From positions 1,738,501-1,802,500 of the forward strand of contig NZ_JAUTBL010000001.1 in assembly GCF_030819275.1 (NCBI RefSeq): 64,000 nucleotides of DNA. Direction: 5' to 3'. Position numbers and translations under genes: made by a program. Every line of letters begins with the position of its first letter. The stretch's first letter is position 1. Positions 1 through 64,000 of the stretch are shown here, piece after piece. Source of the stretch: Agrobacterium larrymoorei. GTDB taxonomy: Bacteria; Pseudomonadota; Alphaproteobacteria; Rhizobiales; Rhizobiaceae. Below the pieces are notes generated by a model. It saw only the letters and a list, made by a program, of their open reading frames with translations, was not told the origin of the DNA and ran no database searches.

Positions 1-86
1 CCGCAGTTCCGCAATCAAACCGGAAATGCCAGGCTGGCAACGAGGATTGGCCCAGGTCCCGGACCGGCGTACCTCTGTAGAGAGGA

Positions 87-118
87 AAAGGAGGAGGCTT
101 GTGACGGGCTCCTCCTTT
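87..118 (-). terminator. Hairpin terminator downstream of the bat operon
   Basis: A perfect 10-bp inverted repeat (AAAGGAGGAG / CTCCTCCTTT) with a 12-nt loop lies about 100 bp past the batD stop codon. Read on the minus strand the hairpin runs into CCTTTTCC, a weak T-tract. I infer a rho-independent terminator for the operon ending at batD. The rest of positions 1-217 shows no gene I can support. Confidence 0.5.
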
Positions 119-217
119 CAATTGCGCTTCGTCTCTCGCCACGACGGCTTTGGGCCCTTCAAATCGGTTATTAAGGACGTCACCAAAGCCGCCTGGAAGC
201 GGACGTAGCTCGTGGCC

Positions 218-1982
218 TCAGGCCGGATAGAGCGACGGTAGCTTCGACGAGGTCTTGTCCTGCGAACCACCGATCTTGCGGTCTTCCCGTGCCAGGACGT
301 TGAGCGAGTCATGGGCTCTAGCCTCTGTGGCTTCCGCCACGGGTGCAAAGGCTGCTTTTTCCAAAGCGGCAATTGCCTCTCTGGCTGCATCCGTCATGGC
401 CGGGTCACCACCCGCCAGCCGGCGCCAGGCAAGAACACAGCCGTAGGATCCGCGAAGATCACCGGATTTTCCCTTGCTGATTGCCTGAGCCAGCTGCTTG
501 CGACGTTCAGAAACTGTATCGGCTGGCCGTTCCTGCTTGGACGTATTCGCCGCGACGGGTTTTCTGAGACTTTCGTCAGCACGCTGCTTTCGTCTGACAT
601 AGAGCGCTGCACCGCCGAGCGCGGCCAGGACCGCGGCGACCCCGAGACCGGCAAATAGAGAGGCGGGCAATACCTCGCTGCTTTCCTGATGTCCTTGCGA
701 CTTCACCGGAGAGGCAGGTGCAGTTTTTTGTGTCGCTGCAGTTTGGTTGTTGGCAGGTGGTATCGTTCCTTCGGCCTTGATGACCTCGCTTGGCAGGGTG
801 GCTGTTTTCGCCTCTCCCGAGACACTGTCGGTCCAGTGCACCTTGATCTCTGGGAGCGTGATCTCGCCACCACGGGTTGGCACCACGGATACGAGAAAAT
901 CCTTTCTCGCGACGGTGCCTTCAGCTGTTTGATCTTCGCCCTTCTGCACGTCATCAAGATAAATCCGCGCGCCATCCGTGTTATCGAAGGACAGGTCGGG
1001 AAGCTGAACCGTGCTGGCACCGAGCGCCAGCAGGCTGATGCGCCGGGTCACCGCTTCTCCTTCCTTGAAAACCGGGTGCTCGGGCGACCATTTGGCGGTC
1101 AGCTTGACGTTCTTGGCAGGCAGGAACCACTGGTGTTGCCCGGAGCCGGCGTTGGGATCCGCGCGTACCGTCAGTTTGATAGGCTCTGAGCGAACGGCGA
1201 AAGGTTTGCCACTATCGAACATGTCGTTGAACATGGATGACGGGAAACCCGGGAATCCCTGAAAATCTGCGAAGGGATCACGGCCCCTCGCTGAAGGATC
1301 GGCAACGGAGCCGCGCAGGACGAAGGGGGGAATTTCGATTGCACCCTTCTCCTGAGGTTTGAGCATATAGGTGCGTTCGATGATGTTCACCGGCTCCCCA
1401 TTCCGCGTCGCCTGGTTCACCCTGTCCTCTCCGCGTTGAACGAGTTCGAATGCGCTTGAATGCGGCGGGATCAGCTCGGCGCTCTTTATCGGCGCGCTGG
1501 TCTCGATCCGCACCGTCAGCGGCGGTTTCCTGAAACAGAAAAGGGCTGCCGTCCTTAAGGGTCGCGGAGAGGTTGATCGCCGAGGTACCCGTGGCTTTGG
1601 GCATGGAGCCCGCATCCACCACCTTGATGGCGACGGGCGCGCTGCTCAGGCTTCCCGCGTTGATCGCGGGAATTTCCAGTGTACCCGTCGATTTCGGCGA
1701 TAGGGACACGATCCAGCTCTCGCTTTGAGACCGTTTCCCGTTGATGATTTGCGTCGACGAGGACTGCGATGTGCCCAGGATGTCGAAATCCTTTTGTAGC
1801 GGCGTGAGATCCGGGTTTGCATCCGCCTGGCCGTTGGTCGTGAGCGTCAGCTGAAACGTGTCCCCTTGCGCCACCGTGCCGCTGTCCACGCGGGCAGAGA
1901 GCCCTGCGGCAAAGGCCGGAACGGCAAGCGCAATCGAAAGAGCAGCAGCGCTGACTGTGGTCTTGAGGCTATTGAAATTCAT
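218..1982 (-). pseudogene. batD: BatD-like membrane protein, frameshifted
   Basis: This is a BatD (oxygen-tolerance/Bat locus) protein: an exported, membrane-anchored protein with Ig-like repeats, thought to act with the BatA/BatB von Willebrand proteins in the envelope. It starts at ATG 1982 after an AGGAAG ribosome site and has a signal peptide (residues 1-25). A membrane helix lies near residues 439-462 of the reconstructed protein, followed by a cytoplasmic tail. The reading frame breaks near 1526-1528. The N-terminal frame ends in SPFLFQE and the family sequence resumes one frame over as PLTVRIETSAP. Dropping one base restores a 587-residue protein of normal BatD size. The frameshift is either a sequencing error or a real lesion. 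Confidence 0.8.
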
Positions 1983-1996
1983 AGTTCTGCTTCCTC

Positions 1997-4460
1997 TTAG
2001 TTAGAGCCAGACTGAAGCTGGGCGTAATGTTGACGAATACGGGCACGCAGCAGGCCGGACGGGTCATCAGGGACTTCGCGCAACTGTTGCTCGACTGCCT
2101 GATCGACGACCGGAGCACCGGGGACGGAAGCCTTCACTTTCTCGCCACCCTTGTCTGTGCCATTGCCTTCCAGGACACTGGACAGCATTCTCGACAGAGC
2201 GTTTTCGCTCTCCTTACTGGCTTGTCCGCTTTCGTTACCGGAAGCGCTTGCTTGCTGACGGGCCTTGGCAGCCTCCTGTGCCGCCTTGTCCGCCTGGGCA
2301 AGCCCCTCGGGACCAGTCTTGTCTTGTTGCTGGCCTGACTGCTCGCTGCCGCCGTCCTTACCCTTCGGCTTGGTTGCAGAGGCATCTTGCATTTGTTCCT
2401 GGCCTGCACCGGCGTTGTGATCCTTCGCCTTCTCAGCCGCGCTCTTCTCCCCTTCTGCCTTCGCGGATTGACCGTTCTTCGCCTCATCGGCGGGTTTCGA
2501 AGCTTCGGCAGATGCCTGGTCTTTAGGTTGTTCGCCCTGCGATGCGTTTTGCTGCTTGGCTTCTTCCTGCGAACCGCCTTCCTGGCCCGGCTGAGCGGCA
2601 GATTGATGCTGATCGCCGGACTGGCCACCTTTTTGTTTCTGCGAATTCTCAGAGGCCTGCTGCTGGTCCTGTTGGCCACCTGCATTCTGCTGCTTCTGCT
2701 GGGCTTGAGAACCGGATTGCTGACCTTGTTTGCCCTGCTGGCCGGACTGACCCTGCGATTGCTGCTGATCCTGCTTTTGACCGTTGCTGCCGGCTTGCTG
2801 TTGTTGATCCTTTTTATCGTTCTGGCCGGACTGCCCGCCATTCTGTTTCTGCGAGTTCTGAGCGTCTTGCTTCTGGTCCTGTTGGCCACCTGCGTTCTGC
2901 TGTTTTTGCTGGCCCTGGGAACCGGACTGCTGATCTTTCTGATCCTGCTGGCCGGACTGACCCTGAGACTGCTGCTGGTACTGTTTTTGACCATTCCCTC
3001 CAGCCTGCTGCTTTTGGTCCTTTTATCTCGTCTTGGCCAGATTGCTGTTGCTGCTGCTTGTTTTTCTCCTGTTCCTGCTTTTTCTGATCGTCGAGCAGCT
3101 TCTGGACGAGATCGCGATTGTACTTCGCGTCTGCATCATGAGGGTTGGCAGCCAGCGCTTGGTCATATGCGCCGAGCGCCTCCTTCAGCTGGCCGGATTT
3201 GGCAAGTGCGGTACCTCGATTGTAGGCGTTCTCGGAAAAATCCTGAGCTGCGGCCGCGTAGTTGCCCGCCCGGTAGGCAGCACTGCCGCGCCAGGAGGGG
3301 GTCTCGAACTTGCCCGAAGCCGTATTGTAATCTCCTGAGGCAAAGGCCTGCTTGCCCTGCTGGTCGGAGGTCGACCACAGGTCTTGCCAGGTTCCTGCAT
3401 GGGCCTGCCGTGTCGCAATGCCGGGCACGAAATTCATGCAGACGATCAGTCCAATGGCGAAGACCAGGCCGCGCCGGAAAGCAAAGGGCAGAAGCAGGAC
3501 CGGCAAGATCAGGAGCCAGTAGCCCATATCGACCCAGCTGTCGGCTTTGAAGTCCTGTGCCTTGCCCGCGGTCTCGGCCTTGTCGGTCTTCGGCAGGATG
3601 CGGTCCAGATCGGCGCTGTTTGCGGTCACGCTGGAGTAGGTACCGCCACCGGCCTTGGCAACCGCGCCAAGAGCTTGCGCATCAAGCGATGTCGTCACTT
3701 TTTCGCCAGAGCGATCGGTAATGGCCTGACCGCTTGCCGTCTGCAACGTAGCTCCCTTTTCGGTGCCAACGCCGAGAACCGAGACGGTGTAACCGGCTTT
3801 GCGTGCCTCGGCCGCTGCCTTTTCCGTTGCCGCCGCATTACCGGCGTTGTCGGCGAGCAGCACGATTTTGCCCCGCGTCGCATTCGCTCCTTTCAAGACA
3901 GACACTGCCTCGGAGATGGCGAGATCAGGCCTGTCGCCCAGTACGGGCATCAGTTTGGTGGAAAGGTCGGGGATCATCTGCGAAATCACTTTGTTGTCGC
4001 TTGTCAGAGGAGCGGCGACGAAGGGGATGTCCGAATAGATGACCAGTGCGCGCTCATCACCTTCCGTGCGGGCAAGAACGTCGCGCAACTTATGGACTGC
4101 GCTGCGCAAGCGGCTCGGCTGTAAGTCGTCCGAATTCATCGATTGCGCCAGACTGAGAACCGCAACCACGGGTTCTCCACCGGTAAAGGAGGGAACCTCA
4201 GCCTTTTCCCACGTCGGGCCAGCAAGCCCCGTCACCAGGACAACCAGCATGGCCGCTGCCACAGATGGCAGGAAGCGGGATGCGCGGGCCGTTGCGCCGC
4301 TGATAGCCAGATGCCGCAGCAGATGGGCGTCAACATACTTGCCCCAGTTGCCGCCGGTGGCGCTCTTGCGGGACCGCATGACGAGCCATAGAAGAAGGCC
4401 CGCCGGGATCAATGCCCAGAACCATTCCGGGCGCATGAAGTGGAAAAGATTGGTTTCCAT
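1997..4460 (-). pseudogene. batB: BatB/BatC-type VWA-TPR protein, frameshifted
   Basis: N-terminal membrane helices flank a von Willebrand A domain (about residues 85-300). A further helix pair and a TPR motif follow (YNRGTALAKSGQLKEALGAY), then a long Gln/Lys/Gly-rich tail, so BatB and BatC functions are joined in one chain. The usual MIDAS signature DxSxS is degenerate (LSLAQSM), so metal-dependent ligand binding is doubtful. The frame breaks near 3012-3026, in an A-run on the coding strand. Before it the frame reads QQQQQSGQDEIK and afterwards the Gln-rich tail continues one frame over, ending at TAA 1997. One extra base explains it; reconstructed length is 820 residues. The gene sits 14 bp before batD and 1 bp after batA. 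Confidence 0.75.
2637..3003 (-). repeat. Tandem ~210-bp coding repeat in the BatB/C tail
   Basis: Two imperfect direct copies with a period near 210 bp (copy 1 from about 2637, copy 2 from about 2847) encode about 70-residue Gln/Gly/Asn/Lys-rich units (QNAGGQQDQ, QSGQNDKKDQ and similar). The period is a multiple of three, so copy-number change keeps the frame. The low-complexity tail explains the spurious long frames on both strands here. Confidence 0.7.
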
Positions 4461-4461
4461 G

Positions 4462-5508
4462 TCAGGCTTCCTTAGTTGCGGGGCCGTTATTCACCGGACC
4501 CTTGTACAAGCGGCGGTTTGCCATGAGAGCCGGAACCGTACCGATCAGCACGGACAGTGCGGCGATGAGCAGGGCGAGACCGGCTGGCCAGAAATAGAGT
4601 GCGATTTCGGGGCGCACATGCACCGGGTCGGCGCCAACCGGCTCAAGCTTGTCGATGGAGCGGTAGACCTGAGCCAGGCCGTTGACATCCGTCGCCCGGA
4701 AATATTGCCCGCCGGTCAGCTCCGCGATCTTGCGCAGTGAGCCTTCGTCAAGGTCAGAAGATGTGACCATCTGGCGACCCATCGCGGTGTCGACGGCCAT
4801 CGGAGCTCCGCCAACGCCGATCGTGTAGATGCGGATCCCCAGTTTCTTGGCGAGTTCGGCCGCCCGGATTGGGTCCATCTCGCCTCTGTTGTTCGCGCCG
4901 TCTGTCAGGAGAACGAGAACACGTCCTTCGGCTGGTCTGTCCTTCAGGCGGTTCAAGGACACCGCGATGGCATCGCCAATTGCCGTTTGCTGACCGGTCA
5001 ACCCGACCTGGGCCTCGTCAAGAAGCTTGCGGACGGCCTCCCGGTCGAAGGTCAGGGGTGCTTGCAGATAGGCGCGATCTGAAAAGAGAACCAGACCAAC
5101 GCGGTCACCCTTGCGGCTTTCAATGAAAGCATCAGCCGCGTTCTTGACCACGTTGAGGCGGGTGGTTGGTCTGCCGCCGACAGCGAAATCCTGCTCGGCC
5201 ATGGAACCGGAAAGGTCGATAGCCATCATGATGTCACGTCCTTCGGCGGGTAGCGGCACTTCCGGTCCGACATAGGCCGGACGGGCGAGGGCCGTCACCA
5301 TCAGCAACCATACGAGCGAGGCAGCAGCGAGCTTCCACCATGATGTCGAAGTGCGGTCGGCCCGGCCTCCTAGGTCCCGCGACAGGCTGGCAAAGAACGG
5401 CACTTTCAATGCACCGCCCAACCCCTTGTCAGCGGGTTTGAGGAAATAGCGCAGCACAAAGGGCAGCGGCAGCAGTAGAAAGGCAAATGCCCAGAGAAAG
5501 GTAATCAT
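4462..5508 (-). CDS. batA: BatA von Willebrand A domain membrane protein
   Basis: A 348-residue inner-membrane protein with helices near residues 1-23, 60-76 and at the C-terminus (about 310-335) around a von Willebrand A domain. The MIDAS metal site is intact: D98-L-S100-G-S102, the TGQQTAIGD threonine and the LLTDGANN aspartate. BatA proteins pair with BatB and MoxR-type ATPases in an envelope chaperone or stress system. The start overlaps the end of the DUF4381 gene by 4 bp (ATGA), showing translational coupling. In contrast to its neighbour BatB/C, this copy looks fully functional. Confidence 0.88.
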   Translation of the reverse strand: MITFLWAFAFLLLPLPFVLRYFLKPADKGLGGALKVPFFASLSRDLGGRADRTSTSWWKLAAASLVWLLMVTALARPAYVGPEVPLPAEGRDIMMAIDLSGSMAEQDFAVGGRPTTRLNVVKNAADAFIESRKGDRVGLVLFSDRAYLQAPLTFDREAVRKLLDEAQVGLTGQQTAIGDAIAVSLNRLKDRPAEGRVLVLLTDGANNRGEMDPIRAAELAKKLGIRIYTIGVGGAPMAVDTAMGRQMVTSSDLDEGSLRKIAELTGGQYFRATDVNGLAQVYRSIDKLEPVGADPVHVRPEIALYFWPAGLALLIAALSVLIGTVPALMANRRLYKGPVNNGPATKEA

Positions 5509-5969
5509 CCGTTCCTCCTGATCCAGGTGGCGGTTTCGGCGCGCAGCGCCTCCGGTTCGAAATTCTCATTGGCCGGCGGGCCGTAGGGACCCGTGGCCAG
5601 AAGCGTGGCACTGTTGCTGCTCATTCCGTATTTGCCTTGCATCAGAAATGCGCTCCATGCCTCGCCGGTCAAAACATCGGCCCCGGCCGAGCGGCGGCGG
5701 GCGACCCGTCGCAGGAGGGAAGAGATCTGCGCAAGAAATTCGTCCTGCCTGTCAGGCTTGATCGCCTCAAGCTCGCGAAGCGCCAGAAAACGCGCACTCC
5801 TGCGGCGTATCCGGATCCAGACCAGGGCGACAACGCTGAGGATGCAGACGAGGGCGATAAGTGCCCACCAACCCGGCGCAAGCGGCCACCAGCCGATGGG
5901 CTGAGGCAGATGAATGTCGCGAAGCTGGGCCAGCTGCGTCTGCATTTGTGGAGTGAGTTGCGTGCTCAT
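5505..5969 (-). CDS. DUF4381 membrane protein of the bat operon
   Basis: A 154-residue protein with one strong membrane helix at about residues 33-52 (WWALIALVCILSVVALVW), followed by a basic stretch and a cytoplasmic domain ending WIRRNG. This pattern, and its place between a DUF58 gene and batA, fits the DUF4381 family that accompanies MoxR/VWA operons. The biochemical role is unknown. It overlaps both neighbours by about 4 bp, so it is co-translated with them. Confidence 0.78.
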   Translation of the reverse strand: MSTQLTPQMQTQLAQLRDIHLPQPIGWWPLAPGWWALIALVCILSVVALVWIRIRRRSARFLALRELEAIKPDRQDEFLAQISSLLRRVARRRSAGADVLTGEAWSAFLMQGKYGMSSNSATLLATGPYGPPANENFEPEALRAETATWIRRNG

Positions 5970-6886
5970 GCTGCCATACTCCGGTTGAGATGCGGATGGA
6001 GGATCCAGGAGGAATCGTCCGGTGTCTGCAAGAAGTGGCAGACCATGCCGTGGTGCCGGCTGACTGTCTCCAGCCGCTCTTTTCGCGCCTCGAACTCATG
6101 CGCGTAGCGTTCGAGTTTGCGTCCGCCAAGCGCCGATACGGCCAAGGCATGTTCGCCATCGGTCAGGCGCCCGCCGCGCGGTGGTAGAGCGGCATCGAAG
6201 GGATCGCTGACGTGGATGTTGGTGACATGGGCATTCACCGCCAGATGCCGAAGCTCGGTCTCCGCTTCGTCTCCGAAATCGGAGAAGTCGCTGATAACGA
6301 AGGCCAGAGTTCCTGGCCGGTTGCGGTGACGCAGGCGGCGCAGGGCATGCGCCAGCGTCGCCTCCGTGCCGATGGGTCGCTCGAGCCGGGTTTCTTCCGA
6401 TAGCGCCTCCAGAAGCCCAAGCACCGAGCGCCGCGTTCTGGCGGCGGGGAAGTCCCGCAGACCGTTGCGCGTCATGACAAGTCCGCCGACACGGTCGCCG
6501 CCGTCATGTCCGGTCCAGGCCATCATGGCAGCCACTTCGGCTGCCAGATTGGACTTGAAACGGTTTCTGGTGCCGAACTGCATCATCGCGCGCATGTCGG
6601 TCAGAATGACGATGGGCCGTTCCCGCTCCTCCTGGAAGAGCTTGGTATGGGTTTGGCCCGTGCGGGCGGTGACCCGCCAGTCGATGGATTTTACGTCGTC
6701 GCCCGGCTGATACAGACGGCTTTCGGCAAATTCCATACCGCGACCGCGATAAACGGAACGGTTGGCACCCCATTGATGGGTCGCAACGCGGCCGGATGGT
6801 GCAAAGCCGGTCAAGCCGCGCTGCGGTCGCACCCGAACAAGTTCGGGCAGGGTCGCGACAATGCCTTTGAGGTCTTGGTCTGTCAT
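5966..6886 (-). CDS. DUF58 domain protein (MoxR operon)
   Basis: A DUF58-family protein of 306 residues. It carries the family hallmark block around residues 40-75 (GRGMEFAESRLYQPGDD followed by IDWRVTARTG) and a degenerate VWA-like fold (VILTDMRAMM). The family partners MoxR AAA+ ATPases and Bat proteins. I chose ATG 6886 because CGGGAG lies 7 nt upstream. A TTG at 6907 would overlap the moxR stop by 4 bp but lacks a good ribosome site. Confidence 0.85.
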   Translation of the reverse strand: MTDQDLKGIVATLPELVRVRPQRGLTGFAPSGRVATHQWGANRSVYRGRGMEFAESRLYQPGDDVKSIDWRVTARTGQTHTKLFQEERERPIVILTDMRAMMQFGTRNRFKSNLAAEVAAMMAWTGHDGGDRVGGLVMTRNGLRDFPAARTRRSVLGLLEALSEETRLERPIGTEATLAHALRRLRHRNRPGTLAFVISDFSDFGDEAETELRHLAVNAHVTNIHVSDPFDAALPPRGGRLTDGEHALAVSALGGRKLERYAHEFEARKERLETVSRHHGMVCHFLQTPDDSSWILHPHLNRSMAA

Positions 6887-6903
6887 GACGGTCTCCCGAC
6901 TGT

Positions 6904-7893
<990 letters not shown>

Positions 7894-8181
7894 CAGAGTG
7901 CCTCGCAATCGGGCCTGGCCTTTTGCCGAGGCGCCGCGGTTTCAGGGTCAATACTTCGATGGAAGCAAGAAACCGGCGAAGGGGCAGCTACACCGCGTCC
8001 GTCCGCCACTCTGGCGGCTTAGGCTTGCAGTGCAATCTCCGCGACATATGCTGAAGAGGGAGCAGGTCTTTCAGCATGGGCGGCCCAAGTCGGCTCTTGC
8101 TTTCACGGTTCATTTCCCGAAGTCGATGAACAGTTGAGACACTAAGCGACGCAGTTTGAGGCAGCTTGCCGCGTTCTATAA
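7894..8181. other. Intergenic region carrying the bat operon promoter
   Basis: No gene is supported in these 288 bp. The region must hold the promoter of the moxR-bat operon. It contains an 8-bp inverted repeat ATGCTGAA / TTCAGCAT (8048-8077, 14-nt loop) and a tight hairpin CCGCCA-CTC-TGGCGG (8003-8017). Either could be a leader structure or a weak terminator of the histidine kinase transcript. No clear -35/-10 pair was identified. Confidence 0.35.
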
Positions 8182-9573
8182 TTATTGTTGAAGTTGGCGT
8201 TTGGGGAACGAGACCATAACGCGCAGGCCCTGATGATCAGGGGAGCCGGGATCGATGGCGGACAGCGTGATGACGGCTTCATGTTGGTCTGCGACCGCCT
8301 TGACCAGCGCAAGGCCGAGACCGCTGCCCGGCTTGCTGCGAGCGCTGTCGAGCCGTTTGAACAGCTCGAAGACCTCATTGCGTTGAGCGTCAGGAATGCC
8401 GCCGCCGGTATCCTCAACGATAAGGTCGATCGTCTCTGGCCGGTCGGAAAGGAGAACCCGGATCGAAATGCCGGAGCCTCCATGCACAATGGCATTGCCG
8501 ACGATGTTGGCGAGCATTTGCTGCACCATGCTCTTGTCGCACAAAAGCAGGTATTCTTCAGTGTCTCCTACACGAAAGTCGAGCGTTTGCCCGTTCTCCT
8601 GTGCGAGCGGTGCGAAGAATTCCAGCGTATTCTCAACAAGACCGCGAAGGTCGTTCAGCTGCATGTCCTTGCGCGGCGAACCGGCGCGGATGCGGGTGAT
8701 GCGGAGAATGGTGTCGATGATCTCGTTGAGCGAGCCGGTCTCGTTGAGTGCCCGCTCGACTTGTGGGTGCGGATCGCGTCCGGCCTCTAGTGCGTCGAGG
8801 GCATCGTTCAGCAAAAGACCGACGCGCGCGAGTGGGGTTTTCAGGTCATGTGCGATCGCAGTCGTTGTCGCGCGCATGCTGTCCATCAGGCGCGATAGCA
8901 CATCAAGGTTCGCGTTGATCTGAATGGAGATGCGGTCGATCTGATCCTTTCTCTCGACGATCGGTACGCGCGCATCGGACTCGCCGCTTGCAACGCGCCC
9001 GAGAACGCCTTCGATCGACCTCAATTTCGAAAAACTCCTACCACTTGCCAAGAGACCCAGAACCAGCGTTCCGAAGGTCAATAGCAAGGTCATGATCAAC
9101 ACCCCGGCAATCATGTAAACGCGCATCTCGTCGACGGCCTTGAGATTTCGGCCGACAACGAGCGTTGCATCGGCGAACTTCTGGACCGATATCACAAAAT
9201 GACCTTCGCTCCCTTTGGCCGAGATGGACTGCAGCGTGGTGTCGCGCACACCGATGAAATCCGGCATGGTGAGATGGGCACCCGCAAGGTTGACGCCATG
9301 TTCATCATAGACGGCAGAGATGCGGTCCTGGCTGCTGACGAGGTCACTTAGCGTACCGATTGCCTTCACCAAGCCGTCTCGCCCCTCCGCGGCGTAGACG
9401 TCGCTTAAAAGGACGGCCTCTTCCAGGGTCTGCTGCAAGGTGGCATCGCGCAGAGTCTTGGTAACCGACCCTATGAAGAGTGTCCCTCCAAGGCTCATGA
9501 GAACAAGAACGCCTATCGCGACCTTTGCTGAAGTTCGAAAGGAGCTACCGGACATAAGATCAGTGAGGCGCAC
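8182..9573 (-). CDS. HAMP sensor histidine kinase
   Basis: A 463-residue inner-membrane sensor kinase. Helices near residues 15-36 and 153-175 enclose a periplasmic sensing domain of about 115 residues. A HAMP linker and the HisKA helix follow with the phosphoacceptor H242 (AIAHDLKTPLAR). The ATPase domain has N box NIVGNAIVHG, G1 DTGGGIP and G2 GSGLGLAL. The start overlaps the end of the response regulator by 14 bp, so the two form a co-transcribed two-component system. The signal is unknown. Confidence 0.9.
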   Translation of the reverse strand: MRLTDLMSGSSFRTSAKVAIGVLVLMSLGGTLFIGSVTKTLRDATLQQTLEEAVLLSDVYAAEGRDGLVKAIGTLSDLVSSQDRISAVYDEHGVNLAGAHLTMPDFIGVRDTTLQSISAKGSEGHFVISVQKFADATLVVGRNLKAVDEMRVYMIAGVLIMTLLLTFGTLVLGLLASGRSFSKLRSIEGVLGRVASGESDARVPIVERKDQIDRISIQINANLDVLSRLMDSMRATTTAIAHDLKTPLARVGLLLNDALDALEAGRDPHPQVERALNETGSLNEIIDTILRITRIRAGSPRKDMQLNDLRGLVENTLEFFAPLAQENGQTLDFRVGDTEEYLLLCDKSMVQQMLANIVGNAIVHGGSGISIRVLLSDRPETIDLIVEDTGGGIPDAQRNEVFELFKRLDSARSKPGSGLGLALVKAVADQHEAVITLSAIDPGSPDHQGLRVMVSFPKRQLQQ

Positions 9574-10237
9574 GAATCCGGTATCCCATGTTGCGGACGG
9601 TTTGGATCAAGGCTGTATCGAAGGGCTTGTCGATCTTCTGGCGCAGCTTGCTGATATGGGTCTCCACCACGGTGGTGCCTGGATCGAAGGAGAAGTCCCA
9701 GATTTTCTCCAGGATCATGGTCTTGCTCACAACCCGGCCCTCGGCTTCCATCAGCAGTTCGAGCAGTGCGAATTCCTTGTTCTGCAGATCGATGACCTGC
9801 CCCTGGCGGACTGCAACGCGTTTAAGAAGGTCAAGCTTGAGATCGTGGCAAATGAGTTCCGTCTTCTGGCTATTCTCTTTCGGTCGGCGGGAGAGGGCGT
9901 GAATACGTGCGAGCAACTCAGAAAAGTGAAACGGTTTGACGATGTAGTCGTCGCCGCCTGCCATCAACCCCTCTACCTTGTCTTCGAGACCGGAGACCGC
10001 CGTCAGAAAGATGACCGGCAGCGAACTTTTTGACGCTCTCAGCGCCTTGACCAGAGAGAGCCCGTCGAGGCCAGGCATCATTCTGTCGACGATGGCAAGA
10101 TCGCAGGTGTTGTAGAGGCAATAGGTCAGCGCTTCGCGACCGTCACTCACCCAGTCGACCGAAAACCCCTGTTCGATGAGACCTTTGCGGATATATCCCG
10201 CCATTGTCTCATCGTCTTCCGCGACTAAAATTTTCAC
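9560..10237 (-). CDS. OmpR/PhoB-family response regulator
   Basis: A receiver domain (acidic pair EDD near residues 7-9, phosphoacceptor D51 in DLAIVDRMMPGLDG, conserved Thr in FLTA, Lys in VKPF) followed by a winged-helix DNA-binding domain (ETHISKLRQKI, IQTVRNMGYRI). It is the partner of the downstream histidine kinase and probably binds promoters as a dimer. I took GTG 10237, giving the family-typical VKILVAEDD start. A GTG at 10261 with GAGG 4 nt upstream would add 8 residues and cannot be excluded. Confidence 0.88.
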   Translation of the reverse strand: MKILVAEDDETMAGYIRKGLIEQGFSVDWVSDGREALTYCLYNTCDLAIVDRMMPGLDGLSLVKALRASKSSLPVIFLTAVSGLEDKVEGLMAGGDDYIVKPFHFSELLARIHALSRRPKENSQKTELICHDLKLDLLKRVAVRQGQVIDLQNKEFALLELLMEAEGRVVSKTMILEKIWDFSFDPGTTVVETHISKLRQKIDKPFDTALIQTVRNMGYRIRAPH

Positions 10238-10574
10238 TGCTCGAAATTCCGGTTTGAACACAATGCCTCGCCGCTTACTAGCTACTGCTATTTGCTGTGC
10301 ATGTGAATGCCGGAATTATAGGGTTTCAGGGGGCCCGCCACTTCCGCAGCCAACTCCCCGCGTGATCAGGGTCGCTACGTATTCAGAGGAATGGCCACAC
10401 CAATGCAAAAGCAATGGTGTGATCACTCGCCATTCCTTCGTCAGCCCCCGGACCATTCGTTTGGGGAATTCGATCTCGGAAAACTTTGGTGTCGCCCGAG
10501 TAGGCTTCACGCTGAAGGTGCTGTTTCAATGCAGCAGCGTCATTGAAACAGCATCCTTGCGGTCGCGTTCGCCA
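10238..10574. other. Intergenic region before the response regulator
   Basis: These 337 bp hold the promoter side of the two-component operon and, at the far end, a hairpin just past the siderophore-interacting gene. A 64-codon minus-strand frame (10316-10510) starts at GTG without a ribosome site and was not accepted. Nothing else recognisable was seen. Confidence 0.4.
10519..10553 (-). terminator. 13-bp perfect hairpin after the siderophore operon
   Basis: A perfect inverted repeat TGCTGTTTCAATG / CATTGAAACAGCA with a 9-nt loop lies about 22 bp past the stop of the siderophore-interacting protein gene. There is no T-tract after it on the minus strand. It may stabilise the 3' end or stop transcription with help, and it could also be a protein-binding palindrome for the downstream two-component operon. 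Confidence 0.45.
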
Positions 10575-11636
10575 TCAATCCTCTTTACTCCAATACCAAG
10601 CGACGTATTGCTGCTTTCGGTCACGCTCCTTTTCAGCAAGATGACGCTTGATCGTACGAACATCTGATTTTTCGCCAGCAAACCAAACGAATGTCTCTCG
10701 CGGGATATTGTCTATTTCGGCTTTCAACCGCTCAACAAGGTCATTGCCGCCATTTTGGCCGTAAGTGGAGCGGTGCAACCATTCAACCGAAACCAGTTCA
10801 TCGTTGCGGATCGCTTGCTCTTCCGCTGCATCCTCGACTTCTATAATTGCCTTTATTGTGGTGCCGGTTGGCGCTTCTTCCACCATCCGGGCGATGGCTG
10901 GCAAAGACGTTTCGTCTCCTGCAAAGAGGATCGATTTTGCTTCAGGCAGATGGCCACTTCCAGGTCCCATGAGCGCCACCCGTTGTCCCGGTTGTGCATC
11001 GCGGGCGAAGTCTGCGCCGGGCGTGGCGACGCCTGGCTTCGGATGCTGGAGAAAGTCGATGCTGACGAGCTTGGCCTCTTCATCCACTGAACGGATCGTA
11101 TAGGCGCGCACAAGAAGTTCATCCTCCCCGTCTGGCCAGCCGATACTGCCGTTTTCCTTCAGCTTCGGCCAGACCGGCGTTCGGTGGAGTGGCGGTACAA
11201 GCAGGCGCACATGGATGTCGCCGCCGATAAAGGGTGTCACATCCGACACTTTCAGGATAACTCGACGCATGCGCGGCGTCACATCCTCAGAACCTAAGAC
11301 TGTCGCCTCGTAAAAGCCGGGTGGGCGGACTTTTGGTGCAGGCTTTGACCATTCGAGCATAAACGGTTCATCACCGGCGAAATAAAATAAGTGCTCGGCA
11401 AACATGGTGCGTGTTGCGGCGAGCATTTCTTCGTTCTCGGTCCGAATTTCGATCAGTAATCGCTCATTCGCGGTCTTGACATCGATCGCCCAGTCCTCGG
11501 ATCTCAGTGAGGCTCCGTGCTCCGATGGAACGACATCGGAATGCTCGACGAAGTGCTCGCAGATTTCAGCGAGCATTGCGTTGACATCAGCAGGGCTGGC
11601 GATACCGGAAAGGGTGGAGAGGTGGATTGCATTCAT
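10575..11636 (-). CDS. Siderophore-interacting protein / ferric reductase
   Basis: A 353-residue cytoplasmic flavoprotein of the SIP (ViuB/YqjH) family, which releases iron from ferric siderophores by reduction with NAD(P)H. It has an N-terminal DUF2218-like region (about residues 1-95), an FAD-binding beta barrel with the RAYTIR motif and a C-terminal NAD(P)-binding domain (AGDETSLPAIARM, WFAGEKSDVRTIKRHL). It is the last gene of the iron operon and overlaps the ATPase gene by 4 bp. Confidence 0.9.
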   Translation of the reverse strand: MNAIHLSTLSGIASPADVNAMLAEICEHFVEHSDVVPSEHGASLRSEDWAIDVKTANERLLIEIRTENEEMLAATRTMFAEHLFYFAGDEPFMLEWSKPAPKVRPPGFYEATVLGSEDVTPRMRRVILKVSDVTPFIGGDIHVRLLVPPLHRTPVWPKLKENGSIGWPDGEDELLVRAYTIRSVDEEAKLVSIDFLQHPKPGVATPGADFARDAQPGQRVALMGPGSGHLPEAKSILFAGDETSLPAIARMVEEAPTGTTIKAIIEVEDAAEEQAIRNDELVSVEWLHRSTYGQNGGNDLVERLKAEIDNIPRETFVWFAGEKSDVRTIKRHLAEKERDRKQQYVAWYWSKED

Positions 11637-12463
11637 GATCTTGCCTGCATCAAAGGGACGTTAGGGGCTCGCGAATGGTGGCGGCCCATGGGAAGCATCA
11701 TCGGTCTGTCTGAGATCGGATCGAGGAGGATCTGGCTCTCAAGTCCGAAGACTTCTCGAACCAAGTCCTGTGTCAGAACATCTTGAGGTGAGCCTGCCAT
11801 GAAAGGCCGCCCTTCCAGCATTGCGACGAGGTGATCCGCATAGCGCGCAGCGAGGTTGAGATCGTGCAGCACCATCACGATGGTCGTGCCATGCGTCTGG
11901 TTGAGGTCGGTCAACAGGTCGAGGACATCGATCTGATGGCTTACATCCAGAAATGTCGTCGGCTCATCCAAAAGCAGGACTTCGGTTTGCTGCGCGAGTG
12001 CCATCGCAATCCAGACCCGCTGCCGTTGGCCGCCGGACAATTCATCGACGGGCCGTTCAGCCAGATCGAAGGTTTGCGTCGCCACGAGAGCTTCCGCAAC
12101 GGCACGATCGTCGTCCTTGGTCCAGGATGCGAAAAGACCGTGATGGGGATGCCGTCCGCGGCTGACCAGATCCATCACCGTGATGCCTTCGGGAGCAATG
12201 GGTGATTGCGGTAAAAGCCCCAGTCGTCGTGCGAGTTCTTTCGTAGGAAGCCGATGAATGGCGCGGCCGTCGAGAATGACGTCGCCGCGTTGCGGCGCGA
12301 TGAGGCGGGAAAGCGCCTTGAGCAGGGTGGATTTCCCACAGGCGTTGGCTCCGACGACGGCGGTGATCTGGCCAGAAGGAATGGCGAGATCCAGGTCCTT
12401 CAAGATTTCCTTTTCGCCATAACCGGCGAAAAGGTTTTTGGCCTCAAGGTGCGGACCAGTCAT
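11633..12463 (-). CDS. Ferric-siderophore ABC transporter ATPase
   Basis: A FepC/FhuC-type nucleotide-binding protein of 276 residues with Walker A GANACGKST, signature [15 protein letters not shown], Walker B VLLLDEPTTFLD and switch His in VMVLHDLN. It energises import through the two FecCD permeases encoded just upstream. Both ends overlap neighbouring genes by 4 bp, indicating tight translational coupling in the operon. Confidence 0.92.
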   Translation of the reverse strand: MTGPHLEAKNLFAGYGEKEILKDLDLAIPSGQITAVVGANACGKSTLLKALSRLIAPQRGDVILDGRAIHRLPTKELARRLGLLPQSPIAPEGITVMDLVSRGRHPHHGLFASWTKDDDRAVAEALVATQTFDLAERPVDELSGGQRQRVWIAMALAQQTEVLLLDEPTTFLDVSHQIDVLDLLTDLNQTHGTTIVMVLHDLNLAARYADHLVAMLEGRPFMAGSPQDVLTQDLVREVFGLESQILLDPISDRPMMLPMGRHHSRAPNVPLMQARS

Positions 12464-13509
12464 GAGGCAGCTCCTTGGCGGTTGCTTCGAATGATCAGGA
12501 TAATGAGGTAGGGCGCTCCAAGTGCGCCAGTGACGACACCCACAGGATAGCGGCCTGGCAAGAGAAATTGCCCGACGAAGTCGCTTGCGAGAACAAGGGT
12601 TGCACCAACCAATCCTGCGGGGAGTAAGATCGAATGACGGCGTCCAAATAGGCCAGCGGCAATAGGGCCTGCCAAAAAGGCAACAAAGGCGATCGGTCCG
12701 GTGATAGCGGTTGCTGTCGCGATCAATCCCACGGCGGAGACGATAATCAGGAGGCGAGTCGATGACACATTGACGCCCAGTGCGGTGGCTGTGTCTTCAC
12801 CCGTTCGCATGACCTCGAGATCGCGTGCCTTGACCAGAAGAACGCTGCCAAAAACCACAAGTGCGAGCAGCAGGGGACCTGCCATTTCGAGCTTCGCGCC
12901 ATTCAAGCTTCCCGTGAGCCAGCGCATGGCTTCCTGAAGACTGAAGGCAGGGGCGCGTGAGAGGATGTAGACGATCATGCTCTCAAGCATGGCCGAGACA
13001 CCGATGCCAACAAGGATGAGCCGAGCGCCCGAGACGCCGTTGCGGTAAGAAAGGCCATGGACAAGCAGTGCCACCGCGAGCCCTGCCAGCACTGCAAATA
13101 CCGAAGCCGCGGGGCCGCTTATCCCGAGAATGACGATTGCGAAGACGGCTGCTGCACTCGCACCCGAGGTGATGCCGATAATGTCGGGGCTGGCGAGCGG
13201 ATTACGCAGCAGGGTTTGAAATGCCGCGCCGCCCAAGCCGAAACTCATACCCGCTACCACACCAAGAACTGCCCGAGGCAATCGCAATTGGCCAACGGTA
13301 AAACCCGCTCCGGGCACGTTTTCGCCCGCAAGGATTCGCATGACATTTGACAAGGGGACATATGTTTGGCCGAAGGTGAGAGTGCAGCAGAACAGGACGA
13401 GGACAACCAGGACCACTACGGACAGCAACGCTTGGCGACGTCTGAGGTAACGGGTCCGGCTTTGTCTGACCGTTTCCGACAAGGCCGATGTCGTGGGCGC
13501 ATAGGTCAT
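12460..13509 (-). CDS. Ferric-siderophore ABC permease (FecCD family)
   Basis: A 349-residue FecCD-family permease with about ten membrane helices. Family blocks visible include FQTLLRNPLASPDIIGITSG in the second quarter and AVGLIATATAITGPIAFVA near the C-terminus. It pairs with the permease encoded immediately before it to form the transmembrane channel of the siderophore importer. It overlaps both neighbours by 4 bp. Confidence 0.92.
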   Translation of the reverse strand: MTYAPTTSALSETVRQSRTRYLRRRQALLSVVVLVVLVLFCCTLTFGQTYVPLSNVMRILAGENVPGAGFTVGQLRLPRAVLGVVAGMSFGLGGAAFQTLLRNPLASPDIIGITSGASAAAVFAIVILGISGPAASVFAVLAGLAVALLVHGLSYRNGVSGARLILVGIGVSAMLESMIVYILSRAPAFSLQEAMRWLTGSLNGAKLEMAGPLLLALVVFGSVLLVKARDLEVMRTGEDTATALGVNVSSTRLLIIVSAVGLIATATAITGPIAFVAFLAGPIAAGLFGRRHSILLPAGLVGATLVLASDFVGQFLLPGRYPVGVVTGALGAPYLIILIIRSNRQGAAS

Positions 13510-14549
13510 AGCTTCTTCACCTTCTGCCGACGGACGATGAAGATGAAGAATGGCGCGCCGACCAAAGCCGTCACGACGCCCACTTCCAGCTCTGACGGAC
13601 GCGCAGCGAAGCGACCGACGATATCGCTGAGTGTCAGGAGGATTGCGCCGCCGAGTGCGGAGAATGGCAGGAGCCAGCGGTAATCCACACCGAAGAGAAG
13701 CCGGCAGACGTGTGGCACGACCAGACCGACAAAACTAATGGGTCCGCACACGGCGGTTGTCGCGCCGCAAAGGATCACGGCGCCGACTGTCGCGATAATC
13801 CTCGCGACGGCAACGTTCTCTCCGAGACCGGCAGCCAGCTCATCCCCGAGAGCAAGCACATTCAACTTCCGAGCAGAGAGCATGCAGAGTGCGAAGCCTA
13901 TGATCAGAAAGCCGTAGACCGGCTCCATGCGCTCAAAAGTAGCCCCTCCAACTCCTCCGATCTGCCAGGAACGGATACCCCCGGCGATATCTGCCCGCGG
14001 TAGAACGATGGCGATGACGAGTGAGGAAAATGCAATGGCGGTTGCGGTGCCCGCCAGTGCCAGTTTCAAAGGCGTAGCGCCGCCGCGTCCCATTGAGCCG
14101 ATGGTATAGACGAAGATGGAAGTTGCCGCCGCGCCGAAAATTGCCAGCCATATGAAACTGTGGGCTGAGCTAATTCCGAACCAGGCAACCCCAACCACGA
14201 CGGCAAGAGATGCACCTGTGTTAATTCCTAAGATGCCGGGATCGGCCAAAGGGTTGCGGGTGACACCCTGCATCACGGCTCCGGCCAATCCGAGAGAAGC
14301 CCCGGCAATCAGCGCCAGCACTGTTCGCGGTATCCGCGTTGCGACCGCTGCCCGATCGAGAGTGGAGATGTCGCCCGTGATAGCGGCCAAAACGTCTGCC
14401 GGTGGCACATCGCGTGTTCCCACCATGAGCGAAACGAGCGCAATAAGCGTTAAGCCCCCCAGAACCGCAACAAGACATAGGAGCCTCGTGCGCTCGGTTA
14501 CAGTGAACCTCGGTGGCTGTGCCAGTTGCAGCACGTCGCGCGCATTCAT
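13506..14549 (-). CDS. Ferric-siderophore ABC permease (FecCD family)
   Basis: The second FecCD permease of the operon, 347 residues, with the hallmark block MQGVTRNPLADPGILGINTG and a C-terminal pore region CGPISFVGLVVPHVCR. ATG 14549 was chosen because it overlaps the stop of the binding-protein gene as ATGA, as do all junctions in this operon. The longer frame to 14603 adds 18 low-quality residues. Confidence 0.92.
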   Translation of the reverse strand: MNARDVLQLAQPPRFTVTERTRLLCLVAVLGGLTLIALVSLMVGTRDVPPADVLAAITGDISTLDRAAVATRIPRTVLALIAGASLGLAGAVMQGVTRNPLADPGILGINTGASLAVVVGVAWFGISSAHSFIWLAIFGAAATSIFVYTIGSMGRGGATPLKLALAGTATAIAFSSLVIAIVLPRADIAGGIRSWQIGGVGGATFERMEPVYGFLIIGFALCMLSARKLNVLALGDELAAGLGENVAVARIIATVGAVILCGATTAVCGPISFVGLVVPHVCRLLFGVDYRWLLPFSALGGAILLTLSDIVGRFAARPSELEVGVVTALVGAPFFIFIVRRQKVKKL

Positions 14550-15541
14550 TCCGTTTTTCTCGCTGCTTCCGCAAGCTTGGCGACATAGGCGGGCAAGACC
14601 CACGTGATGGAAAGAGGCGTGGGATTGGCCGCTGTGCCGACCGGATCGCGACCCAAAGTCACGATGGCATCGTGCTTGACTGCGGGCATGCGTGCGAGGA
14701 GGGGATTGGCCTTCATCGCATCGACAAGTTGCTGATCGCCGTAGGTAACGACAATGTCGACATCGTCGAACATGTCGATCTGCTCGGCGCTGATTGAGCC
14801 AGCGAAGCTGCCATTGGACGAGGCCTGAACCACGCTTTTGGGCATGGAGAGACCAAGATCCTTGAAGAAGCGAACTCGTGTGTCCTGTGATGTGTAGAAA
14901 TTGACGACGCTGAGATCGGTCGCGTCGAGATGTGTCACAAACATCGCGGACTTGCCCTTCAACTCAGGGTATTTTGCAACTTCTGCTGCGATCTTGTTCT
15001 CGATGTCGGCAATGAGCGTTTCACCTTCAGCAGCCATGCCCAGACCGGCACTATCGAAACGGATGGTCTCGCGCCAATCGGTGGACCACGGCGCCTGCGG
15101 ATAGGCAACCACCGGCGCAATCTGGCTCAGTGTCGCGTAGTCGCTTTGGTTCAATCCTGAATAGGCGGCGAGAATGACGTCTGGTTGTGTCTCGGCCACC
15201 GCCTCGAAATCAATTCCATCACCTTCATCGAATAAGCGAGGTGTTTTGCCGTTGAGTTCCTTAAGGCGCTCCGAAACCCATGGCAGCAGGCCATCGCCGT
15301 CATCATCGCCAAAATTAGCCGCCGCCATGCCGACCGGGACAATCCCCAACGCTAGTGGAACTTCGTGATTGGCCCAAGCAACCGTTGCAACTCGGAGCGG
15401 TTTTTTCGCGATCGTCGTGGTGCCGAGCGCATGTTTGATGTCCAGCGGAAAGCGAGCCACGTCATCTGCTGCGGTCTGCAACGAGGTCATGCTCAGGAGT
15501 AGGGCTGCAAGCGGCGCGAGCTGATGCAGTTTGACCCGCAT
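14546..15541 (-). CDS. Iron-siderophore periplasmic binding protein
   Basis: A FepB/FecB-type (TroA-like) periplasmic binding protein of 331 residues. The cleavable signal peptide lies in residues 1-25, with no lipobox. The family core is recognisable (KKPLRVATVAWANHEVPLAL, then FEAVAETQPDVILAAYSGL). It captures a ferric siderophore in the periplasm and delivers it to the two permeases. It is the first gene of the operon and follows an iron box 19 bp upstream. Confidence 0.9.
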   Translation of the reverse strand: MRVKLHQLAPLAALLLSMTSLQTAADDVARFPLDIKHALGTTTIAKKPLRVATVAWANHEVPLALGIVPVGMAAANFGDDDGDGLLPWVSERLKELNGKTPRLFDEGDGIDFEAVAETQPDVILAAYSGLNQSDYATLSQIAPVVAYPQAPWSTDWRETIRFDSAGLGMAAEGETLIADIENKIAAEVAKYPELKGKSAMFVTHLDATDLSVVNFYTSQDTRVRFFKDLGLSMPKSVVQASSNGSFAGSISAEQIDMFDDVDIVVTYGDQQLVDAMKANPLLARMPAVKHDAIVTLGRDPVGTAANPTPLSITWVLPAYVAKLAEAARKTE

Positions 15542-15559
15542 GGTCCTGTTCCTTTCATG

Positions 15560-15586
15560 TTAAGTTGACTGTCAGTCTCAGCTTAA
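15560..15586. promoter_or_regulatory. RirA-type iron box (TGA-N9-TCA)
   Basis: An inverted repeat TTAAGTTGA-N9-TCAGCTTAA (8 of 9 positions symmetric) sits 19 bp before the binding-protein start codon. It contains the TGA-N9-TCA core known for RirA iron-responsive operators of Rhizobium and Agrobacterium. On the minus strand a TTGACC hexamer lies just upstream, so bound repressor would block this promoter. It may also serve the divergent receptor gene. Confidence 0.65.
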
Positions 15587-15673
15587 TTTCGGGAGGTCAA
15601 GCAATTTGAGGCTTCACTCACGATCCGACACTTGATTTTCCGGGGAATTTTACAAAAGAGAGATATATACAAT

Positions 15674-15694
15674 ACTGGATTTATTTTATCCAGT
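15674..15694. repeat. Inverted repeat upstream of the TonB receptor
   Basis: ACTGGAT-N7-ATCCAGT, a perfect 7-bp inverted repeat with an AT-only spacer, lies about 125 bp before the receptor start in an AT-rich stretch. It could be the operator of the nearby AraC-type regulator or a hairpin in the receptor leader. There is no direct evidence for either. Confidence 0.4.
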
Positions 15695-15819
15695 TATAGA
15701 GCGATTGACCGGCGGCGGCCTGCCTCGCATCCTGAGATGGCGGAGCGCTTATCGGTCGGCTCCAGACGATGACCAGGTCATTGGCGGGAGTATCTGAACG
15801 CCAATTTCCGGATAGAAGC

Positions 15820-17946
15820 ATGATCAGCGCCATTCCCGCCTCCAGTAAAATTCGAGCTCTCCTGCGATATCGCACCGCAACCCTTCTTAGCTGCACGGCA
15901 ATCATCACATTGCTTCCGGCTTTCGCAGTGGCGCAGGACGCGAACGGGGATGCCACCGTGCTGGAGACGATTACCATTCAGGGGAGTAGCCAGTCGGATA
16001 ATGACTCGAAGTCAATTGTCGCGGAACGATCGAATGCCGTCGGCAAGATGCCGGGGGAAATCTTCACCACGCCAGCCACTGTCTCGGTGGTGACCTCCAA
16101 GGAAATCGAGCAGCGCAAGGCCGACAGCATCGAGAAGGTGGTCCAATACACGGCTGGCGTGACGACCGACTACTATGGTTCGGACGAACGGTACGACTAC
16201 GTCAAGATTCGCGGCTTCACGCCCTTCACTTATCGTGATGGCTTGATGGTAGGGCGCACCTGGACCGGCGTGAAGGAAGAACCCTATAGCTTTGAGCGGG
16301 TGGAAGTGCTGAAAGGCGCTAACTCCACGGGCTTTGGCGTTTCGGATCCGGGTGGTGCAATCAACTATGTGACGAAGAAGCCGCGCAGTGAGCGCTTTGG
16401 CGAGATATACGGCACCACCGGCTCTTACGCACACAAGGAAGCAGGCTTCGATTTCGGTGACAACCTCACGGAAGACGATACGCTCTCATACCGCCTGACG
16501 GGCAAATTCGAGCGCTCTGATGGCGAGTTCGATTTCTCGAGCAATGATGAGAACTTCGTTCAAGGTGGCCTGACATGGAGGCCGACGGACGCGACGTCGC
16601 TTACCTTCGTATTCGATCATCTGGATCGCGATGGTACGCCGAGCAGCGGCGGTCACCCACTCTTCACAGACTTCAACCGCGACCGCTTCTTTGGCGAGCC
16701 ATCTTACAACTACGATACGACGAACCGGAACACTTACTCCGTCATGTTGGAGCACGATTTCGGCAATGGTCTGTCGTTCGGCTCCAACGCTCGCTACAGC
16801 AAGTCGAGAAACGGCTTTGGCTACACCTACATCTATGATGCGCTCGGTGCAGGAGATCCCGACGATACGCGGGTCAATCGCAACTACTTCGGCAGCGACG
16901 GTTCGGCCGAGCATTTCATTGCAGATGCCCATCTCCTTTACGAAACGGAGTTCGAACAGGTCGAAAGCCGCACTTTGGTTGGCGCCGACTACAGCAACTT
17001 CAATTCTCGGGGCGCGAACTATTATACCGCTGCACCGCAGATCGATTTCACAAACCCCGTTTTTGCTGGTGGTCCCGGTCCTCTTTCGCCCTATAGCAGT
17101 TCGAAAAAGGATCAGGTCAATGGAGGGATCTATCTCCAGCAGGACCTGATTTTCAACGACCGCGTCACAGCAAGCCTCGGGCTGCGCAATGACTGGCTGG
17201 ATCTTGAGGATAAGAACCTCAACACCGGCACAACCGCGAGCGGCACGTATAGCGAATTAAGCAAGCGCTTCGGATTGAGCTACAAGGTGACGGATGAGCT
17301 TGCTGCCTATGTCAGCTACGCAGAATCGGTGGCACCGCCGACTTCGGGGAAAGAACCGACCTATGGCAAGCAATATGAGGTCGGGATCAAGTATCGGCCA
17401 GATGCAATTCCAGCCCTCATTACCGCTTCGATTTACGATCTGACGCTGGAGAACATCACCACCTATGAGGCTCCCGTCTACCTGCCGAATACGGTGAAGG
17501 AGGTCCGTCATCGGGGCTTCGATCTCGAAGGCAAGCTCGAGCTCACGTCCAACGTCAACTTGATCGGTGCCTACTCCTATATCGACTCGAAGATTGTGGA
17601 CACTGGCGCAACCTATAACGGCAAGAGGTTTGCTCAGGTGCCGGAGCACATGGCATCTCTTTGGAGCACCTACACCTTGGAAGGAAGCGGCGAGCGCGGC
17701 GACATGACTTTTGGAGCTGGAGCGCGTTTCACAGGGTCCTACTACTTCGACAACGCCAATACGCGCAAATCAAAGGGGGCGGTCGTTTTCGACGCATCGT
17801 TCTCTTACAACATTCGGGAGAACACCACTTTCCAGCTGAATGTTAACAACGTCTTCGATGAGAAGCACATCGCCAACAACGATGGCGGTGCACTCTACTA
17901 CAATCCCGGACGCACCATCTACGCGTCGCTGCGTCAGACCTGGTAG
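15820..17946 (+). CDS. TonB-dependent siderophore receptor
   Basis: An outer-membrane ferric-siderophore receptor of the FhuA/FoxA class, 708 residues from the preferred ATG. It has a long n-region signal peptide ending near AFAVAQ, a TonB-box-like segment (LETITIQG), a plug domain (MPGEIFTTPATVSVV, YVKIRGF, LKGANSTGFG, DPGGAINYVTKKP) and a 22-strand barrel ending ...IYASLRQTW with the terminal aromatic residue. It is divergent from the uptake operon. The in-frame ATG at 15769 gives a 725-residue form; neither start has a strong ribosome site. Confidence 0.92.
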   Translation: MISAIPASSKIRALLRYRTATLLSCTAIITLLPAFAVAQDANGDATVLETITIQGSSQSDNDSKSIVAERSNAVGKMPGEIFTTPATVSVVTSKEIEQRKADSIEKVVQYTAGVTTDYYGSDERYDYVKIRGFTPFTYRDGLMVGRTWTGVKEEPYSFERVEVLKGANSTGFGVSDPGGAINYVTKKPRSERFGEIYGTTGSYAHKEAGFDFGDNLTEDDTLSYRLTGKFERSDGEFDFSSNDENFVQGGLTWRPTDATSLTFVFDHLDRDGTPSSGGHPLFTDFNRDRFFGEPSYNYDTTNRNTYSVMLEHDFGNGLSFGSNARYSKSRNGFGYTYIYDALGAGDPDDTRVNRNYFGSDGSAEHFIADAHLLYETEFEQVESRTLVGADYSNFNSRGANYYTAAPQIDFTNPVFAGGPGPLSPYSSSKKDQVNGGIYLQQDLIFNDRVTASLGLRNDWLDLEDKNLNTGTTASGTYSELSKRFGLSYKVTDELAAYVSYAESVAPPTSGKEPTYGKQYEVGIKYRPDAIPALITASIYDLTLENITTYEAPVYLPNTVKEVRHRGFDLEGKLELTSNVNLIGAYSYIDSKIVDTGATYNGKRFAQVPEHMASLWSTYTLEGSGERGDMTFGAGARFTGSYYFDNANTRKSKGAVVFDASFSYNIRENTTFQLNVNNVFDEKHIANNDGGALYYNPGRTIYASLRQTW

Positions 17947-17955
17947 TCGGTCACA

Positions 17956-17977
17956 GTCCCGGCGCTAACGCCGGGAC
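17956..17977. terminator. Hairpin between receptor and AraC gene
   Basis: A perfect 9-bp stem GTCCCGGCG / CGCCGGGAC with loop CTAA lies 10 bp after the receptor stop and 5 bp before the end of the convergent regulator gene. The T-tract is poor (ATTCT), but position and stability fit a terminator that could serve both genes. Confidence 0.65.
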
Positions 17978-17981
17978 ATTC

Positions 17982-18881
17982 TCACGTCAAAAGGTGTTTT
18001 CGTCGCCACGCGGCCGGCGTATCGCCTGTGAGACTGCGGAAGACCTTGGTTAAATGCGCCTGATCGGAAAAACCAAGTTGCGCGCTGACATCGGCGATGC
18101 TCACGCTGGTATCGCTCAACATGCCTTTGGCAAGGTCGATACGGCGGGACAATTGCCACTGTAGCGGTGTCATCTCTGTGGTTTGCTTGAAGACGTTGGC
18201 GAACCAGCTTTCGGACAGGCCGACAACATCCGCCATTTCTCGTACGGTTAGACGTCGACCGCCGCAATTCGCAAAGTAGGTTGAAAGCCTGTTCAGTTGA
18301 GCTTGGGTCAGACGCCCGCTTGCAGCCGTCTTTTCCTCATCAGCCGCATGCAGATCGAGGAGGCCTGTTACAATGCTGCCGACCAAATTTTCTGCGAATG
18401 CTGGGTGTCTGGCGCTGTCGTCCAGTTCATCGACAACCAGATTGGCGAGACTGATCAAAGGTCCCGGTTCTTTGAGCTCAACCGGCCTTTTTGAGACGGC
18501 ACGAGCAGCAGACGATCCGACGATCGGAGCGATGTAACGCATCAGCCGATCCTGGTGCAGATGCAGATCAAGGTGCGAAAAGCGATGGCGCCGCGTAAAC
18601 TTCGTCCACAAGGGCACGTGGGCAGGGACATAAATCGCCGAGGCCAACCCCCGTTCGAAACGATCGAAACGAGATGATTGATCGGAAACGCGTATATGGC
18701 TGCTGACATCCTTGAAGAACAGCATGATGCGAGGGTCTGGCGAAAGGTAATATCCACTGGCGCCAGCGTGACCTTCCGCCTCCCAGTGAACGCCGACGAT
18801 GCCATCCAGCGAACGCCACCTTGGAGGTGAAACGGCCTGTATGCCCTGTATTTCGGTTTGCATTGCGTGAAGATATGTCAC
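17982..18881 (-). CDS. AraC-family transcriptional regulator
   Basis: A 299-residue regulator with an N-terminal ligand-binding region and a C-terminal double HTH of the AraC/XylS type (LTVREMADVVGLSESWFANVF, then IADVSAQLGFSDQAHLTKVF). Regulators of this kind next to siderophore receptors (PchR-like) usually activate uptake when the ferric siderophore is present. It is convergent to the receptor gene. The start is taken as GTG 18881 (GAAAGG 8 nt upstream); ATG 18863 is an alternative. Confidence 0.88.
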   Translation of the reverse strand: MTYLHAMQTEIQGIQAVSPPRWRSLDGIVGVHWEAEGHAGASGYYLSPDPRIMLFFKDVSSHIRVSDQSSRFDRFERGLASAIYVPAHVPLWTKFTRRHRFSHLDLHLHQDRLMRYIAPIVGSSAARAVSKRPVELKEPGPLISLANLVVDELDDSARHPAFAENLVGSIVTGLLDLHAADEEKTAASGRLTQAQLNRLSTYFANCGGRRLTVREMADVVGLSESWFANVFKQTTEMTPLQWQLSRRIDLAKGMLSDTSVSIADVSAQLGFSDQAHLTKVFRSLTGDTPAAWRRKHLLT

Positions 18882-19171
18882 CGCACACGCCTTTCAGCTG
18901 TCGCCAAGATCTGAGAGCTGGATAAGTCGTCACTTCTGGACACAAAAATCCGGGCCGTCAACAAATTATGAGGCGAATGATCAACATATCTAAGTGACAG
19001 CGCGCAGGATTATGTCATCCCGAATATTGCGGAATCGCTTGTGCAGTACTCCGAACGCTTTCTCGGCGGCGTGGGCAAGATGTTTGGGCAAGTCCCAGAG
19101 GCAGATGCTGCGGCGCGAGTTGAATCCGAGTGGCATTTGTTTCAGTGCTGTGGCCGCGCTTTCAGCGCGCG
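18882..19171. other. Intergenic region with a possible coding remnant
   Basis: This 290-bp gap holds the AraC promoter side. On the plus strand an open frame without an early start codon runs from 18981 to 19180 and reads like protein (DYVIPNIAESLVQYSERFLGG). It could be a gene remnant, but chance cannot be excluded in GC-rich DNA. No repeats or insertion ends were seen. Confidence 0.25.
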
Positions 19172-19429
19172 TTACTCCTGAAGTGTTGCGACGAAGAAGG
19201 GATTCTCGCCCATATGGATGACAGTTGGATCGTCGTTCCGATCCAAAAGAATATAGCGCCTGATATCTCCCTCAGGCAGTGAAGAGTTGATGATATCGTC
19301 CTCGCTGAGATTTCGGCACACAAGCCGCCTGACAATCTCCTCGACATGACGTTCTTCGAGGTGTCCAGGTAGCTCCCATCGGTCAGCCTCTAGCGTCCCT
19401 TCATATTTGACCAAAACCCATTTTGCCAT
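19172..19429 (-). CDS. Small hypothetical protein, 85 residues
   Basis: Not recognised. The protein begins MAKWVLVKYEGTLEADRWEL at ATG 19429, which follows an excellent AAAGGAGG ribosome site. It is acidic and soluble, with no signal peptide or membrane helix, and ends PFFVATLQE. The pattern resembles small orphan rhizobial proteins. It stands alone between the iron and sulfur regions with no evident operon partner. Confidence 0.7.
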   Translation of the reverse strand: MAKWVLVKYEGTLEADRWELPGHLEERHVEEIVRRLVCRNLSEDDIINSSLPEGDIRRYILLDRNDDPTVIHMGENPFFVATLQE

Positions 19430-19500
19430 CTGGCCCTCCTTTGCGGTCTGCACCTCTAGTGCTGAACTCTCAGAGATAGCGTTTTATTGCGTCAGTGTGA

Positions 19501-19626
19501 TTATGGTGCGACCGCTATGTCATATTGCGGAGGACGGACAGCGTCGCTCTGTTTGGGTAGGATATAGGATGTTGCCATGGCGAGTATGGTAACCCCAACG
19601 GCTGTTGTAGCGAGATAAGTCTTCAT
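19501..19626 (-). CDS. 41-residue membrane or exported small protein
   Basis: A short gene with a strong GGGGAGGAG ribosome site ending 4 nt before ATG 19626, and a TAA at 19501. The peptide starts MKTYLATTAVGVTILAMATS, one basic residue plus a hydrophobic helix. A polar tail with prolines follows (YILPKQSDAVRPPQ). It is probably a single-pass inner-membrane or secreted peptide. Function is unknown; the hydrophobic start and perfect ribosome site are the only support. Confidence 0.6.
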   Translation of the reverse strand: MKTYLATTAVGVTILAMATSYILPKQSDAVRPPQYDIAVAP

Positions 19627-19920
19627 AGGCTCCTCCCCGTTCAGACGTATGACAATCGTTAAACCGCTCAAGAGGTTCCGGTCTGTCGTCCAAGAGAAAT
19701 CACGACAACGTCAGTTTTTGAATTAGGCTTCACCCTGACGCTGTCCTGGAGATTGCTGTTACTCCCGGCGTTCAATGATTACAAACGCTTGGTGTTTTAT
19801 GCGAGGCGATCGTTGGCATGGTCTCATGCAGACTATGGCGCTAAGGCCGCCTCGTCGCAGTCTCACGAAACGGTCAAAGCCGCTGCTTGTAACTTGCCTG
19901 TGCCTCGCTTTCGCTTTCTG

Positions 19921-20874
19921 TTACTTGAGCGAAACGACGCTGTCCTTCACATCCGGCAGTGAGGGGATAATGCCGCTTTTGGCATACCACTCGGCAACGG
20001 CGCTGATCTGCTTGACGTCTGCCTCTGTCACGGCGGTCGTTGGAACCGCATTGTTCTCGCCGATTTTCGACGAAAGATTGTTCGGCACATTCATCTCCTT
20101 TGCCCACACAGCACCTGCCTCTGCCTTGTTGGCGATCGCCCAGGCATTTTCGGACTTGATGACGTCGAAGACGAGTTGGAGTTGGTCCGCCTTCGAGGTC
20201 GAAAACTCCTTGCTTGCAACGAGAACGACCGCATTGTCCGATTTGATCGCCGCACCATCGGCCACCACTTTTCCGTCATAGGCGGTTTCGGCAATGGTCA
20301 GGAAAGGGTCCCATGTTGCCCAGGCATCGACATGGCCCTGGGTAAAGCTCGGTCCGCTGTCGCTTGGGCTGAGGTAGACGCGCTCGACGCTTTTCGGATC
20401 GACGCCATTTGTCTGCAGACCTTGCATCAGAAGATACTCGCCGGTGCCGCCTCGATTGACGGCGACCTTCTTTCCGGCAAGGTCCTTGATCGAAGCGATG
20501 CCCGACTCCTTCTTCACGACGATGCCCTCGGCGCTCGGCGCCATTTTCTGGTAGGCGAAAATAACCAGCGGAATTTTGGCCGAAAGGGCTGCGATCGCTG
20601 ACGTCGAGCTGCCAGCGGTGATGTCGATGCTGCCAGCGTTAAGCGCTTCGAAAGCGGGAGCTGCTGCGGGGAAAGGGCCGGCCCATTCGACCTTGATTCC
20701 CTTTTCCGCGAGCGCTTTTTCCAGCGTACCGCGGGATTTGGCCAAGGTGATATCGTTCGGGCCGCGCAGCCAGCCGATACGGATCGTCTGCTCGGCCGCT
20801 TGAGCGGCCGGGATAAAGCCCGCCACAGAAGCCGCTACGATAAGGGTGGAGAGGAATTGTCGCTTGGTAAACAT
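19921..20874 (-). CDS. ssuA: Aliphatic sulfonate ABC binding protein (SsuA type)
   Basis: A periplasmic substrate-binding protein of the SsuA/TauA/NMT1 family, 317 residues. The signal peptide ends near AAQAAE, and the family core follows (IRIGWLRGPNDITLAKSRG, then FEALNAGSIDITAGSSTSA, then DAWATWDPFLTIAE). It binds an aliphatic sulfonate or related sulfur compound for the permease and ATPase encoded upstream. The upstream in-frame TTG was rejected in favour of ATG 20874. It is last in a five-gene operon. Confidence 0.88.
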   Translation of the reverse strand: MFTKRQFLSTLIVAASVAGFIPAAQAAEQTIRIGWLRGPNDITLAKSRGTLEKALAEKGIKVEWAGPFPAAAPAFEALNAGSIDITAGSSTSAIAALSAKIPLVIFAYQKMAPSAEGIVVKKESGIASIKDLAGKKVAVNRGGTGEYLLMQGLQTNGVDPKSVERVYLSPSDSGPSFTQGHVDAWATWDPFLTIAETAYDGKVVADGAAIKSDNAVVLVASKEFSTSKADQLQLVFDVIKSENAWAIANKAEAGAVWAKEMNVPNNLSSKIGENNAVPTTAVTEADVKQISAVAEWYAKSGIIPSLPDVKDSVVSLK

Positions 20875-20919
20875 CAATATATCCAGTCTGCTGCTTGGGC
20901 TTGGGAGTGAGGTTGGGCT

Positions 20920-21624
20920 TCAGGCATGGGAAGGTTCGACACCAAGTTCGCGAAGAAGCTCGGTTTCGATGGACATCAATTCAGGATCACCCCTATGGCG
21001 GGGATGGTCGGCGTCGATGCGTATTTCACGTGAGATCCGTCCCTGATCGAGCACCAGAATACGGTCCGCGAGGGCGACAGCTTCCCACACGTCGTGGGTG
21101 ACGAGCAGAACGGCGGGCCTGTGCTTGCGCCACAGTTCGAAGACCAGATCGTGCATGCGCAGCCGGGTCAGCGCGTCGAGGGCCGCAAAGGGTTCATCGA
21201 GCAGAAGAAGGGCGGGTTCGCGCACCAAAGCACGTGCCAGCGCTGCCCTTTGCGCTTCGCCACCTGACAAGGTCAGTGGCCATGCATCTTTCCTGTGAGA
21301 CAGGGCGACATCCGCCAACGCCCGCTCCGCACGCTTTTGCGCGTCCGGCGTCTTCACGCCGAGGGCGACATTCTCGATGACGCTCTTCCACGGAAGAAGC
21401 CGAGGCTCTTGAAACACCACAGATCGCCTGGAAGGTATCTCCAGCTTTTGCGCAGGCGCCGCGTCCAGGCCGGATAAAACCCTAAGCAGGGTCGATTTTC
21501 CCGAGCCGCTGCGGCCCAAAAGTGCAACGAATTCACCTGGCGCGATGGAAAGGTCTATACCATCCAGAACGGCAGGGCCGCCGAAGGAACGATGAAGCTG
21601 TCTGATGTCGACAAGGTCGCTCAT
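20920..21624 (-). CDS. ssuB: Sulfonate ABC transporter ATPase
   Basis: A 234-residue ATPase of the SsuB/TauB family: Walker A GRSGSGKST, Q-loop FQEPRLLPW typical of nitrate/sulfonate/taurine importers, signature LSGGEAQRAALARAL, Walker B LLLLDEPFAALD, switch His in LVTHDVWEAVAL. It overlaps the permease gene by 4 bp and is 45 bp from the SsuA gene. It belongs to ssu cluster 1. Confidence 0.9.
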   Translation of the reverse strand: MSDLVDIRQLHRSFGGPAVLDGIDLSIAPGEFVALLGRSGSGKSTLLRVLSGLDAAPAQKLEIPSRRSVVFQEPRLLPWKSVIENVALGVKTPDAQKRAERALADVALSHRKDAWPLTLSGGEAQRAALARALVREPALLLLDEPFAALDALTRLRMHDLVFELWRKHRPAVLLVTHDVWEAVALADRILVLDQGRISREIRIDADHPRHRGDPELMSIETELLRELGVEPSHA

Positions 21625-22457
21625 GCGATCACCTGCGGGCGCCAGCGTAGCGCATAGGCCTCAATGATGCGCACCAGTCCGTCCGTCAACAGACCCATGA
21701 TCGCGTAGACCAGCAGGCAGACGACAATGACGTCGGTCTGCAGGAAGTCGCGCGCATAGGTGATGATGTAGCCGAGGCCGCTCGACGCATTGATCTGTTC
21801 ACCGACAACGAGGCTGAGCCAGGCGACGCTGAGACCATAGCGAACGCCGACGAGGAGCGACGGCAATGCGCCCGGAATGACAATGTGGCGGATGATGCCC
21901 ATGGTCCCAAGATCGAGCGTCTGGCCTGCCTCGATCAGCTTTTTGTCTATTCCCCTGATGCCGCCATGCAGTGTCAGATAGACCGGAAAGATCGCCCCGA
22001 AGGCGACAAGGCCGATCTTAGGGGCTTCGCCAATGCCGAACCAGAGAATAAAAAGCGGAAGAAGGCCGAGGAACGGCATGGCCTTGAGCATCTGGATCGG
22101 CGGGTCGATCACCGCCTCTCCAAGCCGCGAGAGGCCTGACAGAAGCGCCAGTGAGATGCCGATGACGACGGCAATCGAAAACCCGGCAGCCACGCGCAGA
22201 AACGACACGGCAAGCCCGGTGATGAGTTCCCCGGATGCGATCAGGCGCGCCGCCGTCGCGATGATATCGCTCGGGGCTGCCAGTATACGAGGAGACAGAA
22301 AACCCGTCACGCTCGCAATTTGCCAGAGAGCGACAAGCGCAATCGGGGAAGCGATGCGTGCACCGACATTCCATAGCCGGCCCTGTGCATTGCTGGGCTT
22401 CGGCGTGCGCTCGATGTTCTTCCGGTTCTTATGCGCGGACGCCATTGTGTCAGACAT
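21621..22457 (-). CDS. ssuC: Sulfonate ABC transporter permease
   Basis: A six-helix SsuC/TauC-type permease of 278 residues with the cytoplasmic coupling region ending in a variant EAA loop (EAGQTLDLGTMGIIRHIVIPGALPS). The N-terminus is polar and basic (HKNRKNIERTPK) before the first helix. The start overlaps the end of the monooxygenase gene by 8 bp. Confidence 0.9.
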   Translation of the reverse strand: MSDTMASAHKNRKNIERTPKPSNAQGRLWNVGARIASPIALVALWQIASVTGFLSPRILAAPSDIIATAARLIASGELITGLAVSFLRVAAGFSIAVVIGISLALLSGLSRLGEAVIDPPIQMLKAMPFLGLLPLFILWFGIGEAPKIGLVAFGAIFPVYLTLHGGIRGIDKKLIEAGQTLDLGTMGIIRHIVIPGALPSLLVGVRYGLSVAWLSLVVGEQINASSGLGYIITYARDFLQTDVIVVCLLVYAIMGLLTDGLVRIIEAYALRWRPQVIA

Positions 22458-23583
22458 TGGCAGGCTTTCCGCTTAGATCTCGATCAAACAAAGTGGACCA
22501 TGTGAAGTGCTTGCGCTCCGGCGCGACGCGGGCCACGGGGAGACGCGGCAGTACCAGTTCGCCAAAGCGGTAGGCTTCCTCAAGCAATGGCATGCCTGAG
22601 AGGATGAAGGTATCGACGCCGATCTTTTGATATTCTTCGAGCGTGCGGATCACCGTGTCGGGAGAACCGACAATAGCGGTGCCCGGTCCTGGACGAACGA
22701 GGCCTACACCCGCCCAAAGGTTGGGGGCGATCTCCAGATCGCGCAGATTGGCAGGCTTGATGCCGCCATGCATGGCGCTCATGCGCTGTTGCCCGACCGA
22801 GTCCGTATTGGAGACGAAACGCTGGTTTGCCGCAATCGCCGCGTCGTCCATCTGATCATAGAGGTCGGCAGCCGCCTCCCATGCCTTTTCATCGGTCTGG
22901 CGAACAATCACATAAAGCCGGATGCCGTAGGTGAGCTCACGTCCATATTCGGCGGCTTTGGATTTGACCCTTTGAACCTTCTCGCCCATCTGTTCCGGTG
23001 TCTCGCCCCAGGAGAGATAGGTTTCGACGTGCTTGGCCGCGACCTCCATGGCGCTGTCGGAAGAGCCGCCAAACCAGAGCGGTGGCGGCTGGATCGAGGT
23101 GCCTGCTGGAAGTGCCAGCTTGGCACCTTCCGTCTGGAAATACTGACCCTTGTGGGTGACGCTCTCGCCAGCCATCAGCCGGTGCCAGATCGTCAGATAC
23201 TCATCGGCCATCGCATAGCGCTCGTCATGTGGCAGCATCATGCCATAGGCACCCAGCATCTTGGCGTCGCCGGACACGACATTGAGCATCAGCCGTCCGT
23301 TCGAAAACTCCTGGAATGTTGCCGCCATCTTGGCCAGCAGCGTGGGCGCGATCAGTCCGGGGTGGAACGCTACGAGGAATTTCATTCTCTCGGTGTAGGG
23401 CAGGAGGGCGCTGGCAAGCGGCCACACATCATGCGCGCCTGTTGCAAACAGAGCTCCGGTAAAACCCAGATGGTCGTAGGCCTGCGCAAGCTGCTTATAA
23501 TAACCATAGTCGATGGTGCGGGAGCCCTCCGGTTTCCAGGGATAAGCGCCGTCGGGTGCACACATGTACCAGAGCACGTTCAT
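22450..23583 (-). CDS. SsuD-family LLM flavin monooxygenase, variant active site
   Basis: An FMNH2-dependent LLM-class (luciferase-like) monooxygenase of 377 residues, close in length and architecture to alkanesulfonate monooxygenase SsuD (LWFGGSSDSAMEVAAKHV, NLWAGVGLVRPGPGTAIVG). From memory of the E. coli enzyme, three landmark residues are missing. The Cys loop is shortened (TGAHDVW). His in RLHVIV is Tyr (RLYVIV). His in YPHLEEAY is Leu (MPLLEEAY). The Arg residues are kept. The substrate is therefore probably not a simple alkanesulfonate. ATG 23583 was chosen for the GGGAG upstream, 1 bp after the preceding stop codon. Confidence 0.8.
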   Translation of the reverse strand: MNVLWYMCAPDGAYPWKPEGSRTIDYGYYKQLAQAYDHLGFTGALFATGAHDVWPLASALLPYTERMKFLVAFHPGLIAPTLLAKMAATFQEFSNGRLMLNVVSGDAKMLGAYGMMLPHDERYAMADEYLTIWHRLMAGESVTHKGQYFQTEGAKLALPAGTSIQPPPLWFGGSSDSAMEVAAKHVETYLSWGETPEQMGEKVQRVKSKAAEYGRELTYGIRLYVIVRQTDEKAWEAAADLYDQMDDAAIAANQRFVSNTDSVGQQRMSAMHGGIKPANLRDLEIAPNLWAGVGLVRPGPGTAIVGSPDTVIRTLEEYQKIGVDTFILSGMPLLEEAYRFGELVLPRLPVARVAPERKHFTWSTLFDRDLSGKPANV

Positions 23584-23584
23584 G

Positions 23585-24433
23585 TCAGAGATCTCCCTCA
23601 TCCACCGGATAAATGGTCAGTTTTGTATCAAGGTCGCCGTGGTGAAAGAGCGTGTCGGCCTCTTCCTGCTGTTCGCGCAACAGAGATTGATCTGCCGCAT
23701 CCACCTGCCAGTTCCGCTCGGAAACCACACGTGTCCATGCGCGCCGTTCCGCCTCTTCACCAGAAGGGGACAGAAGCTCGGCAGCCTTCTCTGGATCTTT
23801 GGCAATCTGGCTGCCGAGATGCTTCAACTCGCCGGTGAAGTCCTCTAAAGCTGCCTTTGTCAGTCCGCGGTTTTCGATTGTCCAGAAAGTGGAGCGATTG
23901 GGAATAAGCGTCCCGCATCGCGCAAGAACGGTGAATTCGCCGCTGACCAGAACCTGCTCCAGATGCGGTGTCATCGCAACCCAAGCTGCCACCGAGTTTT
24001 CGCGCAGCGCCGCAAGAGAGTCATTCGGCGACATATCCTGACGAATTGTGTCCGTCAGGCGCAGTCCGATCTCTTCAAGTTGCTTGGCCAGAAGATAGCT
24101 GAGAAAGGAGCCATCGACGAGGGCAATCGGTTTTCCCTTCAAATCCGCGACTGAGCTGATGTCTCTTGTTTTTGAAACGAGGATCGCACCATTCGTCGGC
24201 CTTGGGGCAGATGCAGCCGCATAGATGACAGGCAGCCCGGATGCTTTTGCGAGGATTGGCGGCGTCGATCCGGTGCCGCTGATATCGAACTCTCCCTTCG
24301 CCAGCCGCGCGCCGGTTTCTCGGCCTTCGGCGTAAGCGACGAATTCCGGTTGCATTGTTGAAAACGCCCCTGGCCAACGAGAGGCTAATGTCAGATGGAG
24401 ATTGTTCGGATGGTGACCAATCCTAAAAACCAA
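23585..24433 (-). CDS. SsuA-like binding protein without signal peptide
   Basis: A 282-residue type-2 binding-protein fold of the SsuA/TauA family (GEFDISGTGSTPPILAKASG, then DLKGKPIALVDGSFLSYLL). It begins directly at beta-strand 1 (VFRIGHHPNNLHLTLASRW), and no signal peptide can be coded upstream because an in-frame stop lies 27 bp before the start. The start is TTG 24433 after AAGGGG. It may be a cytoplasmic sulfur-compound sensor or carrier, or an enzyme-associated binding protein. It is first in the ssu cluster 1 operon and is followed 1 bp later by the monooxygenase. Confidence 0.75.
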   Translation of the reverse strand: MVFRIGHHPNNLHLTLASRWPGAFSTMQPEFVAYAEGRETGARLAKGEFDISGTGSTPPILAKASGLPVIYAAASAPRPTNGAILVSKTRDISSVADLKGKPIALVDGSFLSYLLAKQLEEIGLRLTDTIRQDMSPNDSLAALRENSVAAWVAMTPHLEQVLVSGEFTVLARCGTLIPNRSTFWTIENRGLTKAALEDFTGELKHLGSQIAKDPEKAAELLSPSGEEAERRAWTRVVSERNWQVDAADQSLLREQQEEADTLFHHGDLDTKLTIYPVDEGDL

Positions 24434-24457
24434 AACGCGTCCCCTTATTGATCTTCT

Positions 24458-24475
24458 TTATATAAATTTATATAA
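24458..24475. promoter_or_regulatory. Perfect 18-bp AT palindrome, probable ArsR operator
   Basis: TTATATAAATTTATATAA is exactly self-complementary and lies midway between the divergent ssu operon (start 24433) and the ArsR-type gene (start 24553). A consensus-like promoter for arsR overlaps it: TTGATC (24448-24453), 17 bp, TATAAT (24471-24476). Binding would block both directions, which fits an autoregulated ArsR/SmtB-type repressor. Confidence 0.65.
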
Positions 24476-24513
24476 TGATAGTGCGAGGTGCGCGAGAAAT
24501 TCAACCCTTTCTG
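24471..24513 (-). promoter_or_regulatory. Sulfur-promoter element copy G (weak)
   Basis: On the minus strand the core CAGAAAGGGTTGAATTTC (24496-24513) is followed after 19 bp by ATTATA at the -10 position for the ssu cluster 1 operon. It shares the AGAAAG start and TTTC end with the stronger elements at 28 and 41 kb. It overlaps the ArsR palindrome side, so activation and repression could compete. Support is moderate only. Confidence 0.4.
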
Positions 24514-24552
24514 AGCTAGGGCAGACGGAAAAAATTTCCAAGATTGGGAGCG

Positions 24553-24957
24553 ATGAGAGTGAAAAAAGACGAGACCGGTAATGGGGGCGAACGAAGACCG
24601 CATGTTCCGAAGGTGAAATGCCGCGCTATCGGTACGGCGTCCGATTTTCTAAAAGCGATGTCTAACCCGGTACGCCTTTCCATCCTGTGCGTCCTGATGG
24701 AAGGCGCGCGGACCGTCGGCGAATTGGAGGAGATTCTCGACGTTCACCAGCCCACTCTGTCGCAACAGATCGGTGAGTTGCGGGACGCTGGCATCATCGT
24801 TGGAGCGAGGCAGGCGAAAGCGGTTCTTTATCGTTTAGCAGACCCGCGTGCAGGGCAGATCATCGGTCACTTGAGGCTGCTGTTTCCAGATGCCGACGCC
24901 TCGGCAATCTGGAAGGGAACGCAATTCACCTCATCAACCGTTACGCCAATGAGTTGA
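24553..24957 (+). CDS. ArsR-family regulator, SqrR/BigR-like
   Basis: A 134-residue winged-helix ArsR/SmtB-family regulator (FLKAMSNPVRLSILCVLMEG, then VGELEEILDVHQPTLSQQIG). The fold and the Cys46 position resemble the persulfide sensors SqrR/BigR, which use two cysteines. The second cysteine (in YCP of the relatives) is replaced here by LFP, and Cys23 is an alternative partner. It is divergent from ssu cluster 1 with a palindrome between, so it probably represses that operon and itself. ATG 24553 was chosen; GTG 24559 is better spaced from GGGAG and remains possible. Confidence 0.85.
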   Translation: MRVKKDETGNGGERRPHVPKVKCRAIGTASDFLKAMSNPVRLSILCVLMEGARTVGELEEILDVHQPTLSQQIGELRDAGIIVGARQAKAVLYRLADPRAGQIIGHLRLLFPDADASAIWKGTQFTSSTVTPMS

Positions 24958-25048
24958 TCAACGTTCTTCTCCTAAAGAATGTCTGATCCGAGGTCCTCAG
25001 ACGGAACCACGTTGGTAACTGTCATAGGTCGACGGAAAAGCAGGAGAC

Positions 25049-25609
25049 CTACTCTGCCGCCACCGCAGTTGCTATCGAGCGGCGTTGAACAAGCAGATTG
25101 GCCTCGTTGACGGCCTGATCCACGCGTGCGCTGACGTTGGGGGACGGGACACCTTCTGCGAAATCCCGGCTTGAAGCATAGATGGCCGTTGGGGTCACGA
25201 AGGCCTCGAAGAAGGCGAAAAGGGGTCGCAATTGGTGCTCCACCATCAGCGAGTGACGGTCCCCTCCGCCTGTCGCGGTCAACAGGATCGGTTTGCCGCG
25301 TAAATCCGCAGGGTCGAGCAGGTCGATGACATGCTTGAAAAGCCCTGTATAGCTGCCCTTGTAGGTCGGGGAGCCAATGACGAGTGCATCGGCTTCAATG
25401 ATTGTCTGTACGCGCTTGCGCGCCTGCGGGTCGAGATCGGCGACCGAGCGAGCCGAAAGCAATGAGGGGCCTAGGTCCTCGATATCGAAAACGACGTGGT
25501 CGAGACCAGCGCGCTGTGCCAGAGCCTCAGTGACGCTTTCGACGAAGCGTCGCGTGCTGGAGGGGCGTGTCGTGTTGCCGGAAAAGCCGACGATGAGATT
25601 ATTGCTCAT
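25049..25609 (-). CDS. msuE: NAD(P)H-dependent FMN reductase (MsuE/SsuE type)
   Basis: A flavodoxin-fold FMN reductase of 186 residues (VGFSGNTTRPSSTRRFVESV for phosphate binding; SPTYKGSYTGLFKHVIDLL; TATGGGDRHSLMVEHQLRPL). It supplies FMNH2 to two-component monooxygenases. It is the only flavin reductase visible in a window with seven LLM monooxygenases and three ACAD-type flavoproteins, so it may serve many of them. It is the last gene of the operon that starts at 28058. Confidence 0.9.
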   Translation of the reverse strand: MSNNLIVGFSGNTTRPSSTRRFVESVTEALAQRAGLDHVVFDIEDLGPSLLSARSVADLDPQARKRVQTIIEADALVIGSPTYKGSYTGLFKHVIDLLDPADLRGKPILLTATGGGDRHSLMVEHQLRPLFAFFEAFVTPTAIYASSRDFAEGVPSPNVSARVDQAVNEANLLVQRRSIATAVAAE

Positions 25610-25657
25610 TGAAAATCCAATTGATCTGGTAAAGCGTTTCCGCTTGAGTTTTGCGCT

Positions 25658-26836
25658 TCACGCCGTTTTTACGATGGCAAGACTGGGCGGGTATGTCCGC
25701 ACGCTTTCGCCCTTGTTCCAACGGTCAAAGGCAGCCTTGCCAAGGATCGCAACGGAAGTATCCTCCTGGGGGGCGTGGACGAGGACGGATTGAACGTCGC
25801 GGAAGTGGCGTTCGAGACCCAGATCTTCGTTGAGGCCTGGATTGCCGATGCCGCGAACGGCGATCTGAACCGCTTCCCTGATCTGGCGTCCGGCAAGAAG
25901 CCGCGCGCGGATCAGGCGCTCGGCGTCGCTCAGATCGCCATCGAGCGCTCCGAAAATGATCTGTCGCGCGCCGGATACCAGAAGGTCGATTTCACCGGAA
26001 AGCGTGATGAAGCGCTCCGTCTTGGCAATGGAACGGCCAAGATTGGTTGGAACACGCTCGTGGGCGAAACGAATGAAGGCGTCCTGAGCGGCTTCTGCCG
26101 CGCCGAGATAGATCGCTGTCAGCGCAAGCGTCATGGCGGCATGGCCTCGATTATCCTGTTCGGCGACCGAAGGATCGACGAGATCAAGCACGTTTTCCGC
26201 CGGAATCTCGACATTGCTGTACTCGACGTCGTGCGAGCCGGTTGCCCGCATTCCAAGGCTTTTCCAGTTCTCGATAATGGTGATACCGGGCAGGCCGTTT
26301 GGAACGACGAAGGTTCCGACACGCGGCTGCGGCTCATCCGTATGAGCCCAGACGAGAAAATGTGTGAGACCATGCGCGCCGGTGACGAAACGCTTGCGGC
26401 CGGAGATCGACCAGCCATTCGCCGTTTTCCTCGCAACCGTGGCCGGAAGGCCGCCGCGTGCAGGCGAGCCGAGTTCGGGCTCAACGCGAGCGGCGTTCAG
26501 CAAGAGTGGCTTTTGCCTGGCCTTCGACAAGAGCTCCTTATAAAGCCCCTCCGGCCAATGTCCTCTCTTCGCCTGGGCCAGATGATTGAACAGGGTCATG
26601 GCGGTGATGAGTGCGACGGATGGATCGCCGCGCCCCAATGCCGCGAGAATATGCGCCGCCGTGCTGAGCGTCCCGCCCTGACCGCCATAGCGCGTCGCGA
26701 CGGTGCTTTCGAGAAGCCCCGCCCGATGAACCGCGTGTATGCCGGCCCAGGGGAATGTGCCGGTGCGATCCGATTCCGGTGCGGCCTCAGCCACCTCACG
26801 AACGGCGTAATCGAGTGTGATGGGATCGTAAGACAT
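25658..26836 (-). CDS. Acyl-CoA-dehydrogenase-like flavoprotein (SfnB/DszC type)
   Basis: A 392-residue flavoprotein with the acyl-CoA dehydrogenase fold: N-terminal helical domain, middle beta domain (FVTGAHGLTHFLVWAHTDE, NWKSLGMRATGSHDVEYSN) and C-terminal helical domain (RGIGNPGLNEDLGLERHFRD). Relatives beside sulfonate genes (SfnB, DszC) use reduced flavin and oxygen on sulfur compounds rather than acyl-CoA. The ATG at 26836 gives a family-typical N-terminus; ATG 26938 is possible but has no ribosome site. Confidence 0.82.
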   Translation of the reverse strand: MSYDPITLDYAVREVAEAAPESDRTGTFPWAGIHAVHRAGLLESTVATRYGGQGGTLSTAAHILAALGRGDPSVALITAMTLFNHLAQAKRGHWPEGLYKELLSKARQKPLLLNAARVEPELGSPARGGLPATVARKTANGWSISGRKRFVTGAHGLTHFLVWAHTDEPQPRVGTFVVPNGLPGITIIENWKSLGMRATGSHDVEYSNVEIPAENVLDLVDPSVAEQDNRGHAAMTLALTAIYLGAAEAAQDAFIRFAHERVPTNLGRSIAKTERFITLSGEIDLLVSGARQIIFGALDGDLSDAERLIRARLLAGRQIREAVQIAVRGIGNPGLNEDLGLERHFRDVQSVLVHAPQEDTSVAILGKAAFDRWNKGESVRTYPPSLAIVKTA

Positions 26837-26954
26837 GCGGGCAACGACCTTATGGCTGAGGGAGCGAGGCAGTGTTTCGCTGCGGCCACCTCTTTGACTT
26901 GAGAGGAAAATCCGTCCGATCGAGGCACCGGACGGCATGGTTGCGGCATGGCGC

Positions 26955-28058
26955 TCAGGCGGCCGCCTTGCGCTTGGCGTCCTCGCGCTCGCGGATGCCG
27001 TCGCGCACCAGCGGCAGGATGTATCGGCCGTAATCGACAGCGTCGTTATAATTGTCATAGCCGCGGATCGAGATCAGATCGCAGCCGAGATCGATGTAAT
27101 CGAGGATGGAGTCTGCGATGGTGCGGGGCGATCCAACAAGCGCCGTCGTCGCGCCGCTTGCATTGGTCGCGGTCACGGTGGGGTACCAGAGCGCCCGGTC
27201 ATGCACATCGCCGCGCTTGGCGATATCGAGAAGCCGTTGGGAACCGATATTGGCGGGCGTCGCCGCATTGAGAGGACTGCGGGAGAGACCCTTCTGGCGG
27301 TTGGCGTTCAACTGGTCGAGTACGCGATGCGCCTTCTCCCAGGCAAGGTCATCGGTCTCTGCCACGATGGGGCGGAAGGTGACCCAGATGCGCGGGCGAT
27401 CCGTTCTTCCCGCCTTTGCCGCTTCGGCATAGATACGGTCGATCTGTTCCTTGGTTTCTTTCAGCGGCTCACCCCACAGGCCGAAGATATCGCAGAGCGA
27501 ACCACCAATGCGGTAGGCCGCATCGGACGAGCCGCCAAGCGAGATCGGGATCACGCCATTGGTTGGACGAACAGCGCTGCGGAACTGCTTGAACTGGTAA
27601 TATTTGCCATCGAAGTCGAAGGGTTCTTTCGACGTCCATGCCAGCCGAAGAATGCGGATATACTCTTCCTGGCGCTCATAACGCTCTTCCTTATTAAGAA
27701 AGTCGCCCTCACGCGCCTGTTCTTCATCGCTGCCGCCGGCAATGAAGTGAACGACGACGCGTCCCCCACTCAGCTGGTCGAGCGTCGCAAGCGATTTGGC
27801 CGCAACTGTCGGGTAGACGGTGTTTGGCCTGAGCGCGACGATGATCTTGATGTTCTTGGTATGGGCCAGCACTGTGGCTCCGATCGTGAAGGGATCGAAT
27901 GACGACGAGGAGTAGGGGATGAGTGTGTAGTTGAATCCGTAGTCGTCCAGTGCACGCGCATAACGTTCCAAAAACTGTGGATCGACCGGCGCATCGGGAA
28001 TAGGGTTCAAATCATTGGACGCGTTGGGAAAACTGACGCTGATGAATTCCGCAGCCAT
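26955..28058 (-). CDS. LLM-class flavin monooxygenase (SsuD-like)
   Basis: A 367-residue LLM-class oxidoreductase (TLDQLSGGRVVVHFIAGGSDEEQ, PISLGGSSDAAYRIGG, TTALVGSPRTIADSILDYID). It probably cleaves or oxidises a sulfonate or sulfone using FMNH2 and oxygen. ATG 28058 follows AAGGAG, the best ribosome site in the region. It is first in an operon with the ACAD-like gene and the FMN reductase, and is preceded by strong promoter element A. Confidence 0.85.
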   Translation of the reverse strand: MAAEFISVSFPNASNDLNPIPDAPVDPQFLERYARALDDYGFNYTLIPYSSSSFDPFTIGATVLAHTKNIKIIVALRPNTVYPTVAAKSLATLDQLSGGRVVVHFIAGGSDEEQAREGDFLNKEERYERQEEYIRILRLAWTSKEPFDFDGKYYQFKQFRSAVRPTNGVIPISLGGSSDAAYRIGGSLCDIFGLWGEPLKETKEQIDRIYAEAAKAGRTDRPRIWVTFRPIVAETDDLAWEKAHRVLDQLNANRQKGLSRSPLNAATPANIGSQRLLDIAKRGDVHDRALWYPTVTATNASGATTALVGSPRTIADSILDYIDLGCDLISIRGYDNYNDAVDYGRYILPLVRDGIREREDAKRKAAA

Positions 28059-28092
28059 GGGAGCTCCTTGAGGTCTCTGTAAATCTGCATCA

Positions 28093-28142
28093 AGGCTAGA
28101 GGGACGGGAGCGAGCGAGGAAGACAGGTCTTTCTATTTCTAT
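28093..28142 (-). promoter_or_regulatory. Sulfur-promoter element copy A (strong)
   Basis: On the minus strand ATAGAAA followed by TAGAAAGACCTGTCTTCC (28118-28142) precedes a TAGCCT -10-like box (28093-28098) by 19 bp. The block contains the inverted repeat AAGAC-N2-GTCTT. The same 25-bp block, with 18-19 bp to the -10 box, recurs at 34.8 and 41.1 kb. It probably binds an activator over the -35 region of the LLM/ACAD/FMN-reductase operon. Confidence 0.75.
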
Positions 28143-28198
28143 GGAAATTGTAGAAAATATTGCCAGCCCGTCTCCCGCGAGCGAAAACCTCGCGGCCC

Positions 28199-29299
28199 CT
28201 ATTCCTGCCCTTCGTGATGTTGTGTGGCCCGCCATCCTAGAGAGGGAGCGACCGTGGTGACGAAATCCGTGAGCAATCTGATGTTTTCGGACAGTCTAAA
28301 GGCAGGAGGCAGGAACAGCACGAGTTCGTCTGCCGCTGCCAGTCCCGGATCACGGAAGACCTGCTCTATTACCTCATCAGGCTTGCCCTGAAAGACGGGA
28401 GAAATCATTGCTCCCGCGGGCGGGCCTGCAGGCGGCAACGCCCCCTTCGGACGCGATGCTCCGATCCCGGCCGTGCGCCGCTCGAGGTCATAGGCTGCAT
28501 AGGTCGCGCGCAGTTCCGGGGTCGTGCTCACCAGAATGGATGCCGCCACGGCAACCGGCGGCGGTGTCGTCTTCCAGAGGCGAAGCCAGTGGCTGCGATA
28601 AGCCTCGATGATCCTTGCCTGATAATGGCCGAAGCTTTCTCCGTCCTCCTGATCGTGCAGGACCGTTCCGCAAATCAGGCCGATGCCGAGTTCGGCGGCT
28701 TGGATCGCCGAGGCGATGCTGGAAGAGCCTTGCCGGATGCGGCTTCGCAAGCTGGGACTATGCGGCGTAACGCGCAACTCAGCCCCTGGAGCAGCGCCTT
28801 TGTCCTTCTCCGTAACAGTGTGCAGAACTTCCCCGGAGATGGCGGCGAGAAAGCGGGACTGACGACGCTTTGCCTCTGTTCTGGCGTCCGTCTCGACCGC
28901 GCCGAAAACGGCATCGAATGCCCCGTTCGCTCCCGTCGCAAGCGCAAGTTCCAGTCGACCGCCTATCAGAAGATCGGTGGTTCCTGCCGCCTCGGCCAAC
29001 AGGATGGGGTCTTGGTAGCGCATGGGAATGACGGCAGAGCCAAGCGTGATGTGGCGCGTATGTTGTCCGGCGGCCGCGAAGAAGGGCAGGGGCGAAGACA
29101 GGTAGTGGTCGAAATGGCGTTGATAAGCCCAGCCTGATTGATAGCCGAGCCGTTCGGCCTGCTTGAACAGTTCGATACCTTGCCTCAACCCTTCGGCCGG
29201 GCCGTCATCGTCATTGAACGACACCCGCGTATTGAAACCGAGCCGTTGCTTTGGCCGGAAGGAGGCGGGGAGGTTAAGAGACGGCGCCGCCATATTCAT
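28199..29299 (-). CDS. LLM-class flavin-dependent oxidoreductase
   Basis: A 366-residue luciferase-like monooxygenase of the alkanal-monooxygenase-like branch (GLRQGIELFKQAERLGYQSGW, HFDHYLSSPLPFFAAAGQHT, GSAVIPMRYQDPILLAEAAGT). It starts as ATGA overlapping the stop of the dual ATPase, so it is translationally coupled to the peptide-type importer. This suggests it acts on the imported compound. The C-terminus ends TQHHEGQE. Confidence 0.85.
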   Translation of the reverse strand: MNMAAPSLNLPASFRPKQRLGFNTRVSFNDDDGPAEGLRQGIELFKQAERLGYQSGWAYQRHFDHYLSSPLPFFAAAGQHTRHITLGSAVIPMRYQDPILLAEAAGTTDLLIGGRLELALATGANGAFDAVFGAVETDARTEAKRRQSRFLAAISGEVLHTVTEKDKGAAPGAELRVTPHSPSLRSRIRQGSSSIASAIQAAELGIGLICGTVLHDQEDGESFGHYQARIIEAYRSHWLRLWKTTPPPVAVAASILVSTTPELRATYAAYDLERRTAGIGASRPKGALPPAGPPAGAMISPVFQGKPDEVIEQVFRDPGLAAADELVLFLPPAFRLSENIRLLTDFVTTVAPSLGWRATQHHEGQE

Positions 29300-31015
29300 G
29301 CGGTGTACTCCTTCTGACGGGCAGGCCGGATAAAAGGTGCAGCGGACGTTCCAGCCGTACCGGAAGGGATCGAGTTCAGCAGTGATACGGTGTAGTCGTG
29401 CTTTGGATTGCCGAAGACGTCCGAAACGGTGCCGTGCTCGACGATGCGTCCCTTCTGCATGACCGAAACGGTATGCGCGAGTTGACGAACCAGCGCCAGA
29501 TCATGCGAGACGAAGACATAGGTCAGGCCGAGCTTTGCCTGGAGCGACAAGAGGACCTCGACAATATCGGCCTGGACGCTGACATCGAGAGCCGAGGTCG
29601 GTTCATCCAGCACGATCACGTCTGGTTTGAGAACGAGGGCGCGGGCGATCGCCACACGTTGACGCTGCCCGCCGGAAAGGGCGGAAGGCTTGCGCTGTAG
29701 CAGATGCTCGCTCAAGCCGACATCGGCAAGCGCTTGCCTGACGGCGGCATCGCGCTCTTCGCGCGTGCCGATCTGGAAACGGTCCAGCGGCTCGCGAACG
29801 AGCTGCTCGACCTTCCATGTGGGATCGAGCGATGTAAACGGGTTTTGATAGACAAGCTGAAGATGCCGCCATACGGATCGAAGCGACGAAACGTCCCTGC
29901 TGCTGACTTGCTCGCCTGCGACAGAGATCGACCCGTTTTCCGGCTCGTCCAGCCCCAGCAGCAGGCGGATGGTCGTCGTCTTGCCGGAACCGGATTCGCC
30001 GACAAGCGCGTGAGTCGTTCCGGCGGGCAACCGAGAAGGAGATATTGTCCACCGCCGTCAAGATCTTGCCATCGACGGAAAAGCGCTTGGTCACGCCGTT
30101 GACCGAGATTTTCGTCTTACCCTTATCGCCGAGGCGATCGAAACCGGGATCGCGTAAGGTCGCATAGCGGCTCGGATTGAGCGCGGGAACGTCGCCATGC
30201 AGCTTCCGGGCATAGGACGAGGTTGGTGAGGAGAAGACGGCAGATGTTCGCCCCGCCTCCTGTACGGCACCGTTCTTCAACACGATCAGGCTTTCGGCCC
30301 GTTCTGCCGCGATCGCAAGATCATGGGTGATGAGCAGCATGCTGATGTTCATGTCTTCCTTCAACCGCGACAGCAAGTCGAGAATGCGTTTCTGCACGGT
30401 GACGTCGAGCGCCGAGGTCGGCTCGTCGGCGACCAGAAGCGAAGGCCGTGGCAGGATCGCGAGGGCGATCAGCACGCGTTGCAGCATGCCGCCTGAAAGC
30501 TGGTGCGGATAGGACTCGAAGACGCGTTGCGGGTTGTCGAGACCGACCTTTGCCAAAGTATCGAGGATCAGCGATTTGCGCGCCGCCGGGTCTGCTTGAT
30601 CGGACAACGCAGCAGCCTCCTGAGCCTGTGATCCGATCGTCCTCACGGGGTTCAGCGCGTTCGCCGGGTCCTGCGGAACAAAGCCTATGTCACGGCCTCG
30701 AAGTGGCCTGAAACGACGCTCCGAAAGTCCGAGAATATTCTCCTTTTCGAAGAGGACACGACCGGAGGCGCTTGCCCCATTGGGCAGAAGCCTGAGCACC
30801 GCCTTGGCGATCGTGGATTTGCCAGAGCCTGATTCTCCGATCAGGGCGAGGCTCTCGCCCTGCCGGATCTCGAAGCCGACACGATGGACGACTTCTTGCC
30901 GGCCATAGGAGACCGAGAGCTCTTCCACTTTCAGCAGAGATGTCGCAGGCACGAGTGTTGGAGCGGTGAAATCGGTTTTCTGAAAGACGGGTCTCAATGC
31001 GATTTGCGAAGCCAT
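29296..31015 (-). pseudogene. Dual-domain peptide-type ABC ATPase, frameshifted
   Basis: Two tandem ABC ATPase domains in one chain, as in GsiA (glutathione) and YejF. Domain 1 has GESGSGKST, LSGGMLQRVLIALAI and LLVADEPTSALD; domain 2 has [24 protein letters not shown] and VIVLDEPTSALD. The start is ATG 31015 (MASQIALRPVFQ), overlapping the permease end by 22 bp. The frame breaks near 30025-30033, between AVDNISFSV and PAGTTHALVG, by one extra base. The reconstructed protein has 572 residues. Either the sequence has an error or the importer lacks its second ATPase domain. Confidence 0.8.
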
Positions 31016-31839
31016 CGGCTGATCCTGTTTGCAGAGAGGACGGTCACGATCGTTACGAACGCGGGCGCATAAACGAGCCAGGGCCATTTGAGATAGTCCT
31101 TGCCGATCGAGATCAGCAGGCCCCAGTCGGATGAGGGTGGTGGGTCGCCGTAGCCAAGGAAGGCAAGGCTGGCGATGACGAGAATGGACTCGCCGAATTG
31201 CAGCACCGCAAGCGGCAGCATGGAGCGGGACGCATTTGGAAGAACGTGGCGAAGGACGATGAAGCCGCGCGAGCCACCGAGCAGAAAGGACGCCTCCACA
31301 AAGGTAGCCTGACGCGTCTTCATCACTTCGGCGCGTGCGACGCGGGCAAAAAAGGCAATGGCCGATATGCCCGTTGCAATCGCTGCGTTGATGGTCTCGA
31401 AGCCGATGGCGGTCACGACGATGACGGCAAGCAGGAATTTCGGGATCGACAGCAGCACATCGACAAAACGGGCGAAAACGACATCGACCCACCCCCCGAA
31501 GAAGCCTGCGAGAAGGCCGATCACCCCTCCGATGACCACACCGATGATGACGGCCACGAGCGCGCTGGAGACGGATGATGCCGTGCCATAAACCACACGC
31601 GAATAGACATCGCGTCCCAGATGATCCGTTCCGAACCAGTGCTCTAGACTCGGTGCGAGCAGCTTGTCTGCCGGAACGCCATTAATAGGGCTGTGGCTGG
31701 TGAAGAGTTGCGGCGCGACCGACCAGGCCATGACGATTGCGATGACCAGAAAGGAAAGCGCGACGGTCGCCGGGATGTTGAGACCTTTCAGTCGTTCCAG
31801 CGGACTGGCAGCGGAGATAGTATCGGAAAAAAGGCTCAT
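30994..31839 (-). CDS. Peptide-type ABC permease (DppC/GsiD family)
   Basis: A 281-residue BPD_transp_1 permease of the DppC/OppC/GsiD class (HWFGTDHLGRDVYSRVVYGT is the family hallmark; EASFLLGGSRGFIVLRHVLP is the ATPase-contact EAA loop). It has six membrane helices. It overlaps the neighbouring permease by 4 bp and the ATPase gene by 22 bp. Confidence 0.92.
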   Translation of the reverse strand: MSLFSDTISAASPLERLKGLNIPATVALSFLVIAIVMAWSVAPQLFTSHSPINGVPADKLLAPSLEHWFGTDHLGRDVYSRVVYGTASSVSSALVAVIIGVVIGGVIGLLAGFFGGWVDVVFARFVDVLLSIPKFLLAVIVVTAIGFETINAAIATGISAIAFFARVARAEVMKTRQATFVEASFLLGGSRGFIVLRHVLPNASRSMLPLAVLQFGESILVIASLAFLGYGDPPPSSDWGLLISIGKDYLKWPWLVYAPAFVTIVTVLSANRISRWLRKSH

Positions 31840-32846
31840 GGCTTTGCTCCTGCTTCCAGTGCGGGGGCAGCGTCATTGGCGACCCTCTGGCGGCGCTTGC
31901 GGTCGACGATGAGTTTCACCCTCGGATCGAGAAGCGGATAGAGAAGATCTGCGATCAGGTTGACGACGACGAAGACGACAGCGCCGAGCGATACGATGGC
32001 TTGCAGAACCGGCAGGTCCTGCGTGCTGACCGATCGTTGCACCAGGCTGCCGATCCCTGTGCGCCCGAAGACGGTCTCGGTGATCAGAGAATTACCGAGA
32101 AGTTCGCCCACTGTGAGCGCGATCACGGTGACGACTGGAAGTGCAGCGGGCTTCAGAAGATGGCTGGTGAAGAGGCGAGAGGGAGGGATGCCGCGACTGC
32201 GGGCGACGGCTGCATAATCCTGCTCAGCTTCGTGATCGAGATTGGCGATCAGCACTTCGGCGATCTGTGCGGAAAACGGGATACCGATAGTGACGGCGGC
32301 GAAGAAAGTCGCCCAGAAACTGTCCGGCTCGATAACGCGAAACAGTCTCAGCTGAAAGCCGAAGAGGTGGATAAGGAACAAACCGATGACGAAATTCGGC
32401 GTCGATAGAAACAGCGAGGGAAAGGCGCGCAGCACTCCTTGCCCGTACTTCTTCGGCACCACCTGCGTTCCATAAGCCACTGCGAAGGCCAAGGTCAGTG
32501 CCACTGCAATGCCCGAGGCGGCAAGGACCAGCGTTGAAGGCAGGACCTCGGTGATCAGCGTCGAAACCGGCCGGTTGGAGCGCATCGACATGCCGAGATC
32601 GCCGGTCAGAAAGGCCGAAAGCGAATTCCAGAGCTGGACGAGGATCGGCTTGTCCAAGCCTTGCGCTGCAATGATTTCGGCGATTTCCTGTTCGGTAAAG
32701 CCGTTTTGCGGATTGCGCAGCACGCTGGTGATCGGGTCGCCAGGCAGGATGCTGACGACGACGAAGGTGAAGACATAGGCCAGAAGGATGACGATGATCG
32801 CCTGGCCGAGCCGCTTGGCGGCGTAGGTAAGGTATGCGTTGCTCAT
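31836..32846 (-). CDS. Peptide-type ABC permease (DppB/GsiC family)
   Basis: A 336-residue DppB/OppB/GsiC permease: N-terminal block VVSILPGDPITSVLR, six helices, and the EAA region (YAAVARSRGIPPSRLFTSHL). It ends in a polar tail (VANDAAPALEAGAKP). It lies 23 bp after the binding-protein gene. Confidence 0.92.
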   Translation of the reverse strand: MSNAYLTYAAKRLGQAIIVILLAYVFTFVVVSILPGDPITSVLRNPQNGFTEQEIAEIIAAQGLDKPILVQLWNSLSAFLTGDLGMSMRSNRPVSTLITEVLPSTLVLAASGIAVALTLAFAVAYGTQVVPKKYGQGVLRAFPSLFLSTPNFVIGLFLIHLFGFQLRLFRVIEPDSFWATFFAAVTIGIPFSAQIAEVLIANLDHEAEQDYAAVARSRGIPPSRLFTSHLLKPAALPVVTVIALTVGELLGNSLITETVFGRTGIGSLVQRSVSTQDLPVLQAIVSLGAVVFVVVNLIADLLYPLLDPRVKLIVDRKRRQRVANDAAPALEAGAKP

Positions 32847-32869
32847 AGCGTCACCTCCTGGCTTTCATC

Positions 32870-34534
32870 TCACTCGGACAGGTCGGAAAGGTAGGCGGTG
32901 TAGTAGCTGGCATAGGCAATGCCGTTATAGACTTCGCCCTTGAGCTTCGGTGACTGAACGTAGATGCGCTGAACGATCTGTGTCCGCGGAATGAAGTAGG
33001 CCTGCTCCAGAACATATTGCTGCAGCTTGTCGAGCAGCGGCTTGCGCTCTTCGATCGAGCCCGCGCCGGCGATCTTGTCGCGTAGTTCGTTCAGCACGCT
33101 GTCGCGCTCATCCAGTGCAAACCAGTTTTCACCATTATTGGCATTGGTCAGGATGCTGGCGACCGTGCCCGCGTCGATGAAGCTGCGCGTGACTTCGTAA
33201 GCTGGAACCGCAGACCCGCCGAATTTGACCTTTTCGCCGAAGGTCACGACGTCGTAAGCGCGGATATTCACCTTCCAGCCCACCTTGCCAAGCTGCTGGG
33301 CAATCAGCTCATCGACCGACTTGGAGGTTGCAAGATAGGGGTTGGAGTGAAGGGTGATCTCCAGCGGTTTGCCATCCTTGACGCGCACGCCGTTGGCACC
33401 CTTTACCCAGCCCGCTTCATCCAGAAGCTTTTCCGCCTTGTCGGGGTTATAGGCGAGCAGGTCGCTATGGTCGGTCGCGCCTGGCACATTGCTTTGAATG
33501 AACGAGGTCGCGAGCTTCCAGTCCGGTGTATAAACGGTGTCGATGATCTCCTGGCGGTTGATCGCCGCCTGAAGCGCCTGGCGAACCTTCACATCGTCGT
33601 AAGGCGCAAGCTTGGTATTGACCGCCCAACCATTGACGAAGCCGAGATAGCGCGGCGTGGCGATTGTAAAGCCTTCTTCCTTCAGCGACTTCAGTTCCTG
33701 GGGAGAGGCATTATAGGCGACATCTGCCTGGCCGGACTGAACCGATGCCACGCGAAGCGACGGCTCGGAAACGAGCTTATAGGTAATGCTGTCGAGATAG
33801 GCAGGACCCGTATGGCCGACCGCAGCCGGTCCCCAGTTGTAATCCTTGCGCTTGACGAGGGTGACATGATCGCCCTCCTTCCAGCTTTTCACCACATAGG
33901 GGCCGCTGCCAACCGTTTTGCTGAGGTCCGCCTGCACGCTCGCAGGCTGGGCGATCGTCTTGGGAGAGATGAGGATCGAGCCGTGATAGCCGAGCGTCGG
34001 AATGAAGCCGAGCGTTGGCTTCTTGAAGAAGACCTTCACCGTTTTCGCATCCACGGCTTCGGCACGGTCATAGGTTTTGGGGAAGAGGCCGATCGGGTTG
34101 ATGCCTTCGTTCTTGCGGCCCGCATACCAGATGTTCAGATTGGCAACGACGGCATTCGCGTCCAGGGGTTCGCCATCCGAAAAGGTCACGCCGCTCTTCA
34201 GGTGAAGCGTGAACTCCGTCGCCGTGTCGTTCTGCTCCCACTTCTCAGCGATCCACGGGCTCACCTTGCCCTCGGCATCGACATAGACCAGCTTGTCGGT
34301 GACATGGCCCCAGATGTGGCCCTGAAAGCTCGATATGGCGCTGTTGTTGGGAATCCATGTATCGCCGAGGGAGTCGATAAGGAATGTGATATCGCCGCCA
34401 TCATGCGGGCGGTCCGCTGCCTGTGCTGGCAGCGGTGCGGTGGCCGAAAGGAAGAGCGCCGCGGAGGCTGCGATCGACGCCGTGACCAGCAGCTTGCGTC
34501 GGGAAAAAGAAGGCAGTGAGAGATGTCTGACCAT
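32870..34534 (-). CDS. Peptide-type ABC substrate-binding protein
   Basis: A 554-residue periplasmic binding protein of the SBP_bac_5 (DppA/OppA/GsiB) family. The twin-arginine-like n-region SRRKLLVTA leads a signal peptide ending near AQAAD. Family blocks include WIPNNSAISSFQGHIWGHVT, TEFTLHLKSGVTFSDGEPL and AYNPDKAEKLLDEAGW. ATG 34534 follows AGGA at 7 nt. Given the sulfur context the ligand may be a sulfur-containing peptide or glutathione-like molecule; this is inference from neighbours. Confidence 0.88.
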   Translation of the reverse strand: MVRHLSLPSFSRRKLLVTASIAASAALFLSATAPLPAQAADRPHDGGDITFLIDSLGDTWIPNNSAISSFQGHIWGHVTDKLVYVDAEGKVSPWIAEKWEQNDTATEFTLHLKSGVTFSDGEPLDANAVVANLNIWYAGRKNEGINPIGLFPKTYDRAEAVDAKTVKVFFKKPTLGFIPTLGYHGSILISPKTIAQPASVQADLSKTVGSGPYVVKSWKEGDHVTLVKRKDYNWGPAAVGHTGPAYLDSITYKLVSEPSLRVASVQSGQADVAYNASPQELKSLKEEGFTIATPRYLGFVNGWAVNTKLAPYDDVKVRQALQAAINRQEIIDTVYTPDWKLATSFIQSNVPGATDHSDLLAYNPDKAEKLLDEAGWVKGANGVRVKDGKPLEITLHSNPYLATSKSVDELIAQQLGKVGWKVNIRAYDVVTFGEKVKFGGSAVPAYEVTRSFIDAGTVASILTNANNGENWFALDERDSVLNELRDKIAGAGSIEERKPLLDKLQQYVLEQAYFIPRTQIVQRIYVQSPKLKGEVYNGIAYASYYTAYLSDLSE

Positions 34535-34672
34535 GATGTAGTCCTGAGTGAAATATTGAAAATCTTGGGATGATCTGGCTGTCGAACGGCCCCGCAAAGC
34601 ATGCGAATGTCCGTCCCCGCCGCGCACGCGACGAGATGTCGAAAGCCCATCGATGAAAGGAAGAGCGTGCTG

Positions 34673-34744
34673 TTAGCGCTGGCCAGAACGTGTCGAACGC
34701 TTGCCAGCGTTAAGAGCGCGCTCGCTTCTACATAGTTCGGTCAT
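34673..34744 (-). CDS. 23-codon leader ORF before the peptide-type importer
   Basis: ATG 34744 follows AAGGGGG at about 7 nt and the frame ends with TAA at 34673, encoding MTELCRSERALNAGKRS and six more residues. It lies inside the predicted leader, about 140 nt before the binding-protein start. Its second half overlaps two alternative hairpins. A leader peptide controlling downstream expression (for example through a Cys codon) is possible. The size and unknown family keep confidence moderate. Confidence 0.5.
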   Translation of the reverse strand: MTELCRSERALNAGKRSTRSGQR

Positions 34745-34783
34745 GAGCAGCCCCCTTGCGTTGATGGGTTTATCTTGACGCCT

Positions 34784-34832
34784 AATCTAACAGTGACGCG
34801 GCAGAGAGAAAGACTGGTTGTTCTTTTTCTAT
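34784..34832 (-). promoter_or_regulatory. Sulfur-promoter element copy B (strong)
   Basis: On the minus strand ATAGAAA then AAGAACAACCAGTCTTTC (34808-34832) is followed after 18 bp by TAGATT (34784-34789). It aligns base for base with copies A and C over 25 bp with few mismatches. It would drive the peptide-type importer operon and lies 53 bp after the stop of the bisC-like gene. Confidence 0.72.
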
Positions 34833-34884
34833 AGTTTTAGGGGATTAATTTGCCGCCATTTTCGCTGCTGGTTGGATTGCTGTT

Positions 34885-37251
34885 TCAGCGCCGGTTGGAA
34901 CCAGTGCCGGCCGGCTTTGAGGCGTATCGGCGTGAGACCGCCAATTTCTCGTCGCCCGTTCCGAAAGTGATGGCCTCGAAGATTCTCACCTTCGGCGGTT
35001 CGCCCGCATAGCGCTCGACCTCGACCCTGGCGATCTGGCCGGTCGAGCCCTGTGCGAGTTTCGAGGTGCCGATATCGCGGGTCAGAATGTTGGGGTTGCC
35101 GTGGATGCACATCGTGCGCTTTGCCGCGGGATCGTCCGGCTCGAACCAGGCACCCGTCGAAAGCTGCAGAACGCCTGGCTTCACGTCGTCGCTCAAGAGC
35201 GCGCCTGCGAGGCAACTGCCTCTTGCATTGAAGAGCCGGACAATATCGCCCTCGGAAATACCGCGTCGGCTGGCGTCCTCCGGATGAATACGAACGGGCT
35301 CTCGGTCTTTGATCTTGTTGGAACGGCTGAAATCGCCATAGTCGAGCTGGCTGTGAAGCCGCTGCCGGGGCTGGTTGCAGACGAGGTGAAGCTGATAGAG
35401 ATCTGCTTCACCTTCAGTTTCGCTTCGCGCCGGGTACCAGCGTGGATGGCCCTTGCAGTCGTCATAACCGAAGCTCTCGACCGTCCTTGAGAATATCTCG
35501 ATCTTTCCCGAAGGTGTCGGCAGCGGCGCGGCCTCCGGATCTGCCCGAAAGGCATGGGCCGGGCCGCCATCATCAGCCTTCGTCGGCAGGACAAGCTCGC
35601 CGCGCTGCCAGAACGTTTCGAAATCCGGCGCGTCGTGGCCCTGCGCTTCCAGCGCCGAGCGGGTTGTTTCGTAGAGAAAGGCCAGCCATTCGCGGCTGCT
35701 GCGCCCTTCGGTAAACTTATCTGACTTTCCGAGTTGCTGCGCGATTCCGGCGAAGATATCGTAATCGTCTCTTGCCGCACCGACGGGATCGATCAGCCGT
35801 TTCATTGCGATCATCAGCGGGTCGCGGTCTGCAGCGCCGATATCGTCACGTTCCAGCGTGGTTGTGGCCGGAAGCACGATGTCGGCATGTCGCGCCGTCG
35901 ACGTCCAGGCAGACTCGTGAACGATGATCGTCTCAGGACGCTTGAATGCCGCACGCAGGCGATTGATATCCTGATGGTGATGAAACGGATTGCCACCCGC
36001 CCAATAGACCAGACGGATATCCGGATAGCGTAAGCTGTGGCCGTTATAGTGAAACTCTCCGCCGGGATCGAGAAGCATATCGGCGATCCGGGCGCAGGGA
36101 ATATAATCTGCGACAGGATTTTTGAACTGGTTGAGTGTCGGTAGAGGAACCGCCAGCAGCGTCTTGCCGATATTGCCAAGCGCGCCGAGCGAGTAGGAAA
36201 AGCCGCCGCCATCGAGCCCGATCTGGCCGAGCATCGCTGCCAGCACGATCCCCATCCACACCGGCTGTTCGCCAAAATCGGCTCGCTGGAGCGAGTGACT
36301 GACGGTGATCAGGGTGCGGTTACTTGCCATTCTTCGCGCAAGGGCTCGGATCGTTTCAGCATCGATCCCACAGATTGAGGCTGCCCAGTCCGCGCTCTTC
36401 GGCCGGCCGTCTTCTTTTCCCAGAAGATACGTCTCGAACGTGTCGTATCCCACGGTGTAGCGCCGGAGAAATGCGTGATCATGTAGCCTTTCGGTAACAA
36501 GCGTGTATGCCAAGCCAAGTATAAGCGCGACGTCGGTGCCGGGTGTGATCGCCAGCCATTCAGGTTTCAGGTCTTCGGCAAAGTCGTCCCTCAAGGGACT
36601 CACGGAAACAAAGCGAGCGCCCCGCTTTTGGGCGCCCGTCAGCTTTTGCCGGACCAGATGCTGGCTGATGCCGCCGCCATGGACGTCGGCATTGCGGATC
36701 GCCATTCCGCCGAAGGCCAACACAAGTTCCGTGCTGCGCTCTATCGCGTCCCAGGTAACGCTCTTTCGGTCGAAGCTGTCATACGGTCCAAGGACATGCG
36801 GTATGATGACCATCGCCGCGCCTGAACTATAGGTGTTGACGGACCGTACATAGCCGCCCAGCACGTTCAAGAAGCGATGGATCTGGCTCTGCGCATGGTG
36901 AAATCGCCCCGCACTTGCCCAGCCATAGGAACCGCCAAACACTGAAGCCGGGCCATGGCGACCATAAATGCGGGCAAGCTCTGCCGCAACGAGCGCTTCC
37001 GCCTGTTCCCAGGACACTTCCACGAACTCGTCGGCGCCGCGCCGGTCTCTGTGATTGCTACCGGCTTCCAGCCATCCGCGTCGGACCGCGGGATTTCGGA
37101 CACGCGCAGGACTGTCTGCAATGGCAGGCAGATTACCGAGCAGGGGCGAGGGGTAAGGATCACCTTCGTGCGGTCTGATATCCAAACGGCCATTGGCAAG
37201 GCGTCCGGAAAAAGCGCCCCAGTGAGAACTGTGGGATTTGAAGACGTTCAT
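34885..37251 (-). CDS. bisC: Molybdopterin S/N-oxide reductase (BisC/TorA type)
   Basis: A 788-residue cytoplasmic member of the DMSO reductase family, of the length and order of biotin/methionine sulfoxide reductase BisC. It lacks a Tat signal and the N-terminal Fe-S cysteines. The Mo-ligand serine is probably Ser142 in NTYSSGAAM. Cofactor-binding blocks include VFGGSYGWASAGRFHHAQSQ, VYWAGGNPFHHHQD and HESAWTSTARHADIVLPATT. In this context it probably reduces a sulfoxide or related oxide. It is last in a five-gene minus-strand run, 25 bp after the FAD oxidase gene. Confidence 0.85.
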   Translation of the reverse strand: MNVFKSHSSHWGAFSGRLANGRLDIRPHEGDPYPSPLLGNLPAIADSPARVRNPAVRRGWLEAGSNHRDRRGADEFVEVSWEQAEALVAAELARIYGRHGPASVFGGSYGWASAGRFHHAQSQIHRFLNVLGGYVRSVNTYSSGAAMVIIPHVLGPYDSFDRKSVTWDAIERSTELVLAFGGMAIRNADVHGGGISQHLVRQKLTGAQKRGARFVSVSPLRDDFAEDLKPEWLAITPGTDVALILGLAYTLVTERLHDHAFLRRYTVGYDTFETYLLGKEDGRPKSADWAASICGIDAETIRALARRMASNRTLITVSHSLQRADFGEQPVWMGIVLAAMLGQIGLDGGGFSYSLGALGNIGKTLLAVPLPTLNQFKNPVADYIPCARIADMLLDPGGEFHYNGHSLRYPDIRLVYWAGGNPFHHHQDINRLRAAFKRPETIIVHESAWTSTARHADIVLPATTTLERDDIGAADRDPLMIAMKRLIDPVGAARDDYDIFAGIAQQLGKSDKFTEGRSSREWLAFLYETTRSALEAQGHDAPDFETFWQRGELVLPTKADDGGPAHAFRADPEAAPLPTPSGKIEIFSRTVESFGYDDCKGHPRWYPARSETEGEADLYQLHLVCNQPRQRLHSQLDYGDFSRSNKIKDREPVRIHPEDASRRGISEGDIVRLFNARGSCLAGALLSDDVKPGVLQLSTGAWFEPDDPAAKRTMCIHGNPNILTRDIGTSKLAQGSTGQIARVEVERYAGEPPKVRIFEAITFGTGDEKLAVSRRYASKPAGTGSNRR

Positions 37252-37276
37252 TGTGACCTCTCACCCTCACGGGAGT

Positions 37277-38662
37277 TCAAGCGCGCTGTCCGGCCAGAAT
37301 TTTTCCGGGATTCATGATTCCAGCGGGATCGACAGCCTGCTTGATGACCGCCATCAGATCGACCGCATCGCCATGTTCTTCGCGAAGATAGGCGATCTTG
37401 CCGGTGCCGACGCCATGCTCGCCGGTGGAGGTGCCGCCTGCCGATAGCGCGTAGCGAACCATCTTCTTGTTGATTGCCGCGACCTCGGCAAGCTCTTCGG
37501 CGTTGGTCGGATCGACCGCGAAGACGACGTGGTAATTGCCGTCCCCCACATGCCCGAGAATAGCGGCTGGAACGCTGCATTCCTTCAAGAGCTCTCTTGT
37601 AGCGACGATGCAGTCGCCGAGCTTCGAGACCGGCACACAGACATCCGATGACCAGCCCTTGGCGTTCGGTCTCTGCGATACTACAGCATAAAAAGCGTTA
37701 TGGCGGGCCTTCCATAGCCGCTTACGCTCCTCAGGGGCGTTTGCCCATTCGAAGTCCTGTCCGCCATTCTCTTGGACGATTGACGACACCATCTCGACCT
37801 GTTCCTGCACGCCCGCAGGCGAGCCATGAAACTCAAAGGCCAACGTGTCGCGGATTTTGAGATCGAGTCCTGAATAGTCGTTCACGGCTTTGATCAGTCC
37901 GCGATCCATCAATTCCATGCGCGCCACAGGGATGCCGAGCTGCACGACCTGGATGGCTGTCGCGACCGCCTGATCGACACTTTCGAACGAGCAAAGCGCT
38001 GCCGAGATGGTCTCCGGTATGCCGTAAAGGCGAAGCGTGATCTCGGTGATGATCCCGAGTGTGCCTTCCGAGCCGACGAAAAGCCGCGTCAGATCGTAAC
38101 CTGCCGAGGATTTTCGTGCCCGGCCGCCAGTCTTGATGATCTGTCCGCTCGGCAGCACCACCGTCAGCCCGAGAACGTTTTCGCGCATGGTGCCATAGCG
38201 CACCGCATTGGTGCCGGAGGCGCGGGTGGCGGCCATGCCGCCGAGTGAGGCATTGGCGCCAGGATCGATTGGGAAAAACAATCCCATATCCCGCAGGTCA
38301 GCATTCAGTTGCTCCCTCGTCACCCCGGCCTCTACGGAGCAATCCAGATCTTCCGGGCTGACACGGAGGATTTTCGCCATGCGTGAAAGATCGATGGATA
38401 CGCCCCCTTGAACTGCAGCGAGATGTCCTTCCAACGAAGTCCCCGCACCAAAGGCGATAACCGGCACGTTCTCTTCCGCGCAGAGCCTGACGATCTTCGA
38501 CACTTCCTCAGTGGTTTCGGCAAAGACGACGGCATCGGGAAGGGCGGCTGCGTGATGGGCTTCGCCTTGCCCGTGTTGCTCCCGCAGAGCAGTCGACGTG
38601 GAAAATCGCTCGCCAAGCAAACTCTGCAAGGATTGCGAGAGGGCGGTGGACAATCTGGTCAT
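37277..38662 (-). CDS. FAD-linked oxidase, D-lactate dehydrogenase-like
   Basis: A 461-residue member of the GlcD/LDHD/VAO family: FAD_binding_4 domain (VPVIAFGAGTSLEGHLAAVQ; FPIDPGANASLGGMAATRAS) and FAD-oxidase C-terminal domain with the metal/substrate motif HVGDGNYH and SGGTSTGEHGVG. Such enzymes oxidise 2-hydroxy acids such as D-lactate or glycolate. In a sulfur operon a sulfo- or thio-substituted hydroxy acid is conceivable. It lies 78 bp after the isomerase gene. Confidence 0.88.
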   Translation of the reverse strand: MTRLSTALSQSLQSLLGERFSTSTALREQHGQGEAHHAAALPDAVVFAETTEEVSKIVRLCAEENVPVIAFGAGTSLEGHLAAVQGGVSIDLSRMAKILRVSPEDLDCSVEAGVTREQLNADLRDMGLFFPIDPGANASLGGMAATRASGTNAVRYGTMRENVLGLTVVLPSGQIIKTGGRARKSSAGYDLTRLFVGSEGTLGIITEITLRLYGIPETISAALCSFESVDQAVATAIQVVQLGIPVARMELMDRGLIKAVNDYSGLDLKIRDTLAFEFHGSPAGVQEQVEMVSSIVQENGGQDFEWANAPEERKRLWKARHNAFYAVVSQRPNAKGWSSDVCVPVSKLGDCIVATRELLKECSVPAAILGHVGDGNYHVVFAVDPTNAEELAEVAAINKKMVRYALSAGGTSTGEHGVGTGKIAYLREEHGDAVDLMAVIKQAVDPAGIMNPGKILAGQRA

Positions 38663-38740
38663 GAATCATTCCACTAGATGCGAAACGTCGGCCGCTCTCT
38701 TGAGGTAGACGGGCTGCCAACGCCTTCGCTATGTTGCCGT

Positions 38741-39343
38741 TCAGGCTGCGAGACGTTCACCTTGAAGATGGCGGTCCAGGAATGGAAGGCTGTCCTGACC
38801 CCAGTAGAGCTCATCCTCATAGCGGTAGGTCGGCACGCCGAAGACACCTGCCGCCTTGGCGGTTTCGTAGCTTGCCTTCAGTTGCGCCTCTATTGCCGGG
38901 CTTTGTCCGAGTTCGTCCAAGGCGGCACCATCGAAGCCCGCTTGATCGGCAATCGCGCGTCGAATGGCCGAATTGCCGATATCTTCGCCGCGCACCCAGA
39001 ATGCCTCTTGCAGCGCCAGCGTCAAAGTGAGCCAGTCTTGCCCGGCCTCGATAGCGGCCGCTACGAGAGCACCAGCCGGTGTCGGATCGGCAAGAGCCGC
39101 CCGGTTGTCGAAGCTAAGCCGCTTACCGCGCAAAGCGGCCCAGCGTTTGAGGTCTTTCACCCAATAGGCCCGGCGTATCTCTGGCCGGTTGCGGGAATAG
39201 ATGGCGCCATTTTCCTCGATCAGCGGAATGACATGGGGCTTGATGGTCGCGCCGTGTCTATTTGCCAGTGCCACAAAGGGCTCAAGGCCGATGAAGGCCC
39301 AGGGTGAACCGATGCTGAAGAAGTAATCGATGGTCTTTGTCAT
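38741..39343 (-). CDS. DsbA-fold HCCA-isomerase/GST-kappa-like protein
   Basis: A 200-residue thioredoxin-like DsbA-family protein of the 2-hydroxychromene-2-carboxylate isomerase / kappa glutathione transferase type. The active-site region is DYFFSIGSPWAFIGLE, with Ser in place of the CxxC motif, and the cis-Pro motif is GVFGVPTY. These proteins use glutathione as cofactor. ATG 39343 overlaps the TetR stop; the ATG at 39346 sits too close to the AGG ribosome site. Confidence 0.85.
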   Translation of the reverse strand: MTKTIDYFFSIGSPWAFIGLEPFVALANRHGATIKPHVIPLIEENGAIYSRNRPEIRRAYWVKDLKRWAALRGKRLSFDNRAALADPTPAGALVAAAIEAGQDWLTLTLALQEAFWVRGEDIGNSAIRRAIADQAGFDGAALDELGQSPAIEAQLKASYETAKAAGVFGVPTYRYEDELYWGQDSLPFLDRHLQGERLAA

Positions 39344-39924
39344 CATGCCTGCTTTCTATGGGTCTGGAGAAGAGGGGAGGCCGTATCGAAAACGGCAAGC
39401 GCGCAATCGCGCGCCAGCAGGACGGCCTGTGGATCGCGCCCGACGGCAACGGTCGCAAGCGCTCCCTCGTAGAGAAGTGAGAGATGGGCGGCAGCCAGAT
39501 CATCGAGGATTTCTGCCTTGCCCAGAACGACGGAGAAAATGTCGCGGACCATTGCCTTGTGACGCCGGGCGACCGAGCAGACTTTCTCGGATTCGCCGTG
39601 TTCGGCGACGGCGAGCGCGAAGGCGCAGCCGCGAAAATCCGGGCTGTCCGCTTTCTCATAGAGCCGTTCGAAGATCGATTGGATTTGCTCTCTGGGAGAC
39701 AGCGCGGAGGATAGAACCTCGGTCAGAGACTGTATAACCCGCTCATGGCGCGCTGAAAGATAGGCGGCAACGAGATGATCCTTGGAGGGGAAGTGGCGGT
39801 AAAGCGTGGCCTTCGCGACCTTCGCCTCCTCGATGATGCGGTCGATGCCGACGGCCCTGATGCCCTCGCGATAGAAAAGGGTGCCGGCCGCTGTGATAAT
39901 GTGGTCAGATATGGCTTCTTTCAT
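39343..39924 (-). CDS. TetR-family transcriptional regulator
   Basis: A 193-residue TetR-type repressor with the N-terminal HTH (ITAAGTLFYREGIRAVGIDR, IIEEAKVAKATLYRHFPSKD) and a C-terminal ligand domain. It is embedded in the operon between the ketopantoate-reductase-like and isomerase genes, 9 bp after the former and overlapping the latter. This suggests it controls the operon in response to its substrate. No operator could be singled out. Confidence 0.88.
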   Translation of the reverse strand: MKEAISDHIITAAGTLFYREGIRAVGIDRIIEEAKVAKATLYRHFPSKDHLVAAYLSARHERVIQSLTEVLSSALSPREQIQSIFERLYEKADSPDFRGCAFALAVAEHGESEKVCSVARRHKAMVRDIFSVVLGKAEILDDLAAAHLSLLYEGALATVAVGRDPQAVLLARDCALAVFDTASPLLQTHRKQA

Positions 39925-39933
39925 TGCACCACT

Positions 39934-40998
39934 TCACGCTGCCGAATTGAAATTACTGGTAACTGTACGCCCTGGATGTATTGCAGGGCCTCCACGGGCC
40001 GGTTCTTCGCTCCGATCCAGTAGCGCGGCAATCGTCTCCAGCGGCAGCGGTTTTGTGAACTCGGCCTTTTCGGCAAGCTGACCTGCCAGACGTTGAACGG
40101 CTTCATTATGAGGGGTCAGAATACCGTGAAGACGCCCAAGAAGCACGATCTCGCCATTGAGGAAATCGACCTCGCTCGAGGCCCCCCGCGTAAAGCTTTG
40201 CCATGTCGATTGCTGGCCGGGAGCAACCCCGCTGTCGGGCGCGATACGCCAGTGGGAGATATCGATGCTACGCTCTGACGGTGATGCGAGAGTGTATCCC
40301 GCGGCGTGCAGTGCCTGCGTTGCCTCTTGAACGAGCGCCGTACTGATCTGTTCGCGAAGGGCAACGTCACCATCGAATAATTCCAGCACATTGCGGACAT
40401 TGTGGAGCAGCTTTGCTGCCTTCCACCGGGAAATATCGCTGACGGCTTCGGCCAGATATCCGGCCTTGGTGAGGTCGGCGGCGATCTGGTCGCTCAAGGC
40501 ATCGCGTCCTGCAGGAAAACGCCCGACCGTGACGATGCCAAGCTCAGGGTCTCCCGCGACTGCAACTGTGCCGGTCTCGGTGAAGAGGGCAGGCGTCAGA
40601 ATACTTGCCCCGTAAACATTGGCAAATGTTCGAAGAGCGGCAGCTTCGGTGGCAAGACCATTCTGGAACGTGACGATTGGCAGGGATAAGGCGGCCGGCA
40701 GGGGTGAGCCGGCGACGGCGCGCCACGACCAGTAAGCCAGCGCACCGGCGGCATCCTGGGACTTGACCGTGAGCAGGAGAATGTCGTCCTCCCGCAACTC
40801 TGGCGGCTCTGCCAGGTCAAAGGCCGCAAGGTTGATCTGTCGCACGCCCCCAGGTCTGCGGAACGTCAGGCCGTGGTGTTTGATGTGTCTGATTTGAGCG
40901 CCCCGCCCGACCAGGACATAATCAATTCCGGACAAGGCAAACTGGGCGGCCAGACTCGCGCCGACCGCGCCGGCTCCGATGATGACATAACGTGGCAT
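39934..40998 (-). CDS. Ketopantoate-reductase-family oxidoreductase
   Basis: A 354-residue ApbA/PanE-fold NAD(P)-dependent reductase: N-terminal Rossmann domain (YVIIGAGAVGASLAAQFALS), hallmark LTVKSQDAAGAL, and catalytic Lys region WKAAKLLHNVRN. It is longer than true PanE (about 300 residues), and its place first in a sulfur operon under element C argues for a different 2-oxo or hydroxy acid substrate. The start at ATG 40998 gives the canonical glycine-rich N-terminus. Confidence 0.82.
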   Translation of the reverse strand: MPRYVIIGAGAVGASLAAQFALSGIDYVLVGRGAQIRHIKHHGLTFRRPGGVRQINLAAFDLAEPPELREDDILLLTVKSQDAAGALAYWSWRAVAGSPLPAALSLPIVTFQNGLATEAAALRTFANVYGASILTPALFTETGTVAVAGDPELGIVTVGRFPAGRDALSDQIAADLTKAGYLAEAVSDISRWKAAKLLHNVRNVLELFDGDVALREQISTALVQEATQALHAAGYTLASPSERSIDISHWRIAPDSGVAPGQQSTWQSFTRGASSEVDFLNGEIVLLGRLHGILTPHNEAVQRLAGQLAEKAEFTKPLPLETIAALLDRSEEPARGGPAIHPGRTVTSNFNSAA

Positions 40999-41041
40999 TT
41001 GAAGCCTTCTGCTTTGGTGGGCGATCAGGGTGAGTAGATGA

Positions 41042-41091
41042 AATCTACGATCACGCCAGCAACCTAGGAAGACCGGTCATTCTATTTCTAT
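41042..41091 (-). promoter_or_regulatory. Sulfur-promoter element copy C (strong)
   Basis: On the minus strand ATAGAAA then TAGAATGACCGGTCTTCC (41067-41091) is followed after 19 bp by TAGATT (41042-41047), 44 bp before the ketopantoate-reductase-like start. It differs from copy A at only three of 25 positions, and the palindromic core GACCGGTC is perfect here. Confidence 0.75.
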
Positions 41092-41232
41092 CAAATTGGT
41101 GGAATAATCTTCCGCGACGGCCTTCGAAGGAGGGATTGGGTTCTTCGACGCTCCCGCGATAAGGTTTGTCAGCGCGCCGATAATGACAATGATGTGCTTT
41201 CCGATCGCAATACTGCCGGAAGGCGCGCGCGA

Positions 41233-42552
41233 TCACACGAAGAAGCGATTGGTTGGTCTCGGCAGGCCAAGATGGTCTCTCAAGGTTGCGCCCTCGTAGT
41301 CTTTGCGGAATAGGCCGCGCCGTTGTAATTCCGGCACAAGCTTACCCGTTACATCCTCCAGGCCTTGCGGGAGGAACGGGAAGACGCAGGTGAAGCCATC
41401 CGCCGCCTGTTCGTTCAACCACGTCTCCATTTCATTTGCGATCGTTTTCGGCGTGCCGATGAAGGCCAGCCCCGCATAGCCGCCATAGCGTTGTGCCAGT
41501 TGTCGCACGGTCAGTTTTTCCTGCTCGGCAAGCCGCAGCACCTGCGCGCGTCCGCTCTTGCTGGCATTGGTCTCAGGGATTTCCGGCAGTGGGGCGTCGG
41601 GATCGAAACCTGAGGCATCGTGGCCGAGTGCGATGGAAAGTGAGGCGATCGCGCTGTCGTAATGCACGAGGCTATCGAGCTTGGAGCGCTTGGCCTTCGC
41701 CTCTTCCACGCTGTCGCCGATGACGATCATTGCGGCGGGTAGAATTTTCAGATGCGCAGGATTGCGACCGGCGGCGGGCATGCGGCCCTTGATATCGGCA
41801 TAGAGCGCCTTGGCGGTCTCTAAATCACGTGGTGCGGCAAAGACGACTTCGGCCGTTTCAGCAGCCAGTTGCTTTCCGGGCTCCGACTGGCCCGCCTGCA
41901 CGATGACGGGCCAACCCTGTACCGGACGAGCAATGTTCAGCGGTCCTCGCACGCTGAATTCTTCGCCCTTATGGTCCAGCACATGCATCTTGTCTGGATC
42001 GAAGAAGATGCCGCTTTCCTGATTGCGGATCATTGCGTCATCGGCAAAACTGTCCCACAGGCCGGTGACGACGTCGAAGAATTCGCGCGCACGCTTGTAA
42101 CGTTCGCCATGCTCCACATGATCGGAGAGACCAAAATTGCGGGCGGCATCGGGGTTTGATGTGGTGACGATGTTCCATGCCGCCCGTCCACCGCTGATAT
42201 GGTCCAGCGAGGCAAACCGGCGCGCGACATGGTAGGGCTCGTCGAAGGTCGTGGACGCGGTTGCCGCAAGACCGATCCGTTCCGTTACCGATGCCAATGC
42301 CGATAAGAGGGTGAAAGGTTCGAACGAGGTGACCGTATGGCTACGCCTCAAGGCTTCGATGGGCATGTTCAACACCGCCAGGTGATCGGCCATGAAGAAG
42401 GCATCGAACTTTGCTCGCTCCAGCGCCAGCGCGAAGGATTTCAAATGGCCGAAATTGAAATTGGCGTCGGGATAAGCACCTGGATAGCGCCATGCACCTG
42501 TATGAAGGCTGACCGGGCGCATGAAGGCAGTGAGGTGAAGCGATTTCGACAT
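41233..42552 (-). CDS. LLM flavin monooxygenase, NtaA/SnaA/DszA family
   Basis: A 439-residue FMNH2-dependent monooxygenase of the NtaA/SnaA/SoxA(DszA) branch (GAWRYPGAYPDANFNFGHLK, HISGGRAAWNIVTTSNPDAA, PVIVQAGQSEPGKQLAAETA). The length and C-terminal block LVPELQRRGLFRKDYEGATL with RDHLGLPRP are typical of the branch. The substrate is probably a sulfone, sulfonate or amine-linked compound imported by the Tau-type transporter encoded 174 bp upstream on the same strand. Confidence 0.87.
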   Translation of the reverse strand: MSKSLHLTAFMRPVSLHTGAWRYPGAYPDANFNFGHLKSFALALERAKFDAFFMADHLAVLNMPIEALRRSHTVTSFEPFTLLSALASVTERIGLAATASTTFDEPYHVARRFASLDHISGGRAAWNIVTTSNPDAARNFGLSDHVEHGERYKRAREFFDVVTGLWDSFADDAMIRNQESGIFFDPDKMHVLDHKGEEFSVRGPLNIARPVQGWPVIVQAGQSEPGKQLAAETAEVVFAAPRDLETAKALYADIKGRMPAAGRNPAHLKILPAAMIVIGDSVEEAKAKRSKLDSLVHYDSAIASLSIALGHDASGFDPDAPLPEIPETNASKSGRAQVLRLAEQEKLTVRQLAQRYGGYAGLAFIGTPKTIANEMETWLNEQAADGFTCVFPFLPQGLEDVTGKLVPELQRRGLFRKDYEGATLRDHLGLPRPTNRFFV

Positions 42553-42726
42553 GAAGTTGATCCCGATAAGACGAGGAGGCGTTGCGCGCAGAACGTTGCG
42601 CGGACCTTATATCGAGACGGGATAGCCGTCGTACAAGAGAGTCCCATCTCTCACTTTTTTCACTGCAACCGAGCACGCAACAATGAGGACAGGGCAGGAG
42701 AGTCTTGGTCACCCGCCCTCATCAGC

Positions 42727-43590
42727 TCAGCGTCGGCGTGATGTGTCGGCCCACGGCACGAAGCGGCGCTCTATAAGTCGAGCAAGCCATTCGAGTGCGA
42801 AGGCAACGATGGCGATGACTGCTATTCCCGCAATGACAATATCGGTGACCAGGAACTGCGCAGCCGACTGGATCATGAAGCCGAGGCCGCGGGTGGCTGC
42901 TACCAGTTCGGCTGCCACAAGTGTCGACCAGCCCGTGCCGAGCGCGATGCGGATGCCGGTCAGGATCGACGGCACGGATGCAGGCAGCAAAACGCGTGTC
43001 AGGACCTGGGTGCGGGTGGCGCCGAAGGCACGGGCGGCATGGACGAAATCCTTTGGCACGGCTTTGACACCTGCACTCGTCGACAGGATGATCGGTGGCA
43101 GCATGGAAAGGGCGATCACCGTTACCTTCGAGGCTTCACCGATGCCGACCCAGATGATGATTAGCGGAAGGTAGGCCAGCGGTGGCAGTGGCCTCAGGAA
43201 TTCTACGATCGGGTCGAGAACGCCTCGACCGACGCGGCTGAGAGAGATCAGCAGGCCGACGGGAATACCGATGGCGAGTGATACGGCCAGAGCGCCAAGC
43301 ACGCGACCGAGACTTGCGGCAAGGTGTTCCAAAAGCGTGGAATCCACGAAACCTGTTGTGAGCAGCGTGCCGAAGGAGGCTGCGACGACCGGTGGAGAGG
43401 GCAGAAAGACTGGCGAGACAACGTTGAGGGCAGACGCTATCCACCACGCTCCCAGAAGCGTGAGACCAGTTAGAAACGAGATCACGAGGGTTGGGACGCG
43501 CAGGCGCGACGGCGCGGCTTCCGGCTGTCCGGCCACGGAGTGGCTTTCTGCTTTGATCTTTGCAGGGTGAGTGTCGGCAAGGATCGTCAT
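42727..43590 (-). CDS. tauC: Taurine/sulfonate ABC permease
   Basis: A 287-residue TauC/SsuC-type permease with six helices (LISFLTGLTLLGAWW-like first helix, EAA loop HAARAFGATRTQVLTRVLLP). It overlaps the ATPase gene by 4 bp. With the neighbouring ATPase and binding protein it forms a complete importer on the minus strand. Confidence 0.88.
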   Translation of the reverse strand: MTILADTHPAKIKAESHSVAGQPEAAPSRLRVPTLVISFLTGLTLLGAWWIASALNVVSPVFLPSPPVVAASFGTLLTTGFVDSTLLEHLAASLGRVLGALAVSLAIGIPVGLLISLSRVGRGVLDPIVEFLRPLPPLAYLPLIIIWVGIGEASKVTVIALSMLPPIILSTSAGVKAVPKDFVHAARAFGATRTQVLTRVLLPASVPSILTGIRIALGTGWSTLVAAELVAATRGLGFMIQSAAQFLVTDIVIAGIAVIAIVAFALEWLARLIERRFVPWADTSRRR

Positions 43591-44390
43591 GCTGCAAGGT
43601 CCTCATCGGCTGTATCGTGAATAAGCGCCGTCAGCCCGTCATGCATGCTGCGGAACAATGGAGACTGACGAACTTTGCGTGGATCGGCTCCGGACAGGAT
43701 TTCCTCGGCGAAGCCGCTTTCGAGGATCGTGCCGATCCGGCCGGGATTTGGCTGTAGCACGACGATGCGCGTTGCCAGCAGCAATGCTTCTTCGATGCTG
43801 TGCGTGATCAGCAGAGCGCCGGACTGGCTCGTCTTCCATATGTGAAGGAGGAACAGCTGCAGTTTGGTGCGGGTCAGGGCGTCCAGCGCGCCAAGCGGCT
43901 CGTCGAGCAAAAGGAAGCGAGGTTCTGCGGCAAGTGCGCGGGCGATACCGACGCGCTGGCGCATTCCGCCCGACAGTTCCCATATGCGCCGGTCGCCAGC
44001 ACCCTCGAGGCCGACCCGGATCAAGAGATCATTGGCGATCTTGCGGCGCTCGGCGAGCGGTAAGTCTTTCAGCGACAAGGGGAGGGCGATGTTGTCCCGG
44101 GCGTTGAGCCAAGGATAAAGCGCGTCGTCCTGAAAAACGACGGCTCTCTCTACTCCAGGGCCGGATATCGGCTTCCCATCGAGCAATATGGTGCCGGAGG
44201 TCGGAGCTTGGAAACCGGCCGCCAGATTGAGGAGGCTTGTCTTGCCGGAGCCCGACCTGCCGATAACCACAACGAACTCACCGCTGGTGACGGAGAGGTT
44301 GATACGCTCGAGGACCGGAACATCGGGTGACGCTTTGCTCTCGCCCGGATAGGTCAGGCTTACAGTGTCAAAGGTGAGGCGGCTAAGCAT
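43587..44390 (-). CDS. tauB: Taurine/sulfonate ABC ATPase
   Basis: A 267-residue TauB/SsuB-type ATPase: Walker A GRSGSGKTS, Q-loop FQDDALYPW (typical of TauB), signature LSGGMRQRVGIARAL, Walker [12 protein letters not shown], switch His in ITHSIEEALLL. ATG 44390 follows GAGGAA at 6 nt; the upstream 13 codons in frame are not family-like and were excluded. Confidence 0.9.
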   Translation of the reverse strand: MLSRLTFDTVSLTYPGESKASPDVPVLERINLSVTSGEFVVVIGRSGSGKTSLLNLAAGFQAPTSGTILLDGKPISGPGVERAVVFQDDALYPWLNARDNIALPLSLKDLPLAERRKIANDLLIRVGLEGAGDRRIWELSGGMRQRVGIARALAAEPRFLLLDEPLGALDALTRTKLQLFLLHIWKTSQSGALLITHSIEEALLLATRIVVLQPNPGRIGTILESGFAEEILSGADPRKVRQSPLFRSMHDGLTALIHDTADEDLAA

Positions 44391-44461
44391 GGATTTCCTC
44401 GCATTACGACGGGAAGAACCGGTACGCATCGGCGTGCCGGTTCTCGGGTACGCTGAACAGA

Positions 44462-45475
44462 TCAGAAGGACAGTTTGGCTGCGTCCTGAACCCAGCGCGG
44501 AGAAACGTATGCGCTATAGTCATCGAGTGTCGCGGGGATTTTGCCTTGCTCCTTGAGGAAAGCCGAGGTCGCAGCAACAGCCTTGACTGTTCGTCCGCCG
44601 AGCAAATCGGCACCAGCCTGCTCTTGCAGCGTGGGGAAGATGTAGCCCTTCAGAAGTGCGGGAACCTCATCCTGCTTGGCACCGGTAAGGCGTGCGATCT
44701 TCGCAGCTTCCGGCGACGTCGCGTTCCAGGCTTCAGGGTTGGCGCGGTAAGCGGCGGTCGCATCGCCCGTCACCTTGACGAAGGCTTTGACGAGATCAGG
44801 ATGTGCGTCGGCAAAACTCTTGCTGACAATCCATGCATCGAAGGTCGGGCCGCCCCAGTTGGCGACATCGGCGGAGGTGGCAAGCACGGTGCCGGTTTTC
44901 TTGATCTCGGAAAGTACCGGGTCCCAGACATAGGCGCCATCAATATCACCACGCGCCCACGCAGCAGCAATCTCCGGCGGGCGAAGGTTGAGGATGTTCA
45001 CCGTCTTCGGATCAATGTTCCAGTGCTTCAAGGCCGTCAACAGGCTGTAATGGGCCGTCGATACGAAGGGCGTGGCAATCTTCTTGCCTGCTAGGTCTTC
45101 CGGCTTGGTAATCCCTCGAACGGCAAGCGCTTCGGCCTCACTGATCAGGCCGACGAGAGCAATGGTTTCAATCGGCAACTGGCGGCTTGCGGCGGCCGCC
45201 AGCGGCGAGGATCCTACATAGCCGATATCGATCGAACCGGATGCGATGGCGGCGATCACATCCGCGCCTCCATCGAATTTCTGCCAGTTGATCCTGGCTT
45301 TCGTCGCTTTTTCGTAAGCGCCGTCCGCCTGCGGCACGCGGGATGGCTCGACGATTGGCTGATAACCGATGTTGGTGGTCGTCTCTGCACTCCATGCGGG
45401 TGTGGAGACGAAGGAAGTGCTGACGGTAGAGGCTGCGACGAGAGCGGCGAAAGCGCGACGGGAAAGCTTTGTCAT
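44462..45475 (-). CDS. tauA: Taurine-type ABC substrate-binding protein
   Basis: A 337-residue periplasmic binding protein of the TauA family with a signal peptide ending near PAWSAE. TauA-like blocks include IGYQPIVEPSRVPQADGAYE, FDGGADVIAAIASGSIDIGY and RPPEIAAAWARGDIDGAYVW. No TauD dioxygenase gene accompanies it; an LLM monooxygenase replaces it downstream, so the ligand may differ from taurine. Confidence 0.88.
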   Translation of the reverse strand: MTKLSRRAFAALVAASTVSTSFVSTPAWSAETTTNIGYQPIVEPSRVPQADGAYEKATKARINWQKFDGGADVIAAIASGSIDIGYVGSSPLAAAASRQLPIETIALVGLISEAEALAVRGITKPEDLAGKKIATPFVSTAHYSLLTALKHWNIDPKTVNILNLRPPEIAAAWARGDIDGAYVWDPVLSEIKKTGTVLATSADVANWGGPTFDAWIVSKSFADAHPDLVKAFVKVTGDATAAYRANPEAWNATSPEAAKIARLTGAKQDEVPALLKGYIFPTLQEQAGADLLGGRTVKAVAATSAFLKEQGKIPATLDDYSAYVSPRWVQDAAKLSF

Positions 45476-45738
45476 GAGTGGTTCTCCATGTGATATCTCA
45501 TGACATTCAATTTATGTAATCTATTCATTTTATAGAGAGATGAGCGGCCGCTTATCGCCTTATCTTTGGGCGTAACATTCTAAATTTTCGCGTATCTGCA
45601 GGAGAAATTTCGCAACACCGCACTCGGTGGTACCAACTTGGGGTGCAGGCCCCGAGGCTGGGTAGCGGAGTTGGATGGAGTGAGCCTCAGTCAATAATTT
45701 CGCGGTGCTATCACCCTGTTGGAGATCAATCTTCATTG

Positions 45739-46815
45739 CTAGAGATGAGTTTCGAGTAGCGGGAGAAGCTCTTTCCCCTGCCGCTCGATCTCTCTCAGAT
45801 AAGGCGTATCCGACAGTATGAACTTCGTGATGCCGAGCTCTCGGTACTTGTTGAGGGACGCAGCGACATCCGCTGCTGACCCGACCAGCCAGGTGGTCGC
45901 CGCTCCACCGCCGCCGACGCGTCCCGGCGCTGTATAAAGGTTGTCGTCCAGCACATCACCTTGTTGTTGCAGATCGTATAATCGCTGCTGGCCCACGGCG
46001 ACAGACTGCAGATGGTCGTTCCAGCGCGCGCCGCTGCCCTTTGCCATTTCGGCAACCCTGTCTTCTGCATCGCGCCAGGCTTCCGCGGTCGTGCTTCGAA
46101 CGACAGTGGTGATGCGCAGGCCAAATTCCAGTGGCGGCAAATCGCGGTCCAGCCGTTTGCTGAGGTCCTTCAGTCGCGCGATACGGTCCTTTATGGATTG
46201 CAGTGGTTCGCCCCAGAAAAGTTGAACATCCGCCTCCGTTGCCGCGACCCGTTCCGCAGCATCCGACGCACCGCCAAAGTAGAGCTTCGGATGCAGCCGA
46301 CCTTTCCTCTTGGTGATCCGGGGCTGAGCAGTCGAGTTGGAAAGCTGAAAATGCTTTCCGTGGAAAGTAACATTTTCATCGGTCCAGAGCCGTCGAACCA
46401 GCCGCATGAATTCCTTCGTGCGGGCGTAACGCTGCGCCTGATCGCCTTCACTGTCTCCATAGGCGGCAAGATCATCCCGACCCGAGACGATGTTGATGCG
46501 AAGGCGTCCACCCGATAACTCGTCAAGGGTTGCTGCCGCGGACGCAAAGTGCGCTGGCTGCCAATAGCCCGGGCGAATGGCCGCCAGCGGTTCGAAGGTT
46601 GAGGTTTGCGCTGCGAGCGCCGTGGCGACCGTAAATGTGTCGGGCCGGCCCCAACCAGTTCCGATCAGCGCGCCTTTCCAGCCGTTTTGTTCTAACGCCT
46701 TGGCATGGGAGGTCAGGGTGGCGAGGCTGTTATGATCGGCTGATGCGATGTCTCCCCGATGGCCGGCCTTTGTGTCGTTTGGAATATACCAGAGAAATTC
46801 GCTCGCGCCGCCCAT
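45739..46815 (-). CDS. SsuD-like LLM flavin monooxygenase
   Basis: A 358-residue LLM-class oxidoreductase related to alkanesulfonate monooxygenase (EFLWYIPNDTKAGHRGD, TLDELSGGRLRINIVSGRDD, KLYFGGASDAAERVAATEAD). The SsuD histidine in the RLHVIV region is replaced (LRITTVV), so it is a divergent paralogue. It is transcribed away from ssu cluster 2 and shares a 447-bp intergenic region with it. Confidence 0.83.
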   Translation of the reverse strand: MGGASEFLWYIPNDTKAGHRGDIASADHNSLATLTSHAKALEQNGWKGALIGTGWGRPDTFTVATALAAQTSTFEPLAAIRPGYWQPAHFASAAATLDELSGGRLRINIVSGRDDLAAYGDSEGDQAQRYARTKEFMRLVRRLWTDENVTFHGKHFQLSNSTAQPRITKRKGRLHPKLYFGGASDAAERVAATEADVQLFWGEPLQSIKDRIARLKDLSKRLDRDLPPLEFGLRITTVVRSTTAEAWRDAEDRVAEMAKGSGARWNDHLQSVAVGQQRLYDLQQQGDVLDDNLYTAPGRVGGGGAATTWLVGSAADVAASLNKYRELGITKFILSDTPYLREIERQGKELLPLLETHL

Positions 46816-47262
46816 GCCGTCATCCTGAATGTCATTATCTGTGAATTTCGCGAGGCGATTGCCTCACAATGAAAGCATTCCAGACGACAGGCAGAGCAAC
46901 CAAGCAGGGCAATCCAAATTGGTGACGGTCCGAGGAAAGGAATTTGCTGCGTCCGGGCCTTGGCAGTAAATTCTACCGATTTTATATGTTTTTGTGGCAT
47001 TCGCTTTGATGACGGCGTCAAGCGGTGGCGATTGCCCGCTGCCCTTGCGCCTGACCAGCCGTCAGAGCGTCGTGCGAGGGTTCATTTCAATAAATCGACG
47101 CATTGCGCTTTTCGAAAATCGATCTCCCGATAACGGCGAAACATCTCTGAGACCACTTTTCGACTGTTTTATTCCAAAGCCCGCGCGAACTTTAGAAAGG
47201 GGCACCTTTCAGAAATTGATCAAAATCATAGATTGACTCCATTCTTTTAAAGGGAGCAGACT
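46816..47262. other. Divergent intergenic region with sulfur-promoter element D
   Basis: This 447-bp region separates the divergent LLM gene and ssu cluster 2. No coding frame is supported. Near the right end the plus strand carries TAGAAAGGGGCACCTTTC (47193-47210), 18 bp, then TAGATT (47229-47234), matching the layout of the stronger elements. The core is also a 6-bp inverted repeat GAAAGG-GGCA-CCTTTC. The promoter of the leftward LLM gene was not identified. Confidence 0.45.
47193..47234 (+). promoter_or_regulatory. Sulfur-promoter element copy D (moderate)
   Basis: TAGAAAGGGGCACCTTTC plus 18 bp plus TAGATT, 29 bp before the ssuA start codon of cluster 2. It shares TAGAAAG, the C(T)TTC end, the spacing and the exact -10 box with copies B and C, but not the ATAGAAA extension. 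Confidence 0.5.
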
Positions 47263-48228
47263 ATGAAGGTTGTTTTGGGGTTGGCGCTTGGTCTTTTGGC
47301 ATCCGTGACGACCTTTGGTCAGGCGCTGGCGGCCGAGCTTTCCGAGATACGCATCGATTGGGCGACATATAATCCTGTCAGTCTGGTGCTGAAGAATGAC
47401 GGTCTGTTGGAGAAGGAATTCAGCAAGGACGGCATCAAGGTGACCTGGGTGCAGTCCGCGGGCTCCAACAAGGCGCTGGAGTTCCTCAATGCGTCATCGC
47501 TGGATTTCGGCTCGACCGCAGGCGCTGCCGCTCTCATCGGGCGCGTCAACGGTAATCCCATCAAATCCGTCTATGTTTATTCTCGCCCTGAATGGACGGC
47601 GCTTGTGACCCGGAAAGACACCGGCATCGCCAAGGTGGCGGATCTGAAGGGTAAATCCATTGCTGTGACGCGCGGAACGGATCCGCATATTTTTCTGGTC
47701 CGCGCTTTGGCTGATGCCGGTCTTTCCGAGAAGGATGTCAAACTTGTGCTTTTGCAGCACGCGGATGGCAAGCTGGCGTTGCAGCGTGGGGATGTCGATG
47801 CCTGGGCTGGTCTCGATCCGATTATGGCCTCGGCTGAGGCGGAGAACGGCGATGTCCTGTTTTATCGCAAGCCGGAGAACAACAGTTGGGGTGTTTTGAA
47901 TGTTCGTGAAGCGTTTGCGAAGGAACATCCCGAAATCGTTTCCCGCGTGATCGCTGCCTATGAGGTCGCGCGTAAGAAAGCCATTGCCGAGCCCGGTGTT
48001 CTGGAGGCTGCGCTGGTGACTGCAACGAAACTGCCGGATAGCGTCATCGCAAAGCAGCTTGAGCGTACCGATCTTAGCCACTCCAGGATCGGTGACGAGC
48101 AACGGGAGACGATCGAGGCGGCAGGCATCGCCCTGCAACAGGCGGGCGTGATCAAGACGGACGTTGATGTAAAAAAAGTGGCAAGCGACTTGATCGATCC
48201 GGCCTATGGTAGCGCGCTCGGCCAGTAG
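47263..48228 (+). CDS. ssuA: Aliphatic sulfonate ABC binding protein
   Basis: A 321-residue SsuA-family periplasmic protein with a signal peptide ending AQALAAE-like (QALAAE) and the family core (IRIDWATYNPVSLVLKNDG, LEFLNASSLDFGSTAGAAAL, LALQRGDVDAWAGLDPIMAS). The start has a strong AAAGGGAG ribosome site. It is the first gene of ssu cluster 2, 11 bp before the permease gene. Confidence 0.88.
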   Translation: MKVVLGLALGLLASVTTFGQALAAELSEIRIDWATYNPVSLVLKNDGLLEKEFSKDGIKVTWVQSAGSNKALEFLNASSLDFGSTAGAAALIGRVNGNPIKSVYVYSRPEWTALVTRKDTGIAKVADLKGKSIAVTRGTDPHIFLVRALADAGLSEKDVKLVLLQHADGKLALQRGDVDAWAGLDPIMASAEAENGDVLFYRKPENNSWGVLNVREAFAKEHPEIVSRVIAAYEVARKKAIAEPGVLEAALVTATKLPDSVIAKQLERTDLSHSRIGDEQRETIEAAGIALQQAGVIKTDVDVKKVASDLIDPAYGSALGQ

Positions 48229-48239
48229 GGAGCTGTTTC

Positions 48240-49076
48240 ATGGCGTTGGCCGATTTGTGGCGGGCGGATAGTCAGAAGAAAGAAGCCGGGACGCGTGCGA
48301 TACGCATCCCGGTTCTCGACAATCCAGTCCTTGGCCTGATATTTCCGTGCATTCTTCTCCTCCTGTGGGAGGTGCTGGTGCGTTCCGGACTTATTGAGGG
48401 ACGGTTGATGCCGCCGCCGTCGCGCATTTTCCAGACCATTACCGAACTTGCATCTTCGGGCGAACTGGCAGGCCACATCGGCATTACGCTCTGGCGTGTC
48501 GCGGTCGGCTTTCTGGCGGGGGCAGCCTTAGGCACAGTCATCGGTGCGATCACCGGATATTCGCAGCGTCTGAGCCACCTGCTCGACCCCACGCTGCAAG
48601 CACTGCGCGCCATTCCATCCATTGCCTGGGTCCCGCTGTTCATCCTGTGGTTTGGGATCTTCGAAGCATCCAAGGTCGCGCTGATTGCCGTCGGTGTCTT
48701 CTTTCCCGTCTATCTCGGCGTTTACGGCGCCGTTCGTGGTGTCGATCGCAAGGTGGTGGAAGTCGGTCGAATATTTCGTCTGTCTGATTTCCCACTTGTG
48801 CGGCGTATTCTTCTGCCTTCCGTCTTGCCGGACTATGTGCTGGCACTTCGGGCCGGTCTCGGGCTTGGCTGGATGTTCGTGGTGGCTGCGGAGTTCATGG
48901 GTGCTTCAAACGGGCTTGGCTATCTTCTCGTGGATGGGCAGCAACTGGGCAAGCCCGACCAGATTCTGGCTGCGATCCTCATTTTCGCGGTCTTCGGCAA
49001 GTTGACGGACACGCTGCTGATTGTCGGTAGCGCGCCTTTTGTTCGGTGGCATGATCACCACGGCCGGAAGAGATAA
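48240..49076 (+). CDS. ssuC: Sulfonate ABC transporter permease
   Basis: A 278-residue SsuC-type permease: first helix near LGLIFPCILLLLWEVL, family block MPPPSRIFQTITELASSGEL, EAA-like loop VEVGRIFRLSDFPLVRRILL. GGAG precedes the start. It forms the channel of ssu cluster 2 and ends 1 bp before the ATPase start. Confidence 0.9.
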   Translation: MALADLWRADSQKKEAGTRAIRIPVLDNPVLGLIFPCILLLLWEVLVRSGLIEGRLMPPPSRIFQTITELASSGELAGHIGITLWRVAVGFLAGAALGTVIGAITGYSQRLSHLLDPTLQALRAIPSIAWVPLFILWFGIFEASKVALIAVGVFFPVYLGVYGAVRGVDRKVVEVGRIFRLSDFPLVRRILLPSVLPDYVLALRAGLGLGWMFVVAAEFMGASNGLGYLLVDGQQLGKPDQILAAILIFAVFGKLTDTLLIVGSAPFVRWHDHHGRKR

Positions 49077-49077
49077 G

Positions 49078-49845
49078 ATGCTGATCATAGATGCACTATC
49101 GAAGACCTATCCCAATGGCACGCAAGCGATCAGCGGCTTCAGTCTTGAGATCAAACCGGGAGAAGTGGTCGCCATCATTGGTGGCTCTGGATGTGGCAAA
49201 AGCACGCTGCTGCGGCTTGTGTCGGGTCTTGAGAGCGCGACGCGCGGCCGCATCATCCTCCAGGATAAGACGCTTACCGAACCCGATGAACGGGTAAATC
49301 TTGTTTTCCAGGAACCAAGGCTCTTTCCGTGGTTGAGTGTTGCGGACAATATCGGCTTCGGGCTGACGCACCTCTCTCGCGAAGATCGTCACCTTCGTGT
49401 TTTGCAGGCGTTGGACCGTATGGGTCTGTCAACCTATGGAGACCGGTGGGTGCGCGAGCTTTCTGGCGGTCAGGCACAGCGCGTCTCGCTGGCTCGGGCG
49501 CTGGTGGTCGAGCCTGCGGTTCTGTTGCTGGACGAACCGTTTTCAGCGCTTGATGCGATGACGAGGACAGCGCTGCAAGATCATCTCTCCGATCTATGGC
49601 TGGAACAGCGAACGACCATGCTGCTTGTCACGCATGATATCGAAGAGGCCGTGGTGCTGGCCGACAGGATCGTCGTGATGCAGCCATCGCCCGGACGAAT
49701 ATTCGAAACGGTGAATGTCGATCTCCCGCGCAAACGGGATCGAAACTCCACCGCCGTCACCACGCTGAAACGCCAGCTGTCGGAGCTGCTGGAGCGTTCC
49801 TTAAGTGCGGGTGCACGTCATGACAGGCCAGCGGATGCTGCTTGA
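49078..49845 (+). CDS. ssuB: Sulfonate ABC transporter ATPase
   Basis: A 255-residue SsuB-type ATPase: Walker A GGSGCGKST, Q-loop FQEPRLFPW, signature LSGGQAQRVSLARAL, Walker B LLLDEPFSALD, switch His in LVTHDIEEAVVL. ATG 49078 follows GGAAGAG; the longer frame from 49021 lies inside the permease gene and was rejected. Confidence 0.9.
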   Translation: MLIIDALSKTYPNGTQAISGFSLEIKPGEVVAIIGGSGCGKSTLLRLVSGLESATRGRIILQDKTLTEPDERVNLVFQEPRLFPWLSVADNIGFGLTHLSREDRHLRVLQALDRMGLSTYGDRWVRELSGGQAQRVSLARALVVEPAVLLLDEPFSALDAMTRTALQDHLSDLWLEQRTTMLLVTHDIEEAVVLADRIVVMQPSPGRIFETVNVDLPRKRDRNSTAVTTLKRQLSELLERSLSAGARHDRPADAA

Positions 49846-50023
49846 GTGCAACTCAAACAGTCCGCACCTCAGAGCGCTGTTTGGCCCGTTTCCAAGCGAC
49901 ACGCGGGAAAGCGAAGAGCTTTGTCAGAAATGGGTCAAAAATAGAATAGTGATCTTGTAGAGAATGTTGACCCGAGCGTCTTAGCTGGCGAAACTATACG
50001 TCTCAGTAGAAGGAGAACGTGAA

Positions 50024-50215
50024 ATGTCTATCGGTTTCAATCTGTTTTCGCTCGATACATTCAGGATATTTCGAGTAAACGACCGTAAGGCGGAATTCGA
50101 TCCTTTTGAAACGCCGCTGCCTCCTATCGAAAGCCTCGATCAAAGTAACGATCGGGATCGTGAGCAAGAAGCCGAAATTGCCTTCTGGGGTCTTGCCTGC
50201 TACCCCGTTATTTAG
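50024..50215 (+). CDS. 63-residue small hypothetical protein
   Basis: ATG 50024 follows GAAGGAG, a near-perfect ribosome site. The peptide begins MSIGFNLFSLDTFRIFRVND and ends in a hydrophobic segment (EIAFWGLACYPVI). The centre is rich in Asp and Glu (ESLDQSNDRDREQEAE). No family is recognised. It lies 179 bp after ssu cluster 2 and 92 bp before the FAD-dependent gene on the same strand, so it may be part of the sulfur regulon. A weak AAATAGAA motif at about 49939-49946 resembles the promoter element. Confidence 0.6.
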   Translation: MSIGFNLFSLDTFRIFRVNDRKAEFDPFETPLPPIESLDQSNDRDREQEAEIAFWGLACYPVI

Positions 50216-50307
50216 GCAATGATCCGTCTTCAGCATTTGCGGTATCACCGGTTTTTGCGTCCGAAAATGCGTCGACAAAGAGAGTGCGAGCGACGGAGGT
50301 AACCCGT

Positions 50308-51792
50308 GTGTACCCCAATTGTTTCGGGAAAGACGTAAAAACCATGAGGTCTTTTTCTCCAGCATCGTCTGGTCATGTGAACGTGGCAATTGTTGGCGGT
50401 GGCTTTACGGGTGCTGCCGTGGCGGTGCATCTTGTGGGGGGCAAAGACATTCCCGCCGATGCATCCGTCGTAATCGTTGAGCCGCGATCTGAATTGGGGC
50501 GCGGTCTGGCCTATAGCGCGATCGATCCAGCGCACAGGGTCAATGTCCCTGCGGCGCGAATGACCCTATTTCCCGATATACCAGATGATTTCGAGAATTA
50601 TCTGGGAGGTCTGCCCTCCCATAACGATGATGAGCTGATCGCTCACGATGGTTCCCCCTATCCCCGGCGGTCCGTCTTCGGTGATTATGTTTCGGCACGT
50701 ATTCAACCGTTTCTGAAGAGCGGGCGTATCGGACACTGGCGGACAAAAGTGGTGTCGATATCGCAAAGAGCAGGCCGTTACGAAATGATCGGGGCCGATG
50801 GAAACGTGCTGCTGGCCGACATTGTCGTGCTGGCCGTCAGCCATCCGCCACCTTCTTTGCCGCGGGTGCTTCGGCCTTTCGAGAAAGATCCGAAATTGAT
50901 TGGGGATTTCACGGTGGCTGACGCGGCAAACGCGATCGATCCGGCGGATCGTGTTCTCATCGTTGGAAATGGGCTGACCGCTGCCGATGTCGTTGCCTCT
51001 CTCAAAAGACGTCGGCATACAGGCCACATCACCGCTGTTTCTCGCAGAGGGCTGAGATCGCGTGGCCACGGGCCAGCGGGGCAGGAGCCTTTCGGCGATT
51101 TCCTGGCGGAGCCACTCCAGTCAGCCAGCGCGCTGCTTCATGCCGTTCGCCAACGTCTACAGGAGGCGGAGGATCTGGGTATGACCTGGCACAGCGTTGT
51201 CGACGCGCTCAGAGGGCAGGGGCAGGACATCTGGAAAAACCTGCCGGTTGCCGCGCGCAGACGCATTGCCCGACACCTGCGGCCGTTCTGGGATGTCCAT
51301 CGCTTTCGGATCGCACCGCAGGTCGAAGCCACTGTGGAGGAGGCGATCGCAACCGGTCAGATGGATGTGCGTGCCGCCTCGCTTTCTTCCGTTACGAAAA
51401 GCGCCGCAGGCTACCGGGTTATGCTGCGGCCTCAACGCAGCAGAAATATTGAAGCGCTCGATGTCGATGCTATCGTCGTCACCACAGGCCCGGCCCATGG
51501 CGGCATTCTTCAAAGTCAGACAATGCTTCAGCAACTCGAAGACGCCGGCGTCTTGCAGGCTTGCCCGACCGGACTCGGTATCCTGGTCGATGCTCAATCT
51601 CATCCAGTATCGACTTCAGGCGAGAGCACGAGCTCGCTCTTCATTGCCGGTCCCCTCGCGCGCGGGACGTTTGGAGAGTTGATGGGGCTGCCCCAGGTGA
51701 CGGAACATGCGATCTTCGTCGCGAGCGGTGTGGGTGATCTGATTCAAGAGGACGAAATCTCGCCTCGTGCAGATTACGTGGCCGCAGGCTGA
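50308..51792 (+). CDS. FAD/NAD(P)-binding oxidoreductase (NAD_binding_9 type)
   Basis: A 494-residue flavoprotein with an N-terminal FAD-binding Rossmann motif (VNVAIVGGGFTGAAVAVHLV) and a second dinucleotide motif near the middle (RVLIVGNGLTAADVVASLKR). It belongs to the large family whose members often accompany sulfonate monooxygenases. Substrate unknown. GTG 50308 was preferred because GGAGGT lies exactly 7 nt upstream; ATG 50344 is the next candidate. It ends 122 bp before the SsuD gene. Confidence 0.78.
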   Translation: MYPNCFGKDVKTMRSFSPASSGHVNVAIVGGGFTGAAVAVHLVGGKDIPADASVVIVEPRSELGRGLAYSAIDPAHRVNVPAARMTLFPDIPDDFENYLGGLPSHNDDELIAHDGSPYPRRSVFGDYVSARIQPFLKSGRIGHWRTKVVSISQRAGRYEMIGADGNVLLADIVVLAVSHPPPSLPRVLRPFEKDPKLIGDFTVADAANAIDPADRVLIVGNGLTAADVVASLKRRRHTGHITAVSRRGLRSRGHGPAGQEPFGDFLAEPLQSASALLHAVRQRLQEAEDLGMTWHSVVDALRGQGQDIWKNLPVAARRRIARHLRPFWDVHRFRIAPQVEATVEEAIATGQMDVRAASLSSVTKSAAGYRVMLRPQRSRNIEALDVDAIVVTTGPAHGGILQSQTMLQQLEDAGVLQACPTGLGILVDAQSHPVSTSGESTSSLFIAGPLARGTFGELMGLPQVTEHAIFVASGVGDLIQEDEISPRADYVAAG

Positions 51793-51914
51793 TGATCGGC
51801 GCTTTAAGAGAGATTTGTTCCGCTGTTGGTGCCCGTGTTGGAACGGGATTTCTTATCAATTTGGCAGACTTTTATAAGATCGGCATCTACTCGATACGCC
51901 CATAGGATATGATT

Positions 51915-53120
51915 ATGACAGTTGATAAGCCTCTCGATTTTCTCTGGTTTATTCCAAGCTCCGGAGATGGGGCCTATCTCGGCTCCGATGAGCTGAGCAG
52001 GCCTTCCGACCCCGGTTATTTTCGTGAGATCGCCAAGGCTGCGGATCGTATCGGCTATTCCGGTGTGTTGATCCCGACGGGTGTGGCCTGTGAGGAGTCT
52101 TTCATTCTGGCTGCCGATCTTGCGGCGCATACCGAGAGATTGAAGTTTCTTGTGGCGATCCGGCCCGGCGTCGCGTCTCCCGCCTATTACGCACGGCTGG
52201 CCTCCACGCTCGACCGCGTTTCGAATGGCCGCCTGCTTCTCAACATCGTTGTGGGCGGGAGCGCTCAGGAACTTGCGGGCGATGGGATATTCCTGCCCCA
52301 TGACGAGCGGTACGATCACGCGGATGAGTTCTTCCAGGTCTTCAACTCGCTGATAGCCACCGGCCACGCTCATCTCGATGGGCGCTATATCAAGGCCATC
52401 GATGCGCGCCTTGGTCTGCCGCCGGTTCAGCAACCCCATCCGCCTATCTATTTCGGCGGCTCCTCGGATGCCGCGATCGATTTTTCCGCAGGGATCACCG
52501 ACAAGTACCTGACCTGGGGCGAGCCGCCGCAGCAGGTCGCGGAAAAGATCGCCAAGGTACGGAAAGCCGCCGAGGCGCATGGGAAGAAGGTCACCTTCGG
52601 TATTCGGTTGCACTTCATCGTACGGGAGACGGATGAGGAGGCTTGGGCTGCGGCCGACAGGCTGATCTCCAAACTGTCAGACAAGACGATTGCCGCGGCG
52701 CAGGAGGTCTTCGCCAAGAATTCGGACTCGGTCGGTCAGGCCCGCATGGTCGCTCTTCATCAGGGACGGCGTGACAGGCTTGAGGTTTCTCCGAATCTCT
52801 GGGCCGGTATAGGTCTCGTCCGCTCGGGTGCCGGCACGGCGCTCGTCGGTTCACCGCAGACGGTCGCGGCGCGGCTGCGCGAGTATCAGGCCATCGGCAT
52901 CGACACCGTCATCGCCTCGGGTTACCCACATCTGGAAGAAGCTTATCGCGTCTCCGAGCTGCTTTTCCCCGAAATCGGCCTTCCCGGCCCAAGAGGACAG
53001 ATCCGTTCTTCCTTCGGAGAGCATCAGGTTTTCGGCGGCGGCGGGCATGGTGGCAATGTGAAGACGGCTTCCGCTTCTGCGCCTGAGCATCCGAAGGTGG
53101 CGGCCGCGTCACAGGGCTGA
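51915..53120 (+). CDS. ssuD: Alkanesulfonate monooxygenase SsuD (canonical)
   Basis: A 401-residue FMNH2-dependent alkanesulfonate monooxygenase. It carries the residues associated with SsuD catalysis: Cys in TGVACEES, Arg and His in [16 protein letters not shown], Arg in [13 protein letters not shown] and His in [18 protein letters not shown]. It releases sulfite from alkanesulfonates. ATG 51915 follows AGGA at 7 nt; ATG 51909 is too close to its ribosome site. A Gly-rich C-terminal extension follows the family domain. Confidence 0.93.
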
Positions 53121-53196
53121 CACCTGAAATCGTACAACACCAAACGCCCCGTCGCACATCCTCCGAGACAGCGGAGTCCGCACTCATGGATATCAC

Positions 53197-53793
53197 ATGT
53201 GTACGACCTTGATTGTTCCTGGACTGAATGGCTCACCTCCCGGTCACTGGCAGGACCATTGGCTTCGGGATGATCCTACCGCGAAGCTGGTCGATCAGGA
53301 TGATTGGCAGTGCCCGGTGCTGGAAGACTGGCTGACGCGGTTTGAGACCGCGTTGGCCGGTGTGGAGGAAGCTTATGTGGTGGCACACAGTCTCGGCTGC
53401 CTGCTTATCGCGAACATGGCCAGCCGGCCGCTGGCGACCAGGATCAAGGCAGCTCTTCTCGTTGCACCGGCCTCGCTGGAGAAGGTAGAGGCGCTGCATC
53501 CATGCATCGTCCGCTTTGGCAGTTTTCCCCCGGCTTCGACGCTTCCCTTTCCGAGCCTCGTTGTCGGCAGCACGACCGACCCTTACATGGATGCGGAGGA
53601 GGTGGCAGGGACTGCTGTGCTCTGGGGCAGCGAACTCGTCAATCTGGGTGCCGTCGGCCATCTCAATATCGCCAGCGGTTTCGGGCGATGGCCGCAAGGC
53701 TACGCGCTTTTCGAGCGTCTCATCAGGCCCACGTCCTTTGCGCTGGATCATTCCGAACGCCTCGTCTCGACAAAGACCGAGCAGGTAGCGTGA
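53197..53793 (+). CDS. RBBP9/YdeN-family alpha/beta hydrolase
   Basis: A 198-residue small serine hydrolase of the RBBP9/YdeN family: oxyanion region LIVPGLNGSPPGHWQDHW, nucleophile elbow AHSLGC (Ser65), acid in STTDPYMD and His in VGHLNIASG. It follows the SsuD gene by 76 bp and probably shares its transcript. Its role in sulfur use is unclear; a (thio)ester hydrolysis step is possible. No strong ribosome site was found. Confidence 0.82.
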   Translation: MCTTLIVPGLNGSPPGHWQDHWLRDDPTAKLVDQDDWQCPVLEDWLTRFETALAGVEEAYVVAHSLGCLLIANMASRPLATRIKAALLVAPASLEKVEALHPCIVRFGSFPPASTLPFPSLVVGSTTDPYMDAEEVAGTAVLWGSELVNLGAVGHLNIASGFGRWPQGYALFERLIRPTSFALDHSERLVSTKTEQVA

Positions 53794-54007
53794 AACCTGT
53801 CATCACCTCACGACCTTTGTGTGTTGATTCCGCGAAGCGCTTCACAATGTCTGTCGGGTGAGCCTCTCAGGATGACCTCGTTTCGCTCAAAATTTTTCCC
53901 GTTGGTGCGCAATAGAGCAATTCAGCCTGCCGCTGATTTATTCCACACGATCAATTCTGCTGTGTCGGCTTACGATTTTTTGAAACGTTTTTTCTCCAAG
54001 GCGTGAA

Positions 54008-54050
54008 GAAAAAGCGGTTCCTTTCTCCCAAAACGAATTAAATCTACTAA
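54008..54050 (+). promoter_or_regulatory. Sulfur-promoter element copy E (weak)
   Basis: GAAAAAGCGGTTCCTTTC, 19 bp, TACTAA, 34 bp before the metQ-like start. It keeps the A-rich start, the CTTTC end and the spacing, but has a poorer -10 match. The rest of 53794-54083 holds no supported gene. Confidence 0.35.
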
Positions 54051-54083
54051 TTTTCTATACAAATAAATTTTGAAGGGGCTTCC

Positions 54084-54881
54084 ATGAAATTAACTGCTTT
54101 TCTTCTCGGCTTGATGCTTGCATTCACCGGGTCCGCCTTTGCCGAAACTGTAAAGATCGGAGTCGTTCCCGGCGTTTACGGTGACTCTGTAGCCGCACTT
54201 GTGCCGGAGGCTAAGGCTGCTGGCATCGATCTTCAGGTCATTGAGTTCAGCGACTGGACGACGCCTAATGAGGCGCTTCAAGCGGGGGATCTGGATCTGA
54301 ACTACTTTCAGCACATCCCCTTTCTGACGAATGCTATAAAACAAAAGGGGTATGACATAACGCCTATCGGCGTCGGTACGCTGGCAAATATCGGAATCTA
54401 CTCACTTAAACACAAGGATTTCGCCAGCGTTCCTGAGGGGGCGACGGTCGCGATTGCCAATGACCCGGTCAATCAGGGGCGCGGACTGCTGCTTCTCCAG
54501 AAGGGTGGGCTGATCAAGCTGAAAGACGGCGTCGGCTTTCTCGGCACGCTTGATGATATCGTCGAAAACCCGAAGAATGTCACGTTCAAGGAAGTTGAGG
54601 GTCCTCAGCTTGCGCGCATCACGGCCGACGTAGATCTGGCGCTTGGATATCCTCACTTCATCATTGCCGCCAAGACATTCGATCCCGGCTCTGCGCTGAT
54701 CTTTTCCGGTGTCGACGATAAGCAGTTCGCCATTATTTTTGCTGCAAACAAAGCCAAGGCGGACAACCCAGCCCTGAAGAAGGTGGTGGAATTGTACCAG
54801 AACTCCAAGGCCGTCCGAGAGGCGATCGATAACGGCTTCGCTCATAATCCTAAGCTTTATACGATCGCGTGGGAAAAATGA
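54084..54881 (+). CDS. metQ: MetQ/NlpA-family binding protein without lipobox
   Basis: A 265-residue methionine-type binding protein (VKIGVVPGVYGDSVAALVPE, LDLNYFQHIPFLTNAIKQKG, VAIANDPVNQGRGLLLLQKG). MetQ is usually a lipoprotein, but here the signal peptide ends TGSAFAE with no cysteine, so it is a free periplasmic protein. It is first in a five-gene run with an ATPase, a permease and two SfnB-type flavoproteins, so the substrate may be a methionine-related sulfur compound. Confidence 0.88.
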   Translation: MKLTAFLLGLMLAFTGSAFAETVKIGVVPGVYGDSVAALVPEAKAAGIDLQVIEFSDWTTPNEALQAGDLDLNYFQHIPFLTNAIKQKGYDITPIGVGTLANIGIYSLKHKDFASVPEGATVAIANDPVNQGRGLLLLQKGGLIKLKDGVGFLGTLDDIVENPKNVTFKEVEGPQLARITADVDLALGYPHFIIAAKTFDPGSALIFSGVDDKQFAIIFAANKAKADNPALKKVVELYQNSKAVREAIDNGFAHNPKLYTIAWEK

Positions 54882-56035
54882 GTGTGGCTCATTTCGATGC
54901 CTTCAATGATGTTGCGCTCCGAGCTGCGGCGACGGCGCGCCCATCTGAGGATTTAGCCCCGTCACGCGTGTCGAAGCCATTGCCGGGTACGGTGGGCTCG
55001 ATCCGCTTTGATGCGGTTCAAAAAACCTATATCTCTTCCGCAGGCGCGGTAAGGGCGCTCAGCGATATTAGCGTTGATGTGCCTGCAGGTTCCGTCTTCG
55101 GCATCATAGGGCGCTCCGGTGCAGGTAAGTCCAGCCTGTTGCGCTTGATCAACCGGCTTGAGAGGCCGAGCGGGGGGCAGGTGCTTGTCGATGGCGAGGA
55201 CATCTCCACCTTGGACGAAGATCAGCTTGTGGCGCTGCGGCGCCGTATCGGTATGATTTTTCAGCACTTCAATCTGCTGTCGGCCAAGACAGTCTTTGGC
55301 AATGTCGCGCTACCGTTAGTCGTTGCCGGTGTGCCAGCCCAGGAGGTGCGAGAGCGTGTTGCGGAAGTCCTCAAGCTTGTGGGACTGGAAGGCAAGGAAA
55401 ATACCTTTCCATCTCGCCTGTCCGGCGGGCAGAAGCAACGTGTCGGTATCGCTCGCGCACTCGTCAGCCGGCCGGAAATCCTGCTCTGTGATGAGGCGAC
55501 CTCCGCCCTTGACCCTGAAACGACGCTCTCTATCCTGTCCTTGCTGAAGGACATAAACCGTCGTCTCGGTCTCACGATCGTTCTCATTACCCATGAGATG
55601 AGCGTCATCCGGGAAATCTGTGACCACGTGCTTGTGCTTGAGGCGGGGGAGATCGCCGAAACAGGGCCAGTGTGGCAGGTCTTCGGCAATCCTCGCCATG
55701 AAGCGACGCTTGCGCTTTTGAAACCGCTTGATCGCGGTCTGCCCGAAGAGGTGACGGAACGGCTGGCTTCCTATTGGAACGGTCAGCGCGCAACAGCACT
55801 GATCGAGTTCACCTACAAGGGGACCGACGGCTTGCAGCCCGACCTCAGTCGTCTGTTGCGTGTTCTCGGAGAGGGGACACACATCATCCAGAGTAATCTC
55901 GACCGAATTCAGGGCCATGTCAGCGGTCGGCTGGTCGTGGCATCTCCCGCCCGCGCAGACTTGGAGCATCTGATCAAGAGTCCCGATCTGGCCCACGCAG
56001 CAAGGATCATTGGTTATGACACCGCAGATGTTTAA
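54878..56035 (+). CDS. metN: MetN-type ABC ATPase with NIL domain
   Basis: A 385-residue MetN-type ATPase: Walker A GRSGAGKSS, signature LSGGQKQRVGIARAL, Walker B ILLCDEATSALD, switch His in LITHEMSVI. A C-terminal NIL domain (about residues 300-375) follows, which in MetN binds the substrate and inhibits transport when methionine is abundant. An extra 45 residues precede the ATPase domain. ATG 54878 overlaps the metQ stop as ATGA. Confidence 0.9.
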   Translation: MSVAHFDAFNDVALRAAATARPSEDLAPSRVSKPLPGTVGSIRFDAVQKTYISSAGAVRALSDISVDVPAGSVFGIIGRSGAGKSSLLRLINRLERPSGGQVLVDGEDISTLDEDQLVALRRRIGMIFQHFNLLSAKTVFGNVALPLVVAGVPAQEVRERVAEVLKLVGLEGKENTFPSRLSGGQKQRVGIARALVSRPEILLCDEATSALDPETTLSILSLLKDINRRLGLTIVLITHEMSVIREICDHVLVLEAGEIAETGPVWQVFGNPRHEATLALLKPLDRGLPEEVTERLASYWNGQRATALIEFTYKGTDGLQPDLSRLLRVLGEGTHIIQSNLDRIQGHVSGRLVVASPARADLEHLIKSPDLAHAARIIGYDTADV

Positions 56036-56669
56036 CCGCCTCTGGCAGGCTTTCCTCGATACGCTGACGATGGTGGGGGTCTCTGCGCTCGTCGCGCTTC
56101 TCGTCGGCATTCCTCTTGCGGTTTTTCTGGTGCTGTCCTCACCCGGTGGGCTTATCAATGCGCCCCGCGCAAACCGTGTGCTTGGAGCCGTCATCAACGG
56201 CTTCCGCGCAACGCCCTTCATCGTGCTTCTGGTGGCGCTTTTGCCCTTCACGCGTCTGGTGACGGGAACCACGATCGGCGTGTGGGCGGCCATCGTACCG
56301 CTATCGATCAGCGCAACGCCTTTCTTCGCTCGGATCGCGGAGGTCAGCCTGCGTGAAGTGGAACATGGATTGATCGAGGCGGCTCAGGCAATAGGTTGCC
56401 GGCCTTGGCACATCATCCGGCATGTGCTGCTCCCGGAAGCATTGCCGGGGTTGGTAGGCGGCTTTACCATAACGGTGGTGTCCATGATCGGCGCTTCGGC
56501 CATGGCTGGAGCAGTCGGCGCCGGAGGGCTCGGCGACATGGCGATCCGCTACGGTTACCAACGCTTTGATACCACCGTCATGCTGGCGGTGATCGTGGTG
56601 CTGATCGCCACTGTGTGCGTCGTCCAGTTTGTCGGCGATGTAACCGTGCGGCGTTTACGCGCCCGTTGA
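56016..56669 (+). CDS. metI: MetI-type ABC permease
   Basis: A 217-residue MetI-family permease with five helices and the family block INGFRATPFIVLLVALLPFT; the EAA loop is IEAAQAIGCRPWHIIRHVLL. It overlaps the metN end by 20 bp. ATG 56016 is used; the upstream TTG at 56010 is less likely. Confidence 0.9.
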   Translation: MTPQMFNRLWQAFLDTLTMVGVSALVALLVGIPLAVFLVLSSPGGLINAPRANRVLGAVINGFRATPFIVLLVALLPFTRLVTGTTIGVWAAIVPLSISATPFFARIAEVSLREVEHGLIEAAQAIGCRPWHIIRHVLLPEALPGLVGGFTITVVSMIGASAMAGAVGAGGLGDMAIRYGYQRFDTTVMLAVIVVLIATVCVVQFVGDVTVRRLRAR

Positions 56670-56704
56670 TCAGGCGAGTTGGCAAGGCAGGCAGGAGTAC
56701 AACA

Positions 56705-57955
56705 TTGCCTCATAAATACGATATTGGCGCGATCGGCGATCCCGAGGCGTCACGGCGGCCACGTCCTCAAAAACCGGTACACCGAATTCGCGATGATAAG
56801 GAGGCCATCGAGATAGCCTATGCACTCGCCGAAAGCTTCCATCCGGGCGCTTCGGAAAGGGACAGAGAGCGGCGGTTGCCCTGGGAAGAGATCGAGGCTT
56901 ATACGGAGAGCGGCCTTGGAGCGATCACCGTTCCGCGTGCTTATGGCGGAACGGGCGCGAGTTTCGAAACCTTAAGCAAGGTATTCGAAATTCTGTGCAG
57001 TGCAGATCCAGCTCTTGGACAAATTCCGCAAAATCATTTTGGCGTGCTTGCACTGGTTCACGATATCGGTACCGAAGAGCAAAAGGCGCGTGTCTATGCC
57101 GACGTTCTGGCCGGTTACCGTATCGGTAACGCCGGGCCGGAGCGGAAGACCAAACGTGTCAACATCGCAACCACGCGGCTTGAGCAGTGTCGCGAGCGTC
57201 TGCTGCTGAGCGGTGAGCGTTTTTATTCGACTGGTGCCATTTTCGCCCATTACATTCCCACTCGGGCATTGGATCATGAGGGCCGGGCAGTTCAGGTCTG
57301 GGTGCGAAGCGATGAGCCGGGCGTGACGGTGATAGACGATTGGAATTCTTTCGGTCAGAGAACGACCGCAAGTGGAACGGTGATCTTCGACAAGGTGGCT
57401 GTCGATCCGCTATTCGTCTTTCCCGTCCACGCTTTCCTGGATAAGCCGGGCCTCGCAGGGCCAGTGTCTCAGATTATTCAAGCGGCTATCGATGCGGGAA
57501 TTGCCTCAGCAGCACTGAGGGATACGCTCGATTTCGTGCGCGAAAAAGCCCGTCCCTGGGTGGACTCGGGCGTAGAGCGAGCAGTGGATGATCCGACCAT
57601 CGTTCACGAAGTGGGGAGCCTCTTCACCAACCTGAATGCGGCACAGGAGATCCTCTATGAAGCGGGACGTTTGCTGGATGCCGTTGCGAAGGAACCGGTA
57701 ACCGCCGAGAGCAGCGCTCGTGCCTCCGTGGCAGTGGCGGAGGCGAAGATCCTGACGACGGAGATTGCTCTCGAGGCCAGCGAGAAACTTTTCGATCTTG
57801 CGGGGTCTGCCGCCACGCGTGCCGGTCACAACCTTGATCGCCATTGGCGGAACGCGCGCGTGCACACGCTGCACGACCCTGTCAGATGGAAGTACCATCT
57901 CATCGGTAATTACGAGTTGAATGGTGCATTACCAGCACGCCACCAGTGGAATTGA
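56705..57955 (+). CDS. SfnB-family sulfur-acquisition flavoprotein
   Basis: A 416-residue acyl-CoA-dehydrogenase-fold protein of the SfnB family, linked to organosulfur use. Blocks: SERDRERRLPWEEIEAYTES, ITVPRAYGGTGASFETLSKV, IPQNHFGVLALVHDIGTEEQ, WNSFGQRTTASGTVIFDKVA, HTLHDPVRWKYHLIGNYELN. The start is TTG 56705 after AGGAG at 7 nt; the upstream frame overlaps metI and is not family-like. It probably oxidises a sulfone or sulfoxide, or transfers electrons. It is followed by a paralogue 3 bp later. Confidence 0.88.
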   Translation: MPHKYDIGAIGDPEASRRPRPQKPVHRIRDDKEAIEIAYALAESFHPGASERDRERRLPWEEIEAYTESGLGAITVPRAYGGTGASFETLSKVFEILCSADPALGQIPQNHFGVLALVHDIGTEEQKARVYADVLAGYRIGNAGPERKTKRVNIATTRLEQCRERLLLSGERFYSTGAIFAHYIPTRALDHEGRAVQVWVRSDEPGVTVIDDWNSFGQRTTASGTVIFDKVAVDPLFVFPVHAFLDKPGLAGPVSQIIQAAIDAGIASAALRDTLDFVREKARPWVDSGVERAVDDPTIVHEVGSLFTNLNAAQEILYEAGRLLDAVAKEPVTAESSARASVAVAEAKILTTEIALEASEKLFDLAGSAATRAGHNLDRHWRNARVHTLHDPVRWKYHLIGNYELNGALPARHQWN

Positions 57956-57958
57956 GAT

Positions 57959-59191
57959 ATGACCGATCCGCGCGTTGCAACACCTGCACCTGCACCCAGT
58001 CTGAAGCCGCATCTTATTACATCCGATGCGGAGGCGCTTGAGGTGGCACAGAATTTCGCAAATCGGGTTCGAGCCGATGCTTCTGCCCGTGATGCGGAGC
58101 GACGCCTTCCATGGAAGGAACTGGACGATTTCGTTGCGACGGGTCTCTGGGGAATAACCGTCCCCAAGGAATATGGCGGAGCCGGGGTATCAGCGGGCAC
58201 GCTTGCGCGGGTCACCGCCATAATCGCCGCTGCTGACGGGTCGCTCTCTCAGATCCCGCAAAACCATTATTACTCGCTCGAAGTCCTTCGGGTCGGTGGA
58301 AGCGAGGCTCAGAAGCGGTATTTCTATGACCGTGTTCTGGCTGGTGAACGTACCGGCAATGCTTTGGCGGAAACTGGTCATAGGGATTTCAAGCGCCGCA
58401 CGCAGCTCTCGCGAAACCAGGGCGAGCAATGGCGTGTGAACGGCACGAAGTCCTATTGCACCGGCGCAATCTATGCACATTGGATTCCCACACTGGTATC
58501 GGCAGAAGAAAGTGAAGAGGTCAGAACCTATATCGTCTTCATCCCACGGACCGCACAGGGCGTCACCGTTCTGGACGATTGGGATGGCTTCGGACAGCGG
58601 GTCACGGGCAGTGGCACCGTGCGGTTTGATGACGTTGCAGTCGAGCCAGAATGGGTCATACCGTTTCAGGCTTCTTTTGAAGTGCCAACGACAATCGGCC
58701 CGCTGGCCCAGATCATCCATGCGGCAATCGATCTTGGAATTGGCGAGGGCGCCTATGGGGAGATGCTGGCTTTCGTCCGCAGCAGAGCTCGACCCTGGAT
58801 CGACGCCAAAGTTGAAAGTGCTGCCGAAGATCCTTTGACCCTTAGCGAGATAGGGCAAGTCCGCGTAAAGCTTCGCGCTGCGGATGCATTGTTGCGGAAG
58901 GCGGGGCATGTCGTGGATGAGGCTATGGCCCATCCGACACAGGACACGGTTGCCGCAGCTTCCGTCGCCGTTGCACAGGCTAAGATCTTGTCCACCAAGG
59001 CAGGTCTGCTTGCATGCAACAAGCTGTTTGAACTCTCCGGCACATCATCAACGACGACGGAAGACAATTTCGACCGATACTGGAGGAATGTCCGCACGCA
59101 CACGCTCCATGATCCTGTGCGCTGGAAGTACCAAGCGATTGGGCAATATGTACTGAATGGCCGCCTGCCACCTCGCCACGGCGCGATCTAG
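57959..59191 (+). CDS. SfnB-family sulfur-acquisition flavoprotein
   Basis: A 410-residue paralogue of the preceding gene (ARDAERRLPWKELDDFVATG, ITVPKEYGGAGVSAGTLARV, IPQNHYYSLEVLRVGGSEAQ, WDGFGQRVTGSGTVRFDDVA, HTLHDPVRWKYQAIGQYVLN). The pair probably arose by tandem duplication and diverged, suggesting two related substrates or a heteromer. It starts at ATG 57959, 3 bp after the preceding stop. Confidence 0.88.
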   Translation: MTDPRVATPAPAPSLKPHLITSDAEALEVAQNFANRVRADASARDAERRLPWKELDDFVATGLWGITVPKEYGGAGVSAGTLARVTAIIAAADGSLSQIPQNHYYSLEVLRVGGSEAQKRYFYDRVLAGERTGNALAETGHRDFKRRTQLSRNQGEQWRVNGTKSYCTGAIYAHWIPTLVSAEESEEVRTYIVFIPRTAQGVTVLDDWDGFGQRVTGSGTVRFDDVAVEPEWVIPFQASFEVPTTIGPLAQIIHAAIDLGIGEGAYGEMLAFVRSRARPWIDAKVESAAEDPLTLSEIGQVRVKLRAADALLRKAGHVVDEAMAHPTQDTVAAASVAVAQAKILSTKAGLLACNKLFELSGTSSTTTEDNFDRYWRNVRTHTLHDPVRWKYQAIGQYVLNGRLPPRHGAI

Positions 59192-59324
59192 TCTAGTCCT
59201 GGCCGCGTTGTCATTGATGCGTCCAGTAACATGAACCCGACGACGTCTCTCTAAATCTCTATTTTCGCAATTCCAATTGGAAAATCGATTGCCCGCTGGA
59301 AACGCTTCAACTTCTGGGAAAGTC

Positions 59325-60695
59325 ATGCCGCCTCGTAAGAAGATACTCCTCAACGCCTTTAGCATGAACTGTGTCGGCCACATCAATCACGGTCTGTGGA
59401 CGCATCCGCGTGATCGGTCGCACGAGTACAAGCGGCTATCCTACTGGACGGATCTGGCGAAGACCCTGGAGCGCGGTCTGTTCGACGGCCTGTTTCTGGC
59501 GGATATCGTTGGAGTTTACGATATTTATCAATCTTCGGTCGATCTCACATTAAAGGAGTCGGTGCAGCTTCCCGTCAATGATCCCACCTTGCTGGTGTCT
59601 GCCATGGCGGCGGCCACGCAGCATCTCGGTTTCGGTATTACCGTCAACACCAGCGTGGAAGCGCCTTATACTTTTGCGCGCCGCATCTCAACGCTCGACC
59701 ACCTGACTGAAGGCCGTGTTGGCTGGAACATCGTGACTGGATATCTCGACAGCGCCGCCCGCGCGCTTGGTCAGACTGGAATGAGCGAGCACGACAACCG
59801 CTATGACCGCGCCGACGACTATCTCGACGTGCTCTATAAGCTATGGGAGGGAAGTTGGTCGGATGATGCCGTGGTTGTTGACAAGGCGCGCCGCGTGTTT
59901 ACCGAGCCGGGTCGCGTGCGCAAAATCCATCATCAAGGCCCCTATTACCAGAGCGAAGGATATCATTTGTCGGAGCCCTCGGCGCAACGTACGCCTGTCC
60001 TCTACCAGGCGGGTACCTCCGGGCGCGGCCGACAGTTTGCGGGTCGCCATGCCGAATGCATTTTCATCAACGCCACCGATAAGGCCGCTGCTGCCAAGAC
60101 GTCCCGCACCCTGCGCGCCGAGGCCGTCGCAGCCGGGAGGCGTCCAGAGGACGTCAAGATATTCGTGGGCATAACGGTTGTGCCTGGACGAACCATCTCA
60201 GAGGCAAAAGCGAAGCTGGAGGATTACCTGGACCACGCCAACCCCGAGGCAGGATTGGCACATTTCTCCGCTGGCAGCGGTATCGATTTCTCTCGTTATC
60301 AACTGGACGAGACTATTGAGTATGCGGCCGGCAACGCAATTCAGTCCGTTACAAAATTGGCTCAGCAAAGAGGCTGGACCAAGCGTCAATTGCTCCAGGA
60401 GTTGGCGATAGGAGGGCGTTATCCTGTGATTGTTGGCGATGGCGCCCATGTTGCAGAGGAATTGATTTCCTGGCTAGACGATGGCGAAATAGACGGCTTC
60501 AACCTGACACGAACCGTTGTACCTGAAAGCTATGTCGATTTTATTGACATCGTCGTGCCGGAATTGCAGGAGCGCGGCGCATACAAGACGGCTTACTCAG
60601 ACGGCACACTGAGGAGTCGGTTGTTTGACGCTGGTAACAGATTGCCAGACAATCACTATGGCAGCAGGTTTAGGTGGACCGCTAGGGAACAGTAA
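59325..60695 (+). CDS. LLM flavin monooxygenase, DszA/NtaA family
   Basis: A 456-residue monooxygenase of the DszA (dibenzothiophene-sulfone monooxygenase)/NtaA branch: KTLERGLFDGLFLADIVGVY, LDHLTEGRVGWNIVTGYLDS, YQAGTSGRGRQFAGRHAECI, FVGITVVPGRTISEAKAKLE. It probably oxidises a sulfone or similar compound with FMNH2. ATG 59325 follows GGGAAAG. It lies 133 bp after the SfnB pair on the same strand and is convergent to ssu cluster 3. Confidence 0.87.
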   Translation: MPPRKKILLNAFSMNCVGHINHGLWTHPRDRSHEYKRLSYWTDLAKTLERGLFDGLFLADIVGVYDIYQSSVDLTLKESVQLPVNDPTLLVSAMAAATQHLGFGITVNTSVEAPYTFARRISTLDHLTEGRVGWNIVTGYLDSAARALGQTGMSEHDNRYDRADDYLDVLYKLWEGSWSDDAVVVDKARRVFTEPGRVRKIHHQGPYYQSEGYHLSEPSAQRTPVLYQAGTSGRGRQFAGRHAECIFINATDKAAAAKTSRTLRAEAVAAGRRPEDVKIFVGITVVPGRTISEAKAKLEDYLDHANPEAGLAHFSAGSGIDFSRYQLDETIEYAAGNAIQSVTKLAQQRGWTKRQLLQELAIGGRYPVIVGDGAHVAEELISWLDDGEIDGFNLTRTVVPESYVDFIDIVVPELQERGAYKTAYSDGTLRSRLFDAGNRLPDNHYGSRFRWTAREQ

Positions 60696-60716
60696 CCTTG
60701 GCTTGCTCACCATCGA

Positions 60717-61523
60717 TCATGTGAACAACGCGTTCAATATCTTACCCTCGAGCGCGGCGAGTTCCGGCGCGCCGTGACGACGTGGGCGCACGAAGGGGAC
60801 CTCGACATCGAGCGTGATCCGTCCGGCATCGATAACGATAATCCGGTCGGCCAGCGCCACGGCTTCGGTAACGTCATGGGTAACGAGCACGGCCGTAAAT
60901 TTCTGCTGCTGCCAAATATCCTCCAATAGCCGCTGCATCTCGATCCGGGTCAGCGCGTCGAGCGCTCCAAGTGGCTCGTCGAGTGCCAGAACCTGCGGCC
61001 GGGCGACAAGTGCTCGGGCGAGCGCGACGCGCTGCCTTTGTCCTCCCGAAAGAACAGATGGCCATTCGTCTGCGCGATCCTCAAGGCCGACATCGCGCAG
61101 GATTGAAAGCGATCGCTCTCGGCCCTCGGAGCCCTTCGATATGCCGGTCAAGCCGACGCCCACATTTTTGGCTACCCTTGCCCAGGGTAACAAACGAGGC
61201 TCCTGAAACATGATCCGGGTGCGCCCGCTACCATCTGGTGAGGTCACTGTCACCGATCCGGAAGTCGGTTTGTCGAGTCCTGCCAATAGGCGAAGCAGGG
61301 TACTCTTACCGCAGCCGCTTTTGCCGATCACAGCCAGGAACTGGCCTGCGGGAATGTCGAGGTCGATGCCCTTCAAGACCTGCTTGTTGCCGAAGTCGCG
61401 GGTGACGCCTCGAAACGACACTGCAATTGGTAGACGCACCGGTTCCGGGCCTGCGGGTTCGGCAAAAGACGCTTTTGACACACTTGGGATGTTGACTACG
61501 GACATTGTTTTTAAGTTTCCCAT
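60717..61523 (-). CDS. ssuB: Sulfonate ABC transporter ATPase
   Basis: A 268-residue SsuB-type ATPase: Walker [11 protein letters not shown]-loop FQEPRLLPW, signature [15 protein letters not shown], Walker [13 protein letters not shown], switch His in [13 protein letters not shown] 35-residue low-quality N-terminal extension precedes the domain. ATG 61505 could also be the start. It lies 14 bp after the permease gene. Confidence 0.88.
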
Positions 61524-61536
61524 CGATCTGGAGGCG

Positions 61537-62316
61537 TCATGCGGGTTGAAAGGCAGGGTGCCATTTCAGGGTCAGCCGTTCGAGCAGGCGCGCAAGTGAG
61601 TCGGCAAGTTTTCCGAGCAGCGCGTAGATGATAATCGACAATAAGACGACATCGATCAGCAGGAACTCTCGGGCTTGCATCGCCATGTAGCCGAGGCCGG
61701 AAGAGGCAGCAATGGTCTCGGCAACAATAAGCGTCAGCCACATAATTCCAAGCGCGTAACGCAACCCCACAAACATCGACGGCAGGGCACCGGGAAGAAT
61801 AACTTGGAAAAAAAGCGTCCAAGGCGTCATGCCGTAAGTGCGTCCCATTTCAACGAGTTGGCGGTCGACGGTCTGTATGCCCAGCACTGTGTTCACGTAG
61901 ATCGGGAAGAAAACGCCGAGCGCCACCAGGAACAGTTTGGCTTCCTCATCGATACCGAACCAGAGGATGACCAGCGGGATCAGTGCCAGATGTGGAATGT
62001 TGCGGATCATCTGCAGCGTCGTGTCGGTGAGATTGCGCGACAAGGCTGACAAACCGTTCATCAGGCCGAAAACAAGGCCGATCGTTCCGCCGATGACAAA
62101 GCCGGACAGGGCACGCGCCGTGCTGATGGCGATATTGTGCAGCAGTTCGCCGGATAGCAGCAGCCGCCAGAAAGCCTCTGCAACCGCGGAGGGGGGCGCC
62201 ATCGTATTCGGGGAAATCCAGCCGAGGCGGCTCGCGATCTCCCACAGAATGATCAAGAGGGCGGGCAATATCCAGCCCGATATCTTTTCTATGACAAAGC
62301 GATCTATGCGAACCAT
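61537..62316 (-). CDS. ssuC: Sulfonate ABC transporter permease
   Basis: A SsuC-type permease of about 259 residues ([20 protein letters not shown] first helix; [23 protein letters not shown] loop [20 protein letters not shown]). ATG 62316 was chosen; TTG 62340 with AGG 6 nt upstream is the alternative. It follows the binding protein gene by 118 bp. Confidence 0.88.
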
Positions 62317-62434
62317 TGAAACTGCTTCTCTGATGTCCAACGCCTAGCCTGCAGCCAGACGGTCATATTGAATGGATACCGGCGCGCCACGGTCAGCGCG
62401 CCGATCAACTCTAGGGAAGATCGATTGGACAACC

Positions 62435-63391
62435 TTAATTGGTACCTGGTGCCTTCCAGATCGCGTCTGCCACATTGATTTGTTTGGGAATCAGGCCAAT
62501 CTTGAAGAACCGGTCTGCAGTTTCCTGCTGGCTTTTAACGATCTCTGGCGTAATAGGGCCAATACCGAATTCGGCACGGTTAGCAGCCAGTGTTTGCGCC
62601 TCAAGAGGTACATTGGTCACGTCATGCAGTGCCTCTGCCACTTTATCGCGATTGGCAGCAGCCCATGTTGCTGCGACTTTCAGGGCATCGATTGTTGTCG
62701 TGACCACGTCTGGATGGGCGATTGCGAACTTGCTGTTCGCCAAGAAGTAGGTCTTGACCTGCAGGGTTTCGGCAGAGGTGGTCAATACGCGTGGCTTGTA
62801 TCGCGTTTCGGCGATCGCGAAGAAGGGGTCCCAGACCGCCCATGCATCGATCTTGTCGCTCGCAAAGGCGGCTGCCGCGTCCGGCGGGCTAAGATAGACT
62901 GGTGTGATATCCGAAAACGCGACGCCCGCCTTTTCGAGTGCTGCAACCAAAAGGTTGTGTGCGCTGGTTCCCTTACCGACCCCAACCTTTTTGCCTTTCA
63001 GATCGGCAACCGTTTTGATGTCCGACTGCGGCTTCACGAAGATTGCCTCGCCCGCGCCGTTGGAAGGAAGCGCGGCAACATAGGAAATCGCAGAGCCTAC
63101 CGCTTGCCCGAAGATCGGGGGAGCGTCGCCAGTCCAACCCAAGTCAATGGAACCCACATTGAGTGCTTCGATGATCGGCGGCCCTGCGGTGAATTCCACC
63201 CACTTAACAGTCGTTCCCTTCGGCTCGAGCGCCTTCTCGATGACCTTCTGCTGTTGGGCTATGACTGGAAGATTGGTCTTCTGGAAACCGATCCTGAGTT
63301 CCTTCAGATCTTCAGCAGAAGCAGGTGACAGCGAAAGCATGACGAGCATGGCGATGCCCGCTCCGATGACGCGTCGTGTGGCAGCAAACAT
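62435..63391 (-). CDS. ssuA: Aliphatic sulfonate ABC binding protein
   Basis: A 318-residue SsuA-family periplasmic protein with a signal peptide ending SPASAE and canonical blocks (LRIGFQKTNLPVIAQQQKVI, IEALNVGSIDLGWTGDAPPI, KKVGVGKGTSAHNLLVAALE, DAWAVWDPFFAIAETRY). ATG 63391 follows GGAGA at 8 nt; the open frame upstream to 63610 is not family-like. It is first in ssu cluster 3. Confidence 0.9.
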   Translation of the reverse strand: MFAATRRVIGAGIAMLVMLSLSPASAEDLKELRIGFQKTNLPVIAQQQKVIEKALEPKGTTVKWVEFTAGPPIIEALNVGSIDLGWTGDAPPIFGQAVGSAISYVAALPSNGAGEAIFVKPQSDIKTVADLKGKKVGVGKGTSAHNLLVAALEKAGVAFSDITPVYLSPPDAAAAFASDKIDAWAVWDPFFAIAETRYKPRVLTTSAETLQVKTYFLANSKFAIAHPDVVTTTIDALKVAATWAAANRDKVAEALHDVTNVPLEAQTLAANRAEFGIGPITPEIVKSQQETADRFFKIGLIPKQINVADAIWKAPGTN

Positions 63392-63697
63392 TAATGTATC
63401 TCCAACCGGGGTTGTCCTTGATCCAGATCTTGATCCTAACGACGCGGCGCGACGAGCGAGCCGTTTGTTTTTCTGATCGGAGCGGCTTGCGTGGAAAAAT
63501 TTTGCCGGTTTACGGCGTGTGCAGCGGTTGGATTCTGATGTCCGGATTTGTCTGGATATCATGCCTATATTTGGCTTGGACCGCGTCTGCCTTGTCGGGT
63601 CGCGATGCAATTTAGTTTTGGCGACATAGAGAACCGGTTGGCGCCCTAGTTGATGGACGGATTATCTTAGCCGTGCATCGCCTGATTGCGACCTCTG
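63392..63697. other. Intergenic region before ssu cluster 3
   Basis: These 306 bp contain promoter element F for ssuA and the 3' side of the LuxR-type gene. No terminator hairpin or gene was found. Confidence 0.4.
63433..63475 (-). promoter_or_regulatory. Sulfur-promoter element copy F (weak to moderate)
   Basis: On the minus strand CAGAAAAACAAACGGCTC (63458-63475) is followed after 19 bp by TAGGAT (63433-63438), 41 bp before the ssuA start. The AGAA start, final TC and spacing agree with the stronger copies, while the middle diverges. Confidence 0.4.
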
Positions 63698-64000
63698 TCA
63701 GTTGCTCTCTGTCAGTTTAAGATGCGCACTTACAGAGACCGCCATGCCGCGACGGCTGACGCCGAGCTTGGCGAAGATGTTTTTCAGATGAAATTTGACG
63801 GTGGTTTCCGAGATATGAAGTTCGCGCGCGATCTCCTTATTGCTGCGGCCATCGGATAAAAGCTTAAGTACGGTAACTTCGCGAGCGCTCATGAGGCCCG
63901 GGGTGGGTGACGCGGACTCTTCATCCGTCTTTTTAAGGCGCGTCGTTCGCTGCTGACGACCAAGGCCGTGGCCGACGATGCGGCTCATGAATAAAACCGC
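63698..64000 (-). CDS. LuxR-type regulator, C-terminal part (cut by window edge)
   Basis: The open frame runs through the right edge of the window. Its C-terminal half is a LuxR/GerE helix-turn-helix (LMSAREVTVLKLLSDGRSNK, EIARELHISETTVKFHLKNI, FAKLGVSRRGMAVSV). The linker before it is polar, as in large MalT/LuxR-type activators. The N-terminal sensor or ATPase part lies outside the window. ATG 63988 inside the frame would give a small stand-alone HTH protein, which is less likely. Confidence 0.8.
   Translation of the reverse strand, partial: AVLFMSRIVGHGLGRQQRTTRLKKTDEESASPTPGLMSAREVTVLKLLSDGRSNKEIARELHISETTVKFHLKNIFAKLGVSRRGMAVSVSAHLKLTESN

What the first reader, a model, noticed from the sequence alone, without database searches (positions are those of the whole stretch)
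28093..41091. A conserved 25-bp promoter element plus -10 box at three sulfur operons
Seen directly: on the minus strand, copies A (28118-28142), B (34808-34832) and C (41067-41091) align over 25 bp with few mismatches. Each starts ATAGAAA, contains a GACCNGTC-like core and ends CTTCC/CTTTC. At 18-19 bp downstream each has TAGCCT, TAGATT or TAGATT. There is no TTGACA-like -35 box. The genes driven differ completely (LLM monooxygenase operon, peptide-type importer, ketopantoate-reductase-like operon), so the similarity is not simple gene duplication. This is the signature of an activator-dependent regulon. A LysR-type CysB/Cbl-like regulator is the obvious candidate but none is encoded in the window.
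Basis: partly seen in the sequence, partly recalled or inferred. Interest (0 to 1): 0.85.

Follow-up and report, generated by a model that had tools for sequence, protein, structure and literature searches.

The report
Two-part switch at sulfur operons
Three sulfur-scavenging operons in an Agrobacterium-like soil bacterium share a conserved promoter element that seems to be two regulator sites side by side, one probably for a general sulfur-starvation regulator and one probably for a local TetR-type regulator encoded in one of the operons.

Summary
In detail: the three 25-bp blocks are where stated and are the only copies (up to 3 mismatches) in the 4.88-Mb genome. Relatives (115 non-redundant sites) show that the conserved element is about 45 bp and composite. 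IR1, consensus TTCTAY-N7-RTAGAA, is a LysR-type-like inverted repeat near -60. IR2, AGAAnGACCnGTCnTTCT, is a palindrome near -40 that overlaps the -35 region. IR2 without IR1 lies upstream of the tetR gene in several lineages. IR1 without IR2 is enriched near other sulfur genes, and three more such boxes are in the window. Best model: a starvation-responsive LysR-type activator at IR1 and the co-encoded TetR protein, most likely a repressor, at IR2. Main caveat: four of 50 motif genomes lack the TetR ortholog yet keep the site. Binding and effectors are untested.

The parts
28137..28155 (-). Site A, IR1: TTCTA-N9-TAGAA inverted repeat (LysR-type T-N11-A geometry)
   Evidence: 41.2 bits; highest of 15 simulated windows 15.2
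28117..28134 (-). Site A, IR2: AGAAAGACCTGTCTTCCT palindrome, proposed TetR operator overlapping the -35 region
28093..28098 (-). Site A -10-like hexamer TAGCCT; CA at 28087/28086 as predicted transcription start
   Evidence: positional conservation only
26955..28058 (-). LLM monooxygenase (SsuD/SfnG-like, below their cut-offs), first gene behind site A; followed by acyl-CoA-dehydrogenase/SfnB-like (25658-27058) and FMN reductase (25049-25609)
34827..34845 (-). Site B, IR1: right arm TAGAA intact, left arm ATCCC degenerate
   Evidence: 29.0 bits
34807..34824 (-). Site B, IR2: AGAACAACCAGTCTTTCT
34784..34789 (-). Site B -10-like hexamer TAGATT
32870..34627 (-). SBP_bac_5 substrate-binding protein (TIGR04028-like, below its cut-off), first gene behind site B; real start perhaps near 34534. 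Followed by two permeases, two ABC ATPases and an LLM protein (28199-29299)
41086..41104 (-). Site C, IR1: TTCCA-N9-TAGAA
   Evidence: 29.1 bits
41066..41083 (-). Site C, IR2: AGAATGACCGGTCTTCCT
41042..41047 (-). Site C -10-like hexamer TAGATT
39934..40998 (-). ApbA/PanE-like reductase, first gene behind site C
39343..39924 (-).
34885..39346 (-). Rest of operon C: DsbA-like (38741-39346), FAD-linked oxidase (37277-38662), BisC/TorA-like molybdopterin S/N-oxide reductase (34885-37251)
46970..46995 (-). IR1-only box upstream of LLM monooxygenase 45739-46815
   Evidence: (19.3 bits, above every simulated maximum)
45513..45538 (.). IR1-only box upstream of an ssuA-like gene (44462-45475), with ssuB-like, ssuC-like and NtaA/DmoA-family LLM genes downstream
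   Evidence: (19.2 bits)
54036..54061 (+). IR1-only box upstream of NlpA lipoprotein, ABC ATPase, permease, two acyl-CoA dehydrogenases and LLM genes (54084-60695)
   Evidence: (17.4 bits)

Best explanation
Each of the three promoters carries two adjacent regulator sites plus a weak sigma-70-type core (CTTCCT/CTTTCT at -35, TAGnnT at -10). IR1 (TTCTAY-N7-RTAGAA, centre about -60) is the recognition site of a LysR-type activator that serves a wider sulfur-scavenging regulon in Rhizobiaceae and whose gene lies elsewhere in the genome. IR2 (AGAAnGACCnGTCnTTCT, centre about -40, right arm over the -35) is the operator of the TetR-family protein encoded in the operon behind copy C. Proposed logic: under sulfur limitation the LysR-type protein recruits RNA polymerase, while the TetR protein occludes the -35 until a pathway metabolite (probably an organosulfur compound or its product) releases it. 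The TetR gene is autoregulated through copy C. Shown computationally: the sites, their symmetry and conservation, and their linkage to the TetR gene and to sulfur-type genes. Inferred: protein binding, the sign of regulation, the effector, the transcription start, and the identity of the LysR-type protein.
For: (1) In 115 non-redundant sites, picked with a 26-bp matrix of the block, parts outside that matrix are also conserved: the left IR1 arm (exact TTCTA in 62 of 115; TTCTA, TTCCA, ATCTA or ATCCA in 93) and a TA at the -10 place (66 of 115 in register, 42 more one base off). (2) TetR orthologs (67-100% identity, then a gap to 39%) are in 17 of 394 family genomes. All 17 have the motif with at most 2 mismatches, against 3 of the other 377 (Fisher p = 4e-27). 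Both belong to one gene cluster, so this alone is linkage. (3) IR2 stands upstream of the tetR gene itself in 11 of 25 distinct cases (15 bits or more), against 0 of 231 upstream regions of nine other cluster genes. Thirteen such sites (two below 15 bits) lack IR1 (7 or more mismatches). This looks like autoregulation. (4) IR1 without IR2: 15 of 35 regions hold sulfur-type genes against 3 of 35 length-matched controls (p = 0.001); 12 of 31 after leaving out four regions near the main cluster (p = 0.004). They include one of three regions of G247 and the one of G169, genomes without the TetR ortholog. Both IR1-only hits of the own genome are near sulfur genes (FMN reductase, LLM, SsuB-like; rhodanese and sulfur transporter). 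(5) Three more IR1 boxes in the window precede sulfur operons. (6) In G247 the LLM_A promoter keeps IR1 but has lost IR2 (3.0 bits, against 17.9 or more in the other 36 rows). Weak support: the recognition helix VAKATLYRHF is at least 29 of 30 conserved at each position in orthologs, but 13 paralogs share most of it.
Against: Four of 50 genomes picked for the motif have no TetR ortholog (L084, L093, L121, L157) and keep the site. In the family sample G169 and G247 do so, and G183 with a 2-mismatch site that is probably chance. So the TetR gene was lost several times, or was missed in incomplete assemblies, or another protein uses IR2. TetR, SBP5 and LLM_A orthologs occur in nearly the same 17, 17 and 19 of 394 genomes, so motif and regulator could go together merely by sharing a cluster. 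In 13 of 25 tetR upstream regions the best IR2 match is below 12 bits, in part because tetR lies inside an operon whose first gene has the site. Of the four SBP5/LLM_A sites in G247 and G169 three keep IR2. The T of T-N11-A is T in only 75 of 115 sites, and site B has a poor left arm. Several IR1-only boxes (ssuA, the NlpA operon, L266, L270) lie only about 35-55 bp before a start codon, which does not fit a -60 activator site; the L267 box overlaps the start of the predicted rhodanese ORF. Twenty of 35 IR1-only regions held no sulfur-type relative by my measure. There are no expression or binding data.
Confidence: 0.6

Rival explanations
1. One LysR-type activator (CysB-, LsrB- or OxyR-like) binds the whole 45 bp as a tetramer, IR1 being its recognition site and IR2 its activation site. 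The TetR protein regulates something else. This is.
For: Centres near -60 and -40 are the usual LysR arrangement (recalled), and the total length fits. Four motif genomes without the TetR ortholog keep the site.
Against: IR2 occurs without IR1 upstream of the tetR gene in several lineages. IR1 occurs without IR2 near other sulfur-type genes.
Confidence: 0.22
2. The TetR-family protein alone binds both repeats as two dimers and is the only regulator, possibly an activator.
For: All four arms of the consensus share an AGAA/TTCT half-site; some TetR proteins bind as two dimers (recalled).
Against: IR1 occurs near sulfur-type genes in G247 and G169, which have no TetR ortholog. The tetR-proximal sites lack IR1.
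Confidence: 0.08
3. As in the best explanation, but the TetR protein activates at IR2 (class-II position near -40) rather than repressing.
For: The core promoter lacks a good -35 and IR2 is centred near -40.
Against: IR2 overlaps the only -35 candidate, and IR1 already supplies a candidate activator site. TetR-family activators are the minority (recalled).
Confidence: 0.08
4. The block is a core promoter of an alternative sigma factor, or an untranslated RNA element.
For: Near-fixed spacing to the -10-like box.
Against: Two symmetric repeats; only some of the tetR-proximal IR2 copies have a TA-starting box 18 bp downstream (read by eye: L043, L080, L139); the predicted start lies downstream of the block.
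Confidence: 0.02

Closest known systems
CysB/Cbl sulfate-starvation regulons (E. coli ssu, tau; recalled; passages of PMC12581299 for Pseudomonas)
   Same: A LysR-type regulator serving LLM monooxygenase, ssu-like and tau-like operons under sulfur limitation
   Different: No CysB-like protein reaches the NF009327 cut-off in this genome, and I know of no local TetR site there (recalled)
LsrB/OxyR of Agrobacterium tumefaciens (PMC11975290, passages)
   Same: LysR-type proteins reported to affect cys genes in a relative that lacks a close CysB; CTAT-N7-ATAG within IR1 resembles the inner half of an OxyR box (recalled)
   Different: Studied for oxidative stress; a term search of the text found no 'consensus' or 'binding motif', and the passages seen do not mention these operons
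TetR-family local repressors with short palindromic operators
   Same: Operator-like palindrome at the regulator's own gene and at neighbouring operons, overlapping the -35
   Different: This TetR reaches no NCBIfam cut-off among the families listed; its closest solved chain is a 'putative transcriptional regulator' (3g7r, 88 bits)

Membership tests
TetR-family regulator | N-terminal TetR helix-turn-helix domain over the Pfam cut-off | tested here: met
   PF00440, 55.4 bits against cut-off 24
TetR-family regulator | Binds a palindromic operator at its own or a neighbouring promoter | tested here: inconclusive
   Operator-like IR2 sites found at the right places; binding itself not testable here
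Named TetR subfamily (ScbR, FasR, AcuR and others) | Score over the NCBIfam cut-off | tested here: not met
   21 families listed, none over cut-off; best ScbR 47.2 bits against 150
LysR-type regulated promoter | T-N11-A inverted repeat | tested here: met
   Consensus TTCTAY-N7-RTAGAA; T in 75, A in 108 and both in 71 of 115 sites
LysR-type regulated promoter | Repeat centred about -60 to -65 from the transcription start | tested here: inconclusive
   About -60 if the predicted start is right; starts not mapped, and some IR1-only boxes lie too close to a start codon
LysR-type regulated promoter | A LysR-type protein shown to bind | not testable with these tools
   38 LysR/CysB-type matches in the genome, none in the window; no binding data
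CysB/Cbl regulon | A CysB/Cbl ortholog in the genome | tested here: not met
   No protein over the NF009327 cut-off; best 100 against 402 bits. Only this one model was tested
Sulfur-starvation regulon | Target genes for organosulfur uptake and desulfonation | tested here: inconclusive
   LLM, SfnB-like, FMN reductase, S/N-oxide reductase and ssu-like genes by Pfam/NCBIfam, but nearly all lie below equivalog cut-offs, so substrates are not assigned; response to sulfur not testable here

The most novel reading that the evidence does not exclude
Rhizobiaceae lacking a clear CysB use TTCTAY-N7-RTAGAA as a general sulfur-scavenging box read by an unidentified LysR-type protein. A patchily distributed organosulfur cluster couples this box to its own TetR operator, giving a two-input gate: general starvation AND a specific substrate.
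Probability: 0.42. Interest if true: 0.65.

Novelty: new member of a known kind. Interest (0 to 1): 0.5.

Why it matters
My seven searches of an open-licence library listed no description of how Rhizobiaceae switch on these organosulfur operons. This gives two testable DNA sites, one concrete regulator gene and a target list, so the question can be addressed with a gel shift and one deletion. It also suggests a cluster-specific regulator plugged into a wider nutrient regulon.

Tried and rejected
Gene duplication as the cause of similarity: rejected; the first genes behind the three sites belong to different families, and about 45 bp stays conserved while the spacer diverges.

A clean genetic test through SBP5 or LLM_A orthologs without the TetR gene: only two such genomes exist in the sample (G247, G169), so the test is weak. 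One of their four sites has lost IR2.

CysB search: one model only, nothing over cut-off. I listed ORFs at three of the 38 hits and found no reason to single one out. L266 carries a LysR-type gene about 1.4 kb upstream of an IR1 box; not followed further.

TetR orthologs in the order: only the own genome's at E <= 1e-35 among 317 sampled genomes.

Papers: searches listed no paper on this motif or this TetR. I saw passages of PMC11975290 and PMC12581299; all other papers only as listings. The library holds open-licence papers only.

Results against chance that need care. In one search the motif pattern at up to 3 mismatches matched in 31 of 394 genomes, but the reversed control also matched in 33 (my count of the table), so the 3-mismatch hits (11 genomes with nothing better, none with the TetR ortholog) are chance; I use only those with at most 2. 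The palindrome-only search also had many control hits, so I rely on position at tetR, not on genome counts. Of 20 ORFs scanned near IR1-only boxes many were unrelated to sulfur, for example a fatty-acid desaturase, a peptidase and an acetyltransferase.

Selection notes. The genome-contig scan found 116 stretches; 80 were listed and 50 of these loci were tested for the TetR gene. That set and the family sample overlap (equal contig lengths, for example Rhizobium sp. Leaf262, Leaf453 and NFR03), so they are not independent. L152 was left out. The profile was gathered with a 26-bp matrix, so conservation inside the block is partly by selection. The IR2 matrices were built from hand-listed variants. 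The first 20 IR1-only regions were picked by eye (13 of 20 with sulfur-type relatives); I then fetched the other 15 (2 of 15) and 15 more controls and report 15 of 35 against 3 of 35. These 35 regions hold all 37 non-composite places by my count. The controls are arbitrary stretches of the same contigs. Of the 37 promoter rows, two (L301, L360) are the same site. Of 13 extra composite sites listed, 10 downstream ORFs were scanned (two were cut short, one was the same genome).
Full report
What was claimed and what is there. The three blocks are real, at the stated coordinates, and unique in the genome at up to 3 mismatches. They precede three co-oriented gene groups on the minus strand. C: ApbA-like, TetR, DsbA-like, FAD oxidase, BisC/TorA-like molybdoenzyme. 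B: SBP_bac_5 importer with two permeases, two ATPases and an LLM protein. A: LLM monooxygenase, SfnB-like acyl-CoA dehydrogenase, FMN reductase. The genome lies near Agrobacterium: locus L134, labelled Agrobacterium cavarae, carries proteins 92-99% identical to those of the window; the placement is an inference.

A regulator was missed. The second gene behind site C encodes a TetR-family protein (PF00440). It reaches no cut-off among the NCBIfam families listed, and its closest solved chain is a 'putative transcriptional regulator'. In 394 sampled genomes of the family, 17 have an ortholog at 67-100% identity, and the next hits fall to 39%. A looser form of the motif, TAGAAWWAGAANRACCNGTCTTYCT, occurs with at most 2 mismatches in 20 of the same 394 genomes: all 17 with the ortholog plus G247, G169 and G183 (Fisher p = 4e-27). 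At 3 mismatches the pattern is at chance level: 31 genomes against 33 for the reversed control (my count). A scan of one genome each of 84,980 species with an exact pattern found 116 stretches; of the 80 listed, 79 carry Rhizobiaceae or Rhizobiales names and one (L152) a Bacteroidetes name. Of 50 of those loci, 46 lie in genomes with the TetR ortholog (68% identity or more).

Anatomy. Gathering sites with a 26-bp matrix of the block gave 153 distinct sites, 115 after removing those 80% or more alike. Conservation extends beyond the matrix: upstream to about -19, and downstream to a TA-starting box after a variable spacer (TA in register in 66 of 115 and one base off in 42 more), with C and A favoured at +55 and +56 (65 and 57 of 115). 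Two inverted repeats are evident. IR1, consensus TTCTAY-N7-RTAGAA, has T-N11-A spacing (both letters in 71 of 115) and is centred 60 bp before the predicted start. IR2, AGAAnGACCnGTCnTTCT, is centred 39.5 bp before it, with its right arm over the -35 position. Site B has a poor left IR1 arm.

IR2 belongs with the TetR gene. Scanning 250 bp upstream of cluster genes with an IR2 matrix from hand-listed variants of the SBP5 and LLM_A promoters, 11 of 25 distinct tetR upstream regions reached 15 bits, against 0 of 231 for nine other genes; 13 of 25 stayed below 12 bits. Thirteen tetR-proximal sites (two of them below 15 bits) lack IR1. AGAAAGACTTGTCTTTCT, with perfect 8-bp arms, begins 75-119 bp before the tetR start codon in three genomes of one genus. 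The recognition helix is nearly invariant in 30 distinct orthologs, but 13 paralogs share most of it.

IR1 belongs to something wider. Sixteen genomes searched with an IR1-only pattern gave 80 matches (many are two-strand readings of one site, and many are the composite sites) against 8 for the reversed control (my addition of the table). Of 35 fetched regions that hold the non-composite hits, 15 contain relatives of organosulfur genes, against 3 of 35 length-matched stretches of the same contigs (p = 0.001). Four of the 35 regions lie near the main cluster; without them it is 12 of 31 (p = 0.004). Outside the composite sites the own genome has two such hits, both near sulfur genes (L266: FMN reductase, LLM, SsuB-like; L267: rhodanese and sulfur transporter, the box overlapping the predicted ORF start). 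Other neighbours include TauD and a sulfatase, but also genes with no evident sulfur role. A matrix from 112 non-window IR1 sequences finds three more boxes in the window above the maximum of 15 simulated windows, upstream of an LLM gene, an ssuA-like gene and an NlpA/ABC/acyl-CoA-dehydrogenase/LLM group. The window is rich in sulfur-type genes anyway, so their position is only mild support. Several boxes lie only 35-55 bp from a start codon, which the -60 activator picture does not explain.

Against the model. Four of 50 motif genomes have no TetR ortholog and keep the site. Of 37 SBP5 and LLM_A promoter rows (17 SBP5, 20 LLM_A; two rows are one site), 36 have IR2 at 17.9 bits or more. The exception is the LLM_A promoter of G247, a genome without the TetR ortholog, which keeps IR1; but G247's other site and both sites of G169, also without the ortholog, keep IR2. 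Because SBP5, LLM_A and TetR orthologs occur together (17, 19 and 17 of 394 genomes), co-occurrence cannot by itself prove binding. The tetR-proximal sites are the stronger evidence.

Who binds IR1. No CysB-like protein reaches the one model tested. A 2025 study states that A. tumefaciens has only a distant CysB relative and suggests that LsrB and OxyR regulate its cys genes (PMC11975290, passages). These are leads, not tests.

Verdict. A real, conserved, composite promoter element with a probable local TetR operator and a probable LysR-type sulfur box.

Noticed in passing
L092, L099, L107, L139, L147, L149: Extra composite sites in other Rhizobiaceae precede a Peripla_BP_2 (PF01497) binding-protein gene: 6 of 10 downstream ORFs scanned; one other was a molybdopterin oxidoreductase and three had no match. 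A fourth target operon, perhaps metal or chelate uptake.
   Followed up: partly
   Followed up: partly
L152:1302-1326: A Bacteroidetes bin holds an exact pattern match with no relatives of the window's genes nearby; chance or contamination.
   Followed up: no
window:15208-15233 and window:24457-24482: Weaker IR1-like matches (11.4 and 10.1 bits, within the simulated range), the second just upstream of an NMT1-like gene (23585-24433).
   Followed up: no
window:14546-17946: TonB receptor gene divergent from a Peripla_BP_2 gene, the same protein family as the fourth target operon in relatives.
   Followed up: no
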